A DNA stretch of 64,000 nt from the NCBI RefSeq assembly GCF_014712225.1, contig NZ_JACXBW010000012.1, positions 62,001 through 126,000 of the forward strand, written 5' to 3'. The notes beneath the pieces are model-generated. The model did no database searches. It was not told the DNA's origin and saw only the letters and a list, made by a program, of their open reading frames with translations. The position numbers and the translations under genes were made by a program. Positions 1-64,000 of this stretch are shown here, in pieces. Within the stretch, counting starts at the first letter, position 1. Each line of letters begins with the position of its first letter. This stretch comes from Pseudarthrobacter sulfonivorans. Its GTDB lineage: Bacteria > Actinomycetota > Actinomycetes > Actinomycetales > Micrococcaceae.

Positions 1-1153
1 CGGGCTTGTCCGAGTCCGGGGTCCAGGAATTGCCCTGCCAGTCGGTGAGGTGGGCAGGCACTTCCTCGGTCATGCCCTCCCACCACACGCCGCCGTCGTC
101 GGTCAGTGCGACGTTGGTGAAGATGCTGTTGCCCTTGGCGATGGCGCGCATCGCGTTGGGGTTGGTGCCCCAGCCGGTGCCCGGAGCCACGCCGAAGAGG
201 CCAGCCTCGGGGTTGACTGCGCGGAGTTCGCCTTCCTTGCCGAAGCGCATCCAGGTGATGTCATCACCCAGGGTCTCCACCTTCCAGCCCTCAATGGTGG
301 GATCGAGCAGCGCGAGGTTGGTCTTGCCACAGGCGGACGGGAAGGCGGCTGAGATGTAGTAGGTCTTCTGCTCCGGGGACGTCAGCTTCAGGATGAGCAT
401 GTGCTCGGCCAGCCAGCCTTCGTCGCGGGCCATCACCGATGCGATTCGCAAGGCAAAGCACTTCTTGCCCAGCAGCGCGTTTCCGCCGTAGCCGGAGCCA
501 TAAGACCAGATGGAGCGCTCTTCGGGGAAGTGGACAATCCACTTGTCCGGGTTGCACGGCCACGGGACGTCGGTCTGGCCGGGCGCCAGCGGGGCGCCCA
601 GGGAGTGCAGCGCCGGCACGAAGAACGCGTCGGTGGCGGTGATCTTGTCCAGGACCTTGGTGCCGATGGTGGCCATGATGCGCATCGAGGCAACCACGTA
701 GGCACTGTCGGTGATCTCGACGCCGAACTTGGGATCCTCAGCGTCGAGGTGTCCCATCACGAACGGGATGACGTACATGGTGCGTCCGCGCATGGCGCCG
801 GCGAACAGTCCGCGCAGCTTCTGCTTCATGTCGGCCGGAGCCATCCAGTTGTTGGTGAAGCCGGCGTCGTGCTCCTTCTCGGAGCAGATGTAGGTCTGCT
901 CCTCCACGCGGGCTACGTCCGCGGGGTCAGAGAATGCAGCAAAAGAATTGGGGAAGAGCTCCTGGTTCAGGCGCGTCAGCGTTCCTGCTGCGACGAGCTC
1001 GTCCGTGAGGCGCGTGTTTTCCTCTTCGGTACCGTCAACCCAGTGGATCCGGTCCGGCTGCGTAAGCGCAGCAACCTCTTCGACCCATGCCAGCAGTGCT
1101 GCATGTGTGGTGGGTGCTTTCTCAAGCAGCGGCTGTTGTGCCAGATCGCCCAT
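1..1153 (-). CDS. pckG: Phosphoenolpyruvate carboxykinase (GTP), C-terminus cut off by window edge
   Basis: Converts oxaloacetate and GTP to phosphoenolpyruvate, GDP and CO2, the first committed step of gluconeogenesis, in the cytosol. The first 384 codons of an enzyme usually about 610 residues long are present. Diagnostic stretches are [20 protein letters not shown] and the P-loop region [14 protein letters not shown], with the hyperreactive cysteine of GTP-type enzymes directly before GKT. The start at 1153 follows a strong ribosome site (GAGGAAGG, 1160-1168 region). An in-frame ATG at 1177 would add eight residues (MNPRKGTA) that contain this ribosome site, so it is less likely. A CRP/GlxR-like palindrome lies about 150 bp upstream, which would fit carbon-source control. 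Confidence 0.96.
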
Positions 1154-1302
1154 TGCGGTTCCCTTCCTCGGGTTCATCGGTGTGTCCTAAATGCTATTGG
1201 CCGCCCCGGGGTCACCGGCGATGTCAGCCGTGCACGTTTCTGCTCCTTTGGGACGGAACCCGCGCAAATTCAAGGAAAACCTGCACAAATCGGTGAAAAT
1301 AA

Positions 1303-1316
1303 GTGATCAAGGTCAC
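1303..1316. promoter_or_regulatory. CRP/GlxR-type binding site upstream of pckG
   Basis: GTGATCAAGGTCAC is a GTGA-N6-TCAC palindrome matching the TGTGA-N6-TCACA consensus of actinobacterial CRP/GlxR regulators. It lies between divergent pckG and tRNA-Arg, about 150 bp upstream of the pckG start. A second site of the same form is at 61811-61826. Assignment to pckG is inference. Confidence 0.45.
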
Positions 1317-1355
1317 GTAGACCGGTCTAGTTGCCCATATTACAGGGCTCCCGAT

Positions 1356-1385
1356 TTGGCACGAGGGCCCAGCCTCGCGTAAAGT
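1356..1385 (+). promoter_or_regulatory. Probable promoter of tRNA-Arg
   Basis: TTGGCA (1356-1361), an 18-bp spacer and TAAAGT (1380-1385) resemble a primary sigma-factor promoter, with the mature tRNA starting about 44 bp after the -10 box. Confidence 0.45.
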
Positions 1386-1428
1386 AATTCGAGGTTCGGG
1401 GAGCGAGATACTCCGCGAAACAGAATAT

Positions 1429-1502
<74 letters not shown>

Positions 1503-1509
1503 CAGAATG

Positions 1510-1548
1510 AAGGTCCGCACCGGTTCGCCGGTGCGGACCTTCTGTTTT
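1510..1548 (+). terminator. Rho-independent terminator after tRNA-Arg
   Basis: AAGGTCCGCACCGG (1510-1523), a TTCG tetraloop and CCGGTGCGGACCTT (1528-1541) form a perfect 14-bp stem followed by CTGTTTT. The arms span 1510-1541 and the T-rich tail runs to 1548. Confidence 0.93.
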
Positions 1549-1719
1549 AAGCGCCGGCCTGCTTTATGTGCCTGTCCGGACTGCGTCACTTTTGGTCACA
1601 ACATCACTCCGGACCCTTGGATCACCGGGGCCCCCGCCCCCTGGCCTGGTCGAAAGTTACGCAATTCGGCAGTCAACCCGTCCTCCCCCGCCGTCCGGAG
1701 CCGGGCGTAGGCTGGAGAA

Positions 1720-3189
1720 ATGACGCCCCAAACCTTGGAACGGGAATTTGATGTCGTAATCATCGGCGCGGGTGCCGTGGGCGAAAACGTTGCGGACAGG
1801 GCAGTCCAGGGTGGACTCACCGTTGTGGTCATCGAGGCCGAACTCGTGGGCGGCGAATGTTCCTACTGGGCCTGCATGCCATCGAAGGCGCTGCTCCGTT
1901 CAGGCACGGCCCTGCACGGCGCACAGACTGTCCCGGGCGCCGAGGAAGCAGTCACCCGCACCCTGGATGCGGCGGCAGTCCTTAAGCGCCGCGACTATAT
2001 GACTGCCAACTGGCAGGATGACGGCGCGGTGAAGTGGCTGGAAGGCGCCGGCATCGAACTCATCCGCGGCCGCGGCCGGCTCACCGGGCCCTTAGCCGTG
2101 GATGTAGCCGGGCTGGATGGCAACACCTACCGGCTCAAGGCCCGTCACGCCGTCGTGCTGGCCACCGGCTCCACCCCGAACCGACCGCCCATCAAAGGAC
2201 TTGCCGAGCTCCAGGTCTGGGGCACCCGGGAAGCAACGTCGGCAAAGGAAATCCCGGAACGGCTTGCCGTCCTTGGCGGCGGCGTGGCCGGCACCGAACT
2301 GGCTCAGGCGTTCGCCCGCCTGGGTGCGGACGTGACCCTGGTGGCCAGGAGCGGGCTCCTGGCCAGCTTCCCGGCCGAAGCCAGCAGCCTCGTGGCCGCC
2401 GGACTTCGGGCGGACGGAGTGGAGATACGCCTCGGCACCTCCGCGGAAAGCATCCACGAAAACGACGACGGCACCTTTACCCTGACGCTGCGTGACCGGA
2501 CTGCGGGCGAACAAGGCACCGTGACAGCGGACAAGGTCCTGGTCTCCACCGGCAGGCATCCGGCCCTCGAAGGCCTGGGCTTGGAAAGCGTGGGCTTCAG
2601 GGCCCAGGACGGGCAGCCACTCCGGCTCCCCACCGACTCCACTGGCCTAGTCCAGGGCGTGGAAGGAACGCAACCCTGGCTCTACGCGGTGGGAGACGCC
2701 GCAGGCAAGAACTACTTCACGCACCAGGGCAAGTACGAGGCCCGGGCCACCGGTGACGCCATTGCCGCCCGGGCCAAGGGCGAACTGGAAGGCACTCCGG
2801 CAGCCTGGAGCCGCTACGCCCAGACGGCCAACCAGCACGCCGTGCCCAGCGTGGTGTTCACCGATCCGGAACTGGCTGCCGTGGGACGCACCCTGGAGCA
2901 AGCACGGAAGGACGGCTACAACGCCTCGTCCGTGGAGCTGCCCATCGAGGTCTCGGGGTCGTCGCTGCACTCCGAGCACTACGCGGGCTGGGCGCAGCTG
3001 GTTGTGGACGAAGACCGCAGGGTCCTCCTGGGCGCCACCTTCGCCGGACCGGATGTGGGCGAACTGCTCCATGCGGCCACGATTGCCGTGGTGGGCGAGG
3101 TCCCGCTTGACCGGCTGTGGCATGCGGTGCCGTCGTTTCCGACGATCAGCGAAGTATGGCTACGGCTGCTGGAGAAGTACGGCCTGTAG
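1720..3189 (+). CDS. FAD/NAD(P)-dependent disulfide oxidoreductase of the dihydrolipoamide dehydrogenase/mercuric reductase superfamily
   Basis: A 489-residue flavoprotein. It has an N-terminal FAD Rossmann motif VIIGAGAVGENVA (residues 14-26), a redox-active pair Cys47-SYWA-Cys52 in GGECSYWACMPSKALL, a second Rossmann motif LAVLGGGVAGTELAQ for NAD(P)H, the FAD-contacting YAVGDAAG, and a C-terminal dimerisation domain. In true lipoamide dehydrogenases the C-terminus carries HAHPTLSE with the catalytic base; here it reads HAVPSFPTISE, so that histidine is not at its usual place. The substrate is therefore unknown and the enzyme may reduce quinones or another disulfide. The start follows CTGGAGAA. 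The nearest downstream gene has its own promoter. Confidence 0.88.
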   Translation: MTPQTLEREFDVVIIGAGAVGENVADRAVQGGLTVVVIEAELVGGECSYWACMPSKALLRSGTALHGAQTVPGAEEAVTRTLDAAAVLKRRDYMTANWQDDGAVKWLEGAGIELIRGRGRLTGPLAVDVAGLDGNTYRLKARHAVVLATGSTPNRPPIKGLAELQVWGTREATSAKEIPERLAVLGGGVAGTELAQAFARLGADVTLVARSGLLASFPAEASSLVAAGLRADGVEIRLGTSAESIHENDDGTFTLTLRDRTAGEQGTVTADKVLVSTGRHPALEGLGLESVGFRAQDGQPLRLPTDSTGLVQGVEGTQPWLYAVGDAAGKNYFTHQGKYEARATGDAIAARAKGELEGTPAAWSRYAQTANQHAVPSVVFTDPELAAVGRTLEQARKDGYNASSVELPIEVSGSSLHSEHYAGWAQLVVDEDRRVLLGATFAGPDVGELLHAATIAVVGEVPLDRLWHAVPSFPTISEVWLRLLEKYGL

Positions 3190-3194
3190 CTTAT

Positions 3195-3223
3195 TTGAAC
3201 TGACCGGTCAGTTCAGTTAGACT
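3195..3223 (+). promoter_or_regulatory. Promoter of the pseudo-ABC/YhgE/TetR operon
   Basis: TTGAAC (3195-3200), a 17-bp spacer and TAGACT (3218-3223). Transcription would begin near 3230, downstream of the GTG at 3226, which argues for the TTG start at 3256. The spacer is filled by the operator at 3196-3215. Confidence 0.7.
3196..3215. promoter_or_regulatory. TetR-type operator, perfect 20-bp palindrome
   Basis: TGAACTGACCGGTCAGTTCA is its own reverse complement over all 20 bases. It overlaps the -35 box and spacer of the promoter at 3195-3223, so a bound repressor would block RNA polymerase. The operon ends in a TetR gene (6047-6706), the obvious candidate ligand. Confidence 0.8.
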
Positions 3224-3255
3224 GGGTGCAGACATCAGTCGTCGAAAGGTCACCC

Positions 3256-4017
3256 TTGCTATTTGTCCAGCAGCTCTATGTGAAGGGGCGGCGCGACGAT
3301 CTGCTTCCGCCCACCTCCCTGCGCGCAAGCCGGGGCGAGCTGCTCCTGGTGGCGGCGGACCGGCAGGACCAGAGGACCGCCCTCGCCCTGACCATCAGCG
3401 GCCGCATGAAGCCCGGCGGCGGCCAGGTCTCGTGGGCCGGCAGTTCCCGCACCAAAACCCTTCGGCTCGCCAGCGCCCTGGTCGATTCCCCCGGCGTGAA
3501 CGAACCGGAGCAGCACCTCAGCGTGCGGGACCTGGTGACCGAGGACCTCGCCCTGGTCCCCCGGCGCTACCGCGGCGCGCTCCTCAGCAAACCCTGGCTG
3601 AAGGTCAACAGGTTTGAGGACATCGCGGATCTTTGGACCGAACAGCTTCCCGCCGGCAAACGGATGGACCTGCTGACGGCCTTGGCGCTGGCCAACCCGC
3701 ACACCGATCTCCTGGTGGTCGACTCCCCGGACAGGCACAGTGCCAGCGCCGCGGACTGGCTGCCGCGGCTTGAAGCGCTGGCGTACGACGGCGGCCGGCC
3801 ACTCGCCGTCGTCGCTACCGTCACTGCCCTCCCGGACTCGTGGACGGGACCGGCCGCCGTGATCGGCAACGCGGCCCAGCGGCCGGACGGAACCCCCGCC
3901 GCGCCGGAACCTGACCCGACCCCACCAGCCCTGACCCCACCAGCGCCGATCAACGAACCTGACCGGGCTGACGACGAAACAGAAGCCCTCCTACGCGAAA
4001 CCGAGGACGCCAAGTGA
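3256..4017 (+). CDS. Degenerate ABC-transporter ATPase-like protein encoded with YhgE/Pip
   Basis: The 253-residue protein has the overall layout of an ABC ATPase but broken nucleotide-binding motifs. Where GPNGAGKTTL is expected it reads AADRQDQRTALAL with no Lys-Thr/Ser P-loop, and the Walker B region is DLLVVDSPD rather than LLLDEPT. It ends in an acidic Pro-rich tail (residues about 205-253). It overlaps the YhgE/Pip gene by four bases (GTGA), so the two are translationally coupled, and it may act as a non-hydrolysing partner or adaptor. TTG at 3256 was chosen because GAAAGG (3244-3249) precedes it by six bases and the upstream GTG at 3226 lies before the predicted transcription start; the longer form would add ten residues. 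Confidence 0.72.
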   Translation: MLFVQQLYVKGRRDDLLPPTSLRASRGELLLVAADRQDQRTALALTISGRMKPGGGQVSWAGSSRTKTLRLASALVDSPGVNEPEQHLSVRDLVTEDLALVPRRYRGALLSKPWLKVNRFEDIADLWTEQLPAGKRMDLLTALALANPHTDLLVVDSPDRHSASAADWLPRLEALAYDGGRPLAVVATVTALPDSWTGPAAVIGNAAQRPDGTPAAPEPDPTPPALTPPAPINEPDRADDETEALLRETEDAK

Positions 4018-6050
4018 CCGTGCTGCGGCTGGCCCGTTCCGAACTCAAGCGGATGACCGGCGGGTTACTGCCGAAGCTGACCATCCTTGCCCTGATCATG
4101 GTGCCGCTCCTGTACGGCGCCGTGTACCTGTACGCCAACTGGAACCCCTACGGGAACCTGAACCAGATCGACGCAGCCCTGGTGGTGGAGGACTCCGGAG
4201 CCACATCGGGGGACGGCACCGAACTCCACGCCGGCACTGAGGTGGCGGACGGGCTGATCGATGGCCATGTCTTCAACTGGAAGCCGGTCACCACCGCCGC
4301 AGAGGCCGACGCGGGTGTCAGCAGCGGCAAGTACGCGTTTGCGCTGAAGATCCCCAAGGACTTCTCCACCAACCTGGTCTCACCGGGCAGCTTCGATTCA
4401 GCCAGCCAGGCGATGCTGAACGTGACCACCAACGATGCCAACAACTACCTGCTGAGCACCATCGTGGACAAGCTGACCACCTCGGTCCACAGCACCGTTG
4501 CCAAGGAGGTGGGCGAAGAGACCGCAAACCAGCTCCTCACGGGCTTCGGCACCATCCATGCCCAGATGCTCAAGGCGGGAGACGGGGCCGGACAGCTGGC
4601 CGACGGCGTGGCCACCCTCCGCGACGGGGCCACCACACTGCACGCAGGCACCACTGAACTCCGCACCGGGGCCGCGGAGCTCTCCGCCGGACAACTGCAG
4701 CTGCGGGACGGCGCCAACCGGCTGACCGACGGCGCCGGACAGCTCAGCAGCGGCCTCACCCTGCTGAAGGACAAGACCGCCACACTCCCCACGGACACCC
4801 AGACCCTGGCCAACGGGGCCGCGAGCGTGGCTGCCGGGAACGCCCAGCTGAACACCAAGGTCCAGAACGTTGTCACCCAACTGGATGCCGCGGACCAGGG
4901 GCTCCGGGCACGGGTGATCGAATCGAACACCCGCCTCGTCGCCGCCGCAGTGATCACGCAGGAGCAGGCGAACAGCATTCTGGCCGATTTCGACTCCGCG
5001 GCAGCCTCCAGCCCGGTGGCCGCGGCGAAGACCACCATCCAGGCCGATGCCGCCCAGATCCAGCAACTGGCGGACGGTGCCACGGCCGTGAGTGTGGGTG
5101 CCGCCCAGCTCGCCTCGGCCACCCCTGCCTTGAAGGACGCCGTGACACAGGCCTCAGGCGGCGCCGACCAGCTCCACACTGGGGCAGCCACACTGGCCAC
5201 CGGCCAGCAGACCGCGCTCGACGGAGCCGGCCGCCTGGCGGAGGGGGCCCAGACGGTCGACGCCGGCGCGGGGCAGCTTGAGGCGGGTGCCGCTAAGGCC
5301 GCTGACGGGTCGCGGACGCTCGCCACCGAGATTGCCCGCGGTGCGGGCCAGGTGCCCAACCCCGACGATGCGCAGAAGAACAGCCTGTCGCAGGTGATCG
5401 CAGATCCTGTTGCAGTCAGCAACGTCTCCCAGGCCAAAGCGGGCTCCTACGGCGCGGGGCTGGCGCCCTTCTTCCTGACCCTCGCACTGTGGATCGGCAT
5501 CTTTATGCTGATCCAGGCCATGCGGCCCATCACCCAGCGGGCCCTGGCGTCGAACGCCCCCGCCTGGAAAATCGCCGTCGGCGGCTGGCTTCCGTTCTTG
5601 GCCGTCTCAGCAGTCCAGGCCACCCTCCTGACCCTGGTGGTGAACCTGGCACTGGGACTGAACCCTGCGCATCCGGTCCTGATGTGGCTGTTCATGCTGG
5701 CCGCGGCGATGGCCTTCAGCGCCATCATCCAGGGCGTGGTGGCTTTGCTGGGGTCGCCCGGCAAGCTGGTTGTGCTGATCCTGCTGGTGCTGCAGCTCGT
5801 ATCCTCGGGCGGAACGTTTCCCTGGCAGACCACCCCGCAGCCGCTGCACGTGGTGCACGAGGTCCTCCCCATGGGCTACGTGGTCACCGGCATGCGGCAC
5901 CTCATCTATGGCGCGGACTTGTCCATGATTGTGCCCACCGTCCTGGGGCTGGTCGGCTACACGCTCCTGGGCGCCGCGATGTCCACGTTCGCCGTCCGGA
6001 AGCACAAATACTGGACGCTCAAAACCCTTAAGCCCGAGATTGCCGTATGA
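4014..6050 (+). CDS. YhgE/Pip-family membrane protein
   Basis: The 678-residue protein has the YhgE/Pip architecture. One N-terminal membrane helix (about residues 20-42) is followed by YLYANWNPYGNLNQIDAALV, typical of the family. A long extracytoplasmic region (about 50-470) is full of helical heptad-like repeats of the type LADGVATLRDGATTLHAGTTEL, and about five or six membrane helices follow (about 480-665). The family includes phage infection protein of Lactococcus and resembles ABC-2 and MmpL-like exporters; its substrate is unknown. It starts at GTG within the stop of the pseudo-ABC gene and overlaps the TetR gene at ATGA. Expression is probably set by the palindromic operator at 3196-3215. 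Confidence 0.9.
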   Translation: MTVLRLARSELKRMTGGLLPKLTILALIMVPLLYGAVYLYANWNPYGNLNQIDAALVVEDSGATSGDGTELHAGTEVADGLIDGHVFNWKPVTTAAEADAGVSSGKYAFALKIPKDFSTNLVSPGSFDSASQAMLNVTTNDANNYLLSTIVDKLTTSVHSTVAKEVGEETANQLLTGFGTIHAQMLKAGDGAGQLADGVATLRDGATTLHAGTTELRTGAAELSAGQLQLRDGANRLTDGAGQLSSGLTLLKDKTATLPTDTQTLANGAASVAAGNAQLNTKVQNVVTQLDAADQGLRARVIESNTRLVAAAVITQEQANSILADFDSAAASSPVAAAKTTIQADAAQIQQLADGATAVSVGAAQLASATPALKDAVTQASGGADQLHTGAATLATGQQTALDGAGRLAEGAQTVDAGAGQLEAGAAKAADGSRTLATEIARGAGQVPNPDDAQKNSLSQVIADPVAVSNVSQAKAGSYGAGLAPFFLTLALWIGIFMLIQAMRPITQRALASNAPAWKIAVGGWLPFLAVSAVQATLLTLVVNLALGLNPAHPVLMWLFMLAAAMAFSAIIQGVVALLGSPGKLVVLILLVLQLVSSGGTFPWQTTPQPLHVVHEVLPMGYVVTGMRHLIYGADLSMIVPTVLGLVGYTLLGAAMSTFAVRKHKYWTLKTLKPEIAV

Positions 6051-6706
6051 GCGCCGTGATGTCGGACCAGGGTGCGGCTGAGAAGAAACTCCGCCCGGCC
6101 CGGACCAACGCCACCCGGCAAAAGCTGTTCGACGCCTCCATGGAGCTGATCGGTGAGCGGGGAGCTGCCGGTGTGACCGTGGACGAGATCGCCGCCGCTG
6201 CGGGCGTTTCCAAAGGCACCGTCTATTACAACTTCGGCAGCAAGTCCGACCTGATCGCGCAGCTGCTGCGGCATGGCGTGGACATCCTGAAGGCTCGCCT
6301 GCTCAGCGCGTCCGGTGCCGGCGGAGCCCCCGGCGCTGCGGACCGCCCGGCGGCTGATCCCCTGGTGGCCATGGAGGCGATGATCGGACAGGCCATGGAC
6401 TTCATGGCCGACTACCCGTCCTTCGCGAGGCTGTGGGTCAGCGAAAACTGGCGCACTCCCAGCGTGTGGCGGGATACCTTTGCCGTACTCAGGACCGAAC
6501 TCCTGGCCGTCATCGGCGACGCCATCGAGTCCGTGGCGGCAGTCCATCCCGTGGACGGAACCATCTCGCGCGGCAGCCTGGAGACGGCAATCTTCGGTGC
6601 CTGCTTTGTCGTGGGCCTGGACCGGGTGACCTACAACCCGGAACGGAGCCGTGACCAAAGCGTTGCAGCAATCATGGCAATCATGCGCGGCTACGTGCTG
6701 AAGTAA
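6047..6706 (+). CDS. TetR/AcrR-family transcriptional regulator
   Basis: 219 residues with a TetR DNA-binding domain. Helix-turn-helix residues lie in GVTVDEIAAAAGVSKGTVYY followed by NFGSKSDLIAQLL (about residues 40-72); the remaining 150 residues form the ligand-binding and dimerisation domain. It is the last gene of the operon that starts at the palindromic operator 3196-3215, with which it overlaps YhgE/Pip at ATGA, so it most likely represses its own operon. The inducing ligand is unknown. Confidence 0.92.
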   Translation: MSAVMSDQGAAEKKLRPARTNATRQKLFDASMELIGERGAAGVTVDEIAAAAGVSKGTVYYNFGSKSDLIAQLLRHGVDILKARLLSASGAGGAPGAADRPAADPLVAMEAMIGQAMDFMADYPSFARLWVSENWRTPSVWRDTFAVLRTELLAVIGDAIESVAAVHPVDGTISRGSLETAIFGACFVVGLDRVTYNPERSRDQSVAAIMAIMRGYVLK

Positions 6707-6720
6707 CTCAACCCTCGGGG

Positions 6721-7386
6721 ATGATTGATCCCATGCGCCACATGGGTATCAGCGGAAAGTTCGCCCTCATCACGGCCGTCGCCGCCCTGGGCATGCTGGT
6801 GCTGACTGCCATCACGCTCGAGGAAGCCGTGATGGTCACGTTCCTGGGGCTCGCGGCCGTCACATACGTTGCCGCGGTGGCCGAAGTCCTGCGGCGGCGC
6901 CGCCATGTGGCGCTGGTGGCCACCGGCGTGGGCAGCAGCCTGACCATCGCTTTCTCGCTGGCTTTCCTCAGCACCTGGGAGCTCGCATTTGTGGATCAGC
7001 CGACCATCATAGGTACGCCACTTCCCACCGACGATCCTGACAATTATTTCTTCTGGGCCGCCGCCTCAGCCGTCGCTACGGTGCTGGTCCTGTTCCTGGG
7101 CGCGGCCTGGCCCTCAGGAAGCCGGCCCGGCAACGGGAATGGGCTGGCGGCTGGAGGTGGCCGGAAGCGGTCGCCGTCGCAGGACCGGCCTGCAGCCCGG
7201 AGTTCGGCCACCCGCAGCGCCGGTGCCACCGCTCAGGGTTCTTCCGGGTCCCGCGCGCCGGCCCGGCTGCCGGCGGGGGCAGCCAAGCGGCCGTCGTCGT
7301 CCGCATCCCCGGCGCGTAAGCCGGCACCGAAACCGGCGCCGCTGCCGGCACCCACGTCCGGCGCGAAAACCACGTCCCGGCGCTGA
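6721..7386 (+). CDS. Hypothetical membrane protein with Ala/Pro/Ser-rich cytoplasmic tail
   Basis: Not recognised as a named family. Residues 8-128 hold four hydrophobic segments (about 11-30, 36-56, 66-86, 110-128) and a charged RRRRH loop. Residues 135-221 are low complexity, rich in Ala, Pro, Ser, Lys and Arg. No clear ribosome site precedes 6721; in-frame ATGs at 6733 and 6742 are possible starts, with CGGGGA about ten bases before 6733. The last 154 bases overlap the 3' end of the convergent EamA gene, and the low-complexity tail corresponds to this overlap. Confidence 0.6.
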   Translation: MIDPMRHMGISGKFALITAVAALGMLVLTAITLEEAVMVTFLGLAAVTYVAAVAEVLRRRRHVALVATGVGSSLTIAFSLAFLSTWELAFVDQPTIIGTPLPTDDPDNYFFWAAASAVATVLVLFLGAAWPSGSRPGNGNGLAAGGGRKRSPSQDRPAARSSATRSAGATAQGSSGSRAPARLPAGAAKRPSSSASPARKPAPKPAPLPAPTSGAKTTSRR

Positions 7387-8261
7387 CGCGGCCTGCCCCC
7401 TCCGGTGAGTACCGCCGTCGCCACCCCGCCCAGGAGCAGCGCCCCGCCAGCCAGTTCGGCCGGCGTCGGCACCTCCGCCAGTACCAGCCACGCAGCGCTC
7501 ATCCCTACCACCGGGACCAGGAGCGTGAAGGGAACAACGGCCGACGACGGGTAGCGGGCCAGCAGCCGGTTCCAGATTCCGTACCCCACCAACGACCCGA
7601 ATATAGCCGTGTACAGCGCGCTGGCGATGGTGACCGGCTGCAGGTGCGCCAGCGTGCCGAGCACGGCGCCGGGTCCGTCCACCAGGAGCGAAACTCCGGC
7701 GAGGGGCAGCGGAACCACGGCCCCGGACCAGACCACCAGTCCCAGCCCTGACGCCGCCTTGGCCTTGCGGGCGATGACGTTCCCCGCGGCCCAGGACAGC
7801 GCCGCGCCCAGCACAATGATCAGCGGCAGCAGGGGCGCCACGGCGCTGCGGCCCACGGCCACCACGGCCAGTCCGGCAACGCCAAGAACCACGCCGAACA
7901 GCTGGCTACGGCTGGGACGCTCCCCCAGGAACCCGGCCGACAGGAGAACCGTCAGCAGCACCTGCGCCTGGAGCACCAGCGAGGCAAGGCCGGCCGGCAT
8001 GCCAAGCGCCATGGCCAGATACAGGAGGCCAAACTGGCCGGCACTCATAAAGAGACCGACGCCGATGATCGCCTTCCAGCTCACATCCGGCTTCCGGATG
8101 AAGAAAATCAAGGGGACGACCACCAGGACGAACCGCATGGCGACGAACAGGAGCGGCGGCACTTCCCCGTCGTCCGGATGCAAGCCCATGTCGATGGCCA
8201 CGAAGTTCACGCCCCAAAGGACAGCGACCAGCAGGGCGAGGAGGGAGTGTCGGAGGTTCAC
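7233..8261 (-). CDS. EamA/DMT-family transporter
   Basis: 342 residues with the two EamA repeats of five membrane helices each. It opens with LLALLVAVLWGVNFVAI and contains MSAGQFGLLYLAMALGM in the first half and ALYTAIFGSLVGYGIWNRLL in the second. Family members export amino acids and metabolites (for example cysteine/O-acetylserine exporter YdeD); the substrate here is not deducible. The membrane part ends near residue 285, and the remaining Gly/Ala/Asp-rich tail is encoded in the stretch that overlaps the convergent gene 6721-7386. Confidence 0.88.
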   Translation of the reverse strand: MNLRHSLLALLVAVLWGVNFVAIDMGLHPDDGEVPPLLFVAMRFVLVVVPLIFFIRKPDVSWKAIIGVGLFMSAGQFGLLYLAMALGMPAGLASLVLQAQVLLTVLLSAGFLGERPSRSQLFGVVLGVAGLAVVAVGRSAVAPLLPLIIVLGAALSWAAGNVIARKAKAASGLGLVVWSGAVVPLPLAGVSLLVDGPGAVLGTLAHLQPVTIASALYTAIFGSLVGYGIWNRLLARYPSSAVVPFTLLVPVVGMSAAWLVLAEVPTPAELAGGALLLGGVATAVLTGGGRPRQRRDVVFAPDVGAGSGAGFGAGLRAGDADDDGRLAAPAGSRAGARDPEEP

Positions 8262-8288
8262 CGTTCAACCCTGCCAGACTGCCGCGCG

Positions 8289-8816
8289 TCAGTGCGCGCG
8301 GGGAACCTTGAATTTGGTGATCCGGGCGTCCTGGCCGTCGAGTTCGGCCCAGGACTTTTCCGTTTCCAGAACCGTCAGTGCGCTGGTGGGGTAGCGCGTG
8401 GCCGCGTCCATGTAGGCGTCATGGTTCGAGTCCCGTGAAGCCAGATGCATGGCGAGATCCTGGACGCCGGGCATGTGCGAGATGAGCATCAGCGTGGTGA
8501 CCGTGTCCGGCACGTGGTTGACCACGGTAAGCATGCGCAGCGCGGAGGCGGCATACAGGCCGTCCTCAAGTTTCGGCGTCGGGGCCTTATCCCCCAGCTC
8601 GGCGCATACCCACGTGCACGTCTGCCGGGTGCGCAGGGCGCTGGAGCACAGGATGAAGTCGGGGAGGATGCCGTGCTTGACCAGCCATCTCCCGGCCAGC
8701 GGCGCCTCCCGGTGCCCGCGCTCCTCCAGCGGCCGCTCATGATCCGCAACCCCGCCGGGCCAGTCCGCCTTGGCATGGCGCATGATCACCAAGCGTTTGA
8801 TGTGGTGATCATTCAT
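8289..8816 (-). CDS. SixA-type histidine phosphatase
   Basis: 175 residues of the histidine phosphatase superfamily. The phosphohistidine-forming RH is Arg13-His14 in VIMRHAKAD; SSALRTRQT carries the second phosphate-binding arginine, and MLISHMPGVQ the second histidine. The size and sequence fit the small SixA branch, which dephosphorylates phosphohistidine on proteins; the target is unknown. It lies 27 bp downstream of the EamA gene start on the same strand and could be transcribed ahead of it. Confidence 0.9.
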   Translation of the reverse strand: MNDHHIKRLVIMRHAKADWPGGVADHERPLEERGHREAPLAGRWLVKHGILPDFILCSSALRTRQTCTWVCAELGDKAPTPKLEDGLYAASALRMLTVVNHVPDTVTTLMLISHMPGVQDLAMHLASRDSNHDAYMDAATRYPTSALTVLETEKSWAELDGQDARITKFKVPRAH

Positions 8817-8901
8817 CCCCCAAGCCTAACGCCCGCAGGACCCACGGCACCGCCGTCGAACATAGCCGGGGAGACCAATGCTCAGAAAGCCCGAGGCTGA
8901 A

Positions 8902-8985
8902 CGCCAAAAGGCGGCACATCCCGAAAGCGCCGTTGTTGCGTGAGTTACGAGCGCAGGAGCAGAGGGATCGTGCCGCCTTCTGGCG
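8902..8985. repeat. Paired hairpins forming a long inverted repeat, probable terminator of the winged-helix gene
   Basis: CGCCAAAAGGCGGCAC (8902-8917) and GTGCCGCCTTCTGGCG (8970-8985) are inverted repeats with one mismatch. The stem extends with ATCCC (8918-8922) and GGGAT (8964-8968), leaving about a 41-base loop. Each arm is also a small hairpin by itself (CGCC-AAAA-GGCG and CCGCC-TTCT-GGCGG). It sits just past the stop of the minus-strand gene ending at 9001, without a T-tract. Confidence 0.6.
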
Positions 8986-9000
8986 GTGGTGAAGTTAAGG

Positions 9001-9864
9001 CTAGATCGAGTATTCCGGAGCGGCCCAGACGACTACTTCGGGGTGCTCGTAGAAGCGGTAGCCCTGGCCCCGGACGGTGCGCACGGTGTTGGCGAGGCGG
9101 CCGAGCTTGGAGCGGAGGCGGCGGATGTGGACGTCGATGGTTCGCTCGTTGGGGACTTCCTCGGCGTTGCGCCACAGGCCTTCGAGCAGTTCATCGCGGC
9201 CAACGGTGCGGGTGCCGTTTTCGACGAGGTAGTTGAGGAGTTCGAATTCCTTGAAGGTCAGGTTCAGGGATTCCCCGTCGAGGTGGACTTCGCGGCGGGC
9301 CAGGTCGATGAGGACGCCGGAGGGGCGCGGCTCCGCAGCCTGCTGCAGCCGTGCAGTTTCGGTGCGCTTCTGGGCATTGACGGTCGGGTCACCGAAGGTG
9401 GAACGGACGACGTCGAGCGCGGAACCGGGGGTGCCGGCCGGGGCCATGGCCACGGCCGCGTAGCTTTCAGCGCCGGTCACGAGGGACTGTGCGTAGGCGC
9501 GGATTTCCTGGGCAAGCTTGGCGATGGAGGTCCCGGCAGCCGCCGCGGTCTCCTCGTCGATGCCCATGTAGAGCACGAATCCACGGGCAAGGTTGTCGTT
9601 CGCGACAGGCCGGGCGGTGTTCCCTGCTACCAGCGGTGTCGGCGCGGTGAGCGGCGCAGCTTCAGTGGGCTGCACGGCGCGGAGCTGGCCGTAGGAGTTG
9701 GGATTGTAGCCCTGGGGTACGTATCCGGGAGCGGGAAAACTGGTTCCGCCGGCGGCCGGCGCGAACGCCTGGCGGGTACCAAAACCTTGACGGAGCCCGG
9801 AAGCCTGGCTGGGCTTACCTGCGTTACGGACGGAGATGTGGACGTATCCGGATGCAACTGACAT
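9001..9864 (-). CDS. Winged-helix transcriptional regulator (OmpR/PhoB-type DNA-binding domain without receiver)
   Basis: 287 residues. The C-terminal 100 residues are an OmpR/PhoB-type winged helix: GVLIDLARREVHLDGESLNL, FKEFELLNYLVENG, the recognition-helix region RTIDVHIRRLRSKLG and the wing VRTVRGQGYRFYE. The first 180 residues are not a response-regulator receiver: no Asp-Asp or phosphoacceptor signature is present. They comprise a Gly/Pro/Ala-rich stretch followed by a small domain around ARGFVLYMGIDEETAAAAGTSIAKLAQEIRAYAQ. The start at 9864 has a good ribosome site (TTGAGGTAAG). Activity is presumably set by something other than phosphorylation. Target genes are unknown. Confidence 0.85.
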   Translation of the reverse strand: MSVASGYVHISVRNAGKPSQASGLRQGFGTRQAFAPAAGGTSFPAPGYVPQGYNPNSYGQLRAVQPTEAAPLTAPTPLVAGNTARPVANDNLARGFVLYMGIDEETAAAAGTSIAKLAQEIRAYAQSLVTGAESYAAVAMAPAGTPGSALDVVRSTFGDPTVNAQKRTETARLQQAAEPRPSGVLIDLARREVHLDGESLNLTFKEFELLNYLVENGTRTVGRDELLEGLWRNAEEVPNERTIDVHIRRLRSKLGRLANTVRTVRGQGYRFYEHPEVVVWAAPEYSI

Positions 9865-10537
9865 GAATGCTTACCTCAATGTGAATGGCCGTCATTGCGG
9901 CTCGAGTGCTGGGGTTCCCCGCAATGAAAAATCTGGGAGGGGCGCCGACTCTGGACTAGGGGAGGCGAATGCCTAAGAACTTCGTGGGGTCTGAAGGTCA
10001 GGCGTGCATTCGACAACAGCGCATGTCGGCAGCAACTGATGTGCTGGGCCAATATTCTGCGGCTGCAGGTGCTGTTGAGTTCTTGTTCACAATTGAAAGT
10101 GTGCAACGTAACAATGAGAACTTGCAAGTAACAAAGGCGCCGTTCGTCCGCATTATGAGACGAATGGACCAGAATGTGCCCCGTATCACAATTCGGCGGG
10201 TCGGCATCTGCGTTACCAAAATTCGCGCCCCGCGGCCCCGGGTCGTCTTGTTGAAGAATTTTATTCGAAAATAGGCACCCTATTGAAATCGCCTGATACT
10301 TCATGCGCTTGACGTAGAATCACCGCACCGACAGGGTTGCCTTGTCCAATCAGCCGGAGAATTTTTCGCACGCGGCGCCGATATATCGAGCGCCGGCCCC
10401 CTCTCCCCCGGCCCGGGGTTTCCCGCGGCACAGTCCATAGTCATTGGGACGACCGTCCAGCTCGCTACGCTGAGAGTCACAGCTCGCACACAGGAACCGC
10501 AAAGCGTGAGCTAACCGAAAGATCAGAGAGTTGTCCC
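9865..10537. other. 673-bp intergenic region, AT-richer than its surroundings
   Basis: Separates the divergent winged-helix and response-regulator genes. Roughly 10070-10310 is clearly poorer in G+C than the genes around it and holds TTGAAA and TAGAAT-like elements (10283-10288, 10315-10320), so promoters are likely here. A 101-codon open frame (9969-10274) has a GGGGAGG ribosome-like sequence but codon use unlike real genes here, so it is not called. Confidence 0.5.
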
Positions 10538-11278
10538 ATGGCCACTTCGCATTCCATGACCAACAACCTTCCGCAGCTGACCCACCCGGACGGTTCCCCT
10601 ATCCGCGCCCTGGTGGTGGATGACGAGCCGAGCCTTTCGGAGCTCATGAGCATGGGGCTGCGCATGGCCGGCTGGTCTGTCGCCGTGGCTGCGGACGGCC
10701 CGGAGGCCGTCAAGCTTGCCAAGGAATTCCGCCCGGACGTCCTGGTCTTGGACGTGATGCTGCCAGGGTTCGACGGCGTTGAGCTGCTGGGCAGGATCCG
10801 CGCCTTTGCACCTGAGGTGCCAGCCCTTTTCCTCACTGCCAAGGACGCTGTCCAGGACCGGATCGTCGGCCTGGCGGCCGGCGGGGATGATTACGTCACC
10901 AAGCCCTTCAGCATGGAGGAGGTGCTGCTGCGGCTGCACCGGCTGGTCCAGCGGTCCGGGGTGGCCGCCATGGACACGGCCGAACTGGTGGTGGGTGATC
11001 TTGTCCTCAACATTGATACGCGCGAAGTCACAAGGGCCGGGGACGATCTGCAGCTCACGGCAACCCAGTTCGAGCTGCTGCGGTACCTGATGGAGAACCC
11101 CAAGCGCGTGATCAGCAAAGCCCAGATCCTGGACCGAGTCTGGAACTACGACTTCGGCGGCCAGGCGAACATCGTGGAACTCTACATTTCCTACCTGCGC
11201 AAGAAGGTGGATGCGTTGCACCCGCCCATGATCCATACGGTGCGGGGTGCCGGCTACGTCATCAAGCCCGCCGAATAG
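10538..11278 (+). CDS. OmpR-family response regulator
   Basis: 246 residues. The N-terminal receiver has Asp28-Asp29, the phosphoacceptor Asp72 in LVLDVMLPG, Thr in LFLTAKD and Lys in DDYVTKPF. The C-terminal winged helix includes TATQFELLRYLMENP and RGAGYVI. Start at 10538 with GAGAG nearby; an upstream in-frame extension is possible but has non-coding character, and an ATG at 10556 is an alternative. It lies 11 bp before a histidine kinase gene, forming a two-component system reminiscent of mycobacterial TrcRS/MprAB. The signal and regulon are not visible, though the downstream cell-wall hydrolase gene is a plausible neighbour target. Confidence 0.94.
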   Translation: MATSHSMTNNLPQLTHPDGSPIRALVVDDEPSLSELMSMGLRMAGWSVAVAADGPEAVKLAKEFRPDVLVLDVMLPGFDGVELLGRIRAFAPEVPALFLTAKDAVQDRIVGLAAGGDDYVTKPFSMEEVLLRLHRLVQRSGVAAMDTAELVVGDLVLNIDTREVTRAGDDLQLTATQFELLRYLMENPKRVISKAQILDRVWNYDFGGQANIVELYISYLRKKVDALHPPMIHTVRGAGYVIKPAE

Positions 11279-11289
11279 CCCGGCAGCCC

Positions 11290-12822
11290 ATGTCCGCGCC
11301 ACAAGTTACCCCGCATCCGGGCCGCAGCTGGCTGAAACCGGCCACCTGGCACCTGAGAACCCGCCTGATCCTGCTGGCCATGGCACTGCTGGTGGCAATC
11401 TGCGGTGCGGTGGGACTGTTCAGTTATGCCTCGATGGATTCCTTTCTCACCAGGCAGCTGGATCAACAGCTGAGCCAGGCAGCCAACCGCTCGAACGATC
11501 CCGGCCGGCCCCAGGGTGGAGGTGGCTTCAACGGCCGGGACCCGCTGGATGCCCGCGGGCAGAGTGTGGGAACCCTTAATGCGCGCATCTTGAACGGGCA
11601 GATCAACAGCGGCGGCTACCTTGACTCGGACGCCACGCGCTCTGCGCTCAGCACGGAAGATAAGCAGACCCTGCTCGCGCTGGCCCAAAACGGCAATCCC
11701 GTTGACCGCCAGTTGTCCAACGGGGATTACCGGATTGTGGCCGTGGCAACCGGCTTCGGTGACGTTTTGGTCACGGGGCTTCCGTTGGCCGCCAAGGAAA
11801 GCACCCTCGCTTCACTTGTATGGACCTTCGTGTTCGTTTCCCTTGGCGGGCTGTTGCTGATCGGTCTGGCCGGGACGGTACTCATCCGGCGCACCATGCA
11901 GCCGCTGGAACAGCTTTCCGAGGTTGCAACGCGGGTGGCACGGCTTCCGCTGGACGCCGGCGAGGTGGCACTCGCCGTGCGCGTCCCGCCGTCGAACGCC
12001 AACCCCGGAACCGAAGTGGGAAGCGTCGGCCATGCCCTCAATCTGATGCTGGACAACGTCTCCAGCGCACTTGAGGCGCGGCAGCGAAGCGAAACCAAGG
12101 TGCGGCAGTTCGTAGCGGACGCCTCCCATGAACTGCGCACCCCCCTGACGGCCATCCGCGGCTACACGGAGCTGATGCGGATGACAGAGAACTTCACCCC
12201 GGACGGCCGGAAGTCGCTCGCGAGGGTGCAGAGCCAGTCCGAGCGCATGACCACACTCGTGGAGGATCTCCTCCTGCTGGCCCGGCTGGACGAGGGGCAG
12301 GCCCTGAAACTCGGCGAGGTTGACCTGACGCAGCTCGTGATCGAGGCGGTCAGCGATGAAAAGGTCATTGCCCCGGACCATACCTGGCATCTGGAGCTCC
12401 CCGACGAGCCGCTGTCAGTCAACGGCGATGCGTCGAAGCTGCGCCAAGTGCTGGTCAACTTGCTTTCCAACGCGCGCAAGCACACGGCGCCGGGGACCAC
12501 CGTGGTCACCAGCGTGCGGACGTCAGAGGACGGCCGGGCAGTGGTGACCGTGACGGACGACGGCGCGGGCATCCCGCCCGAATTCGTGGACCACGCTTTC
12601 GCCCGCTTCGCCCGCGCAGACGCGGCCCGCAAAGGCACGGCGCCGGGTTCCGGCGCCGGGGCCGCAGAAGGCACCAGCGGCCTGGGCCTGTCCATCGTGC
12701 AGTCCATTGTCGAGGCGCACGGCGGCACAGTGGAGGTGACGTCGGAACCCGGCTCCACCCAGTTCGCGCTCCACCTCCCCATTGGCTTCGGGGCACCGCA
12801 AGGCAACACGCCGACACCGTGA
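11290..12822 (+). CDS. Sensor histidine kinase, partner of the response regulator
   Basis: 510 residues. A membrane helix at about 26-50 and a second at about 178-200 flank an extracytoplasmic sensor region of about 125 residues; a HAMP linker with RRTMQPLEQLSEVA follows. The HisKA motif VADASHELRTPLTAIRGYTE has phospho-acceptor His280. The HATPase domain contains NLLSNARKHT (N box), VTDDGAGIPPEFVDHAFARF (G1/F boxes) and GLGLSIV (G2). Encoded directly behind its response regulator. The ligand sensed is unknown. Confidence 0.94.
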   Translation: MSAPQVTPHPGRSWLKPATWHLRTRLILLAMALLVAICGAVGLFSYASMDSFLTRQLDQQLSQAANRSNDPGRPQGGGGFNGRDPLDARGQSVGTLNARILNGQINSGGYLDSDATRSALSTEDKQTLLALAQNGNPVDRQLSNGDYRIVAVATGFGDVLVTGLPLAAKESTLASLVWTFVFVSLGGLLLIGLAGTVLIRRTMQPLEQLSEVATRVARLPLDAGEVALAVRVPPSNANPGTEVGSVGHALNLMLDNVSSALEARQRSETKVRQFVADASHELRTPLTAIRGYTELMRMTENFTPDGRKSLARVQSQSERMTTLVEDLLLLARLDEGQALKLGEVDLTQLVIEAVSDEKVIAPDHTWHLELPDEPLSVNGDASKLRQVLVNLLSNARKHTAPGTTVVTSVRTSEDGRAVVTVTDDGAGIPPEFVDHAFARFARADAARKGTAPGSGAGAAEGTSGLGLSIVQSIVEAHGGTVEVTSEPGSTQFALHLPIGFGAPQGNTPTP

Positions 12823-12899
12823 TGCTTGTTACCAAAATGTGACTTAAGCGCCAAGCTCCTGTACCGTCGATAGAGTGCGGATCCCGTTCGGGCCGCACA

Positions 12900-13062
12900 T
12901 CCGGATGACGCCAAGCTCTGCCGCTTCCCGGATTCCCGATCGATCGAGGCAGAGGCGGGGGACCCAGAGTCCCGGACCCAAGTGTCCTTGGGGTGAAGCC
13001 AGCACGTGATGTTCCGTGTGGCCGGATGCCCTCATCCGAACCCGACAGCTAACTCCGCAGGT
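12900..13062 (+). promoter_or_regulatory. c-di-AMP riboswitch (ydaO/yuaA type)
   Basis: The untranslated leader has the conserved ydaO blocks in order: GACGCC, then a GC-rich stem-loop closed by GAGGCAGAGGCGGGGGACCC, then CCTTGGGGTGAAGCC, and at the 3' end CCGAACCCGACAGCTAACTC with CGCAGG. A closing stem CGGATGA (12902-12908) pairs perfectly with TCATCCG (13032-13038). This class binds cyclic di-AMP and in actinobacteria typically switches off expression of resuscitation-promoting and other cell-wall hydrolases. It ends about 20 bases before the transglycosylase start. Edges are approximate. Confidence 0.9.
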
Positions 13063-13079
13063 GTGAGAGGCGATCCATC

Positions 13080-13772
13080 ATGTCTGAATCCAAGGTACAA
13101 ACACGCCCGCATAACGGGTCAAACAAACTTCGCAACCGCATTCCGTCCCTGGGACAGCGCGCAGCCGTGCTCGGCACAGCGTGCGCCCTCCTGATCGGGC
13201 TGGGCGCAGCGGGGCAGGCGTCCGAATCCGGCAGCCTCACAGCGGTCAGCGACACCCAGAAGCTCTCCACTGCCGAGATCGAGTCGCAGCTGACGATGGA
13301 AAAGGCCGAGATGCAGGCCAAGTCCACGCCGGAACCCGCGGCTCCTGAGATCAGCGTTGCCCCGCAGGCCGCCGAACCAGCACCCGCACCGGCACCGGCA
13401 CCGGCCCCCGCTCCCGAGCCCGCACCTGCCCCGGTGCCGGAGCCCGCACCTGTTGTCGCCGTCAACGACCCCGCCGGTGCCCAGGCCTACGCCGCCGGCC
13501 AGCTGGCCAGCTACGGTTGGGCACCTGACCAGATGCAGTGCCTGCAGACATTGTGGACCAAGGAATCCGACTGGACCACCACGGCAACCAACGCCAGCAG
13601 CGGTGCGTACGGCATCGTGCAGTCGCTGCCCGCCGAGAAGATGGCGAGCGCCGGCGCGGACTACCTCACCAACTACCGCACGCAGATCAACTGGGGCCTG
13701 AACTACATCCAGGAGCGCTACCAGTCGCCGTGCGGCGCGCTGAACTTCCACCTGTCGAACAATTGGTACTAA
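13080..13772 (+). CDS. Secreted transglycosylase-like cell-wall hydrolase
   Basis: 230 residues. A signal peptide (hydrophobic core about 28-43, probable cut near AGQA-SES) leads to a linker, then a Pro-Ala repeat region of PAPAPAP type (about 98-128), which usually spans peptidoglycan. A C-terminal transglycosylase-like domain follows: LQTLWTKESDW with the probable catalytic glutamate, then SSGAYGIVQ, and GALNFHLSNNWY at the end, like the aggregation-promoting/Rpf-related lysozyme fold. It should cleave peptidoglycan glycan strands outside the cell. Expression is under the c-di-AMP riboswitch at 12900-13062. Ribosome site GAGAGGCG upstream. Confidence 0.88.
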   Translation: MSESKVQTRPHNGSNKLRNRIPSLGQRAAVLGTACALLIGLGAAGQASESGSLTAVSDTQKLSTAEIESQLTMEKAEMQAKSTPEPAAPEISVAPQAAEPAPAPAPAPAPAPEPAPAPVPEPAPVVAVNDPAGAQAYAAGQLASYGWAPDQMQCLQTLWTKESDWTTTATNASSGAYGIVQSLPAEKMASAGADYLTNYRTQINWGLNYIQERYQSPCGALNFHLSNNWY

Positions 13773-13796
13773 GCCCGGTTCTCCCGGGTCCGTACC

Positions 13797-13840
13797 GCAG
13801 CAGGCCCTGAATCCCCCGGTTCAGGGCCTGCTGTTCTGTC
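13797..13840. terminator. Terminator between transglycosylase and VOC genes
   Basis: CAGCAGGCCCTGAA (13798-13811), an 8-base loop and TTCAGGGCCTGCTG (13820-13833) form a perfect 14-bp stem between convergent genes, followed by TTCTGT, so it may act in both directions. Confidence 0.88.
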
Positions 13841-13847
13841 CGGGTAA

Positions 13848-14228
13848 TCAGCCCTGGGCCTCGCGGCCCGGAATGTACTGCACGGCCCATTTGTTTCCGT
13901 CGGGGTCCGCAAAGTACACAAAATGGCCCCAGTCCTGCACGTCCACGTCACTCACGTCCACCCCGTTGTTCTTGAGGTGGTCGTGGGCGGCCTGGATGTC
14001 GCTGACTACCAGCTGCAGGCTCGGCGCCGTGCCCGGCGGGGCGTCGTTGAGGCCCTCGCCAATGCAGATCGAGCAGCCGGAGCCGGGCGGCGTCAGCTGG
14101 ACAAAGCGGATGCCGTCGCTGGGCCGCTCGTCGTAATCAGCGTTGAACCCCACCTTGTTTACGTAGAAATCCTTGGCGCGGTCCACGTCGGACACAGGTA
14201 CAAAGACAAGTTCGAGTTTCCAGTCCAT
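13848..14228 (-). CDS. VOC-family (glyoxalase/bleomycin-resistance fold) protein
   Basis: 126 residues with one VOC module pair: LELVFVPVSDVDRAKDFYV at the start, LQLVVSDIQAAHDHLKNNGV in the middle, and FADPDGNKWAVQYIP at the end. Family members are glyoxalases, dioxygenases or drug-binding proteins; the conserved metal ligands cannot be assigned to one enzyme from sequence alone. ATG 14228 is used; a GTG at 14234 would add two residues. No ribosome site is seen, but TAGCCT just upstream could be a -10 box giving a leaderless message. Confidence 0.85.
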   Translation of the reverse strand: MDWKLELVFVPVSDVDRAKDFYVNKVGFNADYDERPSDGIRFVQLTPPGSGCSICIGEGLNDAPPGTAPSLQLVVSDIQAAHDHLKNNGVDVSDVDVQDWGHFVYFADPDGNKWAVQYIPGREAQG

Positions 14229-14289
14229 CCGCACAGGCTAGCGGCGGGCTGCGCAATCCGGAAGGCCCTGTTGCCGTTGCGCCCCGGAA

Positions 14290-14925
14290 TCAGCCGGCGA
14301 TGCCGTAGAGGCGGTCTCCTGCGTCGCCGAGCCCCGGCACAATGTAGGACTTCTCGTTGAGCTTTTCGTCGATGGAGGCCAGGACGATGGTGACGTTGGC
14401 GTCAGCAAGTTCTTCTTCCAGCTTCGCCAGGCCTTCCGGCGCGGCCAGGAGGCAGATGCAGGTGACGTCCGAGGCGCCGCGCTTGAAGAGGAATTTGATG
14501 GCTTCGCGCAAAGTGCCGCCGGTGGCCAGCATGGGGTCGAGCACAAAGATCTGCCTGTCGGTCAGGTCCTCCGGCAGCCGTTCGGCGTAGGTGATGATGT
14601 CGAGCGTTTCCTCGTCGCGGGCCATGCCCAGGAATCCCACCTCGGCCGTGGGGACAAGTTTGGTCATGCCCTCGAGCATGCCAAGGCCGGCGCGGAGGAT
14701 GGGAACCACCAGCGGCGTGGGCTTGGTGAAGGCGGTGCCCACAGTGGTGCTTACCGGCGTCTCGATGGTCACAGGCTGGGTTCGCACATCGCGGGTGGCC
14801 TCGTACGCGAGCAGTGTCACCAGCTCTTCCGTCAGCATCCGGAAGACCGGAGACGGGGTGTTTTTGTCCCGCAGGACGGTGAGCTTATGGGCGACCAGCG
14901 GGTGGTCCACAACGAGAGTGCGCAT
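14290..14925 (-). CDS. upp: Uracil phosphoribosyltransferase
   Basis: Salvages uracil with PRPP to UMP. The 211-residue protein is full length and has the UPRTase signatures: [20 protein letters not shown] at the N-terminus, [13 protein letters not shown], the PRPP loop [10 protein letters not shown], and [10 protein letters not shown] for uracil binding at the C-terminus. The start lacks a ribosome site, while TGATAGT eight bases before the ATG may be a -10 box, so the mRNA could be nearly leaderless. Directly downstream of the PAP2 gene but separated by a hairpin. Confidence 0.97.
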
Positions 14926-14941
14926 GGGTCAAAACTATCAT

Positions 14942-14964
14942 CCGGGCAGGGCGGCCCTGCCCGG
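14942..14964 (-). terminator. Hairpin between PAP2 gene and upp
   Basis: CCGGGCAGGG (14942-14951), CGG loop and CCCTGCCCGG (14955-14964) form a perfect 10-bp stem two bases after the PAP2 stop on the minus strand. There is no long T-tract. Confidence 0.65.
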
Positions 14965-14966
14965 AA

Positions 14967-15728
14967 TCAGCCGGGCTGGTCGTCCCGGATGGCGTGATGT
15001 TCGAACGTAGGTGCCGGACCGGCATGCTCGCGTTTCCGCAGCACATGGAAAAGCCGATGGGCCAGGATCACTATTCCCACCCAGGCGAGCCCGAGGAACC
15101 AGCCGGCCATGACGTCGGTCATCCAGTGGTGGCCCAGGAAAACCCTGCTCAGGCCCATGGCAATGATGAAGACCACCCCGGCGACGATGGCGGTGATGCG
15201 CGCCCAGGTCATCTCAAACTGCAGGCACATAATGTAGACCAGAACGCCAATCACCACTGTCGTGTTCAGCGTGTGGCCGCTCGGGAATGACGGCGACGTC
15301 TCGTACGGCGGAACCGCATCAGCGTGGTCCGGCCGGGTGCGGCCAACAAGGCGCTTGCCCACCGTCGTCGCCGTTGTGGAGACGGCCGCGGCACCGCCCA
15401 CCAGGATGATGGGGCGCCAGGTCCGGCTCAGGAACGTGAGCCATGCCGTCAGGATGCTGGCCAGGATGGGCATGCCGATGCCGCCGCCGATATTGGTGAA
15501 TGCCGTTACGCCCGCGTCCAGCCCGGGGTTCCGCAGGCTCTCGGCCAGGCCGAGAGCCGGCTGGTCCAAGGACGTCAGGCCTGCGTCGTCCACCACGTTG
15601 TCGTAGACCTCAGCCCCCAGCAGCGCCATGATGACCACCAGCACACCACCCACCAGCATGGTGATCCACAGGGCCGCGTACGGCTTGAACCATTGGCCTA
15701 CACGGCCCCTGAATGTATCGACATCCAC
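14967..15728 (-). CDS. PAP2-family membrane phosphatase
   Basis: 253 residues with about five or six membrane helices. The three PAP2 catalytic motifs are present: KRLVGRTRP, PSFPSGHTLN, and SRVFLGHHWMTDVMAG. Such enzymes hydrolyse lipid phosphates such as phosphatidate, phosphatidylglycerophosphate or undecaprenyl pyrophosphate at the outer face of the membrane. GTG 15728 was chosen because AGGAGG lies five bases upstream; an in-frame ATG at 15782 would add 18 residues. Open frame continues further upstream only through the region occupied by divergent tadA. The natural substrate is unknown. Confidence 0.9.
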   Translation of the reverse strand: MDVDTFRGRVGQWFKPYAALWITMLVGGVLVVIMALLGAEVYDNVVDDAGLTSLDQPALGLAESLRNPGLDAGVTAFTNIGGGIGMPILASILTAWLTFLSRTWRPIILVGGAAAVSTTATTVGKRLVGRTRPDHADAVPPYETSPSFPSGHTLNTTVVIGVLVYIMCLQFEMTWARITAIVAGVVFIIAMGLSRVFLGHHWMTDVMAGWFLGLAWVGIVILAHRLFHVLRKREHAGPAPTFEHHAIRDDQPG

Positions 15729-15788
15729 GAATTCCTCCTGCGTCAGTGGGCGGCAAGGACGGATATCCCTCGAAACTATCATTGAGCC

Positions 15789-16292
15789 ATGGCGCCCGGC
15801 GAAAAGAAACACAGCGAGTGGATGGGCCTTGCCCTCGATGAAGCCCGCCTGGCTCTGGCCACGGAGGACGTGCCCATCGGCGCAGTTGTCATAGGGCCCG
15901 ACGGCGGCGTGCTGGGTTCGGGACGGAACCAGCGGGAGGAGCTGGGTGACCCCACAGCGCACGCCGAAGTCGTGGCCATCCGCCAGGCGGCCGAGAAGCT
16001 GCGTGCTTTGTCGAAGCTTGATGGCGGCGCAGGGGACGGCTGGAGGCTGGCAGACTGCACGCTCGTGGTCACCCTGGAGCCGTGTGCCATGTGCGCGGGT
16101 GCCGTAGTACTGGCCAGAATTCCGCGGGTAGTTTTCGGTGCCTGGGATGAGAAAGCCGGGGCGGCCGGTTCGGTGTTCGATGTCCTCCGCGAGCGCCGGC
16201 TCAATCATTGGGTGGAGGTTTACGGTGGCGTCAGGGAAGACGAGTGCGGGGCCCTGCTGAAGGATTTCTTCGCCGCCCACCGCAGAGCCTAG
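15789..16292 (+). CDS. tadA: tRNA adenosine(34) deaminase
   Basis: 167 residues. Zinc-dependent deaminase that converts A34 to inosine in tRNA-Arg(ACG), enabling reading of CGU, CGC and CGA. The catalytic HAEVVAIRQA motif (zinc ligand His and proton-shuttle Glu) and PCAMCAGA (two zinc cysteines) are intact, as is GAWDEKAGAAGS. A TATCAT box ends six bases before the ATG, so the message may be leaderless. Its stop shares CTAG with the stop of the convergent AlkZ-like gene. Its substrate tRNA gene is at 1429-1502. Confidence 0.95.
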   Translation: MAPGEKKHSEWMGLALDEARLALATEDVPIGAVVIGPDGGVLGSGRNQREELGDPTAHAEVVAIRQAAEKLRALSKLDGGAGDGWRLADCTLVVTLEPCAMCAGAVVLARIPRVVFGAWDEKAGAAGSVFDVLRERRLNHWVEVYGGVREDECGALLKDFFAAHRRA

Positions 16293-17563
16293 GCAGTACC
16301 GGCGGCGTTCAGGGCGTCGATCCGGTCCCGGCGGGAGGCCGGCGAGTCCAGGCTGAAGGAGCGGAAGTCGCCCAGCTCATCCCGGATCCAGGCCTCCACT
16401 TCGGCGATGCGCCGGGTAACGGCAGGTGTGGCCCCGGCGAAGAGCCAGTGGGCAATGCGCGATTCTGCGGGATCGTACTGCCAAAGCCCGATGATCCGGC
16501 CGCGGTCCAGGATGGGATGGTCCGGAAGGTCAGCCTGCAGTGCCAGGGTGGAGTTCTGGACTTTCCTGTCCAGGTCGGGTTCGGCGAACAGATCCGCTGA
16601 GTTCCGCCTGAGCAGGACCAGCGAGTCAGTGCCGGCGAGCAACTGGATCTGTTCCTCCGCAGGTGGGTCAAACGCGGCGAGGCGGCCGGCGTCGTCGGGC
16701 ATCATCCACAGCACCTCACCGTTGGCGGCAGGGACCTCCACAGCACCAATCGCGGCGCATGCTGCCTTGGTGTGCGTCAAGGTGAAGCCCGTGAACCACT
16801 GCGACTGCTTGAGCGTGGCGCCGCCGGTCCAGCCGAGGTAGCGCTCGAGGAGCAGGGCGCGGGCGGCATCGTCGTCGATGGCGGTGCGCGGCAGCCCCCA
16901 CAGTGTGTAGGCGTAACGCTGCTGGTCCAGCCGGCCGTTGACCGGCACGCGCCGGATCCGGCCATCGGCCTGGAGGAGCCCAAGGGCCGTGGGCAGCGTG
17001 GTGGCGGCACCCTTCTTTTTGCCTTCCTCGCCCAGGTTCCGCACCGAATCTCCGAGGAGTTCCCTGAGCTGCTTGGGGTCCAGCGGGCCGCTGGCTTCGG
17101 CCAAGGCGTGGAGGATCTGTTCCTCCAGGAGCGTGATCTCGCCGCGTTCGACGCCCATCCTGGCGAGTACGCGGAACGGAGCCACGGCGGCGTCGCGACC
17201 GAGCTGAAGCCCCCACGCGAAGTCATCCGCGCCCAGGACGTAGGTGCAGCCGCGGGCGGTGGGCAGTTCATGGATCTTGAGGGCCAGGACATCGGCGTCC
17301 GCCTGAGCGCGGCTGATGCCTGCACGCGCAAAGACCGTGAGATAGGGGTTGGCCCCGCCGACGGAGCGTGCCCAACCTGCCCTGGTGAACACGTCAGCAG
17401 CATCGGAGCCCTGCATCGAACCGTCGAGACCCTGCTTGTGCCAGGCCCACGCCCTGAGCAGCTCAGGAGTGAGGTTCACCTGGGCGGGCAGGTCCCGGGC
17501 TTGAGCTTCCGGGGCAGCCAAGTGCGGACGGGGGCTCACGGCGGGAGCGGCGTGCGTGGTCAT
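16289..17563 (-). CDS. AlkZ/YcaQ-like winged-helix protein (HTH_42 family)
   Basis: 424 residues resembling the winged-helix DNA-binding family that contains the interstrand-crosslink glycosylases AlkZ and YcaQ. The stretches are ARGCTYVLGADDFAWGL, the wHTH-like LGLLQADGRIRRVPVNGRLD, LLERYLGWTGGATLKQSQWF and the C-terminal ILDRGRIIGLWQYDPAES. Whether the catalytic glutamines of AlkZ are conserved cannot be settled by eye, so glycosylase activity is unproven. The gene overlaps the upstream glycosyltransferase by four bases (ATGA) and is the last of the four-gene minus-strand operon 20099 to 16289. Confidence 0.75.
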   Translation of the reverse strand: MTTHAAPAVSPRPHLAAPEAQARDLPAQVNLTPELLRAWAWHKQGLDGSMQGSDAADVFTRAGWARSVGGANPYLTVFARAGISRAQADADVLALKIHELPTARGCTYVLGADDFAWGLQLGRDAAVAPFRVLARMGVERGEITLLEEQILHALAEASGPLDPKQLRELLGDSVRNLGEEGKKKGAATTLPTALGLLQADGRIRRVPVNGRLDQQRYAYTLWGLPRTAIDDDAARALLLERYLGWTGGATLKQSQWFTGFTLTHTKAACAAIGAVEVPAANGEVLWMMPDDAGRLAAFDPPAEEQIQLLAGTDSLVLLRRNSADLFAEPDLDRKVQNSTLALQADLPDHPILDRGRIIGLWQYDPAESRIAHWLFAGATPAVTRRIAEVEAWIRDELGDFRSFSLDSPASRRDRIDALNAAGTA

Positions 17564-18654
17564 GCCTCATTGTGCACCGGTGCTGGCGTGGCGAGTATGG
17601 CCGCCACGTTTTGGGCCGTCGTGTCCCAGCCGGGTATATGGTCCCGGGCAGCAAGGGCGGCGGTCCGCCAATCTGAGCGGAGCGCGTGGCCCGACAGCCA
17701 CTTCCGCATCAGCCCGGCGAGCACCTCCGGATGGCCGCTCTCATGGCCGGCAAATACGACGGCGGCGCCCGGCAGGGCGTCCGGCCCGCCCCTGAGCGTG
17801 CCGTCCCGCGCTGTCAGGGCCAGCGCCTCCACGGCGCCGGTGCCTGCCCGCACGATGACCGGGATTCCGCGGGCCAGCGATTCCGTGACCACCAAACCAA
17901 ACGATTCGGCCCGTGACACGAGCACGCTCAGGTCCGCCCGGTTCCATTCGTCCGCCAGGGCGTTTCCGGCGAGCTGGCCGGTCAGCCGAATCCGGCGGTC
18001 CAATCCGTGCGAGCTGATGGCCGCCCGGACCTCCGCGGCGTAGGCGGGGTCGGCGTCCTCCGTACCCACCAGGGAGGCCGTCCACGCCAGGTCCTGGAGC
18101 TTGGCGAGCGCTTCCACTACCAGCAGCTGGCACTTGTTGGGCAGCAGCGCGGCTACCGAGACGATGTGCGCGGGGTCCGAGCCGGCAGCCACCGGCGCGG
18201 AATCCGTACCGGGCAGGGCCACCCGGCCGGTCGCAATGCCATGCCGTTCCCTGACGTGGTCCGCGGCCGACGTACTGCTGCAGATCACGCCGGCGGCTGC
18301 CTGCAGCGCCCGCCCTTCGCCGTCGGCATGACCGGGGAACGGCATATGGAGCAGGATCCAGGCCCTGCGCCCCGCAGCGGCCGCAGCCTCCAGCTCGTCA
18401 GGGGCGCCGCAGGCGATGAGCCCGTCCACCACGGTGACCGTCGCTGACGTGGTCTCCGCCGCTGGTTCGCCTGCCCCCAGCAGGCGGCCCAGCCGCCGTC
18501 GTTCACTAATGCCGGCGTCCGGCCAGTCCCCCTCCGCTGCGAGCACCTCAACGTCGACGCCCAACGTCCTCAATCCCTCGGTGAGGCGTGCGTTGTAGAC
18601 GTTGCCGCCTGAGTTGTGGCTGATGTTGCCGGGGACCAGGAACCTGACGTGCAC
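17560..18654 (-). CDS. Family 4 glycosyltransferase
   Basis: 364 residues with the GT-B layout. The N-terminal half opens with the acceptor-site motif FLVPGNISHNSGGNVYNARL. The C-terminal half has IVSVAALLPNKCQLLVVEAL, RIRLTGQLAGNALADEWNRA and the donor-binding SRAESFGLVVTESLARGIPV (E-x7-E), typical of retaining GT4 enzymes that use nucleotide sugars. Acceptor is unknown. It starts two bases after the PTPS-like gene and overlaps the AlkZ-like gene, so it is translated as part of one operon with the MDR dehydrogenase. Confidence 0.88.
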   Translation of the reverse strand: MHVRFLVPGNISHNSGGNVYNARLTEGLRTLGVDVEVLAAEGDWPDAGISERRRLGRLLGAGEPAAETTSATVTVVDGLIACGAPDELEAAAAAGRRAWILLHMPFPGHADGEGRALQAAAGVICSSTSAADHVRERHGIATGRVALPGTDSAPVAAGSDPAHIVSVAALLPNKCQLLVVEALAKLQDLAWTASLVGTEDADPAYAAEVRAAISSHGLDRRIRLTGQLAGNALADEWNRADLSVLVSRAESFGLVVTESLARGIPVIVRAGTGAVEALALTARDGTLRGGPDALPGAAVVFAGHESGHPEVLAGLMRKWLSGHALRSDWRTAALAARDHIPGWDTTAQNVAAILATPAPVHNEA

Positions 18655-18656
18655 GG

Positions 18657-19052
18657 TCAGGCGGACAGGTCCAGGGCGTACGTAGCCCAGGCGTCAGGGT
18701 TTTCGCGCAGGGTGACGTCGATGCCGGCAAGCTCGCGGCCGTCAGCGTCGTCCTTAATCTTGCCCGCCACGGCCTGGGCGATGTATTCGGCCAGCGCCTC
18801 GGTGGTGCTGAGTCTGCCGGCAAAGTCCGGGTGCTCATCGAGGTTGGTGTAATTGAGCCCCGCCAGGACACCTTCGATGATGCCGCCGGCGGCTCCGATG
18901 TCCAGCACAATCGCATCGTTGTTCAAAGCACGACGCCGGAACGTCACCTCCGCCACGAAGGTGGCCCCGTGCAGGGCCTGGGCGGGGCCGAAGACCTCGC
19001 GCGGGAGGCTGTGGGCGATCATGAAGTGGCGGCGGATGGTCAGGCTGAACAC
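18657..19052 (-). CDS. Divergent 6-pyruvoyl-tetrahydropterin synthase (PTPS/QueD)-like protein
   Basis: 131 residues with the PTPS fold signature: FMIAHSL (His14, first zinc ligand), LHGATFVAEV (His28), GLNYTNLDEHP and TTEALAEYIA. Compared with QueD/PTPS, the third zinc histidine of HGH is Ala30, the catalytic Cys four residues before HGH is Ala24, and the Asp-His of LDHxxLN reads LNYTNLD. Ordinary PTPS chemistry is therefore unlikely. From memory a branch beginning FMIAHS..GEVFGPAQRLHGATF is widespread in actinobacteria, so the changes seem family-wide, not decay. Tightly packed between the dehydrogenase and glycosyltransferase genes. Confidence 0.82.
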   Translation of the reverse strand: MFSLTIRRHFMIAHSLPREVFGPAQALHGATFVAEVTFRRRALNNDAIVLDIGAAGGIIEGVLAGLNYTNLDEHPDFAGRLSTTEALAEYIAQAVAGKIKDDADGRELAGIDVTLRENPDAWATYALDLSA

Positions 19053-19055
19053 GGG

Positions 19056-20099
19056 CTACGTCCTGTCTTCGGGGTCTGGGTTGCTGGATTTTTCAGCGTT
19101 GGGGTATTCGATCACGTGGCACAGGGCTTCGAGTTTTCCGTTGGCCAGGTTCTGCACCACGTCCGGCAGGTCTGCGAAGGGCGACGCCCCGGTGAGGAAG
19201 GCGTCAAAAACAGGGTCCGCCAGGAGCGATACTGCCAGACTCAGGCGGTCGGCGGTGGTCCGCCGGTGCCTTCGGGCCCGGGCCACAACGCCCACCTGGC
19301 TGGCCCGGATGGAGAGCCGGCGGGCATGGAAGTCCTCCCCGAGCGGCAAGGTGACGTCGCGGTTGGCGTACCAGGACATTTCAATGACATCGGCCTCGTC
19401 GCCGGCCAGTTGCAGGCTGCGTTCCAGGCCCTCCTGGGACGCGGAGCAGTGGAACACGATGTCGCAGTCCGCTTCGGCATGATCCGGGTGGGCGAATTCC
19501 ACGCCCAGCTTGTCCGCCAGTTGCTTCCGTTTCGGGTCCAGATCCACGAGCTGCAGGCGGTCCAACGGGAACGTGCGCAGGAGCGTGGCCACCATCCCGC
19601 CCACCAGCCCGGCACCGACGACGGCGACCCTGTCCCCCAGCCTCGGTCCGGCTTCCCAGAGTGCGTTGATGGCTGTTTCCACGGTCCCGGTCAGCACGGC
19701 CCGGCGGGCGGGGACGTCGTCGGGGATTCTGGTCAGTGCGGCGGTGCCGATGACGTAACGGTCCTGATGGGGATTCAGGCAGAAGACCTTTTGGCCCTTC
19801 CAGTCATCGGGGCCCTGTTCAACGATGCCGACAGACAGATAGCCGAACTTCACCGGAGAAGGGAACGAGCCCTCCTGGTGCGGCGCGCGCATGGCCTCGG
19901 CCACCCGCGGCGGGACGGAGCAGGTGTGGACCACAATTTCCGTGCCTTTGCTGATGCCGGAGTAGAGCGTACGGACCAGCGCCTCGCCGGGTCCCGGGGC
20001 GTGCAGTAGCTCATCCCGGAGTTCACCTTGTTCCGGACCGGTGGTCCAATATGCCGTTGCCTGCGCTGCTTGAGGAGTTGGTTCGTCTGAAGTAGTCAT
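19056..20099 (-). CDS. Medium-chain dehydrogenase/reductase (zinc-binding alcohol dehydrogenase-like)
   Basis: 347 residues. The catalytic-domain strand reads LYSGISKGTEIVV where zinc alcohol dehydrogenases have CGICGTD, so the catalytic zinc cysteine is absent, as in BchC-like members. The cofactor domain has VAVVGAGLVGGMVATLL and the acidic end of strand two LVDLDPKRKQL, suggesting NAD(H). ATG 20099 is preferred; the open frame runs up to 20249 but that part is poor coding sequence. It is the first gene of a four-gene unit with gaps of only 2-3 bases, so its product probably feeds the PTPS-like and glycosyltransferase proteins. Confidence 0.8.
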   Translation of the reverse strand: MTTSDEPTPQAAQATAYWTTGPEQGELRDELLHAPGPGEALVRTLYSGISKGTEIVVHTCSVPPRVAEAMRAPHQEGSFPSPVKFGYLSVGIVEQGPDDWKGQKVFCLNPHQDRYVIGTAALTRIPDDVPARRAVLTGTVETAINALWEAGPRLGDRVAVVGAGLVGGMVATLLRTFPLDRLQLVDLDPKRKQLADKLGVEFAHPDHAEADCDIVFHCSASQEGLERSLQLAGDEADVIEMSWYANRDVTLPLGEDFHARRLSIRASQVGVVARARRHRRTTADRLSLAVSLLADPVFDAFLTGASPFADLPDVVQNLANGKLEALCHVIEYPNAEKSSNPDPEDRT

Positions 20100-20249
20100 C
20101 TTGCTTATGAACCTATCCCGGTGGAGGCTGCCGGCGGAAGTTGTCGAGGAAACGGCTTGATGGGCAACGGTTGATCGGACCGGACCGGACCGTATCCGCT
20201 GATCCGGAACTCCTTGACCGTCGCACAATGCTGATGGTCGTGGCACCAC

Positions 20250-21767
20250 TCAATCAGGAGGTTCCACCGCGCTGGCAGACGATCCCTGGCCGTTGGCATC
20301 CGGAATAGCCATCCCGGGCCAGTGGGGTGGTTCCCAGTCGGGGTGTTCGCTTTGGTAGCTGCGGCCGGCCGGTGACATCCAGCCCGGTGGCTTGTCTTTG
20401 GTGGCGCCGGTGGGTTTCCAGGCTGTGGTGTGACGGAGACGGTGGTGGCGGCGGCATGGCTGCCCGAGGTTCGAAATCCCGGTGGTCCCGCCCTTGGCCC
20501 AGGCGAGGATATGGTCGGCTTCGTTGTCCAGGGACTGGTTGTTGCAGCCGGGGAACGGGCACTTGCCGTCCCTGAGTCTGAGCCATTGGCGTTGGGCTTT
20601 GGTGACCGGGTAGCTGGTCCGCCCGATTTCCAGCGGGGCCCCGTCGCGGGGGTCGATGAGGACGCGGTGGAAGGAGGCGGCGCCGTCGGCGATCAGTTGC
20701 CTGGCCATCGACGGCGGGATCGGACCGTACCCGTCGAGCATCGCCGGCTCCTCGGTGGCACCCAGCAGGGCCATCACCGGGACCGTGATCAGGACCTGCG
20801 CCCGCGGCGACGGAACATCGACGCCGGGGCCACCGGGACCGGCACCGTCCACGGCAGGCAGGGCGGCCGGGACAATGCCAGGCCCGCCAGCGACAATGCC
20901 AGCCCCGGCAGAGACGTGCTCCCCGCCTCCGTTGCCCGGGAGGGGACGGCTGCCGCCGAGCAACCACCGGGCGACGTTATCGGCCCGCAACTGGGTGAGC
21001 GTGCGGGGCTCGTCCGGGCCCTGCATGGCCCGGGCCGCCGCGGTGGACCGCTCCCAGATCCCCGACGCAGTATCGCCGGGCAAATACGCCGAGAACCAGG
21101 CCATGCCGTCCCGGTCAGGGGAAAACAGCACCCGCCGGTCCCCCACGCACTTTGCATGGCGTTTTTCAATGCTGACCGGGTGGTGCCGTTCCCGCCAGGT
21201 CCGGGCCCTGGCCCGGAACCGGCCGGCCACCATCTCACCCGCAAGGCACCCCCGCGCCCGGTTCGCCACCTCCGGGTCCAGGAAACGCGCCTCCAACGCC
21301 TGCGCCCCCTCAGGGCCCAAGCCGCTGGTCTCGTCGACCATGATCCGGGCGTGCTGCCACGAAATCGTCCCGGCCTGCAGCGCGGACATCGTCAATGGCA
21401 AGGCCTTGGTGAGCTCGCGGGCTTCAACCAGCAGGTTGGCAGCCGCCGGTTCGCTCACTGTCATTGCACAGGCGACCTCCGCAATAACGGCCATCTCCTG
21501 GCCCTTGTGGTCCTCCGGCGACACAGCAGGTTCCAGCAGAGCCTCCGCTGCGCCGGCGTACTCGGCGGCCAGATGGACTCGCACGGCGGCCACCTGGGCA
21601 TCAATCCGGCCGGTCTGGGCTAGTCCGTCCAGAAAATCATCCGCTAACTGCCGCAGCGGATCCGCTTCACCGGACCCGATCGATCCTTCGGCCCGCAATG
21701 AAGCAACCAGCGCTGCGGCAGAGGCTGCCAGTGCCTCTGCCGCCTCCACTGCTGCTCTCCGATCCAT
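20250..21767 (-). CDS. DUF222 and HNH endonuclease domain protein (13E12-repeat type)
   Basis: 505 residues. The N-terminal two thirds are the DUF222 helical domain typical of the multicopy 13E12 family of actinobacteria. The C-terminus is an HNH nuclease: RDGKCPFPGCNNQSLDNEAD followed by HILAWAKGGTT and NLGQPCRRHHRLRH, with the paired cysteines and catalytic histidines present. A variable Gly/Ala/Pro linker lies at about 295-330. The biological role of these proteins is not established. ATG 21767 is used; TTG 21773 would add two residues. Between this gene and 20099 is about 150 bp with no convincing gene. Confidence 0.9.
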   Translation of the reverse strand: MDRRAAVEAAEALAASAAALVASLRAEGSIGSGEADPLRQLADDFLDGLAQTGRIDAQVAAVRVHLAAEYAGAAEALLEPAVSPEDHKGQEMAVIAEVACAMTVSEPAAANLLVEARELTKALPLTMSALQAGTISWQHARIMVDETSGLGPEGAQALEARFLDPEVANRARGCLAGEMVAGRFRARARTWRERHHPVSIEKRHAKCVGDRRVLFSPDRDGMAWFSAYLPGDTASGIWERSTAAARAMQGPDEPRTLTQLRADNVARWLLGGSRPLPGNGGGEHVSAGAGIVAGGPGIVPAALPAVDGAGPGGPGVDVPSPRAQVLITVPVMALLGATEEPAMLDGYGPIPPSMARQLIADGAASFHRVLIDPRDGAPLEIGRTSYPVTKAQRQWLRLRDGKCPFPGCNNQSLDNEADHILAWAKGGTTGISNLGQPCRRHHRLRHTTAWKPTGATKDKPPGWMSPAGRSYQSEHPDWEPPHWPGMAIPDANGQGSSASAVEPPD

Positions 21768-21904
21768 GCTCAATCATCCCGCGAGGCGCCCGCACTCTAG
21801 GCCAAGAAGACCGCCTATGTGCATAACTTTGCGCAAGCGAAGGCGCCGCCCAAGCAACAGTCGTTTTGGGGATGTGAGCCTTGCTCCGGTACCCTAGTCA
21901 GGTT

Positions 21905-21994
21905 GGTGACGTGTCCGAGCGGCCGAAGGTGCAACACTCGAAATGTTGTTTGGTGTCAAAGCCAACGTGGGTTCAAATCCCACCGTCACCGCCA
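21905..21994 (+). tRNA. tRNA-Ser (anticodon CGA)
   Basis: The acceptor GGTGACG (21905-21911) pairs with CGTCACC (21984-21990), with discriminator G21991 and an encoded CCA (21992-21994). The anticodon loop is CTCGAAA giving CGA, and the long variable arm typical of class II tRNA-Ser is present, followed by a T-arm GGGTTCAAATCCC. Confidence 0.96.
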
Positions 21995-22004
21995 AGTAGC
22001 AAAC

Positions 22005-22048
22005 AGCCCCGGTTCCCTTTCTATAGAAGGGAACCGGGGCTTTTGCTT
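22005..22048 (+). terminator. Rho-independent terminator after tRNA-Ser
   Basis: AGCCCCGGTTCCCTT and AAGGGAACCGGGGCT form a perfect 15-bp stem around TCTATAG, followed by TTTGCTTTG. Confidence 0.93.
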
Positions 22049-22108
22049 TGTCCGGGATGTACTCGTTGGCAATGGCGGTGAGCCGCCAGTCTCAGTGCGG
22101 TGCGGCAG

Positions 22109-22888
22109 TTAGTGTTCGGAACCTGCCGCCGCAGCCTTCTTGGCGCTCTTCTCGGCGTCCTTCCCGGCGCGCAGGGCCTCCGTCTCGTGCTGTTCCTCGG
22201 CTTTTTCCCGGTGGATGACTTCTGCGAAGAGCTTCTCCATCTCCTTGGCCACGCCGGCAGCTGAGGCCGGGTTCTGGCCGGTCACCAGCCGTTCGTCAAC
22301 GACGACTATCTCCTCAAAGACACCAGCGGAGACGTGAGTGGCGCCCTGTTCCTCCAGTCGGTCTGCCAAAAAGAACGGGATGACCTTGTCCTTCCCTGCG
22401 GCAACCTCCTCGTCGTTGGTGAAGGCGGCCACCTTCCGGCCCTCGACGAGGCGAAGCCCGTTCTCCAATTCCACGTTCAGCAGTCCGGCCGGCCCGTGGC
22501 AGACGGCGCCCACCAACCCGCCGGCGTTGTAGACGCTGGCTACGAGGTTCTGCAGGCCTTTGCTGTCCGGGAAGTCCCACATGGTGCCGTGGCCGCCGAC
22601 GAGGTAGACGGCGTCGTACTGTCCGGGATCAACGACGTCGACGCGGGCAGTGTTGTAAAGCCCCGCGCGCGTGGTCTCGTCCTTCGTGAAGGCGACCTGG
22701 ATGGGATCTTCCGAGTCCACCTCATCACGCGGGGGCTGGCCGCCCTTGATGGATGCGAAGTCGACGAAATGCCCGGAATCCTTGAAGACCTTCCAGGGGT
22801 GTGCTGCCTCGGCCACGTTGTAGCCGGTCTTCTCTCCGGTGTCGCCGATCTCGGAAACGCTGGTCAGTACCATGAGAATTTTCTTCAT
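22109..22888 (-). CDS. DJ-1/PfpI-superfamily protein (Hsp31/glyoxalase III-like)
   Basis: 259 residues. Class I glutamine-amidotransferase-like fold with nucleophile Cys130 in the elbow GAVCHGPAG, an adjacent His131, and conserved acidic residues near the N-terminus in GEKTGYNVAEAAHPW. This subgroup acts as chaperone, deglycase or glutathione-independent glyoxalase (methylglyoxal to lactate); which applies here is unclear. The C-terminal 35 residues are Lys/Ala/Glu-rich and family-atypical. The start has AGGAG eight bases upstream. Confidence 0.9.
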   Translation of the reverse strand: MKKILMVLTSVSEIGDTGEKTGYNVAEAAHPWKVFKDSGHFVDFASIKGGQPPRDEVDSEDPIQVAFTKDETTRAGLYNTARVDVVDPGQYDAVYLVGGHGTMWDFPDSKGLQNLVASVYNAGGLVGAVCHGPAGLLNVELENGLRLVEGRKVAAFTNDEEVAAGKDKVIPFFLADRLEEQGATHVSAGVFEEIVVVDERLVTGQNPASAAGVAKEMEKLFAEVIHREKAEEQHETEALRAGKDAEKSAKKAAAAGSEH

Positions 22889-23005
22889 GAAGTGCTCCTA
22901 TCGTCCGACTTCCACCCTACGCCCAGGCCAATTCAGGAGACCTAGTCCTTGCCCGTTGCCTCGACCCAGTGAGAACGCACGAGGGGAGGCGTTGCGGCCG
23001 TGGCC

Positions 23006-23264
23006 GGGAATCACGTCGTGATCGCAGCAGGAACTGACGGCCCCTTTGTGCTGCTCGCCGGCTGGGGCCACGTACCGTCCAGGTACGCGCGGGGCAGCCG
23101 GTGAAGGCGGCCGATCCCGTCGGCCAATGCGTAACTCCGGCAACAGCCACCGAGCCGCACGTGCATGTCCAGGTGACTGATTCGGCTGGCTGGAGATGGA
23201 TAAGGGAGTACCAGGCGAGAATCCCGCCGATCTGCCCGTCGTGGATCCCGAGGTCGGCGAATGA
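23006..23264 (+). pseudogene. Remnant of an M23-family (LytM-type) peptidase domain
   Basis: Three reading frames carry successive pieces of an M23 fold. From 23006 the frame reads GNHVVIAAGTDGPFVLLA. In another frame just before 23101 VQVRAGQPVKAADPVGQC appears, then TEPHVHVQVTDSAGW with the HxH zinc motif. A third frame from about 23200 gives KGVPGENPADLPVVDPEVGE and stops at 23264. The GNSGNS stretch that should precede TEPH is scrambled by one lost and one gained base. N-terminal parts are missing. The fragment is consistent with a decayed gene; ancestry is inferred from motif order. Confidence 0.6.
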
Positions 23265-23303
23265 CGCGGCCCGGACCGGAACGTAGCGACTTCGCCCAGT
23301 GCG

Positions 23304-23333
23304 TTGACCGTCTTCTCGGTGCGTACGTACTGT
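23304..23333 (+). promoter_or_regulatory. Probable promoter of the small gene and antiporter
   Basis: TTGACC (23304-23309), 18-bp spacer and TACTGT (23328-23333), placing the transcription start about 37 bases before the small-gene ATG. Confidence 0.5.
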
Positions 23334-23376
23334 TGAGCACCATCATCCGCACCGCGGAGCCACCCAGGAGAACACC

Positions 23377-23514
23377 ATGCATGGTGAAGACAAAAGCGAA
23401 GTCCTCTGGCTGCCCATACCCGAGGAGCAGGACTATCCGAACGCTGCCAGCTACCCCCCGGTAACGGCGGCCCGCAGCCACACCGCATTTGCCGGACACC
23501 AGACAGAACGTTAG
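23377..23514 (+). CDS. 45-residue small protein ahead of cation/proton antiporter
   Basis: ATG 23377 has an excellent ribosome site (AGGAG, six bases upstream), and the frame stops at 23514. Thirty-two bases later the antiporter begins, with the promoter at 23304-23333 in front of both. The product begins MHGEDKSEVLWLPIPEEQDY and is acidic and Pro-rich, with no membrane segment. I do not recognise a family. It may be a regulator or subunit of the antiporter, or a short leader ORF. It is too short to rule out chance. Confidence 0.5.
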   Translation: MHGEDKSEVLWLPIPEEQDYPNAASYPPVTAARSHTAFAGHQTER

Positions 23515-23546
23515 ACAGAGAACCAGGGCACCAGCAGAGGAGGCCC

Positions 23547-24731
23547 GTGTCATTTCTTCAGCTTTCCCTGATCGCCGCCGTCGCCCTGCTCGGCCCGCTG
23601 CTCGCACTACCCCAAAAGTGGCACCTTCCCGTGGTGCTGGGGCAACTGCTGGCGGGGATAGCCATCGGGCGGACAGGGCTGGGGCTGGTGGATTCCACGG
23701 ACCCCACGTTCACCTTCGTGGCCGACGTCGGATTCGCGTTGATCATGTTTGTTGCGGGCTCCCATGTTCCCGTCCGGGATAAGGCAATCCGTCCTGCCCT
23801 CGGTGCGGGCGCCCTGCGGGCAGCCATCGCCGCGGGGCTCGCCGCCGTCGTCGGAATCCTCATTGCCTTGCTTTTCGGCACCGGCCATGCACCCTTGTAC
23901 GTGGTTCTGCCGGCGTCCTCGTCAGCGGCTCTCGTGCTGCCCATCATCGACTCCCTGCGGCTGTCCGGGCCCAAGGTCCTGACCACCACGGCGCAGGTGG
24001 CAATCGCCGACATCGCCTGCATTGTGGCGCTTCCGCTCGCCGTCGACCCGCCAAACGCCGGGAGGGCGGCCCTGGGAGCCGCGGCGGTGGCCGGCTGCGC
24101 GGTGGTCCTTTACTTTGTCCTCCGTGCCCTGGAGAACAGCGGCACGCGGGCCCGGCTGCACGACGTTTCCGAGGACCGGAAGTTTGCCCTCGAACTGCGC
24201 ATCCAGCTGGCTTTGCTGTTCGCGCTGGCGGGGCTGGCTGTTGCAGGACACGTCTCCATCATGCTGGCCGGGTTTTCCTTCGGCCTGGTGGTCGCCGCCG
24301 TCGGCGAGCCGCGACGCCTGGCGCACCAACTATTTGCTGTCAGCGACGGATTTCTTGGGCCGGTGTTCTTCGTCTGGCTGGGCGCCTCACTGGATCTGCG
24401 TGCCTTGACTGGCAGCCCCCGGATGATCCTGCTGGGGGTGTGCCTGGGCCTCGGGACCCTGCTGGTGCATGGAAGCCTGCGGCTCCTGGGCCAACCGCTG
24501 CCACTGGCGATCATGACGGCATCGCAACTCGGTGTTCCGGTGGCCGCGGCCACCATCGGATCACAATTGCACGTGCTGGAGCCGGGCGAAGCTTCGGCCA
24601 TGATTCTGGGTGCGCTCATCAGCATCGGAGCCAGCGCCGCCGCCGGCTCGCAGGCGGCACGGGCGTTCGGGAAGGGCATGCCGCCAACTCCCTATGGTGC
24701 AAGCCCGCACCCACCAAAGAACGCGCTGTAG
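23547..24731 (+). CDS. Cation/proton antiporter of the CPA2 (KefB-like) family
   Basis: 394 residues with about twelve membrane helices covering nearly the whole protein; no C-terminal TrkA/RCK domain, unlike KefB/KefC. Family features include LGQLLAGIAIGRTGLGLV, SSSAALVLPIIDSL, and VFFVWLGASLDL. It probably exchanges K+ or Na+ for protons across the plasma membrane. GTG 23547 is preceded by AGAGGAGG. It shares a promoter with the small gene 23377-23514. Confidence 0.88.
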   Translation: MSFLQLSLIAAVALLGPLLALPQKWHLPVVLGQLLAGIAIGRTGLGLVDSTDPTFTFVADVGFALIMFVAGSHVPVRDKAIRPALGAGALRAAIAAGLAAVVGILIALLFGTGHAPLYVVLPASSSAALVLPIIDSLRLSGPKVLTTTAQVAIADIACIVALPLAVDPPNAGRAALGAAAVAGCAVVLYFVLRALENSGTRARLHDVSEDRKFALELRIQLALLFALAGLAVAGHVSIMLAGFSFGLVVAAVGEPRRLAHQLFAVSDGFLGPVFFVWLGASLDLRALTGSPRMILLGVCLGLGTLLVHGSLRLLGQPLPLAIMTASQLGVPVAAATIGSQLHVLEPGEASAMILGALISIGASAAAGSQAARAFGKGMPPTPYGASPHPPKNAL

Positions 24732-24732
24732 C

Positions 24733-25077
24733 TCAGAGCTTGTCGGTCTTGTCCTCGCCCCGGTGCCCGCCGCCGCGGAGGTTTTCCTGGACCTTGCCGA
24801 AAAGATCCTTGATGGTGGATTCGGTGTTCGTGAGCATGTCCGGCTGCAAATACACGTGCTGGCTGCCCGGGAGGCTGTAGTTGGACTGCAGGCCGCCGCT
24901 TCCTTGCACGCCGCGCAAGGCGATGGTGACCCCGCCTTCCTTCCGTGCGATGGCTGCGATCTTGCCGAATACCAACGTGAATTCGTCCGGTTCGAAGCTG
25001 ACGGTCTGCCCGACATGGGTTCGGTTGAGTTCGCTGGCCAGAACGGCTTTCTCGTTGCCAGTCCCTGAGTAGTTCAT
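24733..25077 (-). CDS. Hypothetical 114-residue protein
   Basis: Not recognised. Soluble, no signal peptide, starts MNYSGTGNEKAVLAS, with a central beta-like stretch VSFEPDEFTLVFGKIAAIARKEGG and a charged His/Gly-rich end. The start has AGGAG about seven bases upstream. Its stop lies two bases from the stop of the convergent antiporter. Confidence 0.7.
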   Translation of the reverse strand: MNYSGTGNEKAVLASELNRTHVGQTVSFEPDEFTLVFGKIAAIARKEGGVTIALRGVQGSGGLQSNYSLPGSQHVYLQPDMLTNTESTIKDLFGKVQENLRGGGHRGEDKTDKL

Positions 25078-25250
25078 GGTGTGTCTCCTGAGATTGTCGG
25101 CGACTTACGCGAGCAGTTTAGCCCTGCCCCCTGACGGGGTACATAGCCCCACCGCCCGCCCTCGGATCCGACACGCGGGACGGGCTTGGGGCCGGGCGCG
25201 GGCCCTGCAAGACTGGAGCCGAAGCCACCAGCGACCTTCCAGGAGCACAC

Positions 25251-26330
25251 ATGACGCCGGAGCACCGCACCCCCACTCACCGGAACCGCCTTACCGAGCT
25301 GTTCGGCACGGAGGTTCCGGTGGTCCTCGGACCCTTCGGCGGGGTGTCCTCCGTGGAACTGACGGCAGCAGTGAGCGACGGCGGCGGGCTGGGTTCCTAC
25401 GGCCTGTACGGCTACACTGCCGACGCCATCCGTGACACCGCCGCCCAGCTCAGGAAGGCCACTGCGAAACCCTTCGCCCTCAACCTCTGGGTTCCCACCG
25501 GTGACGAAACAACGTCGATCCCCTCAACGGACTTCGACAACTACGCAGCAACCCTGAAGCCCTATTTCGACGAAGTGGGCCTGCCCGTTCCGGACATGCC
25601 CGAGCGCTACATGCCCGACTACAACGAGCAGGTGGCCGCCACGCTGGAGGCGGAACCCGCCGTCGTCAGTTTTGTGTTTGGGGTGCCGGCCCCCGAACTT
25701 GTGGAGGAGGCCCACCGGCGGGGCATCGTGCTCGTGGGCACCGCCACCACCGTGGCCGAAGCCGTAGCCCTGGAAGCGGGCGGCGTGGATGCCGTGGTTG
25801 CCAGCGGCGTGGAATCCGGCGGCCACCGGGTCTCATTCCTCAAGCCTGCGGAAGAGTCGCTTACCGGCACCTTCGCCCTGGTCCCGCAGGTGGCGGACGC
25901 CATCAGGATTCCGGTGATCGCGGCGGGCGGCATCGTGGACCGCCGCGGCTACGCGGCCGCACGCGCGCTCGGCGCCGACGCGGTGCAGGTGGGCACAGCC
26001 TTCCTGGCCACCCGGGAATCCGCTGCCGTCCCGGCCTACCGCGCCATCCTTCACAGCCCTGCCGCGAGCGAAACGGTGCTGACGCGCGTCCTCAGCGGAC
26101 GGCTGGCCCGCGGCATCCCCAACCGCATCATCCGCGAACTCTCCAAGGCCCCGGCAACCGCCCCGTTCCCCGCCCAGAACTGGCTGACCGGCCGTTTCCG
26201 GCCCCAAGCGGCAGCACAGGGGAACACGGAGCTGATGTCGCTCTGGGCAGGCCAGGGCGCGCCGCTGATCCGCCATGACTCCGCCGCTGACGTCCTCGCT
26301 GAACTTCTCGCCGGCAGCCCTGTTTTGTAA
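25251..26330 (+). CDS. Nitronate monooxygenase (2-nitropropane dioxygenase family)
   Basis: 359 residues, FMN-dependent TIM barrel that oxidises alkyl nitronates or related toxins such as propionate 3-nitronate. Markers are VVLGPFGGVSSVELTAAVSD at the start, ESGGHRVSF with the probable catalytic histidine, VPVIAAGGIVDRRG-type phosphate site (IPVIAAGGIVDRRGYAAARA) and GADAVQVGTAFL. Physiological substrate unknown. It stands alone between a divergent small gene and the unknown gene at 26400. Confidence 0.92.
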   Translation: MTPEHRTPTHRNRLTELFGTEVPVVLGPFGGVSSVELTAAVSDGGGLGSYGLYGYTADAIRDTAAQLRKATAKPFALNLWVPTGDETTSIPSTDFDNYAATLKPYFDEVGLPVPDMPERYMPDYNEQVAATLEAEPAVVSFVFGVPAPELVEEAHRRGIVLVGTATTVAEAVALEAGGVDAVVASGVESGGHRVSFLKPAEESLTGTFALVPQVADAIRIPVIAAGGIVDRRGYAAARALGADAVQVGTAFLATRESAAVPAYRAILHSPAASETVLTRVLSGRLARGIPNRIIRELSKAPATAPFPAQNWLTGRFRPQAAAQGNTELMSLWAGQGAPLIRHDSAADVLAELLAGSPVL

Positions 26331-26399
26331 GCTCGATATGTTCGCGGAGGTTCCGCGGGCAAACGCGGGGAACCCCGCCCTTGGACCGGAGGAAAATTC

Positions 26400-27743
26400 T
26401 TGGCGAAAAAGACCGGCAGGTCCAAGACCAAAAGCAAGAACCAGCGGCACCTCAAGGCAGTGCCACAGGCCCCCAAGATGCCCCTGCAGTTGGTCCTGAA
26501 CCACCGGGCCGTTGATTCCATGGCTGTCGAGTTCATTCGCTGGCACGGGACTGAATCCCCTGATCCTGCCGACGCCTTCGAGTGCCTCGAGCTGGTCAAA
26601 CTCTTCCTCACAGCCCAGCACGCCATCGACGGTTCAAGCTCTGTCACAGAAATTCCCGGTGAAAGCGTTGAGCCCGCCGTTGGGTCGATTATTGCGGCGT
26701 TGGACCCGGAACAAACTGAGGAGGCCCTGGACGACTTCTACTTCGCCCTGCATTCTTTCGGCCACTTCCTCAAGGAGACCGGCCGCTGGACGGGCACCGA
26801 AGAGGCCTACGAGGAACTTCACTCGGTGCTGGGCAGCGGCATCGAGTCGGCAGCCCCGAGCCTCCCGGATATCCTGGTGCCCCAGCTCAGCGATAAGGAG
26901 CAGGACGCCGCATTCAAAACCATGCCCCTGATCCAGCGGGCGTCTTCCCTCCTGGCGTGGCTGGGCTCGGGCAAGGAAGTCACGGCCACCGGTGCCCTGC
27001 GGCTCAAGGACATCGAGGCAGCCGCTGCTGCGGTGGAGGTGCAGGCCCGTGGGAAACGCGGCGCGCGGACCGTCCGGTCCCGCGAAGAGCCCGGGGTTTC
27101 CGGCCAGCCGGATGCGCCCCTGGAGGTGAGCACCATGTTCGATGTGCCGGTGCTCCGGGAGGTCTGGACGGCACTGGTCGGCGCCGGCCTCATCACGCTC
27201 AGTTCCACCCGCGCCGTCCCCGGCCCCGCAGCGGCCGCCTGGAACAGTACCAAGCTTGCAGAACGGCTGGACATGCGCCGCATGCTTTCCGTGGTCCTTC
27301 TCGTCCGGGTCCTCAGCGAATCGGACGACGCGTGGGACCGGGAAACGGTGTCCGAGACGCTGTGCACCGTCTTGGCCTACGGCACGACAGATGATCCGGT
27401 GCCCGTGGCGCACCTCGAAAGTCTGGCGGCGATGGACCCGGACGGACGCTTCGCCGATGACACCGGGCTTGCGGATCCGGAGCTCGCCGAGAGCCGCCTC
27501 GAGGACATTTATGCATCGGTCGCAGCCTTGGAGGCTCAGCATCGGCTTTCCCTGCTTGCTGAATTGGGGCTGGTGCAAGCCAAAACTGACTATCGTGTTC
27601 CCCCGGTGGCCGTCCAGTGCGTTGATTTGGCCTTGGGTTTCCTGGATCCCGCTCCCGAACCGGCCGACGGTTTGGAGTCCGAGTCCAACGTTGTCCCCCT
27701 GCACGGCCCGTCACACACTGGCCGTCTGCCCAAAAATCGATAG
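26400..27743 (+). CDS. Hypothetical 447-residue cytoplasmic protein
   Basis: Not recognised. It starts at TTG with GGAGG seven bases upstream and a strongly basic N-terminus (AKKTGRSKTKSKNQRHLKAV), then is mainly helical and acidic. The region about 238-320 (FDVPVLREVWTALVGAGLIT, LAERLDMRRMLSVVLLVRVL) could be a winged-helix-like domain, but this is not certain. No membrane segments or catalytic motifs are visible. A hairpin follows at 27756-27775. Confidence 0.8.
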   Translation: MAKKTGRSKTKSKNQRHLKAVPQAPKMPLQLVLNHRAVDSMAVEFIRWHGTESPDPADAFECLELVKLFLTAQHAIDGSSSVTEIPGESVEPAVGSIIAALDPEQTEEALDDFYFALHSFGHFLKETGRWTGTEEAYEELHSVLGSGIESAAPSLPDILVPQLSDKEQDAAFKTMPLIQRASSLLAWLGSGKEVTATGALRLKDIEAAAAAVEVQARGKRGARTVRSREEPGVSGQPDAPLEVSTMFDVPVLREVWTALVGAGLITLSSTRAVPGPAAAAWNSTKLAERLDMRRMLSVVLLVRVLSESDDAWDRETVSETLCTVLAYGTTDDPVPVAHLESLAAMDPDGRFADDTGLADPELAESRLEDIYASVAALEAQHRLSLLAELGLVQAKTDYRVPPVAVQCVDLALGFLDPAPEPADGLESESNVVPLHGPSHTGRLPKNR

Positions 27744-27755
27744 AATCTGAACGTC

Positions 27756-27775
27756 GTCGTGCAGCGTTGCACGAC
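27756..27775. terminator. Hairpin after the hypothetical gene
   Basis: GTCGTGCA (27756-27763), GCGT loop, TGCACGAC (27768-27775); perfect 8-bp stem without a T-tract, 13 bases past the stop. Confidence 0.5.
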
Positions 27776-27824
27776 CCGCAGCGCTGCACGCCCCCACCGG
27801 CAGCACCGAAACAAGGGAGGAACA

Positions 27825-28442
27825 GTGCGCGCTCACCACGCCCGGGCACCCTTCCATTTCCTGCGCGCTGCCTCGCTCTCCACCGGGATCCTCACCCTTG
27901 CCGCCGGGGCCCACGTGCTGGGCGGCGGGGAGCTACCGGCCCCGGAAATCCTCCTCGCCGTTCTGGCGCTCTCAGTCCTGGCGGCCACCACGGCTACCCG
28001 GCTGAAGCTGAATTTCGCCGCGATGATCGCCGTGCTGGGAGCCGGACAGTTTGCCCTGCATGAAGTCTTTACGGTGTTCAGTACGCCCGTGCCTATTTCC
28101 CACCCGGCGGCAGACGCCCACCACCTTTCCGCCGCGGCGATACCCGCCCTCGACGCCGCCGCACACGTCCACGCCCTGGCCAGCACCACGAGCATCCTGA
28201 TGCTGGCGACCCACGCCCTGGCCACCGCCGCGTGTGCGCTCCTGCTCGCCAAAGGTGAGGCCGCCCTCTGGGCCCTCGCCGCCTGGCTTAGACCCCTCGT
28301 CCGGCTCCCGGAAGCAGTAACGCCCGACGCCGGCGCCCCCCGGGCGGTGCCCCGCACCCCTGCGGTTCTCCCGCGCCGCCCCTGGCGGAACCTCAGGCAG
28401 GACAGCCGACGCGGCCCGCCTTCCGCCGTCGTACTTCCCTAA
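27825..28442 (+). CDS. Small His/Ala-rich membrane protein preceding YcnI
   Basis: 205 residues with about four hydrophobic segments (about 12-32, 42-60, 65-85, 118-142), an extracytoplasmic loop rich in histidine (HPAADAHHLS, HVHALAS) between the third and fourth, and a basic tail. Not assigned to a named family. GTG 27825 has GGAGG five bases upstream. It lies 88 bp ahead of the copper-binding YcnI gene, so with its histidines a role in copper handling is plausible but inferred. Confidence 0.72.
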   Translation: MRAHHARAPFHFLRAASLSTGILTLAAGAHVLGGGELPAPEILLAVLALSVLAATTATRLKLNFAAMIAVLGAGQFALHEVFTVFSTPVPISHPAADAHHLSAAAIPALDAAAHVHALASTTSILMLATHALATAACALLLAKGEAALWALAAWLRPLVRLPEAVTPDAGAPRAVPRTPAVLPRRPWRNLRQDSRRGPPSAVVLP

Positions 28443-28530
28443 CCCAGCCCGAACCGGACTTCACCGGCTGGCGGGCCTGACCCCGTACTTCCGCATGCCT
28501 GCAACAGGCATGCGTCCGAAAGGCATACCC

Positions 28531-29271
28531 ATGAACACCACCGCACTTCGCCGTACCCTCACCCCGGCAGCCGCCGCTGCCGGCGCCGCAGCCCTCCTGC
28601 TGACCGCCGCCACCGGCGCGTCCGCCCACGTAGGCGTCAGCCCGGACAAAACCGCAGCCAACTCCTACGCCCTGCTGACCTTCGGCATCCCGCACGGCTG
28701 CGAAGAGTCCGGCACCACCAAGGTGGCCATCACGCTGCCGGCCGAACTCAACGACGCCCAGCCCACGGTCAACCCCAACTGGACCGTGGAAAAGGTGACC
28801 GAACAGCTGGCGGAGCCCAAGAAGCTGGCCGACGGCAGTTCCATCACCAAACGCACCAGCCAGATCGTCTACACGGCCAAAGCACCGCTGGCCCACGAAC
28901 TGCGGGACGCCCTGGTGCTGTCCGTGAAGCTGCCCGACGCGGCCGGCACCACGCTGTATTTCCCTACCCTGCAGAGCTGCGAGACGGGACAGACTGACTG
29001 GTCTGAGATCGCCAAGGACGGCCAGGACCCGCACTCCCTGAAAGCGCCCGCGCCGTCCATCACCGTCAGCGAGGCGGCGGACGCCCACGCTTCGGCTTCC
29101 CATGCGGCCTCGACTACTGCCGCCGGCACCGAGCAGGCCGCCGCCGTGACGGACAGCGGTGCGGACGCCCGCAGCTGGGCAGGCCTCGCCGCCGGGCTCG
29201 GCGGACTGGTGCTGGGCGGTGTGGCCTTCGCGCGCAGCACCTCGAGGCGCAAGGCTGAGTCCGCTCCGTAA
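28531..29271 (+). CDS. YcnI/DUF1775-family copper-binding envelope protein
   Basis: 246 residues. A signal peptide ends at GASA-HVGVSP, so His33 becomes the mature N-terminus. In characterised YcnI this residue forms a mono-histidine brace that binds Cu(II) together with a tryptophan and an acidic residue. The DUF1775 core has YALLTFGIPHGCEESGTTKV and YFPTLQSCETGQTDW; a linker and one C-terminal membrane helix (about 219-238) with a basic stop-transfer end follow. The start at ATG 28531 follows GAAAGG. It is expected to bind or pass copper outside the membrane. The neighbour upstream is a His-rich membrane protein. Confidence 0.9.
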   Translation: MNTTALRRTLTPAAAAAGAAALLLTAATGASAHVGVSPDKTAANSYALLTFGIPHGCEESGTTKVAITLPAELNDAQPTVNPNWTVEKVTEQLAEPKKLADGSSITKRTSQIVYTAKAPLAHELRDALVLSVKLPDAAGTTLYFPTLQSCETGQTDWSEIAKDGQDPHSLKAPAPSITVSEAADAHASASHAASTTAAGTEQAAAVTDSGADARSWAGLAAGLGGLVLGGVAFARSTSRRKAESAP

Positions 29272-29281
29272 CGTTGCGGAG

Positions 29282-29316
29282 TTTGATGCCCGGATCATCA
29301 CGATCCGGGCATCAAA
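29282..29316 (+). terminator. Hairpin after YcnI gene
   Basis: TTTGATGCCCGGATC and GATCCGGGCATCAAA make a perfect 15-bp stem around ATCAC, ten bases after the YcnI stop. Confidence 0.82.
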
Positions 29317-29375
29317 TCCCCACGCCGCCCCGTGGCTTCGTTGACTCCGGTCACGGCAACAACAAAGGTTATGCC

Positions 29376-30002
29376 ATGACGTCTCAGCGCATTTCACAAG
29401 GGTTTTTGATTACGACGGCGGTCGCCGCGGCAGCACTGATGCTCACCGCGTGCGGTTCAGGCCAAGCGCAGCCGCAGGGATCCTCGGCACCCGGCACCGA
29501 CTCAGCCAGCCCCGCCCCTACCTCCGCGGCTCCGAGCGCTTCCCAGTCGCCGTCGTCGTCCGCGCCCAGCACGTCGGCGGGCCCCTTGCTCTGCAAGGCG
29601 GCCACCCTGTCCGCCGCCACCGACGCCACCGGAGGCGGGGCTGCCGGCAGCGTTTACATGACACTCACGCTGACCAACACCGGCACTGCGCCATGCGTCC
29701 TGAAGGGATTCCCCGGCGTCTCCCTCGCTGCGGACGCCAACGGCGACCCCATCGGTGCCCCGGCGAAACGCGACGAGTCAACGCCTGTTGCGGATGTCCT
29801 GCTGGCGCCCGGCCAGGGCGGCAAGGCCGTGCTCCGCTACACCCACGCAGAAAACTACACGGACTGCACCCTGACGCCCGCGGCCGGTTACCGGATCTAT
29901 CCCCCGGAGGACACAGCATCCCTCTTCCTGGCCCAGCCCACCCAGGCCTGCAGCAACGCAGCCATCGAACTGCTGACCATCGGAGCGTTCCAGCCGGCCT
30001 AG
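29376..30002 (+). CDS. DUF4232 lipoprotein
   Basis: 208 residues. The lipobox LMLTAC puts the lipid-anchored cysteine at position 26; a Ser/Pro/Ala linker (27-70) precedes a DUF4232 domain with paired cysteines and the typical YMTLTLTNTGTAPCVLKGFP and GGKAVLRY stretches. Function unknown; family members are small exported beta-sandwich proteins common in actinobacteria. ATG 29376 is used because AAAGG lies about eight bases upstream and the signal peptide starts here; the longer open frame runs through the hairpin. Confidence 0.85.
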   Translation: MTSQRISQGFLITTAVAAAALMLTACGSGQAQPQGSSAPGTDSASPAPTSAAPSASQSPSSSAPSTSAGPLLCKAATLSAATDATGGGAAGSVYMTLTLTNTGTAPCVLKGFPGVSLAADANGDPIGAPAKRDESTPVADVLLAPGQGGKAVLRYTHAENYTDCTLTPAAGYRIYPPEDTASLFLAQPTQACSNAAIELLTIGAFQPA

Positions 30003-30050
30003 GCACGGGCCTATGGGCGTAACCGCCGGTGATAAGTACACTTAGCTTCC

Positions 30051-31535
30051 ATGACGTCCCTCTGGCTGGACCGCGAAAAGACCTTCAGTTCCGACCATTT
30101 CCAGGCCGGCACAAAGTACGACACCGTAGTCGCCGGCGCCGGGCTGACCGGCCTGGTCACGGCGTTGTTGCTTGCCCGGTCCGGGCAGCGGGTCCTGGTC
30201 TTGGAAGCCCGGTACCCAGGTGCCGTGACAACGGGGAACACCACGGCCAAGGTCAGCCTGCTGCAGGGCACAGTTTTGGGCTCGTTGTCCCGGCAGTATT
30301 CGGACAAGCAGGTCCAGGCGTACGTCGAGGCGAACCGTGAGGGGCAGGCGTGGCTGCTGCGCTACCTCGACGAGAACGCCTTGCCATACCAGCGCCGGGA
30401 CGCCTACACCTATGCCACCACCGGCGACGGGGCCGAGCGCCTCCGCGAGGAACTGATCGCGGCCACCACGGCGGGACTCAACGTGGAGTACGTGCTCGAC
30501 GCCGGCCTTCCCTTCCCCATCCAGGGCGCCCTGATGCTGGCAGACCAGGCCCAGATCAATCCCATGGACGTTTTGGACGCCCTGCTGTTGGACGTCCGCG
30601 CCCGCGGCGTCACCGTGGCGGGCGGGGTGCGGCTGCAGGATGTCACCGGGCGGGGCCCTGTGACGGTTCAAACGGATCAGGGCAACGTCACGGCTGACCA
30701 CGTAGTTCTGGCCACCGGAACCCCGGTACTGGACCGGGGCCTCTACTTCGCGAAACTGAAGCCGCTCCGCTCCTACGCCGCAGCGCTTGAGCTGCCGCAG
30801 GGGCTGACACCGCCGCCGGGAATGTACCTCTCCGCCGAAGAGCCCACGCATTCCCTGCGCGACTATGAAGCGGACGGCCGCAGGCTCCTGCTGGTGGGCG
30901 GGCACGGGCATCACGTGGGGCGGACGCCGTCGGAAAAGTCCCACCTTTCGGACCTGCTCGACTGGGCCGGCACGCAGTTCCCCGGCGCCTCGGCCACCCA
31001 CACGTGGTCGGCCCAGGACTACCAGGCCACCAATCTGATGCCGTTCTTTGGCAAGCTGCCGCGGGGGCGGGGAAGGATCCTTTTCGGCACCGGCTACAAC
31101 AAGTGGGGCATGACCAACGCCGTGGCCGTTGCCCTTGGCATCTCCGCCGACATCCTGGGCGGAAAGCTCCCATGGGCGGATACCATCCATCACCGCATCA
31201 CATCGCCCGCCGGCGCTGCCCACGCCGTAACCCTTAATGCCAAGGTGGCTGCCAACCTCGCCACCGGCTGGGTGAAGCTCGCCTCTGACGCTGCGCCACC
31301 GCCCGACGGCGCGGGAAAGGTGTACCGGGACGGTGCCCGTCCGGTGGCGGTCTCCACCGTCGGGGGAACCACGTGCAGGCTCTCCGCCGTCTGCACCCAC
31401 CTAGGTGGAATTGTGCACTGGAACGACAGCGAACAGACGTGGGACTGCCCGCTCCACGGCTCCCGCTTCAGCAACGACGGGCAGCTCCTCGAAGGCCCTG
31501 CCACCAAGAATCTTCCGCCGGCAGGGAAGGGTTGA
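30051..31535 (+). CDS. FAD-dependent oxidoreductase with C-terminal Rieske [2Fe-2S] domain
   Basis: 494 residues. A DAO-type FAD domain has the dinucleotide motif TVVAGAGLTGLVTALLLA, the ARYPGAVTTGNTTAKVS substrate/FAD region and a final GTGYNKWGMTNAV stretch. A Rieske cluster domain follows at about 410-494 with Cys-Thr-His (SAVCTHLGG) and Cys-Pro-Leu-His (DCPLHGSRF). The architecture is that of glycine-oxidase-like proteins fused to Rieske ferredoxin, widespread in soil bacteria; substrate unknown. No ribosome site is visible before 30051. Confidence 0.9.
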   Translation: MTSLWLDREKTFSSDHFQAGTKYDTVVAGAGLTGLVTALLLARSGQRVLVLEARYPGAVTTGNTTAKVSLLQGTVLGSLSRQYSDKQVQAYVEANREGQAWLLRYLDENALPYQRRDAYTYATTGDGAERLREELIAATTAGLNVEYVLDAGLPFPIQGALMLADQAQINPMDVLDALLLDVRARGVTVAGGVRLQDVTGRGPVTVQTDQGNVTADHVVLATGTPVLDRGLYFAKLKPLRSYAAALELPQGLTPPPGMYLSAEEPTHSLRDYEADGRRLLLVGGHGHHVGRTPSEKSHLSDLLDWAGTQFPGASATHTWSAQDYQATNLMPFFGKLPRGRGRILFGTGYNKWGMTNAVAVALGISADILGGKLPWADTIHHRITSPAGAAHAVTLNAKVAANLATGWVKLASDAAPPPDGAGKVYRDGARPVAVSTVGGTTCRLSAVCTHLGGIVHWNDSEQTWDCPLHGSRFSNDGQLLEGPATKNLPPAGKG

Positions 31536-31591
31536 TTCGTCCAAAGGGAGGGCCCGGCAATCCTGTCGGTGGGGTAGGGCATGATGGAGGA

Positions 31592-34500
31592 ATGCAGGAG
31601 CAGCAACCGCCGGTAGCGGGCCCGGATGCCCTTACCGGCACTCCCATGGGCCGGTTCAGCCGGCCCACCCGGGACTGGTTCCTCGGCGCCTTTTCGGAGC
31701 CAACGCCTGCCCAGGACGGCGCCTGGAACGCCATCTCGTCAGGCTCGCATGCCCTGGTGGTGGCGCCCACCGGCTCCGGAAAGACCCTCGCCGCGTTTCT
31801 GTGGGCCCTGGACCGGCTGCTGGTTTCGGCTCCTGCCCTTGAACTGCCCGGCCTGGACGTGGCGCCGGCCAAGGGCCGCCGGCCGCGGCCGCCCAAACGC
31901 AAGACGCGTGTCCTGTACATCTCACCGCTGAAGGCCCTCGGGGTGGACGTGGAGCGGAACCTGCGCGCACCGCTGATCGGCATCACCCAGACGGCCAAGC
32001 GGCTGGGACTGCCTGCCCCGCTCATCACGGTGGGGGTCAGGTCCGGTGACACCACCGCGGCGGACCGCCGATCGCTGCTCAGCAACCCGCCGGACATCCT
32101 GATCACCACGCCGGAATCGCTGTTCCTCATGCTCACGTCGAAGGCAAGGGAAACCCTCACCGAGGTGGACACCATCATCGTTGACGAGGTCCACGCCGTC
32201 GCGGGCACCAAGCGGGGAGCCCACTTGGCGGTTTCGCTGGAACGGCTCGACGCCCTCCTGCCCAAGCCCGCCCAGCGGATTGGCCTGTCTGCAACGGTGG
32301 AGCCGCGGGAGCTCGTGGCCCAGTTCCTGGCGGGCTCCGCTCGGGTGGAAGTGGTGGCGCCTCCTTCGCGGAAGACCTGGGACCTGACCGTTTCCGTGCC
32401 TGTGGAGGACATGTCCGACCTTCAGGGTGCCGCGGGGGCCTTCGACTCCGGGCCGGCTTCGGGGCTGCAGCCGCAGGCGTCGATCTGGCCGCATGTGGAG
32501 GAAAAAATCGTTGACTTGGTGCTGCCCAACCAGTCCACCATCGTGTTCGCCAACTCGCGCCGCCTTGCTGAGCGGCTCACTGCCCGGCTCAACGAGATTT
32601 ACGCCGAACGTCAGCTCGTGGCAGCCGGTGGTGGCTGGGGAGAGTTTGATTCGCCGGAGTCTTTCGGTGGTGCCGGGCGGGTGCCCGGTGGTGTATCGGC
32701 GCCTGGTGGCATCCCGGTTTCCAGCGGACTTCCGGTCTCCACAGCCACGCCCGCCCACATGATGGCGCAGGCCGGCAGCACCGCGGGAGCCGATCCCTTG
32801 CTGGCCCGCGCCCACCACGGGTCAGTTTCCAAGGACCAGCGGGCACTCATCGAGGACGACCTGAAGTCCGGCCGGCTGCGCTGCGTTGTGGCCACCTCGT
32901 CCCTGGAACTGGGCATCGACATGGGCGCTGTGGACCTGGTGGTGCAGGTGGAGTCCCCGCCGTCGGTGGCCAGCGGCCTGCAGCGCGTGGGCCGGGCAGG
33001 CCACCAGGTCGGCGAAATCTCCCAAGGTGTGCTCTTTCCCAAGCACCGTGCGGACCTGGTCCACACCGCCATCACGGTGGAGCGGATGCTCGAGGGGAAG
33101 ATCGAGCGACTGTTTGTCCCCGCCAATCCCTTGGACATCCTGGCGCAGCAGACCGTTGCCGCCACCGCCCTGGGCAGCATCGACGTGGAGGAATGGTTCG
33201 CCACGGTCCGGCGGTCAGCGCCCTTCGCTTCCCTCCCCCGTTCTGCGTTCGAGGCAACCCTTGACCTGCTGGCGGGGCGCTATGCCTCGGACGAGTTCGC
33301 CGAACTGCGGCCACGGATCATCTGGGACCGCAACGCGGGCACCATCGAGGGCCGCCCGGGCGCCCAACGGCTGGCCGTCACCTCCGGCGGGACCATTCCG
33401 GACCGGGGGCTCTTCGGCGTCTACATCATCGGCACCGAGGTTGAGGGCTCAGCGTCGCCTTCCGGTGACGGCAAGACGTCCACCCCCTCGCCGGCCAAGG
33501 GCGGACGCCGCGTGGGCGAACTGGACGAAGAGATGGTCTACGAGTCCCGGGTGGGCGACATTTTTGCCCTCGGCGCCACGAGCTGGAAGATCGAGGACAT
33601 CACCCACGACCGCGTCCTGGTCTCCCCTGCCTTCGGCCAGCCCGGCAAGCTGCCGTTCTGGAAAGGTGACTCGCTGGGCAGGCCGGTGGACCTGGGCCGC
33701 GCCCTGGGGGCGTTCGTCCGCGAACTATCAGCGTCCGACGTCGGCCCTGCCACCGAGCGCTGTACGGCCGCTGGACTCGACGCCTTTGCCGCGAACAACC
33801 TGATCCAGTATCTGAGCGAGCAGAAGCTTGCCACCGACGTTGTCCCGAGCGACACCACCCTGGTGGTGGAACGGTTCCACGATGAACTGGGCGACTGGCG
33901 GGTCATCCTCCACAGCCCGTTCGGCATGCCCGTGCACGCGCCGTGGGCACTCGCCGTCGGGCAGCGGCTCCAGCAGCGGTACGGCCTGGACGGCTCCGCG
34001 ATGGCCGCTGACGACGGCATCGTGCTGCGTGTTCCCATGATGGAGGACGAACCGCCCGGGGCTGAGCTGTTCCTCTTCGATCCCGAGGAATTGGAGCAGA
34101 TTGTCACCGCAGAGGTGGGCGGCAGCGCCCTGTTTGCCTCCAGGTTCCGGGAATGCGCCGCGCGTGCACTGCTGCTGCCCCGCCAGACGCCGGGAAAACG
34201 GCAGCCGCTGTGGCAGCAGCGCCAGCGGTCGGCGCAGCTGCTCGATGTGGCGCGGAAATATCCCACGTTCCCCATCGTGCTGGAGACTGTTCGCGAGTGC
34301 CTTCAGGACGTTTACGACCTCCCGGCGCTGAAGGACATCGCCGCCTCGGTGGAACGCCGCGAGCTGAGGATCGTCGAGACCACCACCCAGCAGCCGTCGC
34401 CGTTCGCCAAGTCCCTGCTGTTCGGGTACGTGGCGCAGTTCCTGTACGAGGGCGACTCGCCGCTGGCCGAACGCCGCGCGGCGGCCCTGGCACTGGACTC

Positions 34501-36658
34501 GACGCTCCTGAACGAACTGCTGGGGCGCGTGGAACTCCGCGAACTGCTCGACGCGAAGGTCATCGACGCCACCGAGCTCGAACTCCAGCGGCTTGCGCCG
34601 GACCGCCGTGCCCGCGGCCTGGAAGGCGTAGCGGACCTGCTCCGGCTGCTCGGCCCGCTGACACCCGAGGAAGTCGCTGCCCGGCTGGACCCGGCAGTTG
34701 AACCGACCGCACCCGCGGTGGTTGAACCAGCCCCGGAGGTTGAGCCTGTCGAAACCCCGCATGCTGATACCGCCCTTGCCGCCACCCACCTGGCGGCACT
34801 GCAACGGGCCGCACGCGCCATCAAGGTCAACATCGGCGGGGCTGAGCGGTTTGCCGCCGTCGAGGACGCAGCCCGCCTGCGCGATGCCATCGGCGTGCCA
34901 CTGCCCATGGGCGTCCCGCTCGCCTTCATCGAACCCGTAGCCGACCCCCTCGGCGATCTCGTCTCCCGGTATGCCCGCACGCACGGACCGTTCACGGCGA
35001 TGGAAGCTGCCGCACGGCTAGGCCTCGGGGTGGCCGTAGTTGGCACGGCGCTGAAGCGGCTCGCCGCCGACGGCCGTGTGGTGGAAGGCGAGTTCCGGCC
35101 GCACGCTGCGCCGCCGGAAAGCCCGGCCTCGGGGCCGGAGGAAAAACCGCAGCCGCTCCCCCAGGAACAACATCAGGAACCGCAGCAGTCGGCCACCACC
35201 AGCGAGTGGTGCGACGCCGAAGTCCTCCGGAAGCTCCGGCGTCGTTCGCTGGCAGCACTGCGCGCCGAAGTGGAACCGGTGGATGCCGCCGCCTATGGCC
35301 GTTTCCTCCCCGCCTGGCAGAATGTCCGAACCCCGGGCGCCGGCGGCGGGCAGCCGTCCCTGCGCGGGCTGGACGGAATTGTCACGGCGATCGACCAGCT
35401 GTCCGGGGTTCCAGTTCCCGCTTCGGCGTGGGAGCCGCTGGTGCTGGCGAGCCGGGTTTCGAACTACCAGCCCGCCATGCTGGACGAGCTCATGGCCGCC
35501 GGAGAGGTCCTGTGGTCCGGGGCCGGCGCACTTCCCGGCAATGACGGCTGGGTGAGCATGCATCTGGCCGATTCCGCAGACCTGACGCTGAACCCGGCCG
35601 TCGAATACGAGCCAGGGGACGCGCAGCAGCGTTTGCTCGACCACCTTCGAAACAACGGCGGCGGCTATTTCTTCCGCCAGCTGACGGACGTCGCAGGCGG
35701 CATGGACGCCGTCCTGAGCGACCAGGACGTGGTTTCGGCATTATGGGATCTGGCCTGGGCCGGCCGCATCACCGGCGACACTTTTGCGCCGGTCCGCGCC
35801 CTCATTGCCGGTGGCCATACCGCCCACCGGCAGGTGGCGCGCGCACCCCGGGCACGTGCACCGCGGATGAGCAGGCTTGGCCGTTCCCACGGCACCGGCC
35901 TCTTGGGGTCCTCGGGGGTGGGTTCGCCCGGACTCAGCGGCGGGCGGTACGGCTCCTCGGGCGGAGTGGCGGCCACTCCGCCGCTGGCTGCCGGACGATG
36001 GTCGGCACTGCCTTCGCCTGAACTGGACGCCACCATCCATGCCCGTGCGACGGCGGAATTGCTGCTGGACCGTTACGGCGTGGTGACACGGGGATCGGTG
36101 ATGGCGGAGCAGATCCTGGGCGGGTTTGGCCTGATGTACAAAGTGCTGGCCAGGCTGGAGGAGGCCGGCCGCTGCCGGCGCGGGTACTTCATCGAGCATC
36201 TCGGTGCCGCCCAGTTCGCCGTGCCGGCGACCGTGGACCGGCTGCGCTCCTATTCCGAGGACAGCCAGCTGGCGAAACCGGAACCGGTTGCCCTGGCACT
36301 GGCGGCCACCGACCCCGCCAACCCGTACGGTGCAGCCCTGGCTTGGCCGGCTCTCAACGAGGAAGCCGGCACCGGCCACCGGCCGGGACGGAAAGCCGGG
36401 GCCCTGGTAGTGCTCGTGGACGGCGCCCTCATCCTGTACGTGGAGCGTGGCGGCAAGACCTTGCTGGCCTTCAGCGATGACGAAGCCATCCTCGCAGCGG
36501 CCGGCACCGCGCTGGTGGGAGTGGTCACCCGCGGCGCCGTGGACAAGCTGATCATGGAAAAAGTCAACGGCCACGACATCCTGGACACCGCCGTCGCCAA
36601 GGCGCTCGCGGCCGCCGGCGCCTACTCCACTCCCAAAGGACTGAGGATCCGTGCCTGA
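31592..36658 (+). CDS. lhr: Lhr-family ATP-dependent DNA helicase
   Basis: 1688 residues, a superfamily 2 helicase for 3'-5' unwinding of DNA or RNA:DNA hybrids in repair. Motifs are Walker A VVAPTGSGKT, Walker B DEVH in IIVDEVHAVAGTKRGAHL, SAT in GLSATVEP, motif V VVATSSLELGIDMG and motif VI QRVGRAGHQVG. The long C-terminal half, with RLPVHAPWALAVG-like and winged-helix parts, is typical of full-length bacterial Lhr. Low-complexity insertions occur at about 345-360 and 420-455. ATG 31592 was chosen, though GGAGG is only one base away; the open frame continues to 31373 through the end of the preceding gene. The 3' end is duplicated (see 36642-36702). Confidence 0.95.
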   Translation: MQEQQPPVAGPDALTGTPMGRFSRPTRDWFLGAFSEPTPAQDGAWNAISSGSHALVVAPTGSGKTLAAFLWALDRLLVSAPALELPGLDVAPAKGRRPRPPKRKTRVLYISPLKALGVDVERNLRAPLIGITQTAKRLGLPAPLITVGVRSGDTTAADRRSLLSNPPDILITTPESLFLMLTSKARETLTEVDTIIVDEVHAVAGTKRGAHLAVSLERLDALLPKPAQRIGLSATVEPRELVAQFLAGSARVEVVAPPSRKTWDLTVSVPVEDMSDLQGAAGAFDSGPASGLQPQASIWPHVEEKIVDLVLPNQSTIVFANSRRLAERLTARLNEIYAERQLVAAGGGWGEFDSPESFGGAGRVPGGVSAPGGIPVSSGLPVSTATPAHMMAQAGSTAGADPLLARAHHGSVSKDQRALIEDDLKSGRLRCVVATSSLELGIDMGAVDLVVQVESPPSVASGLQRVGRAGHQVGEISQGVLFPKHRADLVHTAITVERMLEGKIERLFVPANPLDILAQQTVAATALGSIDVEEWFATVRRSAPFASLPRSAFEATLDLLAGRYASDEFAELRPRIIWDRNAGTIEGRPGAQRLAVTSGGTIPDRGLFGVYIIGTEVEGSASPSGDGKTSTPSPAKGGRRVGELDEEMVYESRVGDIFALGATSWKIEDITHDRVLVSPAFGQPGKLPFWKGDSLGRPVDLGRALGAFVRELSASDVGPATERCTAAGLDAFAANNLIQYLSEQKLATDVVPSDTTLVVERFHDELGDWRVILHSPFGMPVHAPWALAVGQRLQQRYGLDGSAMAADDGIVLRVPMMEDEPPGAELFLFDPEELEQIVTAEVGGSALFASRFRECAARALLLPRQTPGKRQPLWQQRQRSAQLLDVARKYPTFPIVLETVRECLQDVYDLPALKDIAASVERRELRIVETTTQQPSPFAKSLLFGYVAQFLYEGDSPLAERRAAALALDSTLLNELLGRVELRELLDAKVIDATELELQRLAPDRRARGLEGVADLLRLLGPLTPEEVAARLDPAVEPTAPAVVEPAPEVEPVETPHADTALAATHLAALQRAARAIKVNIGGAERFAAVEDAARLRDAIGVPLPMGVPLAFIEPVADPLGDLVSRYARTHGPFTAMEAAARLGLGVAVVGTALKRLAADGRVVEGEFRPHAAPPESPASGPEEKPQPLPQEQHQEPQQSATTSEWCDAEVLRKLRRRSLAALRAEVEPVDAAAYGRFLPAWQNVRTPGAGGGQPSLRGLDGIVTAIDQLSGVPVPASAWEPLVLASRVSNYQPAMLDELMAAGEVLWSGAGALPGNDGWVSMHLADSADLTLNPAVEYEPGDAQQRLLDHLRNNGGGYFFRQLTDVAGGMDAVLSDQDVVSALWDLAWAGRITGDTFAPVRALIAGGHTAHRQVARAPRARAPRMSRLGRSHGTGLLGSSGVGSPGLSGGRYGSSGGVAATPPLAAGRWSALPSPELDATIHARATAELLLDRYGVVTRGSVMAEQILGGFGLMYKVLARLEEAGRCRRGYFIEHLGAAQFAVPATVDRLRSYSEDSQLAKPEPVALALAATDPANPYGAALAWPALNEEAGTGHRPGRKAGALVVLVDGALILYVERGGKTLLAFSDDEAILAAAGTALVGVVTRGAVDKLIMEKVNGHDILDTAVAKALAAAGAYSTPKGLRIRA

Positions 36659-36702
36659 GACTGGGAAAATGCAGTTCGGGGAAGTGAGGATCCGTGCCTG
36701 AG
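36642..36702 (+). repeat. 18-bp direct repeat at the lhr-glycosylase junction
   Basis: TGAGGATCCGTGCCTGAG occurs at 36642-36659 and 36685-36702, 43 bp apart. Each copy contains GAGG, GTG and a TGA. The first copy holds the lhr stop; the second holds the ribosome site and GTG start of the glycosylase. Confidence 0.9.
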
Positions 36703-37632
36703 GGTGATTCGGTCTGGCGGGCCGCCGCCCAGCTGCACCAGGCCCTGGCCGGGCAGACGCTCACGGCATCCGATTTCCGGGTGCCCCGCTTTGCCACCCT
36801 CAATCTCGCCGGCTGGACCGTGACCGAGGTTGTGCCGCGCGGCAAACACCTCCTGATGCGTGTGCAGGGACCACCGGACGAACGTGACGCGGGGGAACAG
36901 GTACGGAGCGAACAGGTACGGAGCGAACAGGTACAGGGCGAACCGATCCCGGGCGATCAGGCCCCGGAGCGGCGAAGGCTAACCATCCATTCACACCTGA
37001 AAATGGAAGGCACCTGGCAGGTCTATCCGCCCGGGGGACGGTGGCGCAAGCCTGGATTCACTGCCCGGTGCGTGCTGCGCACGGCGGTGGCGGACGCCGT
37101 CGGCTTCTCCCTGGGAATTGTGGAGGTGGTCAGGACCGCTGATGAGGACAGGGTCGTGGGTCACCTGGGGCCGGATCTGCTGGGCCCGGACTGGGACCTG
37201 GCCGAGGCCGAACAGCGGATCCGCGCGGCGCCGAATGTCCCCATCGGTGTTGCCCTCCTGGACCAGCGCAATCTGGCGGGCATCGGCAACATCTATCGGT
37301 GCGAGGCCTGCTTTCTGTCCGGGGTGCACCCGGCGACGCCCGTCTCAGGTGTCCAGGACCTCCGGACCCTCATGACGGACGCCAAGCAACTGCTGGAAGC
37401 AAACCTCGGCCCCGGTCGCCGGGTCACCATCCTCAATCCCCGCGGGATGCCGGTGGGACGAATGGCTGGCAGGCCGGGCTACTGGGTTTACCGTCGCGAA
37501 CACCAGCCATGCCTGAAATGCCGTACCCCCATCCGGCGCGGTGTACTGGGAAAGCTCAACGGCGAGGAAGAACGGGACATCTACTTCTGCCCGAAGTGCC
37601 AGCCTCTGATGGACCAGCCGCTGGTGGACTAG
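36694..37632 (+). CDS. Fpg/Nei-family DNA glycosylase (endonuclease VIII-like)
   Basis: 312 residues. Starts with the invariant PEGD after the initiator, so Pro2 is the Schiff-base nucleophile and Glu3 the catalytic acid. It has NLAGIGNIYRCEACFLSG of the helix-two-turn-helix and a C-terminal zinc finger (CLKC ... CPKC). It excises oxidised bases, with AP-lyase activity. GTG 36694 is preceded by GAGG in the duplicated junction. An Asp/Glu/Arg-rich insert (about 65-90) carries three 15-bp tandem repeats. Confidence 0.93.
   Translation: MPEGDSVWRAAAQLHQALAGQTLTASDFRVPRFATLNLAGWTVTEVVPRGKHLLMRVQGPPDERDAGEQVRSEQVRSEQVQGEPIPGDQAPERRRLTIHSHLKMEGTWQVYPPGGRWRKPGFTARCVLRTAVADAVGFSLGIVEVVRTADEDRVVGHLGPDLLGPDWDLAEAEQRIRAAPNVPIGVALLDQRNLAGIGNIYRCEACFLSGVHPATPVSGVQDLRTLMTDAKQLLEANLGPGRRVTILNPRGMPVGRMAGRPGYWVYRREHQPCLKCRTPIRRGVLGKLNGEEERDIYFCPKCQPLMDQPLVD
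36895..36939 (+). repeat. Three tandem 15-bp repeats inside the glycosylase gene
   Basis: GAACAGGTACGGAGC appears twice exactly and once as GAACAGGTACAGGGC, encoding EQVRS-EQVRS-EQVQG in frame. It lies in a loop of the N-terminal domain. Confidence 0.9.
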
Positions 37633-38291
37633 CCCCTGGTGGCCTGGCCGCTGGTGGCAGGGGACCGAAGTGCGTCACTCTCCCGGGACTCGGGCGCCAC
37701 GGCTTCCTTGACGGGAACCGGCACCATAAACCGTGGCAGCAGCAGTTGGACCAGGGGGCCGATAGCCAAGGCGTAAACCACGGTGCCCACCCCCACGGAA
37801 CCGCCCAGCAGCCACCCGACGCCGAGAACCACTACCTCAATCAGGGTGCGGGCGATCCGCACCGACCAGCCGGTCCGGCGGGCCAGTCCCGTCATCAGGC
37901 CGTCCCTGGGGCCGGGGCCGAACCGTGCGCCGATGTAGCAGGCGGTTGCAATGCCGTTCAGCACCACGGCCCCGACGAGCATCGCGATCTGGCCGCCGAG
38001 GTGGGAGAACGCGGGAATCAGCGCCAGACCCACGTCGGCGAAGACCCCTACCAGGACCGCATTGGCCAGCGTTCCAAAGCCGGGCTTCTGCCGCAGCGGG
38101 ATCCACAGCAGCAGCACCAGGAAGCTCGCGATGATGACCACCACGCCGATGCTCAACCCGGTCCTGCCCGCAACGCCTTGGTGGAACACATCCCAAGGGT
38201 CCAGCCCCAGTCCGGCGCGGATGAACAGAGCCAGTGATACGCCGTACATGGCCAGGCCGACAAAAAGCTGGAGGAGTCTGCGGGTCAACAT
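37629..38291 (-). CDS. YczE/YyaS/YitT-family membrane protein
   Basis: 220 residues with about five membrane helices and the family hallmark GLGLDPWDVFHQGVAGRTGLS near the N-terminus, plus ARFGPGPRDGLMTGLARRTG. YczE proteins are commonly divergent from MocR-type regulators, as here; their transport substrate is unproven. Its stop shares CTAG with the stop of the convergent glycosylase. Regulatory boxes for the divergent pair are at 38303-38350. Confidence 0.9.
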   Translation of the reverse strand: MLTRRLLQLFVGLAMYGVSLALFIRAGLGLDPWDVFHQGVAGRTGLSIGVVVIIASFLVLLLWIPLRQKPGFGTLANAVLVGVFADVGLALIPAFSHLGGQIAMLVGAVVLNGIATACYIGARFGPGPRDGLMTGLARRTGWSVRIARTLIEVVVLGVGWLLGGSVGVGTVVYALAIGPLVQLLLPRFMVPVPVKEAVAPESRESDALRSPATSGQATRG

Positions 38292-38302
38292 AACGACAAC
38301 CC

Positions 38303-38350
38303 TGCCAGAGAACTGGCATTGAATTACATAGCCAGTTTGAGATACTGGCT
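38303..38350. promoter_or_regulatory. Two inverted CTGGC/GCCAG operator boxes between YczE and MocR genes
   Basis: TGCCAG-AGAA-CTGGCA (38303-38318) and AGCCAGT-N7-ACTGGCT (38330-38350) are both perfect inverted repeats with the same GCCAG/CTGGC half-site. They flank the -35 and overlap the -10 of the MocR promoter, so the MocR protein is the likely ligand. Confidence 0.75.
38319..38346 (+). promoter_or_regulatory. Promoter of the MocR gene, probably leaderless
   Basis: TTGAAT (38319-38324), 16-bp spacer and GATACT (38341-38346). The ATG at 38353 is seven bases past the -10 box, where transcription would begin, and no ribosome site is present. Confidence 0.6.
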
Positions 38351-38352
38351 TT

Positions 38353-39954
38353 ATGTCCGCATCCCTGAACCCGTCCGCACTGGCACGCCTCCTGGGCCAG
38401 TGGCACCCCGGCGCCGCACCCGCCTACCGCGAGCTGGCCGACGTCGTCCGCCTCCTGGTCCTGGACGGCCGGGTGGCCCTTGACACCGCGCTGCCGAGCG
38501 AGCGGGCCCTGTCCGAGGTGCTGGGCGTCAGCCGAACAACGGTGACGGCCGCGTACGCCCTCCTCCGCGAGGAGGGCTTCCTCAGCAGCGGGCAAGGCTC
38601 GCGGGGCCGGACCCGGATTCCGCGCCTATCGCCCATGGGATCCGCTTTCCCCGCCAGCCCGGCGTCGGGCACTCCGGGGCGCCCGGCGGCGACGCCGGGG
38701 CACGAAGCCACCGAACTTGGATTTGTCCCACCCGGGCTCGCGGCACCCGGGCTTGCCGCCCCCGATGGACTCATCGACCTCGCGTACGCATCGCTGCCGG
38801 CCAGTGGCGAAGTGGTGCATCGCGCGTTCGCAGCAGCCCTCACCGAACTGCCCGCGCTCCTGCCGGGCTTCGGCTACGATGCCATCGGCCTGCTCCCCCT
38901 GCGCGAGGCTGTGGCCGCGCGCTACACCGCCGCGGGCGCGCCCACCACTGCCGAACAAATCCTGGTGACGTCGGGAGCGCAACACGCCTTGAACATCATC
39001 ATCCGTGCGCTGGCCGGGCGGCAGGACAGGGTTTTGGTGGAGCACCCCAGCTACCCGAACGCCCTGGACGCCATCCGGGCCGCAGGCTGCCGGACCATCC
39101 CTGTGGCGTTCACTTCAATGCACGACGCCGGCGCTGGCCGCGGTCCCGGCGCTGAGGGATCCGCGGGCGGCTTGCCCGCTCCGGCGTGGGACATGCAGGC
39201 CCTGCGCGCCGCCATGATGCAGCAACGCCCCAAGATGGCCTACGTTGTGCCGGACTTCCACAATCCCACCGGTCAGCTGATGCCCGACCGCCAGCGCCGC
39301 CAACTGGTCCGAATCGCAGCGGACGCCGGATCTGTCCTGGTGGTTGATGAGACGCTTCGGGCGTTGAACCTCGACGGCGCCGTGACCACTCCCGTGGCTG
39401 CCTTCAGTCCTGCGGTGGTAACCATCGGCTCGCTCAGCAAATCCCACTGGGCCGGTCTCCGGACGGGCTGGATCCGCGCGTCGGAACCGATGATCCAGCG
39501 GTTTGCCGCGGCACGGTCGTCCCTGGATTTGGGCGGACCGGTCATGGAACAACTGGCTGCAGCGCACCTGGTCCGCGCCCTGGATGAACCCCTTCCCGCC
39601 CGGCTCGGCGCCCTCCGGGACAGCCGCGCCGCCCTGCTGGAACTGCTGGCCGGACACCTCCCGGAGTGGCAAACGGAACGCCCGGCCGGCGGCCTGTCCG
39701 TCTGGTGCAGGCTGCCGGCGCCTGTCAGTACCGCACTGACGGTCATCGCCCCGGATTTTGGCATCAGGCTCGCCGCCGGGCCACGCTTCGGCGTCGGCGG
39801 CGCCTTCGAACGCTACCTCCGGGTGCCGTTCACCCTGCCGCCGGAACAGCTGGAGACAGCAGTCCTGGCGTTGCGCTCAGCCCAGGACAGACTCCATGCC
39901 GCCCCGCAGCTCCGCCGCACCCTGAAACCGGCCCCGGCCGTGGCCATCGCATGA
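38353..39954 (+). CDS. MocR-family regulator (GntR HTH fused to class I aminotransferase)
   Basis: 533 residues. The N-terminal winged helix of GntR type (about 20-90) shows LPSERALSEVLGVSRTTVTA. A fold-type I aminotransferase domain follows from about 140 with the PLP site VTIGSLSKSHWAGLRTGW (PLP lysine in SLSK) and PDFHNPTGQ. Such proteins sense PLP or amino acids and control a divergent target, here YczE. The operator boxes at 38303-38350 support that and autoregulation. Substrate or effector is unknown. Confidence 0.93.
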   Translation: MSASLNPSALARLLGQWHPGAAPAYRELADVVRLLVLDGRVALDTALPSERALSEVLGVSRTTVTAAYALLREEGFLSSGQGSRGRTRIPRLSPMGSAFPASPASGTPGRPAATPGHEATELGFVPPGLAAPGLAAPDGLIDLAYASLPASGEVVHRAFAAALTELPALLPGFGYDAIGLLPLREAVAARYTAAGAPTTAEQILVTSGAQHALNIIIRALAGRQDRVLVEHPSYPNALDAIRAAGCRTIPVAFTSMHDAGAGRGPGAEGSAGGLPAPAWDMQALRAAMMQQRPKMAYVVPDFHNPTGQLMPDRQRRQLVRIAADAGSVLVVDETLRALNLDGAVTTPVAAFSPAVVTIGSLSKSHWAGLRTGWIRASEPMIQRFAAARSSLDLGGPVMEQLAAAHLVRALDEPLPARLGALRDSRAALLELLAGHLPEWQTERPAGGLSVWCRLPAPVSTALTVIAPDFGIRLAAGPRFGVGGAFERYLRVPFTLPPEQLETAVLALRSAQDRLHAAPQLRRTLKPAPAVAIA

Positions 39955-39970
39955 CACGCGAATTCGCAAT

Positions 39971-40068
39971 CGACGCGCAGATTCCCCGCCGACGCGCAAA
40001 ATACCTGGCGCGCCCGATATATGGCCGCGTCAGGTATTTTGCGCGTCGAAATGCAGTTCCCGCGTCGA
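39971..40068. repeat. Nested inverted-repeat element with four CGACGCG copies
   Basis: CGACGCGCAAAATACCTG (39990-40007) pairs perfectly with CAGGTATTTTGCGCGTCG (40031-40048). The next five bases on each side pair as GCGCG/CGCGT with one G-U, giving a 23-bp stem and 13-base loop. CGACGCG recurs outside at 39971-39977 and, inverted, at 40061-40067. It lies between the convergent MocR and SRPBCC genes and could end both transcripts. Confidence 0.85.
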
Positions 40069-40076
40069 CAGATCTC

Positions 40077-40769
40077 CTAGACGTAGACCTTTTCCAGGAA
40101 CCCGTCCCAGGCCTTGGCCGTGGCTTCCGGATCGCCGCTGCCGCTGAAGTCGTGGACCGTCATGCCCACCGGAGCGCCGAAGGCGTTGCGGCCAAAGAAC
40201 CGGTACATCGCGTCCGCGGTCCGCAGTCCCAGGAAGTGCTCGTTGACGAAGTCCACTTCCCCGGACAGCCGCCCGACGCCGTCGACCTCCATCTCCACCG
40301 CTGAACCCTGCGCGGCAGAGTCCACGCCGAGGGCTTTCTTCAGCCGGTCGAATCCGTCCGGCGCCTGCGAGGCCGCGGGTCCCTGGATGTCCGTAAACAC
40401 CACCGGCTGCCCGTCGAAGTGCGCCAGGTACTGGCCGAGCGTGTGGAGGTAGAACTCGGTGTGTCGGCGCGCACCGTCGTACTGCTCATCCCAGTTGTCG
40501 GCGAAGATCCCACTGTGGACGTAGTGGAGCTTGGCGCGGCCGCCGTCGAGCGGTTCAAGGACGTGCTCCAGCTGGTTGAACCAGCCGTCAGGGCCGTCCA
40601 TTCGGGAGACCAGATGCGTGGGGTACTCCTGGACCGTTTTGACGTCCGGCCACTGGTCAGTGGGAAACATCCAGGCCGGGGTACCTTTGGTCACGGCCTC
40701 CCAGACGCGCTCGGGAGTGCCCGGCAGTTCGGCGTCGTAGACGATCTCAAATTCGCGGTTATCAGTCAT
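40077..40769 (-). CDS. SRPBCC (AHSA1/START-like) domain protein
   Basis: 230 residues with the Aha1/AHSA1-type SRPBCC fold: IVYDAELPGTPERVWEAVTKG at the start, FNQLEHVLEPLDGGRAKLHYV and HTEFYLHTLGQYLAHFDG. The fold binds hydrophobic ligands; no enzyme residues can be assigned. A gene for such a protein next to an ArsR regulator is a frequent pairing. It overlaps the ArsR gene by eight bases, so the two are co-transcribed from the promoter at 41404-41433. Confidence 0.88.
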   Translation of the reverse strand: MTDNREFEIVYDAELPGTPERVWEAVTKGTPAWMFPTDQWPDVKTVQEYPTHLVSRMDGPDGWFNQLEHVLEPLDGGRAKLHYVHSGIFADNWDEQYDGARRHTEFYLHTLGQYLAHFDGQPVVFTDIQGPAASQAPDGFDRLKKALGVDSAAQGSAVEMEVDGVGRLSGEVDFVNEHFLGLRTADAMYRFFGRNAFGAPVGMTVHDFSGSGDPEATAKAWDGFLEKVYV

Positions 40770-41397
40770 TGTCCTGCTCCTTCGCTGAGGTGGTTTTGGT
40801 GGGGGCCTTAAGTACGGGGTGAAGCGCGACGACGAGCCGATGCTTCCGCCCGCCGCCCGCGCCGCTACCGCCCGCGCCGCCGTCGTGGTATTTGTCCACC
40901 AGCCGGGTCACCGCAACACCGAGTTCCTCGGCAAACGCGGCCCGGTCCGAGGCGGTCCGGAAGGTGATCTCGCCGTCGATCGCGAACGTGGCGAGCTTCT
41001 GCCGGGCCGCGGCGGCGCCGGCGATCAGCTTGCCCACTTCCTGGACCATCCGGCCTGCGAGCGCCAAGAGCCAGAAGGCGGAAAAGCGGTCCGAAAAGCG
41101 GTGCGGATCCGGCGCCACCGATGCGAGCGCAACGGGGGAAATCAGGTAGGAGGCCGCCGTCGCCTGGAGGACACGTTCGGTGACGTTCCCTTTCCGCCGC
41201 TCCTCCACGAGCTCCACCAGCCCGTGCCGTTCGAGGGCCTTGAGGTGGTAGTTGACCTTCTGCCGTGGCAGCCCCACCTTGGCTGCGAGCTGGGTGGCCG
41301 ACCCCGGCTCCGCCAGCTCCCGGAGGATGCGCGTGCGGATCGGGTCCAGCGACGCTTCCGCCGCGGCCGGATCCTCGATCACTTCGATGTCCAACAT
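40762..41397 (-). CDS. ArsR-family winged-helix regulator
   Basis: 211 residues. The ArsR/HTH_20 winged helix is in residues 15-85 (DPIRTRILRELAEPGSATQ, LAAKVGLPRQKVNYHLKALE, then HGLVELVEERRKGNVTERV). The C-terminal helical part has no cysteine metal site, so it is not a metal sensor. It is likely autoregulated through the inverted repeat at 41416-41431. The ATG is the predicted transcription start. It overlaps the SRPBCC gene, and the two probably form a functional pair. Confidence 0.88.
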   Translation of the reverse strand: MLDIEVIEDPAAAEASLDPIRTRILRELAEPGSATQLAAKVGLPRQKVNYHLKALERHGLVELVEERRKGNVTERVLQATAASYLISPVALASVAPDPHRFSDRFSAFWLLALAGRMVQEVGKLIAGAAAARQKLATFAIDGEITFRTASDRAAFAEELGVAVTRLVDKYHDGGAGGSGAGGGRKHRLVVALHPVLKAPTKTTSAKEQDND

Positions 41398-41403
41398 GCT
41401 TCA

Positions 41404-41433
41404 AGTATGGTTACCGACAACTTTTATTGTCAA
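41404..41433 (-). promoter_or_regulatory. Leaderless promoter and operator of the ArsR/SRPBCC operon
   Basis: On the minus strand TTGACA (41433-41428), an 18-bp spacer and CATACT (41409-41404) precede the ATG at 41397 by six bases, so transcription should begin at the start codon. GACAA-N6-TTGTC (41416-41431) is a perfect inverted repeat lying between -35 and -10, the usual place for an ArsR operator. Confidence 0.7.
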
Positions 41434-41542
41434 GAACTTTTTTTCCGTCGGATATGCGCTCGTTTGCGGGCCTGCCATCGACGCCCGCACCGGCCCGAAG
41501 CACGCACAGCGGGCCCGCAACGCAAAGTAGAATGGACCGGTG

Positions 41543-42526
41543 ATGCAATCCCCCCTCCCCGTGCGCGACGGCGTCAACGCCACCCGCCTGCGCCTCCCGG
41601 ACGAGGGGCCGTGGACCACCGCGATGGACTACATGATGCACCGCTGGGGCCACATCGATCCGCAGGGCATCGAGGACCGGTTCGACGCCGGCGAGATCGT
41701 GGGCGAGGGCGGCGTCCCGCTGGACCGGGCCACGAAGCTCGATGACCACACCTTCATCTGGTACTACCGCACCCTGCCGCCGGAGACCCGCATCCCGGTG
41801 GACATCAGCATTCTGCACCAGGACGATCACCTGCTGGTGGTGGACAAGCCGCATTTCCTGCCCACCACCCCCGGCGGAACCTACATTCAGGAATCGGCGC
41901 TGGTCCGGCTGCGGAACCAGCTGAACCTGCCGGACCTGATCCCCATGCACCGCCTGGACCGCATGACTGCCGGGGTGCTGCTGCTGTCCACGAATCCGGA
42001 GACGCGCGGCAAGTACCAGGTGCTGTTCGAGAAGCGCCAGGTGCAGAAGGAATACGAGTGTGTTTCCGCCGCGGAGCCCGCGGCCGGGTATCCCGCCGTC
42101 GATTTCCCCGTGGTGGTCCGCAACCGGATGACCAAGTCCCGCAGCTACCTGCTGGCCGAAGTGATCGACGGCGAACCGAACGCGGAGACCCGGATCGAAC
42201 GCCTGGAAACGCTCGACGGCGTCGCCTCCCCGCGGACGGCCGTCACCGCCAGCGCCGGCAACCAGGGCACGCACCGCCGTGCCCGCTACCGGCTTGAACC
42301 GCACTCCGGGAAGACTCACCAGCTCAGGGTGCACATGGCCTCGCTCGGCCTCGGCATCGTCAACGACACGTTCTACCCCGACCTGCTGGACAAGGCTCCG
42401 GACGACTACGCCAAACCGCTGCAGCTGCTGGCCCGCGGCATCCGGTTTGTGGACCCCATCAGCAAGCAGCCCGTCGAATACCGCAGCGCACTGGAACTCA
42501 GCGAGGCTGTTCAAACACCGCGCTGA
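41543..42526 (+). CDS. RluA-family pseudouridine synthase
   Basis: 327 residues. Isomerises uridine to pseudouridine in rRNA or tRNA. The catalytic motif MHRLDRMTAGVLLLS carries the essential Asp. VVDKPHFLPTTPGG and PHSGKTHQLRVHMASLG are the other conserved blocks. The N-terminal 80 residues include an S4-like region (DYMMHRWGHI...EDRFDAGEIVGEGG). Target base unknown. GTG 41540 directly precedes ATG 41543, so either could initiate. The last 29 bases overlap the convergent macrodomain gene. Confidence 0.93.
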   Translation: MQSPLPVRDGVNATRLRLPDEGPWTTAMDYMMHRWGHIDPQGIEDRFDAGEIVGEGGVPLDRATKLDDHTFIWYYRTLPPETRIPVDISILHQDDHLLVVDKPHFLPTTPGGTYIQESALVRLRNQLNLPDLIPMHRLDRMTAGVLLLSTNPETRGKYQVLFEKRQVQKEYECVSAAEPAAGYPAVDFPVVVRNRMTKSRSYLLAEVIDGEPNAETRIERLETLDGVASPRTAVTASAGNQGTHRRARYRLEPHSGKTHQLRVHMASLGLGIVNDTFYPDLLDKAPDDYAKPLQLLARGIRFVDPISKQPVEYRSALELSEAVQTPR

Positions 42527-43028
42527 ACGAATCCTCCATCTCGGAGCTGAACAGCACGAACTCCACCCGCTCAAGGGTGCTCTCCGGATGTGAAGCACCA
42601 AACCCGGTAACGGCGTCGTGCGCTGCCTCCGCCACCTGCCGCCCGGCCCAGCCGTAAACGCCGCCACCCACTGCCGGAAACGCGATGGAACCGGCGCTCA
42701 GCGAATCCGCCAGCCGCAGGCTCTCGCTGAAGCAGGAAACCAGCAACGCCCGGTTGGTCTGCCCCGCGCGCCGGTTCGGTCCCACGGTGTGGATGACCCA
42801 GCGGGCCGGGAGCCGGAACCCGGGGGTGGCGACGGCGGCACCCACCGCGAGACCGTGCGGCAGGTCGGCGGCGCGGAGTTCGCGGCAGGCGGCCAGGAGT
42901 TCGGGCCCTGCAGCGCGGTGGATAGCTCCGTCCACCCCTCCGCCGCCCAGGAGCGAGGAGTTGGCCGCGTTGACGATCGCGTCCACGGCGCGGGTGGTGA
43001 TATCGGCCTGGAGGATGCTGATCCGCAT
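42498..43028 (-). CDS. Macrodomain protein (O-acetyl-ADP-ribose deacetylase-like)
   Basis: 176 residues with the complete macrodomain: ILQADITTRAVDAIVNAANS at the start, LLGGGGVDGAIHRAAG, IHTVGPNRR and IAFPAVGGGVYGW. It resembles YmdB, which hydrolyses O-acetyl-ADP-ribose and ADP-ribosylated residues. It lies 61 bp downstream of the protease-ATPase fusion gene on the same strand and might be read from the same transcript, though no link is known. Confidence 0.93.
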   Translation of the reverse strand: MRISILQADITTRAVDAIVNAANSSLLGGGGVDGAIHRAAGPELLAACRELRAADLPHGLAVGAAVATPGFRLPARWVIHTVGPNRRAGQTNRALLVSCFSESLRLADSLSAGSIAFPAVGGGVYGWAGRQVAEAAHDAVTGFGASHPESTLERVEFVLFSSEMEDSFSAVFEQPR

Positions 43029-43089
43029 GCGGCCAGTTTCCCACGTGCCGGCTCGCGGATAAATGGGTGGATGGTCCGCAGGCGTCAGC

Positions 43090-45618
43090 TCAGAGGCCCT
43101 GCATCACCGCAGCCGAGGCACGGAGCCAGGCCTCCCGCGTTTCCGGCTGCAGCGCCTGGTAACTGAGCGGTCCGCCGGCCACAAGGGAGCTGTCATAGGG
43201 AACGTCGAGGACTTCCCTGGTGAGGCTCTCGAAGTGAGCCCGGGTCCGCCGATGCAACTGCACATCCGTCTGCAGCGACGGTGCGGCGAGCAGGGTCACG
43301 GCGTTGCTGACCTTGTCCTGGTAGCCGCGTTCGCGCAATCCGTCCACCAGCCAGACGGCACTGGCCACGGTGTCTTCGCGCAGCGTGGAGACGATCACCA
43401 GCTCGTCCGCCGCAGCCACAGCCGCTTCCCAGTTGGAGGACCGCATGTTGTTGCCGGTGTCCACCATGATGATCCGGTAGAAACGGCGGAGCGCCGAGTG
43501 CAGCCGGTCGAACTCACGGCTTCCGATGGTGGCAGCACCGGCGGCGTCCTCGTCCGAGGCCAGCACATCGAACTGCGCGGAGCCCTGGTAGCGGACGAAC
43601 CGGTCCAGGTCCCCGATCCGGCCCAGGACCGGGTCCTCGAAGCGGTCCACCTCCTGCAGGAGGTCAACGGCCGTGGCGGTGTGCCCGGCCATCGGTGCCC
43701 GCCACCCCAGCGTGCCGCGCGTCTCGTTGTTGTCCCAGGCGAGGGTGTAGCCGCCGCGCTGGATGCCCAGCGTTGCCGCCAGGAGCAGCGTTGCGGTGGT
43801 CTTATGCGCACCGCCCTTGGGGTTGACCACAACCACGGTCCGGGGGCCATCAAGCCGGCGCTGGACATCTTCGACAGCCTGCAAGTGGGCGCGTTCCCGG
43901 CGCCCGGGTGCGGGGCTGATTGAATTGCCGGTGAGCCGCCGGATGGCACCCTGCCAGCCGGTCACGGCCAGGGCTGACGGTGGCGTCGGCCGGTCGGCGA
44001 GGAAATCCTGCAGGGTGGGGACGTCGTCGCCCGTTTGGGGCCAGGGCACGGATCCCGGCAGGCCCCCGGGCACAGACCCGGAAGCTGCAGCGGCGGCCGA
44101 AGCCTCGAAATGCGACGGCGAGCGCAGCGGAGCCGGGGGGACGCTGTTGTCGGGCATGGCCGCGGGGTTGACGGGCATGGCCGCGGGGTTGACTGCAATA
44201 GCCATGGCGGACCTTCCTTTCTGTAGTGGCTTCCCCATCTGTGGTGGCTTCCCTGCCCCGGGCTGCACCGCCCGGAGGTGCCGTGGCACCACGGCCTCAG
44301 GCTCCGCCGTCGAACGCAACAGGCGCCTGCCGAGGCGCCGGAAGAGGGCGAGCAGGCCGGACAGCAGCCGGTACAGCAGGATGGCCAGGCCGACTATCGG
44401 CAAGGACAACATGAGGATGGACAACATGGAGAGCGCCGCAGCGGGCGGATCGCCCGTCTCAACGGCGGCGGCAGCAAGCCCCGCGTGACGCCGGATGGCG
44501 GTGGCCGTTTGCTCGATGATCGCGGGCAGGTTGACCAGCATCCAGCCGAGCGAAAAAACCAGGACCGGCACTACGGTGACAACCCACACCGTGACGATGC
44601 GGCGGGCGAACGGGCGGAGCTGGGTGACGAGCGGATCCACGGGGCGGCCCGGGATGAGGCTGAGCAGGACCGGGCGGATCCGGTTGAACAGGTCGGGGAC
44701 GCCGGCAATATCGGCCAGCACGAAGTAGCCGTCGAAACGCAGCGTCGGCACCAGTTGCTGGATCATCTGGAAATGCATCAGACCGGCCGCGAGCAGGAAG
44801 AATCCCTGTTCGGTCAGGAGGTACGCTCCGCCCAAACCGATCAGGCAGAGGCAGTTGAAGTACAGCCCGCCAAGGTCGGTGCGGATCCGGCCTGCCCGGC
44901 CCAGGCGGTATGAGTCAGTGACGTTGGTGAAGAACGCGGGAAAGACAAGATATACGCCGACGCCGATCACCCCGGGCCGCGCACCACCGTACCGGCACGC
45001 TGTGGCATGCCCCAGTTCGTGAACCACGGCCGCCAGCGTCAGGAGCGCAAAGATGCCCAGCAGCAGCGCCGGGGTGAGCAGTATCTGCTCCAGTGACGCC
45101 ATAAAATCGCTCCTGGCAATCACCAGGACATCGACAACCACCAGCGCCGCCAGGACGGTCACCACAACGGGACCCCAATAGAGCGGCGCCAGGACCGAGG
45201 CCAAGGCATTGACCGCCTTCTCCGGAAGAAGCGTGCCTTTCAGCCGCAGTGCCAGCAGCGGGTCGGCCCGTGGCGCGGCCGCAGCCTCGGCCGGATCGGC
45301 GGCGTTGTCCCTCACCAGCCCCATCGGCGCGAGTCTGGTGTCGATCAGGTGGAGCAGCCCGCTCACACCCAGCTCGCGGCCGTAGGCATCGCTGATGTCG
45401 CGTGCCGCGTCGTCAAGGGATTTCTCCGCCGAGATGGAAAGCATCACCAGGTGGAGCAGCTCCGAGAGTTGGACAATCTGCCCGTCACCACGCTGCAGCA
45501 GGAAGCTGTGGTCCTTAAGTCCCGAGCCTTCAACCGGCCCGAGAAAAATAATCCCGGGCGCCGGGACCCAGCGACTTAGAAACGCAGCATCAGGTGTTGC
45601 TGTCACTTTCCCCGCCAA
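43090..45618 (-). CDS. Fusion of PqqD-like domain, M50 membrane metalloprotease and MinD/ParA-type ATPase
   Basis: 842 residues. Residues about 12-103 resemble a PqqD/RRE-type peptide-recognition domain (GIIFLGPVEG, VQLSELLHLV, LIDTRLAPMGLV). Residues about 145-430 hold seven or so membrane helices, the zinc motif His200-Glu-Leu-Gly-His204 and Asp296 in LRFDGY, an M50 site-2-protease core. After a Pro/Gly/Met linker, 580-842 form a MinD/ParA-like ATPase with deviant Walker A PKGGAHKTT (Lys601, Lys606), DNNETRGTLGWRA and VDTGNNMRSSNW, like ATPases tied to type VII-like secretion. An internal ATG (44205, residue 472) has its own ribosome site AAAGGAAGG six bases upstream, so a separate 371-residue ATPase may also be made. 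TTG 45618 is the outermost start; GTG 45606 is possible. Follows two peptide genes. Confidence 0.85.
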   Translation of the reverse strand: MAGKVTATPDAAFLSRWVPAPGIIFLGPVEGSGLKDHSFLLQRGDGQIVQLSELLHLVMLSISAEKSLDDAARDISDAYGRELGVSGLLHLIDTRLAPMGLVRDNAADPAEAAAAPRADPLLALRLKGTLLPEKAVNALASVLAPLYWGPVVVTVLAALVVVDVLVIARSDFMASLEQILLTPALLLGIFALLTLAAVVHELGHATACRYGGARPGVIGVGVYLVFPAFFTNVTDSYRLGRAGRIRTDLGGLYFNCLCLIGLGGAYLLTEQGFFLLAAGLMHFQMIQQLVPTLRFDGYFVLADIAGVPDLFNRIRPVLLSLIPGRPVDPLVTQLRPFARRIVTVWVVTVVPVLVFSLGWMLVNLPAIIEQTATAIRRHAGLAAAAVETGDPPAAALSMLSILMLSLPIVGLAILLYRLLSGLLALFRRLGRRLLRSTAEPEAVVPRHLRAVQPGAGKPPQMGKPLQKGRSAMAIAVNPAAMPVNPAAMPDNSVPPAPLRSPSHFEASAAAAASGSVPGGLPGSVPWPQTGDDVPTLQDFLADRPTPPSALAVTGWQGAIRRLTGNSISPAPGRRERAHLQAVEDVQRRLDGPRTVVVVNPKGGAHKTTATLLLAATLGIQRGGYTLAWDNNETRGTLGWRAPMAGHTATAVDLLQEVDRFEDPVLGRIGDLDRFVRYQGSAQFDVLASDEDAAGAATIGSREFDRLHSALRRFYRIIMVDTGNNMRSSNWEAAVAAADELVIVSTLREDTVASAVWLVDGLRERGYQDKVSNAVTLLAAPSLQTDVQLHRRTRAHFESLTREVLDVPYDSSLVAGGPLSYQALQPETREAWLRASAAVMQGL

Positions 45619-45658
45619 CTTGTCATGTTCCCCACAAAGGGCTTAGCCACTAGGAACA

Positions 45659-45690
45659 GCGGGCATGCCCCGACAGTGGAGCATGCCCGC
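45659..45690 (-). terminator. Intercistronic hairpin between peptide genes and protease-ATPase gene
   Basis: GCGGGCATGC (45659-45668) and GCATGCCCGC (45681-45690) form a perfect 10-bp stem with a 12-base loop, 24 bases past the second peptide stop. It could be a partial terminator or mRNA-stabilising element that keeps peptide expression above protease expression. Confidence 0.7.
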
Positions 45691-45713
45691 CAGGTTGCAA
45701 AGATCCTGCAGAA

Positions 45714-45914
45714 CTACTGTTGAGCTACGAACAGGGTCTGCCAGGCCTCCGAGTTCGCCACGGAACCGATTGAAGCCGCATTGACGGCCATCGAAAGATT
45801 CACAGCGACTATGGGAGCGACGTTGATGTCGAAGAACAGCGTTTCCCGAACGGGAAGAAGTTCCAAAACCTCGGCGTCGAGTTCCACCGGTGACAGCTCG
45901 TTTGATGCCGTCAT
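45714..45914 (-). CDS. Precursor-like small peptide B (66 residues)
   Basis: The peptide is paralogous to the one at 45985-46176, sharing about 30 of 55 aligned residues. Residues 1-28 are acidic and leader-like with ELLPVRETLFFD. From about residue 30 it is uncharged apart from one Glu, rich in Ala, Asn, Ser, Val (AVNLSMAVNAAS, GSVANSEAWQT) and ends FVAQQ. Small polar residues recur at every second position. There is no cysteine, signal peptide or helix-breaking membrane segment. The ATG is preceded by GAGAGGTGTG. Read as a RiPP-like or exported peptide precursor; family unknown. Confidence 0.75.
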   Translation of the reverse strand: MTASNELSPVELDAEVLELLPVRETLFFDINVAPIVAVNLSMAVNAASIGSVANSEAWQTLFVAQQ

Positions 45915-45984
45915 AGCACCACACCTCTCTCCCCCAGGCAGCCCCGGGGTTCAGATATCGGGATATCAGGCGGACTAACCCTGG

Positions 45985-46176
45985 CTACTGGGCTACAAGG
46001 ATCGTCTGAACCGCAGCGCTGTTAGCCGATGCGAGCAGTGAGCCGGCGTTCAGTGCGAGCGAGGTGTTCGTCGCGTACACGCTTGCCCAGTTGGTATCCA
46101 GCAACAAGGTTTCCCGCGACGGCAACAGCTCCACCTGCTCGCTTTCCAGCTCCTGAATGGTGAGTTCCTTCTTCAT
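45985..46176 (-). CDS. Precursor-like small peptide A (63 residues)
   Basis: First gene of the minus-strand operon. It opens MKKELTIQELESEQVELLPS and carries the conserved RETLLLD, then an uncharged segment ATNTSLALNAGSLLAS, ANSAAVQT and the end ILVAQ. ATG 46176 was chosen because AAAGGGGGTGA, one of the strongest ribosome sites in the window, lies eight bases upstream; GTG 46185 would add three residues inside that site. Conservation with peptide B covers both halves, including LLPxRETL, NxSxAxNAxS and ANSxAxQT, which argues for a shared recognition and maturation route, presumably by the downstream protease-ATPase. Confidence 0.77.
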   Translation of the reverse strand: MKKELTIQELESEQVELLPSRETLLLDTNWASVYATNTSLALNAGSLLASANSAAVQTILVAQ

Positions 46177-46232
46177 ATCAATCACCCCCTTTCGAAGTCT
46201 CCCGACCAGTCAACGCGCCCGGCCGTAGTAAC

Positions 46233-46272
46233 CCCGTTACAGCCGCGTCATTTTTGTGTTATTTCTGCGTTA
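46233..46272. promoter_or_regulatory. Four heptamers at 11-bp spacing, candidate SARP operator
   Basis: CCCGTTA (46233), CGCGTCA (46244), TGTGTTA (46255) and TGCGTTA (46266) start exactly 11 bp apart; the last three extend to 10 matching positions (YGYGTYATTT). Tandem heptamers in 11-bp register are the binding layout of SARP activators, and a SARP gene lies at 46824. The array is between the divergent peptide operon and the small gene at 46402. Confidence 0.6.
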
Positions 46273-46304
46273 TTTGGTGAAAATAGGGCGTGCCAGCATT
46301 TGAC

Positions 46305-46333
46305 TTGGGCGCCACATAATCTATGCCTAGGAT
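46305..46333 (+). promoter_or_regulatory. Possible promoter of the small gene and SARP gene
   Basis: TTGGGC (46305-46310), 17-bp spacer and TAGGAT (46328-46333). Downstream of the heptamer array and pointing toward the gene at 46402. Confidence 0.35.
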
Positions 46334-46401
46334 GGTCATACCGGGCAGTAATGTCCCTGGACAATTGCGAATTGCAGACGACGAAAGCAGGGCGCCCGCT
46401 C

Positions 46402-46623
46402 ATGGCGGACATTGAAGGCACCATGGTTATCCGCGCGTGGGCGGAGCCTGCCCAAAACAACCAGCTTCGGGCCCGTTTGATCTCCAGCCGCCCTGGGCAT
46501 GAGCGGGAGGTTGTGGAATCCGCGGCCGACGCCGAACAAATCCTCCTGGCAGTCCGGCGCTGGCTCGATTCGCTGCGTCCGGAAGACCACTCCGCCGGCG
46601 CGCCGGACCCCGTCAGCCGCTAG
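46402..46623 (+). CDS. Hypothetical 73-residue protein
   Basis: Not recognised. It begins MADIEGTMVIRAWAEPAQNN and has a strand-rich first half (VIRAWAE, LRARLISS) followed by a helix (ADAEQILLAVRRWLDSLRP), a compact alpha/beta pattern without membrane segment. An in-frame ATG at 46351 would add 17 poorly coding residues; neither start has a clear ribosome site. It is divergent from the peptide operon and in front of the SARP gene, so it is tentatively part of the same locus. Confidence 0.6.
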   Translation: MADIEGTMVIRAWAEPAQNNQLRARLISSRPGHEREVVESAADAEQILLAVRRWLDSLRPEDHSAGAPDPVSR

Positions 46624-46823
46624 GCACCGTCACAGCAGCGGGGTCTTGGCCCGCGCACCCATGTTGGCCAGCAGGCCGACGCGATCCCGGGCAGCCAAGC
46701 CCGCCCTACCCCACTTGGCCGTCCGCCCTACCCCCGTTACTAAAATCGCTTGACATGATTAAGCCAAGTGCCACGATGGTAGCTGGGGGACGAGTGGAAT
46801 CCGGCCGCTTGAGAGGGAAAAGC

Positions 46824-47543
46824 ATGACGGTGGCTCTCGCACAGGATTGGCACTTGAGCCTACTGGGGGCTTGGCGGTTGCGTTGCGGCGGCGACGCAGT
46901 GACGGTAGCTACCCGTGAGCAACGGCTGCTCGCCTGTGTGGGACTTCTCGGGTGCCGCCACCGCAGTTTCCTGGCCGGCCTGCTGTGGCCGAAGAGCAGC
47001 GAAACGCAGGCCGCTGGCAACCTCCGCACCACCGTCTGGTGCATTTCCCACTCTTTTCCGGACCTTCTCCATACCGGGGCAGACACACTGGAGTTGGAGG
47101 AATCGGTCCGTGTGGACGTCTCAGCACTGCAGCGGCACGTTGCCAGGATGCACGCCCAGCCCGGGGTCCAGGTTCCCGACGGCTACCTGGACCACCTGAG
47201 CAGGGCCGAGCTGCTGCCCGGCTGGTATGACGACTGGGTGATCTTCGAACAGGAGCGCCTGCGGCAATTGCGCCTCAGCGCGCTGGAGCTCATGGCCCGG
47301 CAGCATCTGGCGGCCGACGAACCCGCCCGGGCCGTGATCGCGGCCATTTCAGCAGTGAGCATCGAACCCCTCAGGGAATCGGCGCATCTCCTGCTTGTCC
47401 AGGCCCATCTTGCGGCCGGGAATAGGGCGGCTGCAGTCCGTGCGTACACGATGTTCGCGAGCAGACTTGATAGCGAACTCGGCGTTATGCCATCAGGCCA
47501 GTTGAGTGATCTCGTAGCGGCGTTCCGTCCGGCCTTGCACTGA
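46824..47543 (+). CDS. SARP-type regulator (AfsR/DnrI-like winged helix and BTAD)
   Basis: 239 residues. An OmpR-like winged helix (about residues 10-95) is followed by a bacterial transcriptional activation domain (about 100-239) with the typical YLDHLSRAELLPGWYDDWVI, EQERLRQLRLSALELMA and helical repeats to RLDSELGVMPS. SARPs activate secondary-metabolite and peptide clusters. ATG 46824 is preceded by AGAGGGA. The open frame extends to ATG 46755, but that ATG overlaps a TTGACA box (46750-46755) and has no ribosome site. Proposed activator of the adjacent peptide operon. Confidence 0.85.
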   Translation: MTVALAQDWHLSLLGAWRLRCGGDAVTVATREQRLLACVGLLGCRHRSFLAGLLWPKSSETQAAGNLRTTVWCISHSFPDLLHTGADTLELEESVRVDVSALQRHVARMHAQPGVQVPDGYLDHLSRAELLPGWYDDWVIFEQERLRQLRLSALELMARQHLAADEPARAVIAAISAVSIEPLRESAHLLLVQAHLAAGNRAAAVRAYTMFASRLDSELGVMPSGQLSDLVAAFRPALH

Positions 47544-47581
47544 CTCCCGTCCCCCAGCCCGAAGTGCGGTACTTTGTGGCC

Positions 47582-48199
47582 ATGGACTTTGGCAACGCCG
47601 ACAGCTGGGGTGCGGCGATCTACTTCTGGATCATCCCCGTGGTGCTCGGCGACGCCATCTTCCCGCCCATCCCGTCCGAGATGGTGGTGATCACCGGCGG
47701 CGCCCTCTCGGCGGACGGCCGGGCCAACGTTCTACTCGTGGCCGCCCTGGCTGCGCTGGCGTCCTGGCTCGGCGACATGGTGGTGTTCCAGCTTTTCAAG
47801 CGCCGGCTCAGCCATGTGCTTGACCGGTGGCGCTGGGGCCGGAAGGTCCACCACGGCATCCATCAAGCGATCGCCAGGGCCGGCCGCTCATCCACCTACG
47901 GGACCATTATCGGTGCCCGCTTCATCCCGGCCGGACGGCTGGCGACGTCGGCAGCCGCGGGAATCGCCGATGTCTCGGTCCGCGGTTTCAGCCTATGCGC
48001 CGGGCTCGGCGCGGTCCTCTGGGCCGGCTGGCTGGTGGGTCTTGGCTACTTCACGGGTTCGGCAACCGGGCTGCCGTTCTGGGCCAGCTCGCTGATCGGC
48101 GTGGGAGTGGGGCTGGTGATCGGCGCCGCCGTCGGAGTCATTGTCACCCGCCGCCGCGGCACCCGCTCCCCCGTGGATGAGCCAGCTCCGGGCGACTGA
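47582..48199 (+). CDS. DedA/VTT-domain membrane protein
   Basis: 205 residues with about five membrane-associated helices. The VTT signature is present: the first re-entrant part reads VVLGDAIFPPIPSEMVVITGG, and the second is GARFIPAGRLATSAAAGIA with the conserved Arg/Pro. DedA proteins are implicated in phospholipid carrier (undecaprenyl-phosphate) flipping and proton-motive-force homeostasis; the role of this one is not known. GTG 47564 or ATG 47582 may initiate; neither has a strong ribosome site. Confidence 0.88.
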   Translation: MDFGNADSWGAAIYFWIIPVVLGDAIFPPIPSEMVVITGGALSADGRANVLLVAALAALASWLGDMVVFQLFKRRLSHVLDRWRWGRKVHHGIHQAIARAGRSSTYGTIIGARFIPAGRLATSAAAGIADVSVRGFSLCAGLGAVLWAGWLVGLGYFTGSATGLPFWASSLIGVGVGLVIGAAVGVIVTRRRGTRSPVDEPAPGD

Positions 48200-48200
48200 T

Positions 48201-48506
48201 TTACACGGGTGCCCAGCGGCCGCGGTTGCGGCGCAGCACCATCAGTGAGCCGGTCAGCGCAACGCGTTCGACGGCGTCGCGCATCATGGCTGCCGATGCG
48301 CGCGCCTGCTGGTTCTCACCGTTGTATTCGGTGGGCTCCACGAGGAAGCGGAGGTTCAGTTGCGGGACGCCGCCAGCGAGCTCCAGCTGGTTGGCCTCCA
48401 CATGGTGACGGGTCTCCAGGGCCTCCACGGCGGCGGCCATCACGGCTTCGGGCGCATTGCCGGGCTTCAGGCCGGTGATCTTCAGGCGGGTCTGGAACGA
48501 AGGCAT
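48201..48506 (-). CDS. Hypothetical 101-residue protein
   Basis: Not recognised. A soluble alpha/beta pattern starting MPSFQTRLKITGLKPGNAPE, with a helix (AVMAAAVEALETRHHVEANQ), a strand LNLRFLVEP and a final basic segment VLRRNRGRWAPV. ATG 48506 follows AAGG by nine bases; the open frame extends upstream only through low-complexity GC-rich sequence. It lies downstream of ppc on the same strand but is separated by the hairpin element at 48561-48661. Confidence 0.68.
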   Translation of the reverse strand: MPSFQTRLKITGLKPGNAPEAVMAAAVEALETRHHVEANQLELAGGVPQLNLRFLVEPTEYNGENQQARASAAMMRDAVERVALTGSLMVLRRNRGRWAPV

Positions 48507-48560
48507 GCCGTCAACCTTACCCACCCCGCGCCTGCCCCTGCCCCTCCCCCTCCCCGCCAG

Positions 48561-48661
48561 ACGCTCTCTCACTTAATGCAGGAAAACCCCGATCGCTCTC
48601 TCACTTTCCTTAGGAAAGTGAGAGAGCGTTTGGGAAAAACCCGCATTAAGTGAGAGAGCGT
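48561..48661. repeat. Double nested hairpin built from a repeated CGCTCTCTCACTT arm
   Basis: The outer arms ACGCTCTCTCACTTAATGC (48561-48579) and GCATTAAGTGAGAGAGCGT (48643-48661) are perfect complements over 19 bp. The inner arms CGCTCTCTCACTTTCC (48594-48609) and GGAAAGTGAGAGAGCG (48613-48628) are perfect over 16 bp. All four arms share the 13-mer CGCTCTCTCACTT or its complement, so alternative pairings exist. It lies just past the 3' end of ppc. Confidence 0.9.
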
Positions 48662-48679
48662 CCGAGGGGGTGGGGGTTG

Positions 48680-48757
48680 GCCGGTGTTGCGCAGCCTTAG
48701 CCGGGTGTTGCGCAGCCTTAGCCGGGTGTTGCGCAGCCTTAGCCGGTGTTGCGCAGG
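48680..48757. repeat. Tandem copies of the ppc stop region
   Basis: Four copies of a 20-21-bp unit (GCCGGTGTTGCGCAGCCTTA, with GCCGGG in two of them) begin at 48680, 48700, 48721 and 48742. Read on the minus strand the unit is TAAGGCTGCGCAACACCGGC, i.e. the last codons of ppc plus its stop. The true stop TAA is at 48741-48739. Confidence 0.92.
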
Positions 48758-51561
48758 CCTGCTGCGACCCCGTTGACCGTGATCAGCATGGCCCGCTGAA
48801 GCCTTTCGTCGATCTCGGCGTTGCTCATGGTTTCGCCTTCTGTGCCCTGGGCGGCCCGGATGCGCCGGAGGAGCTCCACCTGCAGGTAGCTGATGGGGTC
48901 CAGGTACTGGTCGCGGACTTCGAGCGAACGCTTAAGCGTGGGCTGAGCATCCAGGAGCACGTTCTCACCGGTAAGGTTCTGGATTTCCGTGACCGTGAGG
49001 TCGTACTCCTCGCGGATGGTGCGGAAGATGCGGTGCAGTTCCTCGGGTACCAGCGTGGCCACGTAGTAACCGGCGATGTCCAGGTCCGTTTTGGCCAGGG
49101 TCATCTCCACGTTGGAGAGCACGGACCGGAAGAAGTGCCACTGCTCCATCATCTCCACAAGCTCACCGGAGTGGCCGGCCTCGCGGGCAGCCTTCAGGCC
49201 CGAGCCCACGCCGAACCAGCCCGGCACGATCTGCCGGGACTGGGTCCAGCCGAACACCCACGGGATGGCGCGGAGGCCGCCGAGCCCGGCACCGGAATCA
49301 GGGCGCTTGGACGGGCGGGAGCCGATGTTCAGCGAGCCCAGCTGCTCCACCGGGGTGGAGGCCAGGAAGTAGGCGGGCAGGTCAGGATCGTCGATGAGCT
49401 TCCGGTACCGGTCGAACGCACCGTCGGAAATGGTTTCCATGACATGCCCGTAGCGTTCGCGCTGGTCGTCGGAGGTCCGGGGGTCGCGGTGCAGCGCCGA
49501 GCCCTGGAGGACAGCCGCAAGAGAGAGCTCGAGGTTTTCCCGGGCCAGCTCCGGCAGCGAGTACTTGTCCGAAATGACCTCACCCTGTTCGGTGAACTTG
49601 ATCTCGCCTTCCAGCACACCGTTCGGCTGGGCCATGATGGCGTCGTAGGTGGGCCCGCCGCCGCGGCCCACGGAACCTCCGCGGCCATGGAACAGCCGGA
49701 CCCGGACGCCGTGCTTGGCCGCGACGTCGCGCAGGTTGCGCTGGGTTTTGTGGATCTCCCACTGGCTGGTCATCACGCCGGACTCCTTGTTGGAGTCCGA
49801 GTAGCCCAGCATGATTTCCTGGACGTCGCCGCGGAGCCTGACCAGGTCCCGGTAGGACGGCACGGACAACAGCTGGTCCACGATCTCCGCCGAGGCGCGC
49901 AGTTCCTCCACGGTTTCCAGCAGCGGCGCGAAGCCGATCTTGGCGTACGGCGATTCGCCGAACAGGTTGATCAGGCCGGCTTCCCGGGCCAGGACCGCCG
50001 CGGCCAGGACGTCGTCCGCGCCGCGGGTCATCGAGATGATGTAGGTCTCGATGACGTCCGGACCGTAGGTGCGCAGGGCGCGCCGGATTTCACGGAACAC
50101 GTCGTACGTTCCGTCCGCGACGCCGTCGAGCTTGATGGGGTGGCCGGACAGCGGACGGCGGGAGGCGAGCTCGGAGCCCAGCACCTCGAAGCGCTCAGGG
50201 CGGCTCAGTTCGGCGTAGCGGAGGCCCGGGCCGCCGAGCCGGTCCATAAGCTGGCCCACGGCGTCGTGGTGGTGGTCCGCGTGCTCGCGGATGTCCAGGG
50301 TGGCCAGGTGCAGCCCGAACGAGGCGACGGCGCGGCGGACGCGCGCCAGCGCGCCGTCAGCAACGAGCGACGCCGAGTGGTTGCGGAGGGACAGTTCCAG
50401 CAGTTCCAGATCGGCCAGGAGTTCGCCCGTGGAGCTGTAGTCGCGGCCGTGTTCGTGGGTGGAGTCCACGGCAACCCGCTTGCCGGTGTTGATGAGTTTG
50501 GCCTTGATGCAGGTGAGCTTGAGGCGGTACGGCTCCTGGGCGTTCAGCTCCAGGACGCGGCGGTCAAGGCCCGGGAGCTTCTTCAGGTCAGCCTCGATCG
50601 AATCCAGCAGGCCCTGGTCCGCGCCCGACAAGGCTGTGGAGTTGGACAGGATGGAAATCAGCTCGTCCATCATGGCGATACTGATGCGCACGGCGTGCTG
50701 GTTCTGGATCTGCAGGATTTCCCGGGTGACGGCTGCCGTGACGTTGGGGTTACCGTCGCGGTCGCCGCCGATCCAGGAACCGAACCGGATGGGGGCGTCT
50801 TGGGACGCGAGGCTGACGCCGTGCTCTCCAAGCAATTCCGAGAAGTCTGACAGTATCTCCGGCATGGCGTCGGTGAGGATGCCGCCGAGGTAATAGATCG
50901 CGTTGCGGGCCTCGTCCACCGGTGTGGGACGCACCTGCCGCAGCTCGTCGGTCTGCCACATCTGGTCGATGACCTCGGACAGTTGGCGGTCCTGCCGGCG
51001 GCGCGCGGACGTGCCTTCCTTGGTGGGCTGGGCCAGCACGTCGGAGAGCTTGCGGATTTTGTCCAGCACCGAACGGCGCGAGGCTTCGGTGGGGTGGGCT
51101 GTGAAGATGGGGCGGACATCCAGTCCGTCGACCACCTCCTGGAGCCTTTCGGGGCCTGCCTGGGCTGCGATTTCGGTTACAGCCTTGGCCAGCCAGCCGT
51201 CCTTTTCCTGCCTGGTCCGCAGAGTGCGGACGCGGTGGACCTGCTCGGCGGCGTTGGCGAGGTGGAAATAGAAGGCGAAGGCCCGCACCAGGTCGGTTGC
51301 CTGCTCAATTGGCAGGGAGCCCAGCAGTTCGCGGACCTGCTCGACGACGTCGTGCGCGCTCCACGGGCCCGTGGCATCGGCGCCGCCGCGGGCGGCTTCC
51401 TTGGATTCCTTGGTGAGGAGGCGGACCTGCTCCACGAGGTCCAGGAGTTCGGGGCCGTGCTGGCGCACCAGGGATTCGCCCAGCAGGGTGGAGACGCGCC
51501 GGACGTCGGCCCTCAGTTCTGAGGCGAGATCGGTTGTGGGATTCACTGCAGTGTTAGCCAT
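48739..51561 (-). CDS. ppc: Phosphoenolpyruvate carboxylase
   Basis: 940 residues, full length. Adds bicarbonate to phosphoenolpyruvate to form oxaloacetate, replenishing the TCA cycle. It contains the catalytic [11 protein letters not shown] (active-site His), [47 protein letters not shown] and the C-terminal RNTG end with the allosteric carboxy-terminus. The start at 51561 follows GAAAGA. The last codons and stop are repeated three times downstream (48680-48741), which does not alter the protein. With pckG this gives the window both directions of the PEP-oxaloacetate node. Confidence 0.97.
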
Positions 51562-51731
51562 GGAAACTGTCTTTCGAGGGTTCGGGACTTGGCTCGTACA
51601 CTGCGCTGGATACTGTGAGCCGCGTTACTACCATTCGATGCTACCCGCACCCGATGGCGAAGCGGGAATCCGTCTCAGCTGACGTCCCGGCGCTTGACTT
51701 CCGGCGCAGGACCGGCTTTCCTGTGACGGGC

Positions 51732-52412
51732 TCAGCGGGCCACTTTGAAGTTGAACTCGCCAGTCCCCAGCGCACCCCACACCCGTAACCACAGGGGCAG
51801 GATCATTTCCGCGCCGCGGGCGGTGGTGATGTCGCCGAGGTCGAGCACGTCTGTATGGCCAAGGGCCGCCAGGATTTCAGTGACCTCTGCCTTGGCCCCG
51901 GCATCATTGCCGGAAACAAACACGGTGTGGTCTCCGCCGGCAACGCGGCCGGGTTCAACCATCACACTGTTGGTCATGGTGTTCAGCGTCTTGACCACCT
52001 TCGCTTCCGGGAAGGCTCGTTGGATCTGTTCACCCAGGCTGTCCGTATTCACCGGGTTCAGGGACGGCGGGAAACCCCGGGAGAAATCCAGTGGATTGGC
52101 GACGTCCATCACGATCTTCCCGGCCAGGTTCGCTGCGCCGGCCTCGGTCAGTGCCTCAACTGAGGCCGTGCCGTTCGTCGCGTTGACCACCAGTTCGCTG
52201 GCCGCAGCGGCGTCGGCGAACGCGGCGACGGCTATCTCCCGGTGGGATGCGTGCCACTGGGAAAAGGGCGGTCCGCCCGTCCGGCCAGGTTCGGTGCGGG
52301 CCAGCGTGGCCTGCGGGTCACGGGTTCCAATCACCACATCGTGGCCGAGTCCGGACAGGGCCGCGGCGAGGGCGGGCCCCACGCTTCCGGTTCCGAGTAC
52401 TGCAATCTTCAT
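51732..52412 (-). CDS. NADP oxidoreductase, coenzyme F420-dependent family
   Basis: 226 residues. Rossmann fold with MKIAVLGTGSVGPALAAAL for NADP and GTRDPQATLART following; later LVVNATNGTASVEAL, GKIVMDVANPLDFSRGFPP and VKTLNTMTNSVM are typical of the F420-dependent NADP reductase-like family. Whether it uses F420 or is a simple NADP-binding reductase is uncertain. ATG 52412 has GGAG six bases upstream; GTG 52418 is too close to the same site. Confidence 0.87.
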   Translation of the reverse strand: MKIAVLGTGSVGPALAAALSGLGHDVVIGTRDPQATLARTEPGRTGGPPFSQWHASHREIAVAAFADAAAASELVVNATNGTASVEALTEAGAANLAGKIVMDVANPLDFSRGFPPSLNPVNTDSLGEQIQRAFPEAKVVKTLNTMTNSVMVEPGRVAGGDHTVFVSGNDAGAKAEVTEILAALGHTDVLDLGDITTARGAEMILPLWLRVWGALGTGEFNFKVAR

Positions 52413-52554
52413 AGTCACTCCAGTCCGGTCTGCTGTGGTCCTTCAGGTCAGACGTTACTCTCGCCTCCCGGAGTATGCGCGCCCGGGACAGCCGCGGAAT
52501 GAACGGCGCCGCGCCGGGGTTGAAGCGGGCAACCAGGACCCTGATGGAGGAACC

Positions 52555-53391
52555 ATGCACACCGCCGCAGCCGCGCAGCTGGAACGCTGGCAGCGTTTCC
52601 GCACCAACCGGAACAAAGCCCTGGCCGCCCGCCACGGCTGGCTGACCCTCACCTCCTTCCAGTGGCTGGAGTCCCGGCCCGCCGGCGTCGACCTCGCCCC
52701 CGGTTTGTGGTCAACGGACGGCACGACGGCGGCGCTCACCGCCGCGGCCGAGGACGGCCTGACGCTGGTGGCCACCGGTGAACGGGTGGACGGAACCGTC
52801 ACCGCCTCCCTCACCAACGAGGAATCCCTGATGTGGGTGCAGTTCGGCGGCGCCGACGGCCAGCAAGTGGTGGTTGAACTGGCCGTGCGCGCTGACCGGT
52901 ACGCCATCCGCACCCGGGATTCAGCCTCACCCGTCCTGACGGAGTTCGACGGCGTGCCCACCTTCGGCTACAACCCGGACCTGGTGATTGAGGCCGCCTA
53001 TGAGCCGTATCCCGAGCCGGTGGCCATCCCGATCGGAACGGCCAATCCTTTAGTGGACGGTGTGCATTATTCGGTGGGCGAGGTAGTTTTCCGGCTCCCC
53101 GGAATCAGCCATGAATACCGCCTGCACGCCGAGGAGGACAAGCTCGGGGCACTGACCATCACCTTCCACGACGGAACCAACGGCGAATCCACTGACGAGT
53201 GGCGGAAGGTCTCTACGCCCCGGCCGCGCGTTGACGCCGAAGGGAAGGCAACCGTGGTGCTGGATTTCAACCGGGCCATCAACTACCCCAGCGCGTTCAC
53301 ACCGTTCGGGACCTGCCCGATGCCGGTGAAGAACAACAGCCTGGACGCCAAGATCGAAGCCGGCGAAAAGCAGCCCACCCTCGCGGACTGA
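52555..53391 (+). CDS. DUF1684 protein
   Basis: 278 residues, cytoplasmic, beta-rich. Typical DUF1684 stretches are RNKALAARHGWLTLTSFQWL near the N-terminus, RVDGTVTASLTNEE in the middle and, at the C-terminus, VVLDFNRAINYPSAFTPFGT followed by CPMPVKNNSLDAKIEAGEK, where the conserved Asn/Pro/Cys cluster lies. No function has been established that I know of. ATG 52555 follows GGAGG; the longer open frame upstream only covers the antisense of the neighbouring gene. Confidence 0.88.
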   Translation: MHTAAAAQLERWQRFRTNRNKALAARHGWLTLTSFQWLESRPAGVDLAPGLWSTDGTTAALTAAAEDGLTLVATGERVDGTVTASLTNEESLMWVQFGGADGQQVVVELAVRADRYAIRTRDSASPVLTEFDGVPTFGYNPDLVIEAAYEPYPEPVAIPIGTANPLVDGVHYSVGEVVFRLPGISHEYRLHAEEDKLGALTITFHDGTNGESTDEWRKVSTPRPRVDAEGKATVVLDFNRAINYPSAFTPFGTCPMPVKNNSLDAKIEAGEKQPTLAD

Positions 53392-53424
53392 GCCTGTCCG
53401 GATTTCGACGGTCCCAACCGGGCC

Positions 53425-54633
53425 TCAGACGATCGCGGACACCCCCGTGACGGCCCGGCCCACGATGAGCGTATTGATCTCGTAGGAGCCCTCGTACGTG
53501 AAGATGGCCTCGGCGTCGGCGAAAATCTTGGCCATCCGGTAGTCGGTCACAATGCCGTTGCCGCCCAGGATGGACCGGCCCAGCGCCACCGTCTCGCGCA
53601 TCCGGGCGCTGGTATAGGACTTGGCGAGGGCCACCTGGGGCATGTCCGCGGCGCCGTCGTCCTGCAGCTGGGCCAGCCGGGCCATCATGCCCATGCTCGC
53701 CACGGCGTTGCCCAGCATGGTGACCAGCTGCTGCTGGATGAGCTGGAACTTCGCCAGCGGCCGGCCGAACTGCCGGCGTTCGACGGCGTACTGCCGGGCG
53801 ACGTCGAACGCCGCAAGCTGCTGTCCCACCGCCTGCCACGCCACCATGATCCGGGAGCCGCGCAGGAGCCGGTTGGTGTCCTCGAAACTGTTGATGCCGG
53901 CAAAACGGTCGGCCTCGGCCACCTGGACGTCCTCAAACACGATGTCGGCGTTCTGCACCGTCCGCAGCGCAATTTTGTTTTCAATCCGGCTCCGGCTCAC
54001 CCCCGGCAGGGACGCGTCCACAATGAATCCGCGCACCGCGCCGGGCAACCCGTCGGCGCCGGCGGATTCGTCCCTGGCCCACACGAGCATGTAGTCGCAG
54101 AACGTCCCGTTCCCGATCCAGCGCTTGGCGCCGTTGAGCACCCAGGCGTCGCCGCCGGCGTCGGATTTTCCTGTGGCGCTGGAGATGCGCCGCGCCCGGG
54201 TCTCCATCCCGCCGGCAACATCGGAGCCATGGCCGGGTTCGGTGAGGGCGAAGGCGCCGGTGATGCGCAGGCTTGCGGCGTCCTCAAGCAGCCGCTCCTT
54301 TTGGCCGGCCGAGCCGAACCCGTAGAGCGACTCCACGAACAGGTCATGGTGGACCAGGAAAAACGTGGCGATCGACGTGTCCACGCGCGTCATCTCGGCA
54401 ATGACCAGGCCCGCGAAGAGATTGCTGTAGCCACGTTGCGCGGGTGTGCTCAGCTCCAGCGCGGCGAGCTTGGGCAGGATGTGCGCCGGAAACTCCGCCT
54501 TGTTCCACCACTCCGAGGCGTAGGGGGCGATCTCCGTGGCCAGGAACGCCCGCAGCTCGGCCAGCTTGGCCTGTTCCTTCGGGTCAAGCAGGGACTCAAA
54601 AGCGAAAAAGTCGGCGGTGGGCAGCCCGTTCAT
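53425..54633 (-). CDS. Acyl-CoA dehydrogenase
   Basis: 402 residues. FAD enzyme that introduces an alpha-beta double bond in acyl-CoA, passing electrons to ETF. Stretches are [40 protein letters not shown] and the C-terminal [22 protein letters not shown] followed by [20 protein letters not shown]. The catalytic base is probably Glu in YEGSYE, at the glutaryl/short-chain position. It overlaps the SDR gene by four bases, so both steps of a beta-oxidation-like route are co-produced. Substrate chain not deducible. Confidence 0.93.
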
Positions 54634-55448
54634 TTCGGGCCCATCCGGATGGCGCCGTCAAGCCGGATGGTTTCGCCGTTGATCATGGCGTTGTCCACGA
54701 TGTGCGCCACCAGGTTGGCGTACTCGGCAGGCTTGCCCAGCCGCGAGGGATGCGGGACCTGCCGGCCCAGCGAGTCCTGGGCATCCTGCGGCAGCGTCGC
54801 CATCATGGGTGTCTCGAAGATCCCCGGGGCGATGGTCACCACGCGCACCAGCGAGCGCGCCAGCTCACGGGCCAACGGCAGGGTCATCGCGGCGACGGCC
54901 CCCTTCGAGGCGGCGTAGGCCGGCTGGCCGATCTGTCCGTCGAAGGCCGCCACGGATGCGGTGTTCACGATGACGCCACGCTCCGGGCCGCCCAGGCCGG
55001 TGCTGACCGGCTCCGTCTCCACCATGGCCGCGGCCGCCAGGCGCACTACATTGAACGTCCCGATAAGGTTCACCTGGATGACGCGGTTGAAGACGTCCAG
55101 CGGGAGGACCCCGTTACGGCCCAGCACTTTGCCCGGCGTGGCAATGCCCGCGCAGTTGACCACGATCCGGAGCGGCCCGGCGTTCACGGCGGCATCGACG
55201 GCGGCCTGCACCTCCGCCTCGTTGGTAACGTCCGCGGGAACAAAGACCGCCCGCGGCCCGGCGTCCTTTGGGCCACCCGCGCCTGTACCGCCGCCGGCGT
55301 TCAACTCCGCCGCGTAAGCCGACCCGGCAGACGACGGCAGGTCCACCAGCACCACCGAGGCGCCGGCGTCGAACAGGCGCTTCGCGGTGGCAGCGCCCAA
55401 ACCCGACGCCCCGCCCGTAATCAGCGCGACCGTACCCTTGACGTCCAT
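54630..55448 (-). CDS. Short-chain dehydrogenase, 3-hydroxyacyl-CoA dehydrogenase-like
   Basis: 272 residues. NAD-binding [15 protein letters not shown], Asp of VLVDLPSS for NAD preference, [12 protein letters not shown] and the catalytic Ser ([10 protein letters not shown]) and Tyr-x-x-x-Lys (YAASKGAV). It closely resembles type II 3-hydroxyacyl-CoA dehydrogenases (HSD17B10-like). First gene of the operon with the acyl-CoA dehydrogenase; ribosome site AAGGAGGATGT before ATG. A palindromic box lies at 55491-55520 in its promoter region. Confidence 0.92.
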
Positions 55449-55490
55449 ACATCCTCCTTGATGCGGCCCCCGCAGGCGTACCGGCGGCGA

Positions 55491-55520
55491 GTATTAGTTA
55501 GTGAATGTTAACTGAAATAC
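55491..55520. promoter_or_regulatory. Imperfect palindrome upstream of the SDR/acyl-CoA dehydrogenase operon
   Basis: GTATTAGTTA (55491-55500) and TAACTGAAATAC (55509-55520) are imperfect inverted half-sites around GTGAATGT, with a perfect inner core AGTTA-N8-TAACT. It is a candidate site for a TetR-type regulator of fatty acid genes. No regulator gene is adjacent. Confidence 0.4.
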
Positions 55521-55597
55521 GTGTGCGCCGCACCCTCGCGCGGGCTCAGGCACCTCGCGCCCAGGAACCGGCCGCGAACGCCCGCTAGGGTGGACGC

Positions 55598-56860
55598 ATG
55601 ACTCCGCCGGACACCAGCCCAGCACCCGCCGACCGGACACCCACAGACCGGACACCCAGCGACCGGACGCCTACCGACTGGACACCTACCGACTGGCAGG
55701 CCCGCGCGAACGAGGCCGCCCGCTCGGTGACGTCGCACTTTGGCCGGCGGCTGCTGTTCCTGCCCGGAACCCACCTTGGGTCGGTCCGCTGGCCGTCGCA
55801 CCGACTGCAGAACCTGTTCCGTCCCTGGCACTACTGGTGGCAGGCGCACTATGTGGACTGCCTCGTGGACGCCGGGCGCCGCGAACTGGGCAACGGAGCC
55901 ACGCCGGCGGCCAGGTTCAACGGCCCCGCCAACCCCAGCGCCGGCAAACTCGCGTCCAGGCTGGTCACGGGCATCCGGCTGCGCAACGCCTTCACATTCG
56001 TCAACACCTACTACGACGACATGGCCTGGCTGGCACTGGCCACCCTCCGCCTGCAGAACCTGGCGGAGGAGACCCGGAAACCGGGCCGCCGCCGCAATGC
56101 CCGGGTCCACAAAACCCTGACCCTGCAGTTCGATTCCGCCTCCACCGACGACCTGGGCGGCGGGACCTTCTGGAGTAAAAAGCGGGACTTCAAAAACACG
56201 CCGGCCACGGCACCGGTAGCGCTCTACTATGCCCGGACCGGCCAGCAGGCCAAGGCACAGCGGTTGGTGGACTGGCTCAACACCGTCCTGTTTGACCAGG
56301 CGCAGGGCCTCTACGTCGACGGGGCACGCCTCAACGCGGCCGGCGAAATCACGCTGGAGAACGCCATCTACACGTACAACCAGGGGCCGGTCCTGGGAGC
56401 CCTACTGGAGCTCGGCGGCGAGGAGAACCTCAGCCGGGCCGCCACCGTCATCAGGGCGGTGGACAAGCACCTGACGGTCCCGGCCCCTGCGGTGGTGCCC
56501 GGAAGCTCGCCGGACACCCGCACCAGCATCCTCCGTTGCGATGGAACGGGCGACGGCGGACTCTTCACCGGGATCCTCTGCCGTTACCTGGCGCTCGCCG
56601 CCCTCGATGCCAGGCTCCCGGCGGGCGCCCGGACCACTGCTGCCGAACTTGTTAACGCGACCGCCGCGGCGTTCTGGGCGGGCCGGCGCACTCCAGGGGA
56701 CCCGGTTTTCTCCATCCACGCGGCGCAGCCGGCGGACGCTACCTACCCGGCGGGCGCCGCCGTCGAACTTTCCACCCAGCTGCAGGCCTGGATGGTGTTG
56801 GAGGCCGCCGCAAGCCTTGGCCGGGCTCCGGTTACCGGGGCAGCGCCGGCTGCACCCTGA
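55598..56860 (+). CDS. Family 76 glycoside hydrolase (alpha-1,6-mannanase-like)
   Basis: 420 residues, (alpha/alpha)6 barrel. The adjacent catalytic aspartates are in NTYYDDMAWLALA, and WRARVD-like and NAIYTYNQGPVLGALLEL stretches match GH76. There is no signal peptide; instead the N-terminus is a Pro/Thr/Asp linker with five-residue repeats (DRTPT, DRTPS, DRTPT, DWTPT) encoded by 15-bp repeats at 55631-55690. A cytoplasmic role in mannan-oligosaccharide degradation is thus suggested. The last 29 bases overlap the convergent permease gene. Confidence 0.85.
   Translation: MTPPDTSPAPADRTPTDRTPSDRTPTDWTPTDWQARANEAARSVTSHFGRRLLFLPGTHLGSVRWPSHRLQNLFRPWHYWWQAHYVDCLVDAGRRELGNGATPAARFNGPANPSAGKLASRLVTGIRLRNAFTFVNTYYDDMAWLALATLRLQNLAEETRKPGRRRNARVHKTLTLQFDSASTDDLGGGTFWSKKRDFKNTPATAPVALYYARTGQQAKAQRLVDWLNTVLFDQAQGLYVDGARLNAAGEITLENAIYTYNQGPVLGALLELGGEENLSRAATVIRAVDKHLTVPAPAVVPGSSPDTRTSILRCDGTGDGGLFTGILCRYLALAALDARLPAGARTTAAELVNATAAAFWAGRRTPGDPVFSIHAAQPADATYPAGAAVELSTQLQAWMVLEAAASLGRAPVTGAAPAAP
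55631..55690 (+). repeat. Four 15-bp tandem repeats at the GH76 N-terminus
   Basis: GACCGGACACCCACA and three variants encode Asp-Arg/Trp-Thr-Pro-Thr/Ser units in frame. Confidence 0.85.
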
Positions 56861-57581
56861 CCGGCGCGAGCTGGGCGACCACCAGGACGGCAGTGACGGC
56901 TCCGGCAGCCATAATCGCCGCGAGCACCACGATCTGGAAGCGCCCGGCTTCCAAGGGCGAAATCCCACCGAAGATGGCACCCACGAAGGCCCCCGGGAGG
57001 GTGACCAGGCCTGTGGTCCTGGTCTGGTCAGTGGCCGGAATCAAGGCCGCATGCACTGAACGCCGGGCAAGATCCAGGGTTGACCGCCGCGGCGTGGCGC
57101 CCAGCGCCAGCCAGCCCTCCACCTCATCCCAACGATCGTGGACCATCTCCGCGAACCGCCGGCCGGTTAGGACCGCCACCGTCATCGCGTTCCCGATCAC
57201 AATTCCGCCAATGGCCAGGGCGTAGCGGGGACTGAAGTCGATGGCGCCGGTGCCAAAAATGATCAGCAGCGTGGCCGTGATGCCGGCAGCCATCGAGCCG
57301 CCCACGAGTCCGAGTCGCGGCCAGCTCCAGCCCACCCGCCGGGTGGCACTGACCGTCGCAACCGTGAACATCACCAGCAGTCCAACGGCAACCCACAACG
57401 GACTCGTGATGACGCCGCTGAGGACAAAACTGACGGCGGCCAGCTGTACCGCTCCCCTGAGGATCGCGAGCGCGGGCGAAAACGCGGACGACACCCGGAA
57501 GGCCAGCAGCACCGCAGTGGCCAGCGCGATCAGCAGGCCAACGCCCACAAGTGTGGGCAGGAACTCCGCGAGCTCAGGCAT
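56832..57581 (-). CDS. fetB: FetB/YbbM-family (UPF0014) ABC-type permease
   Basis: 249 residues with about seven membrane helices. Stretches are LLIALATAVLLAFRVSS, ALAIGGIVIGNAMTVAVLTGRRF and TGLVTLPGAFVGAIFGGISPLEAGRFQIVVL, typical of FetB, an iron-export ABC permease that works with ATPase FetA. No FetA-like ATPase gene is in the window. It is divergent from the efe iron operon with an iron box between. The start at 57581 lacks a clear ribosome site. Confidence 0.82.
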   Translation of the reverse strand: MPELAEFLPTLVGVGLLIALATAVLLAFRVSSAFSPALAILRGAVQLAAVSFVLSGVITSPLWVAVGLLVMFTVATVSATRRVGWSWPRLGLVGGSMAAGITATLLIIFGTGAIDFSPRYALAIGGIVIGNAMTVAVLTGRRFAEMVHDRWDEVEGWLALGATPRRSTLDLARRSVHAALIPATDQTRTTGLVTLPGAFVGAIFGGISPLEAGRFQIVVLAAIMAAGAVTAVLVVAQLAPVRVQPALPR

Positions 57582-57676
57582 GAGGTCAGCATAGCCAGCG
57601 TGACCGTCCCGTAACATTTCCCTATTAGCTCACACAAAGGTTGCATAATTCACGGGCGGCTCGGTAACCTTCATTT

Positions 57677-57695
57677 TTAGGCAAGCCTAACCTTG
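57677..57695. promoter_or_regulatory. DtxR/IdeR-type iron box upstream of efeU
   Basis: TTAGGCAAGCCTAACCTTG agrees with the 19-bp DtxR/IdeR consensus (TTAGGTTAGSCTAACCTAA) at 16 positions and sits 29 bp upstream of the efeU start. With Fe(II) the regulator should repress the operon. Confidence 0.75.
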
Positions 57696-57723
57696 GCTGC
57701 CACGAACCGAGGTGCCGCCCGCA

Positions 57724-58572
57724 ATGACCGCAAACTACCTGATTGGCCTCCGCGAAGGCCTCGAGGCGACCCTGATCGTGGTCCTGCTGATGGCATACCT
57801 GGTCAAGAGTGGCCGCAGGCATCTCCTCCCGCGGATGTGGACGGGCGTCGGTTTCGCCGTCGCCGTTTCCTGTGCGTTCGGTGCCCTGCTGACCTACGGC
57901 CCGCGCGGCCTGACGTTCGAAGCCCAGGAGGCCATCGGCGGCAGCCTGTCGGTGCTGGCCGTAGGGCTTGTCACGTGGATGGTGTTCTGGATGGCCAGGA
58001 CCGCCCGGACACTGGGCAGCGACCTCCGCTCGCGGGTGGACGTGCAGTCCGGGGGAACGGCCTGGGGGCTCGCGGTGGTGGCGGCTGTCGCTGTCGGCCG
58101 TGAAGGCCTCGAGACTGCGCTTTTCCTGTGGGCCGCGGCGCAGTCCTCCGGCTCCTCGACCTCCCCGCTGCTGGGGGCCCTGCTGGGACTGGCGACGGCG
58201 GCCGCCCTGGGCTACCTGCTCCACCGGGGAGCCCTGAAGGTCAATCTCGGGAAGTTCTTTACCTGGAGCGGGGCGGCCCTGATCGTCATTGCCGGCGGTG
58301 TCCTGGCCTACGCGGTCCACGATTTCCAGGAGGCAGGCATCCTCCCCGGCCTCCACACCCTGGCCTTCGATGTCTCGGCCGCCGTCCCGCCGTCGTCCTG
58401 GTACGGCACCCTGCTCAAGGGGACACTGAACTTCTCCCCCGCCACCACCTGGTTCGAAGCGGCCGCCTGGCTGCTCTACGTTCCGCCCGTTATGTACTTC
58501 TATTTCCGCTCCAACCGGCGCGCCCACATCGTCACCCCGTACCGTGCCACGGCCGCCACAGCAGTCTCCTAA
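57724..58572 (+). CDS. efeU: EfeU/FTR1-type iron permease
   Basis: 282 residues with seven membrane helices and two REGLE iron-binding motifs: LIGLREGLEATLIV near the N-terminus and VGREGLETALFLW in the middle. It transports ferric iron across the plasma membrane as part of EfeUOB. ATG 57724 is used; GTG 57712 would add four residues. First gene of a four-gene unit ending at 61767 and probably repressed by iron through the box at 57677-57695. Confidence 0.94.
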   Translation: MTANYLIGLREGLEATLIVVLLMAYLVKSGRRHLLPRMWTGVGFAVAVSCAFGALLTYGPRGLTFEAQEAIGGSLSVLAVGLVTWMVFWMARTARTLGSDLRSRVDVQSGGTAWGLAVVAAVAVGREGLETALFLWAAAQSSGSSTSPLLGALLGLATAAALGYLLHRGALKVNLGKFFTWSGAALIVIAGGVLAYAVHDFQEAGILPGLHTLAFDVSAAVPPSSWYGTLLKGTLNFSPATTWFEAAAWLLYVPPVMYFYFRSNRRAHIVTPYRATAATAVS

Positions 58573-58611
58573 CTCCCCCAGCCAACGCATCACTCCCCAA
58601 AGGATCCACCC

Positions 58612-59793
58612 GTGCCTAACCTCCCCCTGCCCAATTTCCCCAAGCGGACATCCAGCTACGTTGCCCTCCTTGCCGCCGCCGTCCTGCCGCTGACCTTGGC
58701 CGCCTGCACCGACAACAACGCCGCAGCGGCCGCGGGTCCCATCAAGGTCTCCAGTACGGCCGACGCCTGCACGCTGTCCACCCAGACGACCAAGAGCGGC
58801 AACATCACCTTCGCCATCCAGAACGACGGCACCCAGGTCACCGAGTTCTACCTGCTGGCGGAGGACGGCCTGCGCATCGTCGCCGAGGTCGAAAACATCG
58901 GCCCCGGGCTGACCCGCAATCTCGTGGTGACGGCACCCGCCGGCACCTACACAACGGCGTGCAAGCCGGGCATGCAGGGCGACGGAATCCGCGCCGGCTT
59001 CGAGGTCACCGAGTCCGGCGACAAGCCCGCGGTCGACACCAACCTCAAGGCGCTCACGGACCAGGGCACCGCCCAGTACGCGTCCTACGTCAAGGACCAG
59101 ACCGAGCAACTCGTCACCGGCACCAAGGAATTCGCCACGGCCTACGCCGCCGGGGACGCCGCCAAGGCCCGTGACCTCTACGCCGCAACCCGCATGCACT
59201 GGGAGCGGATCGAACCTGTGGCCGAATCCTTTGGCGACCTCGACCCCAAGCTGGACGCCCGCGAAGCCGACCTCGCGCCGGGCGAGGAATGGACCGGCTG
59301 GCACCGGGCCGAGAAGGACCTGTTCCCGCCGGCAGGTTTCCCTGCGCTGACCGCACCCGAGCGCGAGGCACTCGCAGCGCAGCTGGTAGCCGACACCGAG
59401 GACCTGGCCACCCGCACGCGGACCGTTGAACTGACGGCGGACAAGCTGGGCAACGGGGCCAAGGAACTCCTCGACGAGGTGGCCACCGGCAAGGTCACCG
59501 GCGAGGAAGAGATCTGGTCCCACACCGACCTTTGGGACTTCCAGGCGAACGTTGACGGCGCCCGGATCGCGTTCGAGAACCTCCGTCCCGTCCTGGACCA
59601 GAAGAACCCGGAACTCGCAAAGTCCCTGGACACGAAGTTCGCCGCCCTCCAGGCCGAACTGAAGCTACACGCCCGCGGTGAAGGATTTGCCTACTACAAC
59701 GAGCTGAGCCAGGACCAGGTCCAGCAGCTGGCAGCCCTGGTTGACGCCCTCGGTGAACCGCTGTCGCACCTCACCGCGGCTGTTGTGCTGTGA
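58612..59793 (+). CDS. efeO: EfeO iron-uptake lipoprotein (cupredoxin plus M75 domain)
   Basis: 393 residues. Lipobox LTLAAC puts the lipid-anchored cysteine at position 32. A cupredoxin-like domain (about 40-145) precedes an imelysin-like M75 domain with HWERIEPVAESF and the HxxE metal motif WHRAEKDLFP. It binds iron outside the membrane and hands it to EfeU. GTG 58612 follows AAAGGATCC. Followed within four bases by efeB. Confidence 0.95.
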   Translation: MPNLPLPNFPKRTSSYVALLAAAVLPLTLAACTDNNAAAAAGPIKVSSTADACTLSTQTTKSGNITFAIQNDGTQVTEFYLLAEDGLRIVAEVENIGPGLTRNLVVTAPAGTYTTACKPGMQGDGIRAGFEVTESGDKPAVDTNLKALTDQGTAQYASYVKDQTEQLVTGTKEFATAYAAGDAAKARDLYAATRMHWERIEPVAESFGDLDPKLDAREADLAPGEEWTGWHRAEKDLFPPAGFPALTAPEREALAAQLVADTEDLATRTRTVELTADKLGNGAKELLDEVATGKVTGEEEIWSHTDLWDFQANVDGARIAFENLRPVLDQKNPELAKSLDTKFAALQAELKLHARGEGFAYYNELSQDQVQQLAALVDALGEPLSHLTAAVVL

Positions 59794-61190
59794 CCGGCTG
59801 CCCGTTCGGCGGCGGTACGCACGACGCCGGTGCATCGGGTTCCGCTGCCCAGGCACCTTCTGCTGCGCCCGCCACAGCCCCAGCCGCCGCGCCCCCAGGT
59901 CAGGACGCTCCGGCGTCGCGCCTGTCACGGCGGGGATTGCTTTCCCTGGCGGGCGTCGGAGGCGCCAGCGCCCTCGCCGGCCTCGCCGCCGGGCTGCTCA
60001 GCCATGACGCCCTGACCGCCGTTGCCGCCCCGGCACCGGCAGGAACCGGCGATGTTGTGCCGTTTCACGGGGGAACCCAGGCAGGGATCACCACAGCCGC
60101 GCAGGACCGCCTGCACATGGCCGCCTTCGATGTCATCACCGAGGATCGTGCCGCCCTCGTCCAGCTCCTCAAGGACTGGACTGCCGCGGCCGAGGCGATG
60201 ACCCAGGGCCGGGAAACAGGCACCACCGGGGCCGTGAACGGCCCGTACGACGCACCGCCGGAGGATACCGGCGAGGCCCTGGGCCTGAGCGCCGGCAAAC
60301 TCACCGTGACGTTTGGCTTCGGTGCAGGGCTCTTCGAGAAGGACGGCATGGCCCGGTTTGGCCTGGACGGCCGCCGCCCCGAGGCCCTGATCGACCTGCC
60401 CCACTTCCCGGGCGATGACCTGCAGCCCAACCGCAGCGGCGGCGACATCATCGTCCAGGCCTGCGCCGACGATCCGCAGGTGGCTGTCCACGCCATCCGC
60501 AACCTGGCCCGGATCGGATTCGGCAGCGTACGCGTCCGCTGGTCCCAGCTCGGATTCGGCCGCACTTCGTCCACGTCCCGGGAGCAGCAGACCCCACGAA
60601 ACCTTTTCGGCTTCAAGGACGGAACCAACAATCTCAAGGCCGAGGACACCTCGCTGCTTCAGGACCATGTCTGGGCCGGGGCAGGCTCCCGCCCGGAGGA
60701 GGCCTGGATGCAGGGCGGCAGCTACCTGGTGGCGCGCCGGATCCGGATGCACATCGAGATCTGGGACCGCACGTCACTGCGGGAGCAGGAACAGCTGATC
60801 GGGCGGACCAAGTCCGAGGGGGCGCCACTCTCCGGCGGCAAGGAATTCAGCGCGCCGGATTTCGCCATCCAGGGAAGGGACGGCGAACCCCTGATGGGCA
60901 TGGATTCCCATGTCCGGCTCGCCCACCCGGACCAGAACGACGGCGTGCGGATGCTCCGCCGCGGCTACAACTACACCGACGGCTCTGACGGGCTGGGGCA
61001 CCTCGACGCGGGGCTTTTCTTCATCGCGTTCGTCAAAGATCCCCGGACGCACTACGTACCCATGCAGCTTGCCATGGCCAGGCAGGACACGCTGGCGTTG
61101 GAGTACCTCAAGCACACAGGCTCCGCTTTGGCAGCGGTTCCGCCGGGCATCCGGCCGGGCGGGTTCGTTGGCGAAGGCCTCTTCACCTGA
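59790..61190 (+). CDS. efeB: EfeB deferrochelatase/Dyp-type peroxidase
   Basis: 466 residues. A Tat signal with SRRGLLSLAG at about 46-55 and a hydrophobic stretch send it across the membrane folded. The Dyp heme-peroxidase domain contains FKDGTNN (GxxDG, catalytic Asp/Arg region) and the proximal heme His in MDSHVRLAHP. It oxidises ferrous iron or releases iron from heme for EfeO/EfeU. Starts at GTG four bases before the efeO stop. Confidence 0.95.
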   Translation: MTGCPFGGGTHDAGASGSAAQAPSAAPATAPAAAPPGQDAPASRLSRRGLLSLAGVGGASALAGLAAGLLSHDALTAVAAPAPAGTGDVVPFHGGTQAGITTAAQDRLHMAAFDVITEDRAALVQLLKDWTAAAEAMTQGRETGTTGAVNGPYDAPPEDTGEALGLSAGKLTVTFGFGAGLFEKDGMARFGLDGRRPEALIDLPHFPGDDLQPNRSGGDIIVQACADDPQVAVHAIRNLARIGFGSVRVRWSQLGFGRTSSTSREQQTPRNLFGFKDGTNNLKAEDTSLLQDHVWAGAGSRPEEAWMQGGSYLVARRIRMHIEIWDRTSLREQEQLIGRTKSEGAPLSGGKEFSAPDFAIQGRDGEPLMGMDSHVRLAHPDQNDGVRMLRRGYNYTDGSDGLGHLDAGLFFIAFVKDPRTHYVPMQLAMARQDTLALEYLKHTGSALAAVPPGIRPGGFVGEGLFT

Positions 61191-61203
61191 TGGACGGCCC
61201 GGC

Positions 61204-61767
61204 ATGAGCGCCCCGGCTCTGGGTTCTGCGTTGTCCCGGCCGGGGCTGCTGGTTCCGGTCCTGTGCCTGGCAGCAATGGGCGCGTGGGGCATTTCTGTCG
61301 CCGCCGGCAGTACCTTCACCTTTGACCAGGGGATCCACCGGCTGGCATTGTCCGCGCACGTCCTGGCCATGGTGCTGGCTTTCGGTTCGGTCATCGTGGT
61401 GGACTGGGTCGGCTTCCTGTGGCTCATCGGCAAGCGCGGCCTGCATGACACCAGCAGGCTGGAATCCGCCGCGGCCCCGCTCATCTGGATCGGCCTTGCG
61501 GGGCTGCTGCTGACCGGGGCGTTCATCCATCCGGACGTCACCAACCCGGCAACTCAGCTCAAGATGTGCTGCGTCCTGGGACTGATGCTCAACGGAATTT
61601 CGCTGATCCCTGCCATGCGCACGCTCCATGCCCTGCCCGACGGAACCATGTTCAAGGAGGTCGCCGTGAACCTCAGGGCGCGGCTCCTGGTGGCACTGGT
61701 CCTGTCGCAGGGCTTCTGGTGGACGGCAATCATCGTCGGCTTTGCCAACAGCATGAGCCGCCGCTAG
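61204..61767 (+). CDS. Membrane protein downstream of efeB
   Basis: 187 residues with about five membrane helices (about 14-34, 50-72, 87-107, 122-142, 157-177). Conserved-looking histidines lie in helices two to four (SAHVLAMVLAFGSVIVVDW, GAFIHPDVTN), which might bind heme or metal. I do not recognise a named family. ATG 61204 is 13 bases after efeB, so the gene belongs to the efe transcript. Possible electron-supply or accessory role in iron uptake is inference. Confidence 0.75.
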   Translation: MSAPALGSALSRPGLLVPVLCLAAMGAWGISVAAGSTFTFDQGIHRLALSAHVLAMVLAFGSVIVVDWVGFLWLIGKRGLHDTSRLESAAAPLIWIGLAGLLLTGAFIHPDVTNPATQLKMCCVLGLMLNGISLIPAMRTLHALPDGTMFKEVAVNLRARLLVALVLSQGFWWTAIIVGFANSMSRR

Positions 61768-61810
61768 TTCGCTATGGACGAATTACGTCACGCAACAGTG
61801 CCGTAATGCA

Positions 61811-61826
61811 TGTGATCCTGATCACT
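61811..61826. promoter_or_regulatory. CRP/GlxR-type site upstream of the ferric ABC transporter
   Basis: TGTGATCCTGATCACT contains TGTGA-N6-TCAC. It lies 24 bp before the iron box at 61850-61868 and may add carbon-state control; a similar site is at 1303-1316. Confidence 0.5.
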
Positions 61827-61849
61827 TAAGGCCTGCTTCGCTTGGAGTC

Positions 61850-61868
61850 TTAGGTTTGGCTAACCTAC
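61850..61868. promoter_or_regulatory. DtxR/IdeR-type iron box upstream of the ferric ABC transporter
   Basis: TTAGGTTTGGCTAACCTAC matches the 19-bp consensus at 17 positions. It is 81 bp upstream of the substrate-binding protein gene, so iron repression is expected. Confidence 0.85.
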
Positions 61869-61949
61869 AGTTTCTCGAGTGAGCCACCGATCCCCCGGCT
61901 CGCCAAGACCCCCGGGTCCACAGACTTTTTCCCCAGAAAGTAGCCCTCA

Positions 61950-63008
61950 ATGAAGATCCGCAACAGCGCTCTTGCCGGCATCGCACTCGCCGCCACCGCA
62001 GCCCTGGGACTGACCGCCTGCGGCGGCAGCACCACCCCGGCAGCCACCGGTTCCGCGTCCGCTTCTTCCGAAGCCGTCTCCGGCGAGATCACGGTTTACA
62101 ACGCCCAGCACGAAAGCCTCACCAAGGAATGGATCGAAGCTTTCACGGCTGAGACCGGCGTGAAGGTGACCATGCGCCAGGGGTCGGACACCGAACTGTC
62201 CAACCAGATCGTCCAGGAAGCCGCCGCCTCGCCGGCCGACGTGTTCCTCACCGAAAACTCCCCTGCAATGGCGCAGGTTGAAAACGCCGGCCTGTTTGCC
62301 GACGTGGACAAAGCCACCATCGACCAGGTGCCGGCCGAGTTCCGCCCCACCACGGGCAAGTGGACCGGCATCGCTGCCCGCTCCACCGTCCTGGTCTATG
62401 ACAAGGCCAAGCTGACCGAAGACCAGCTGCCCAAGTCCATGGTGGACCTGGCCAACCCTGAATGGAAGGGCAAGTGGGCTGCCTCGCCGTCCGGCGCCGA
62501 CTTCCAGGCCATCGTCGCCTCGCTCCTCGAACTCAAGGGCGAAGCCGCCACCGAGGAATGGCTCAAGGGCATGAAGGAAAACTTCAAGGCGTACAAGGGC
62601 AACAGCACCGCCATGAAGGCAGTCAACGCCGGCGAAGTTGATGCCGCGCTGATCTACCACTACTACTACTACGGCGACCAGGCCAAGACCGGCGAGAACT
62701 CCAACAAGGTCACGCCGTACTACTTCAAGAACCAGGACCCGGGCGCATTTGTGTCCGTCTCCGGTGGCGGTGTCCTGAAGACCTCGAAGAACGCTGCCGC
62801 GGCGCAGGCCTTCCTGAAGTTCATCACCGGCAAGAAGGGCCAGGAAGTCCTCAAGAACGGCACCTCGTTCGAATACGCCATCGCCTCCGGTGTTGCAGCC
62901 AACGACAAGCTGGTTCCGATCAAGGACCTGCAGGCCCCCACCGTGGACCCGGCCAAGCTCAACTCCGCGAAGGTCACCGAGCTGATGACCAAGGCAGGAC
63001 TCCTGTAA
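61950..63008 (+). CDS. Ferric iron ABC transporter substrate-binding lipoprotein (FbpA-type)
   Basis: 352 residues. The lipobox LGLTAC has lipid-anchored Cys24. The mature protein is a type II periplasmic-binding fold: VTMRQGSDTELSNQIVQEAA, VFLTENSPAM and, near the iron site, YHYYYYGDQAKTGENS with adjacent tyrosines that coordinate ferric iron in this family. It delivers iron to the permease encoded next. An iron box lies upstream. Confidence 0.93.
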   Translation: MKIRNSALAGIALAATAALGLTACGGSTTPAATGSASASSEAVSGEITVYNAQHESLTKEWIEAFTAETGVKVTMRQGSDTELSNQIVQEAAASPADVFLTENSPAMAQVENAGLFADVDKATIDQVPAEFRPTTGKWTGIAARSTVLVYDKAKLTEDQLPKSMVDLANPEWKGKWAASPSGADFQAIVASLLELKGEAATEEWLKGMKENFKAYKGNSTAMKAVNAGEVDAALIYHYYYYGDQAKTGENSNKVTPYYFKNQDPGAFVSVSGGGVLKTSKNAAAAQAFLKFITGKKGQEVLKNGTSFEYAIASGVAANDKLVPIKDLQAPTVDPAKLNSAKVTELMTKAGLL

Positions 63009-63012
63009 TTCT

Positions 63013-64000
63013 GTGACCTCTGATCTATCGGCTCCCCCTTACGCGGGGAGCACGACGACGGCGGGCCGGGGCAAACGCCCCCGCCCGCCTTTCGGCGTTT
63101 CCACGGTGTCCATCCTGGCGGTCATAATCGCTCTGTTCTCCCTGATCCCGCTCGGGTACGTCGTCTACATGACGGCCGCAACCGGGTGGGACACCGCCGT
63201 CGAACTCATCTTCCGGCCGCGGGTAGGCGAGCTGCTGCTCAACACGGTCCTGCTGATGCTGATCACTGTCCCGCTCTGCATCTTCCTCGGCGTTGGCGGT
63301 GCCTGGTTGGTGGAACGGACGCGGCTGAGTGGCCACAGGATCTGGGCGGTTCTGCTGGCAGCGCCGCTGGCCATCCCTGCCTTTGTGAACAGCTATGCCT
63401 GGGTGTCAGCCGTTCCGTCCCTGGAGGGTCTGGGCTCGGGCGTCCTGATTGCCACGCTCTCCTATTTCCCGCTGGTGTACATCCCCGCGGCTGCCACGCT
63501 CAGCCGCCTGGATCCTGCCATCGAACAGTCCGCGGCGGCACTGGGCCTGGGCAACTGGCGGGTCTTCTTCCGGGTGGTGCTTCCCCAGCTGCGCATCGCC
63601 ATGACCGGCGGCGCACTGCTGGTGGCCCTGCATCTGCTGGCCGAATACGGCGCATTCGCGATGATCCGCTTCGACACCTTCACCACGGCGATCATGATCC
63701 AGTTCCAGTCCACCTTCAACGGTACGGCGGGCAACATGCTGGCCAGCGTACTGGTGTTCTTCTGCCTGATCCTGCTGGTGGTGGAGGTCCGCGGCCGCGG
63801 CAGCGCGCGCTATGCGCGGATTGGATCGGGCGCACAGGCAAAGGCCCTGCGCCTGCCCCTGCACGTGTATCAGGTGCCGGCCCAGCTCGCCCTGCTTGCC
63901 CTGACGGCGCTGGCTTTCGGGCTGCCGCTGTTCCTGGTCCTGCGGTGGGTGGCCGCGGGCGGTCCGGCGATTTGGGCGGCGCACGAGTTCCTCCCCGCGC
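63013..64000 (+). CDS. Ferric iron ABC transporter permease (FbpB-type), cut off by window edge
   Basis: The frame starting at GTG 63013 is open to the end of the window (329 codons present). It begins VTSDLSAPPYAGSTTTAGRG, then has a first membrane helix (VSILAVIIALFSLIPLGYVV), more helices, and an EAA-type loop EQSAAALGLGNWRVFFRVVLPQL for docking the ATPase. After the first permease half, further helices indicate the two-domain FbpB form. It lies four bases after the binding-protein gene; an ATPase gene is expected beyond the edge. Confidence 0.9.
   Translation, partial: MTSDLSAPPYAGSTTTAGRGKRPRPPFGVSTVSILAVIIALFSLIPLGYVVYMTAATGWDTAVELIFRPRVGELLLNTVLLMLITVPLCIFLGVGGAWLVERTRLSGHRIWAVLLAAPLAIPAFVNSYAWVSAVPSLEGLGSGVLIATLSYFPLVYIPAAATLSRLDPAIEQSAAALGLGNWRVFFRVVLPQLRIAMTGGALLVALHLLAEYGAFAMIRFDTFTTAIMIQFQSTFNGTAGNMLASVLVFFCLILLVVEVRGRGSARYARIGSGAQAKALRLPLHVYQVPAQLALLALTALAFGLPLFLVLRWVAAGGPAIWAAHEFLPA

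Follow-up and report, generated by a model that had tools for sequence, protein, structure and literature searches.

The locus analyzed here probably encodes a leader-guided peptide-maturation module in which an RRE-guided site-2 protease cleaves short precursor peptides. It is best read as resembling daptide MpaP, but with a different leader and with no tailoring enzyme found. The pairing of peptide and protease is found repeatedly in Actinobacteria and has the look of a peptide-maturation system not yet described; the literature searched contained no description of it. The computations show that the genes are constrained, that the fusion has an RRE-like domain and the motifs of a protease, that peptides and protease are paired, that leaders are conserved while cores vary, and that a SARP gene is found only beside ATPase-fused proteases. 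The features are listed below by their positions in the window (the whole 64,000-nucleotide stretch of DNA that was analyzed).

45985..46176, (-) strand: precursor-like peptide 1, 63 aa, behind AAGGGGGTGATTGAT
45714..45914, (-) strand: precursor-like peptide 2, 66 aa, a paralogue of peptide 1
45659..45690, (-) strand: stem-loop of 13 bp in the gap that separates peptide 2 from the protease gene
43090..45618, (-) strand: fusion of RRE, site-2 protease, and MinD/ParA ATPase; 842 aa from TTG
45310..45570, (-) strand: predicted PqqD/RRE domain in the fusion, about residues 17-103
44290..45190, (-) strand: site-2 protease (M50-like) region, with HELGH at residue 200 and RFDGY at residue 294
43090..44040, (-) strand: MinD/ParA-type ATPase domain, KGGAHKTT at 601, with a Pro/Ala-rich linker before the domain
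46402..46623, (+) strand: conserved 73-aa ORF between the SARP gene and the peptides, of no known family
46755..47543, (+) strand: divergent SARP-type regulator with a BTAD domain

Translation of the fusion could start just as well at a GTG at 45606, giving 838 aa, because orthologues share V(T/A)TAP there. The original prediction had described twin peptides, the fusion, and a divergent SARP gene, and all were found in place and under constraint. Compared with seven orthologous loci, omega was 0.15-0.40 for peptide 1, 0.12-0.45 for peptide 2, 0.06-0.13 for the ATPase part, 0.11-0.17 for the SARP, and 0.12-0.33 for the 73-aa ORF. The peptides are under purifying selection, and chance ORFs were rejected because omega stayed below 0.5 in all comparisons with orthologous loci. 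Both peptides and the SARP gene adjoin the fusion gene in 9/9 orthologous loci (named records). DedA and macro-domain/RluA genes flank the window locus, and recent mobility was rejected because the same DedA and RluA neighbors occur in all nine.

No radical SAM protein, lanthipeptide synthetase, or ABC exporter was detected with Pfam and/or NCBIfam among the 11 neighbors scanned (36.7-52.4 kb), in agreement with the original prediction; two of these neighbors (40077-40769 and 48201-48572) match no Pfam/NCBIfam model. No tailoring enzyme was recognized among the neighbors scanned around the locus, so unmodified or trans-modified peptides are expected. No export gene was seen near the locus; the window has an ABC-2 permease at 4014-6050, some 40 kb distant, and the nearby PLP gene at 38353 encodes a MocR-like regulator (YczR, over the cut-off). 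The same genome holds a second, paralogous peptide-protease locus (L114), which, like the 73-aa ORF and the stem-loop, is an addition to the original prediction.

Both peptides combine an ELLPxRETL leader, an Asn/Ser/Ala/Gln core, and a C-terminal Gln; in peptide 1, the leader reads ..ELESEQVELLPSRETL, then NWASVYATNTSLALNAGSLLASANSAAVQTILVAQ. They are 52% identical to each other in an alignment that includes relatives from other families, and no obvious membrane segment was seen in them. The LPxRExL leader residues are invariant among 14 diverse aligned peptides, and LPx(R/K) is retained in other families where the core changes fully. The RiPP-type trait of a conserved leader with a variable core is therefore present in these peptides and their relatives, which bears out the predicted leader-core design. 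In the proposed mechanism, the RRE/PqqD domain would bind the acidic leader of both peptides via ELLPxRETL, the attached site-2 protease would detach the leader at the membrane or within it, and the core would presumably be exported and released to the outside.

The fusion N-terminus was compared with a PqqD profile from which four of 20 PqqD sequences had been left out. The hhalign value was 82.1% (E 1e-5, over PqqD 4-67), whereas 20 column shuffles reached at most 2.4%. In the AF2 model, the domain has a bbb-aaa-b order, and the top five structural rows for this model were RiPP proteins with Z 7.4-8.3 (VIA), PqqD itself reaching 6.5. Ten of the first 18 VIA rows for the model were RiPP proteins that hold RREs, namely TigE, lasso B1, MibB, TbiB1 (twice), PqqD, TbtB, a heterocyclase, TruD, and NisB. 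The Z values are middling (6-8.3), and the same rows include methyltransferases and helical proteins that are unrelated. Foldseek returned nothing at E <= 0.001 for the model, and Pfam PqqD had no match at E <= 1 in the window protein; PqqD models weakly matched only one relative, P0011 (TIGR03859, 17.3 bits, cut-off 46). Judged by profile-profile comparison and by the structural comparison of the model, the N-terminal domain is PqqD/RRE-like, as originally proposed.

The protease part shows HExxH and a distal DG motif within hydrophobic segments, six in number, as expected of a site-2 protease, and HExGH and R(F/Y)DGY are invariant in 16 aligned proteins. Pfam M50 did not reach its gathering score and gave no match at E <= 1 for the window protein (best E 0.13 among the 16 members), the RRE-protease profile found nothing better than E 0.25 among PDB sequences, and the protease part of the AF2 model was of low confidence. 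Two models matched under their cut-offs, NF041824 (daptide MpaP; 88 bits, cut-off 300) and NF058609 (52.7 bits, cut-off 225). The latter is the YydH/LiaK epipeptide metalloprotease, which belongs to the same protease superfamily. Epipeptides need a radical SAM epimerase; none was present among the neighbors scanned, and membership in the epipeptides (YydF/LiaF) was rejected.

Daptide maturation is among the closest known systems. Leader removal in daptides is described as the work of MpaP, an intramembrane peptidase that depends on an RRE (PMC10036551). Both the present system and daptides (MpaP/DapP and MpaA) join a site-2 protease to an RRE at its N-terminus and encode, next to this protease, several short precursors whose leader is conserved; the RRE-protease regions are 27-35% identical over 130-317 residues. 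According to the same paper, daptides have an ELExMEAP leader, a C-terminal Thr, and MpaB/C/D/M enzymes (PMC10036551). In contrast, the window peptides carry ELLPxRETL and a C-terminal Gln, no daptide model for mpaB, mpaC, mpaD, or mpaM was found among the neighbors scanned, and the present system has an ATPase or Cys domain instead. Daptide membership was rejected on these grounds and on the NF041824 score under the cut-off. The earlier statement that the locus fits no known RiPP class thus holds for class-defining features but not for the protease, whose kinship to MpaP means that site-2 proteolysis guided by an RRE is already known in principle. To this principle the present system adds a widespread peptide-protease pairing, and it suggests that pairs of this kind can do without tailoring enzymes. 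With its conserved leader and variable cores, the system should lend itself readily to testing and perhaps also to redirection.

The original prediction was staked on peptide homologues lying beside the protease, and the two co-occur with few exceptions. Among 198 genus genomes, 16 contain the peptides, and exactly these 16 also contain the fusion orthologue, although these genomes are related and the co-occurrences are not independent events. RRE-protease relatives were found in 48 of 296 class genomes and a peptide match in 23, of which 22 were among the 48; one of the 48, G214 (L159), is daptide-like by its sequence when set beside daptide locus L165, and G473 (E 1.9e-21) may be daptide-like too. 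An upstream ORF with the leader motif was present at 49/49 protease loci (44 by pattern and five on a second look; 24 stem from the genus itself and are not independent), compared with 11/249 control genes. These 49 omit duplicates, the f24 loci, L125, L132, L135-L138, and L163 (failed patterns or no complete gene); precursors were seen in L125, L135, L136, L137, L163, and the f24 loci and none in L132 and L138. Outside the class, 16 of 21 loci had a candidate ORF, with L240 discounted and the L237 candidates on the opposite strand. Most relatives consist of a peptide-protease pair with one to three peptides and variable cores, without a SARP gene nearby.

Two peptide matches lie apart from any detected protease, at G296:C1:5247655 and G328:C1:2812766 (L201 and L202), where no protease-like ORF was found in the surrounding 16 and 14 kb by a pattern that also misses the proteases of L163 and L200. 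The peptides of G206 are on another contig than its protease, which lies at the end of a contig. The pairing is therefore not absolute. A partial match in G382 (E 0.0045), inside a 363-aa ORF read as TrpD, was dismissed as chance.

The cores could be self-assembling beta-arch subunits of a cell-surface structure, fed by the RRE-site-2 protease with a curli-like logic, in which case the secreted Cys-domain protein would be a partner or nucleator as in CsgA/CsgB; this analogy-based reading seems unlikely. Curli R repeats (CsgA/CsgB) show a similar Asn/Ser/Ala/Gln alternation in a short repeat, and the analogy would also cover a repeat-sharing secreted partner; curli are not known to have an RRE-protease. 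The 62 cores include 40 that are non-redundant, and in these, positions not imposed by the search pattern alternate (S10, 92%; S/A13; A15; S/A17; A19; V/I25, 95%), the same set also having N1, N7, Q21, and Q27, and two-module precursors repeat the core. In contrast, AF2 on 20 aligned peptides gave a helix at residues 29-62 and no strands, at modest confidence (pLDDT about 69-79), and the core is entirely different in other families. A secreted or fused Cys-domain protein lies near many relatives, and its repeat is similar to the core (hhalign 26.9%, E 7e-4, against at most 1.3% in eight shuffles; PSSM mean -5.7 versus -22.8, sd 5.9, for shuffled sequences). However, of 25 Cys domains, no more than 52% score above the 99th percentile of the shuffles, 2/210 unrelated windows score as high as the Cys-domain mean, and no Cys-domain gene was seen at the window locus. 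The curlin profile had no match at E <= 1 in P0002, P0003, P0005, P0007, P0008, or P0012. Matches to PAP_fibrillin, PRK06031, and Mei5 were at chance level.

The ATPase and SARP are marks of one sub-lineage and not general parts of the system. KGGAHKTT retains both Lys of the KGGxGKT deviant Walker A, with AH where that motif has xG; the window ATPase scores 14.5-15.8 bits with Pfam, below the cut-off, whereas the f33 fusion P0009, with KGGVGKTT, passes PF01656. The window ATPase is 63-65% identical to four free-standing actinobacterial ATPases and about 30% identical to those of the f33/f15 fusions, whereas the protease halves of fusions with these two ATPase kinds are 55-59% identical, implying that the ATPase was swapped or fused twice. 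Free-standing MinD/ParA-like ATPases with KGGAHKTT have a different N-terminal part from the window fusion, and no protease-like ORF was found by pattern at any of 71 such loci. ATPase-fused proteases group together (14 rows, support 100/99) in a tree that has long branches and was used only for this grouping; L128 is missing from it, since the pattern asked for GSG[YLFTM] and L128 has GSGI. One of the 14 rows, L015 (G116), was classed as 'tail', its protease and ATPase parts being in different open frames. In this sub-lineage, the cytoplasmic ATPase most likely places or gates the protease at the membrane. That a MinD/ParA ATPase should be joined to a leader protease, in two kinds and with a SARP gene at each of the loci read, was not to be expected; it raises the question of why peptide maturation should need a positioning or gating ATPase.

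The SARP matches BTAD PF03704 at 55.2 bits (cut-off 22.1); no Pfam match was found for an N-terminal winged-helix DNA-binding domain, and a weak alignment with AfsR starts at residue 12 (17.7 bits). Homologues in the f33 and f15 loci are 38-42% identical. A SARP gene adjoins 12/12 ATPase-fused proteases, in three families, and 0/23 other protease loci; 21 of the 23 have a protease ORF without the KGGxxK motif, L200 was seen as the Cys-domain form (L126), L163 falls in no class, and daptide-like G214 (L159) and G473 are included. The divergent SARP would switch the unit on. Site-2 proteases often act in signaling, and with SARP and fusion as divergent neighbors the peptides might be regulators (anti-factors or adaptors) whose cleavage by a membrane signaling protease-ATPase sends a signal to the SARP; the 23 SARP-free loci, with one to three peptides and variable cores, make this quite improbable. 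Somewhat better placed, though still rather unlikely, are secreted antimicrobial or signaling peptides under SARP control, like a small metabolite cluster. The constant SARP neighbor and the use of a kin protease by daptide clusters suit such peptides, as do the two co-encoded peptides, which recall two-component bacteriocins; however, the locus has a stable place in the chromosome between its flanking genes, has no recognized immunity or transporter gene, and holds peptides under purifying selection.

A wider extension of the maturation-module reading, doubtful as a whole, would be a phylum-wide, undescribed set of secreted leader-guided peptides without tailoring, with a secreted Cys-domain partner that has a repeat in common with the cores, surface assembly, and an ATPase that positions the protease. 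If true, an ATPase replaced or re-fused in one lineage would have brought maturation under spatial control.

The 73-aa ORF is present in 9/9 loci and had no match over the cut-off in the family search; its likeness to a 111-aa ORF of the f15 locus was not significant (E 0.036 over 20 residues). The stem-loop was found in 10/10 loci, with 97.7% of 130 cells paired versus 33-50% in slid controls and two compensatory cells, while 24 and 39 of 500 shuffles scored as high. Possibly, it is an attenuator or mRNA stabilizer that would set a high peptide:protease ratio.

The original prediction had placed two precursor-like peptides of 63 and 66 residues (pep1 and pep2), a fusion protein and a divergent SARP gene in the window (G000:C4:62001-126000), and the positions of all of them were confirmed. 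The following features accompany the peptides:

43090-45618, minus strand: fusion (842 residues) of an RRE domain, a site-2 protease and a MinD/ParA ATPase
46402-46623, plus strand: conserved small ORF (73 residues) of no known family, between the SARP gene and the peptides
46755-47543, plus strand: SARP, a BTAD-type regulator

pep1 and pep2 are 52% identical and share an acidic leader and ELLPxRETL. The fusion protein contains HELGH at residue 200, RFDGY at 294, and KGGAHKTT at 601, and a simple scan detected six hydrophobic segments. The closest named relatives of the locus belong to Arthrobacter and Pseudarthrobacter. The gene order DedA, SARP, small ORF, pep1, pep2, fusion, RluA was found in 9/9 orthologous loci from named records, five of which carry a macro-domain gene between the fusion gene and RluA. 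Comparison with seven orthologous loci indicated purifying selection on every gene compared, with the ATPase part among the strongest. A 13 bp stem-loop was present between pep2 and the fusion gene in 10/10 loci; its covariation was modest (two compensatory cells), and 39 of 500 shuffles scored as high. In the Arthrobacter sp. Hiyo4 record, both PEP carboxylase and DedA, as well as the last part of the fusion gene, are interrupted by frame changes that are perhaps sequencing errors. The window also encodes a 1761-residue Lhr-type helicase with DEAD and Lhr winged-helix domains (31373-36658, plus strand).

Using a profile built from 14 sequences, the peptides were detected in 16 of 198 genus genomes, always immediately ahead of the fusion gene, and this set is identical to that of the genomes possessing a fusion orthologue (at least 70% identity). 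One of the 16, G116, has its protease and ATPase parts in separate reading frames. In the class sample, the RRE-protease profile matched 48 of 296 genomes (E <= 1e-20), and the peptide profile, which is blind to the longer two-module precursors, matched 23, including 22 protease-positive genomes; the remaining match, in a genome without the protease, was taken as chance. A leader-motif ORF was detected by pattern upstream of the protease at 44/49 loci, compared with 11/249 control genes, and was also present at the other five (L020, L025, L026, L119, and L123); these 49 loci are kin, 24 being from the genus, and the counts are therefore not independent. In the phylum sample, the RRE-protease profile (E <= 1e-30) matched 23 of 296 genomes, of which 18 are not members of the class. 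With one locus discounted, 15 of the 21 loci from beyond the class had short peptides bearing LPxR(D/E) leaders next to the protease. Solitary leader-motif peptides were seen as exceptions at L184/L201 (G296:C1:5247655) and L202 (G328:C1:2812766); no RRE-protease was recognised within 14-16 kb at L201 and L202, whose precursors are perhaps served in trans.

Neither the peptides nor the protease half is matched above cut-off by any NCBIfam or Pfam model. The window fusion scored 88 bits against the daptide protease model NF041824 (cut-off 300) and 52.7 bits against NF058609 (LiaK; cut-off 225), and Pfam PqqD and M50 gave no match to it at E <= 1. One relative matched TIGR03859 (E 0.003) and PF05402 (E 0.015), both under cut-off. 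When the profile of 38 N-terminal domains was compared with that of 16 PqqD sequences (PF05402 matches), hhalign returned a probability of 82.1% (E 1e-5, 62 columns), against a maximum of 2.4% in 20 column shuffles. The AF2 model of the fusion (10 sequences) contained an N-terminal bbb-aaa-b domain with block pLDDT of about 64-85 and a mostly low-confidence membrane part. Foldseek found no match to this model at E <= 0.001. The top five VIA-align rows were RiPP proteins, every one on residues 9-108: TigE (8.3), lasso synthetase B1 (7.9), MibB (7.8), and TbiB1 (7.6 and 7.4). With PqqD (6.5), TbtB (6.3), a heterocyclase (6.2), TruD (6.2), and NisB (6.0), RiPP proteins made up 10 of the first 18 rows, the remainder being methyltransferases and helical proteins.

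Leader-guided maturation is the best-supported reading, which we infer from the anatomy of the locus, the pairing, and the daptide precedent: the RRE domain would bind the leader, the site-2 protease would cut the bound leader, and the core would be let out to the exterior. PMC10036551 describes the daptide protease MpaP as an intramembrane peptidase that depends on an RRE and takes off the leader; daptides have a leader, a C-terminal Thr, and enzymes unlike those of the present system. Neither PMC7470986 (RRE-Finder) nor PMC12710340 (structure-based RRE work) contains "M50" or "site-2" in its main text; the latter lists proteases generally among the neighbours of RREs, and passages of PMC12338566 concern other steps. 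Among the matches listed, no paper dealt with the peptide-protease pairing or the leader strings, and unpublished or supplementary groups of the 2023 survey may hold the family.

Precursors occurred as pairs (about 65-72 residues), as triplets (about 70-95 residues, leader LPDRE(Q/A)MSL), and as single two-module proteins (about 220-390 residues, leader LPxKEV). In family f24 (L153-L157, L161, L183-L187) and at L163 of genome G349, the leader ELLP(D/E)RxxL is retained and the cores are very different and unrelated, reading NSPGSNN... or being His/Gly-rich with CQA...CIPASTVV; judged from these sequences, one leader system appears to carry different cargo. The window's own genome contains a second peptide-protease locus, L114 (G000:C1):

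7261-8115: stand-alone Cys-domain protein
8273-8968: two-module precursor, 229-231 residues, ALPDKEVAS leader
8975-11419: RRE-protease, 814 residues, C-terminal Cys domain

ELLPGREALG-leader peptides precede the protease at L147, L148, L152 (f25 g30), and L166 (Streptomyces sp. NBC_00557 plasmid), and a Cys-domain protein with a signal-like N-terminus lies downstream at the last three. In the Streptomyces record NZ_CP107797.1, protease and peptide are annotated "hypothetical protein."

Alignment of 40 non-redundant cores (33 columns) gave the pattern N1-x-S/A3-x-A5-x-N7-xx-S10-xx-S/A13-x-A15-x-S/A17-x-A19-x-Q21-xxx-V/I25-x-Q27, in which positions 1, 3, 5, 7, 21, and 27 were imposed by the search pattern and the others were free. 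The alternating residues suggest strands; in contrast, AF2 predicted a helix with modest confidence. A one-against-one hhalign comparison pointed to a resemblance between the core and the second of the Cys-domain repeats (26.9%, E 7e-4), but this likeness is suggestive only, because 2 of 210 unrelated control windows were equally high in a PSSM test. As to what the core does, a secreted activity or signalling is possible, surface assembly is rather doubtful, and internal regulation seems quite unlikely.

Among the loci read, ATPase-fused proteases were found in the genus and in families f33 (L129 and L130) and f15 (L128); other proteases have, in place of the ATPase, either a Cys domain or a tail rich in Pro, Ser and Thr. 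The RRE-protease halves of the fused forms are 55-59% identical to that of the window (other forms, 41-44%), and they form one clade (14 rows, support 100/99, L128 left out). The window ATPase, however, is only about 30% identical to those of f33 and f15 and 63-65% identical to four free-standing ATPases. Therefore, either the ATPase was replaced or the fusion arose twice, as these identities would indicate, suggesting that this kind of ATPase is useful to the protease. SARP was present at 12/12 loci with the fused ATPase versus 0/23 without it, and the f33 and f15 SARPs are 38-42% identical to that of the window. Several relatives, the f33 and f15 fusions among them, have a distinct gene nearby for a Cys-domain protein, whose N-terminus is often signal-like. 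By hydropathy scan, a Cys-domain paralogue has a hydrophobic segment (447-465), past the last shared one and ahead of the C-terminal domain, that is absent from the window fusion, and the paralogue's counterpart of fusion segment 216-234 falls below threshold. This arrangement is consistent with a Cys domain outside and an ATPase inside the cell. Free-standing MinD-like ATPases (L043-L113; L043, L060, L072, and L094 were read) combine KGGAHKTT with a Pro/Ala linker and a small domain at the N-terminus, and are conserved in many Micrococcales and Kineosporia.
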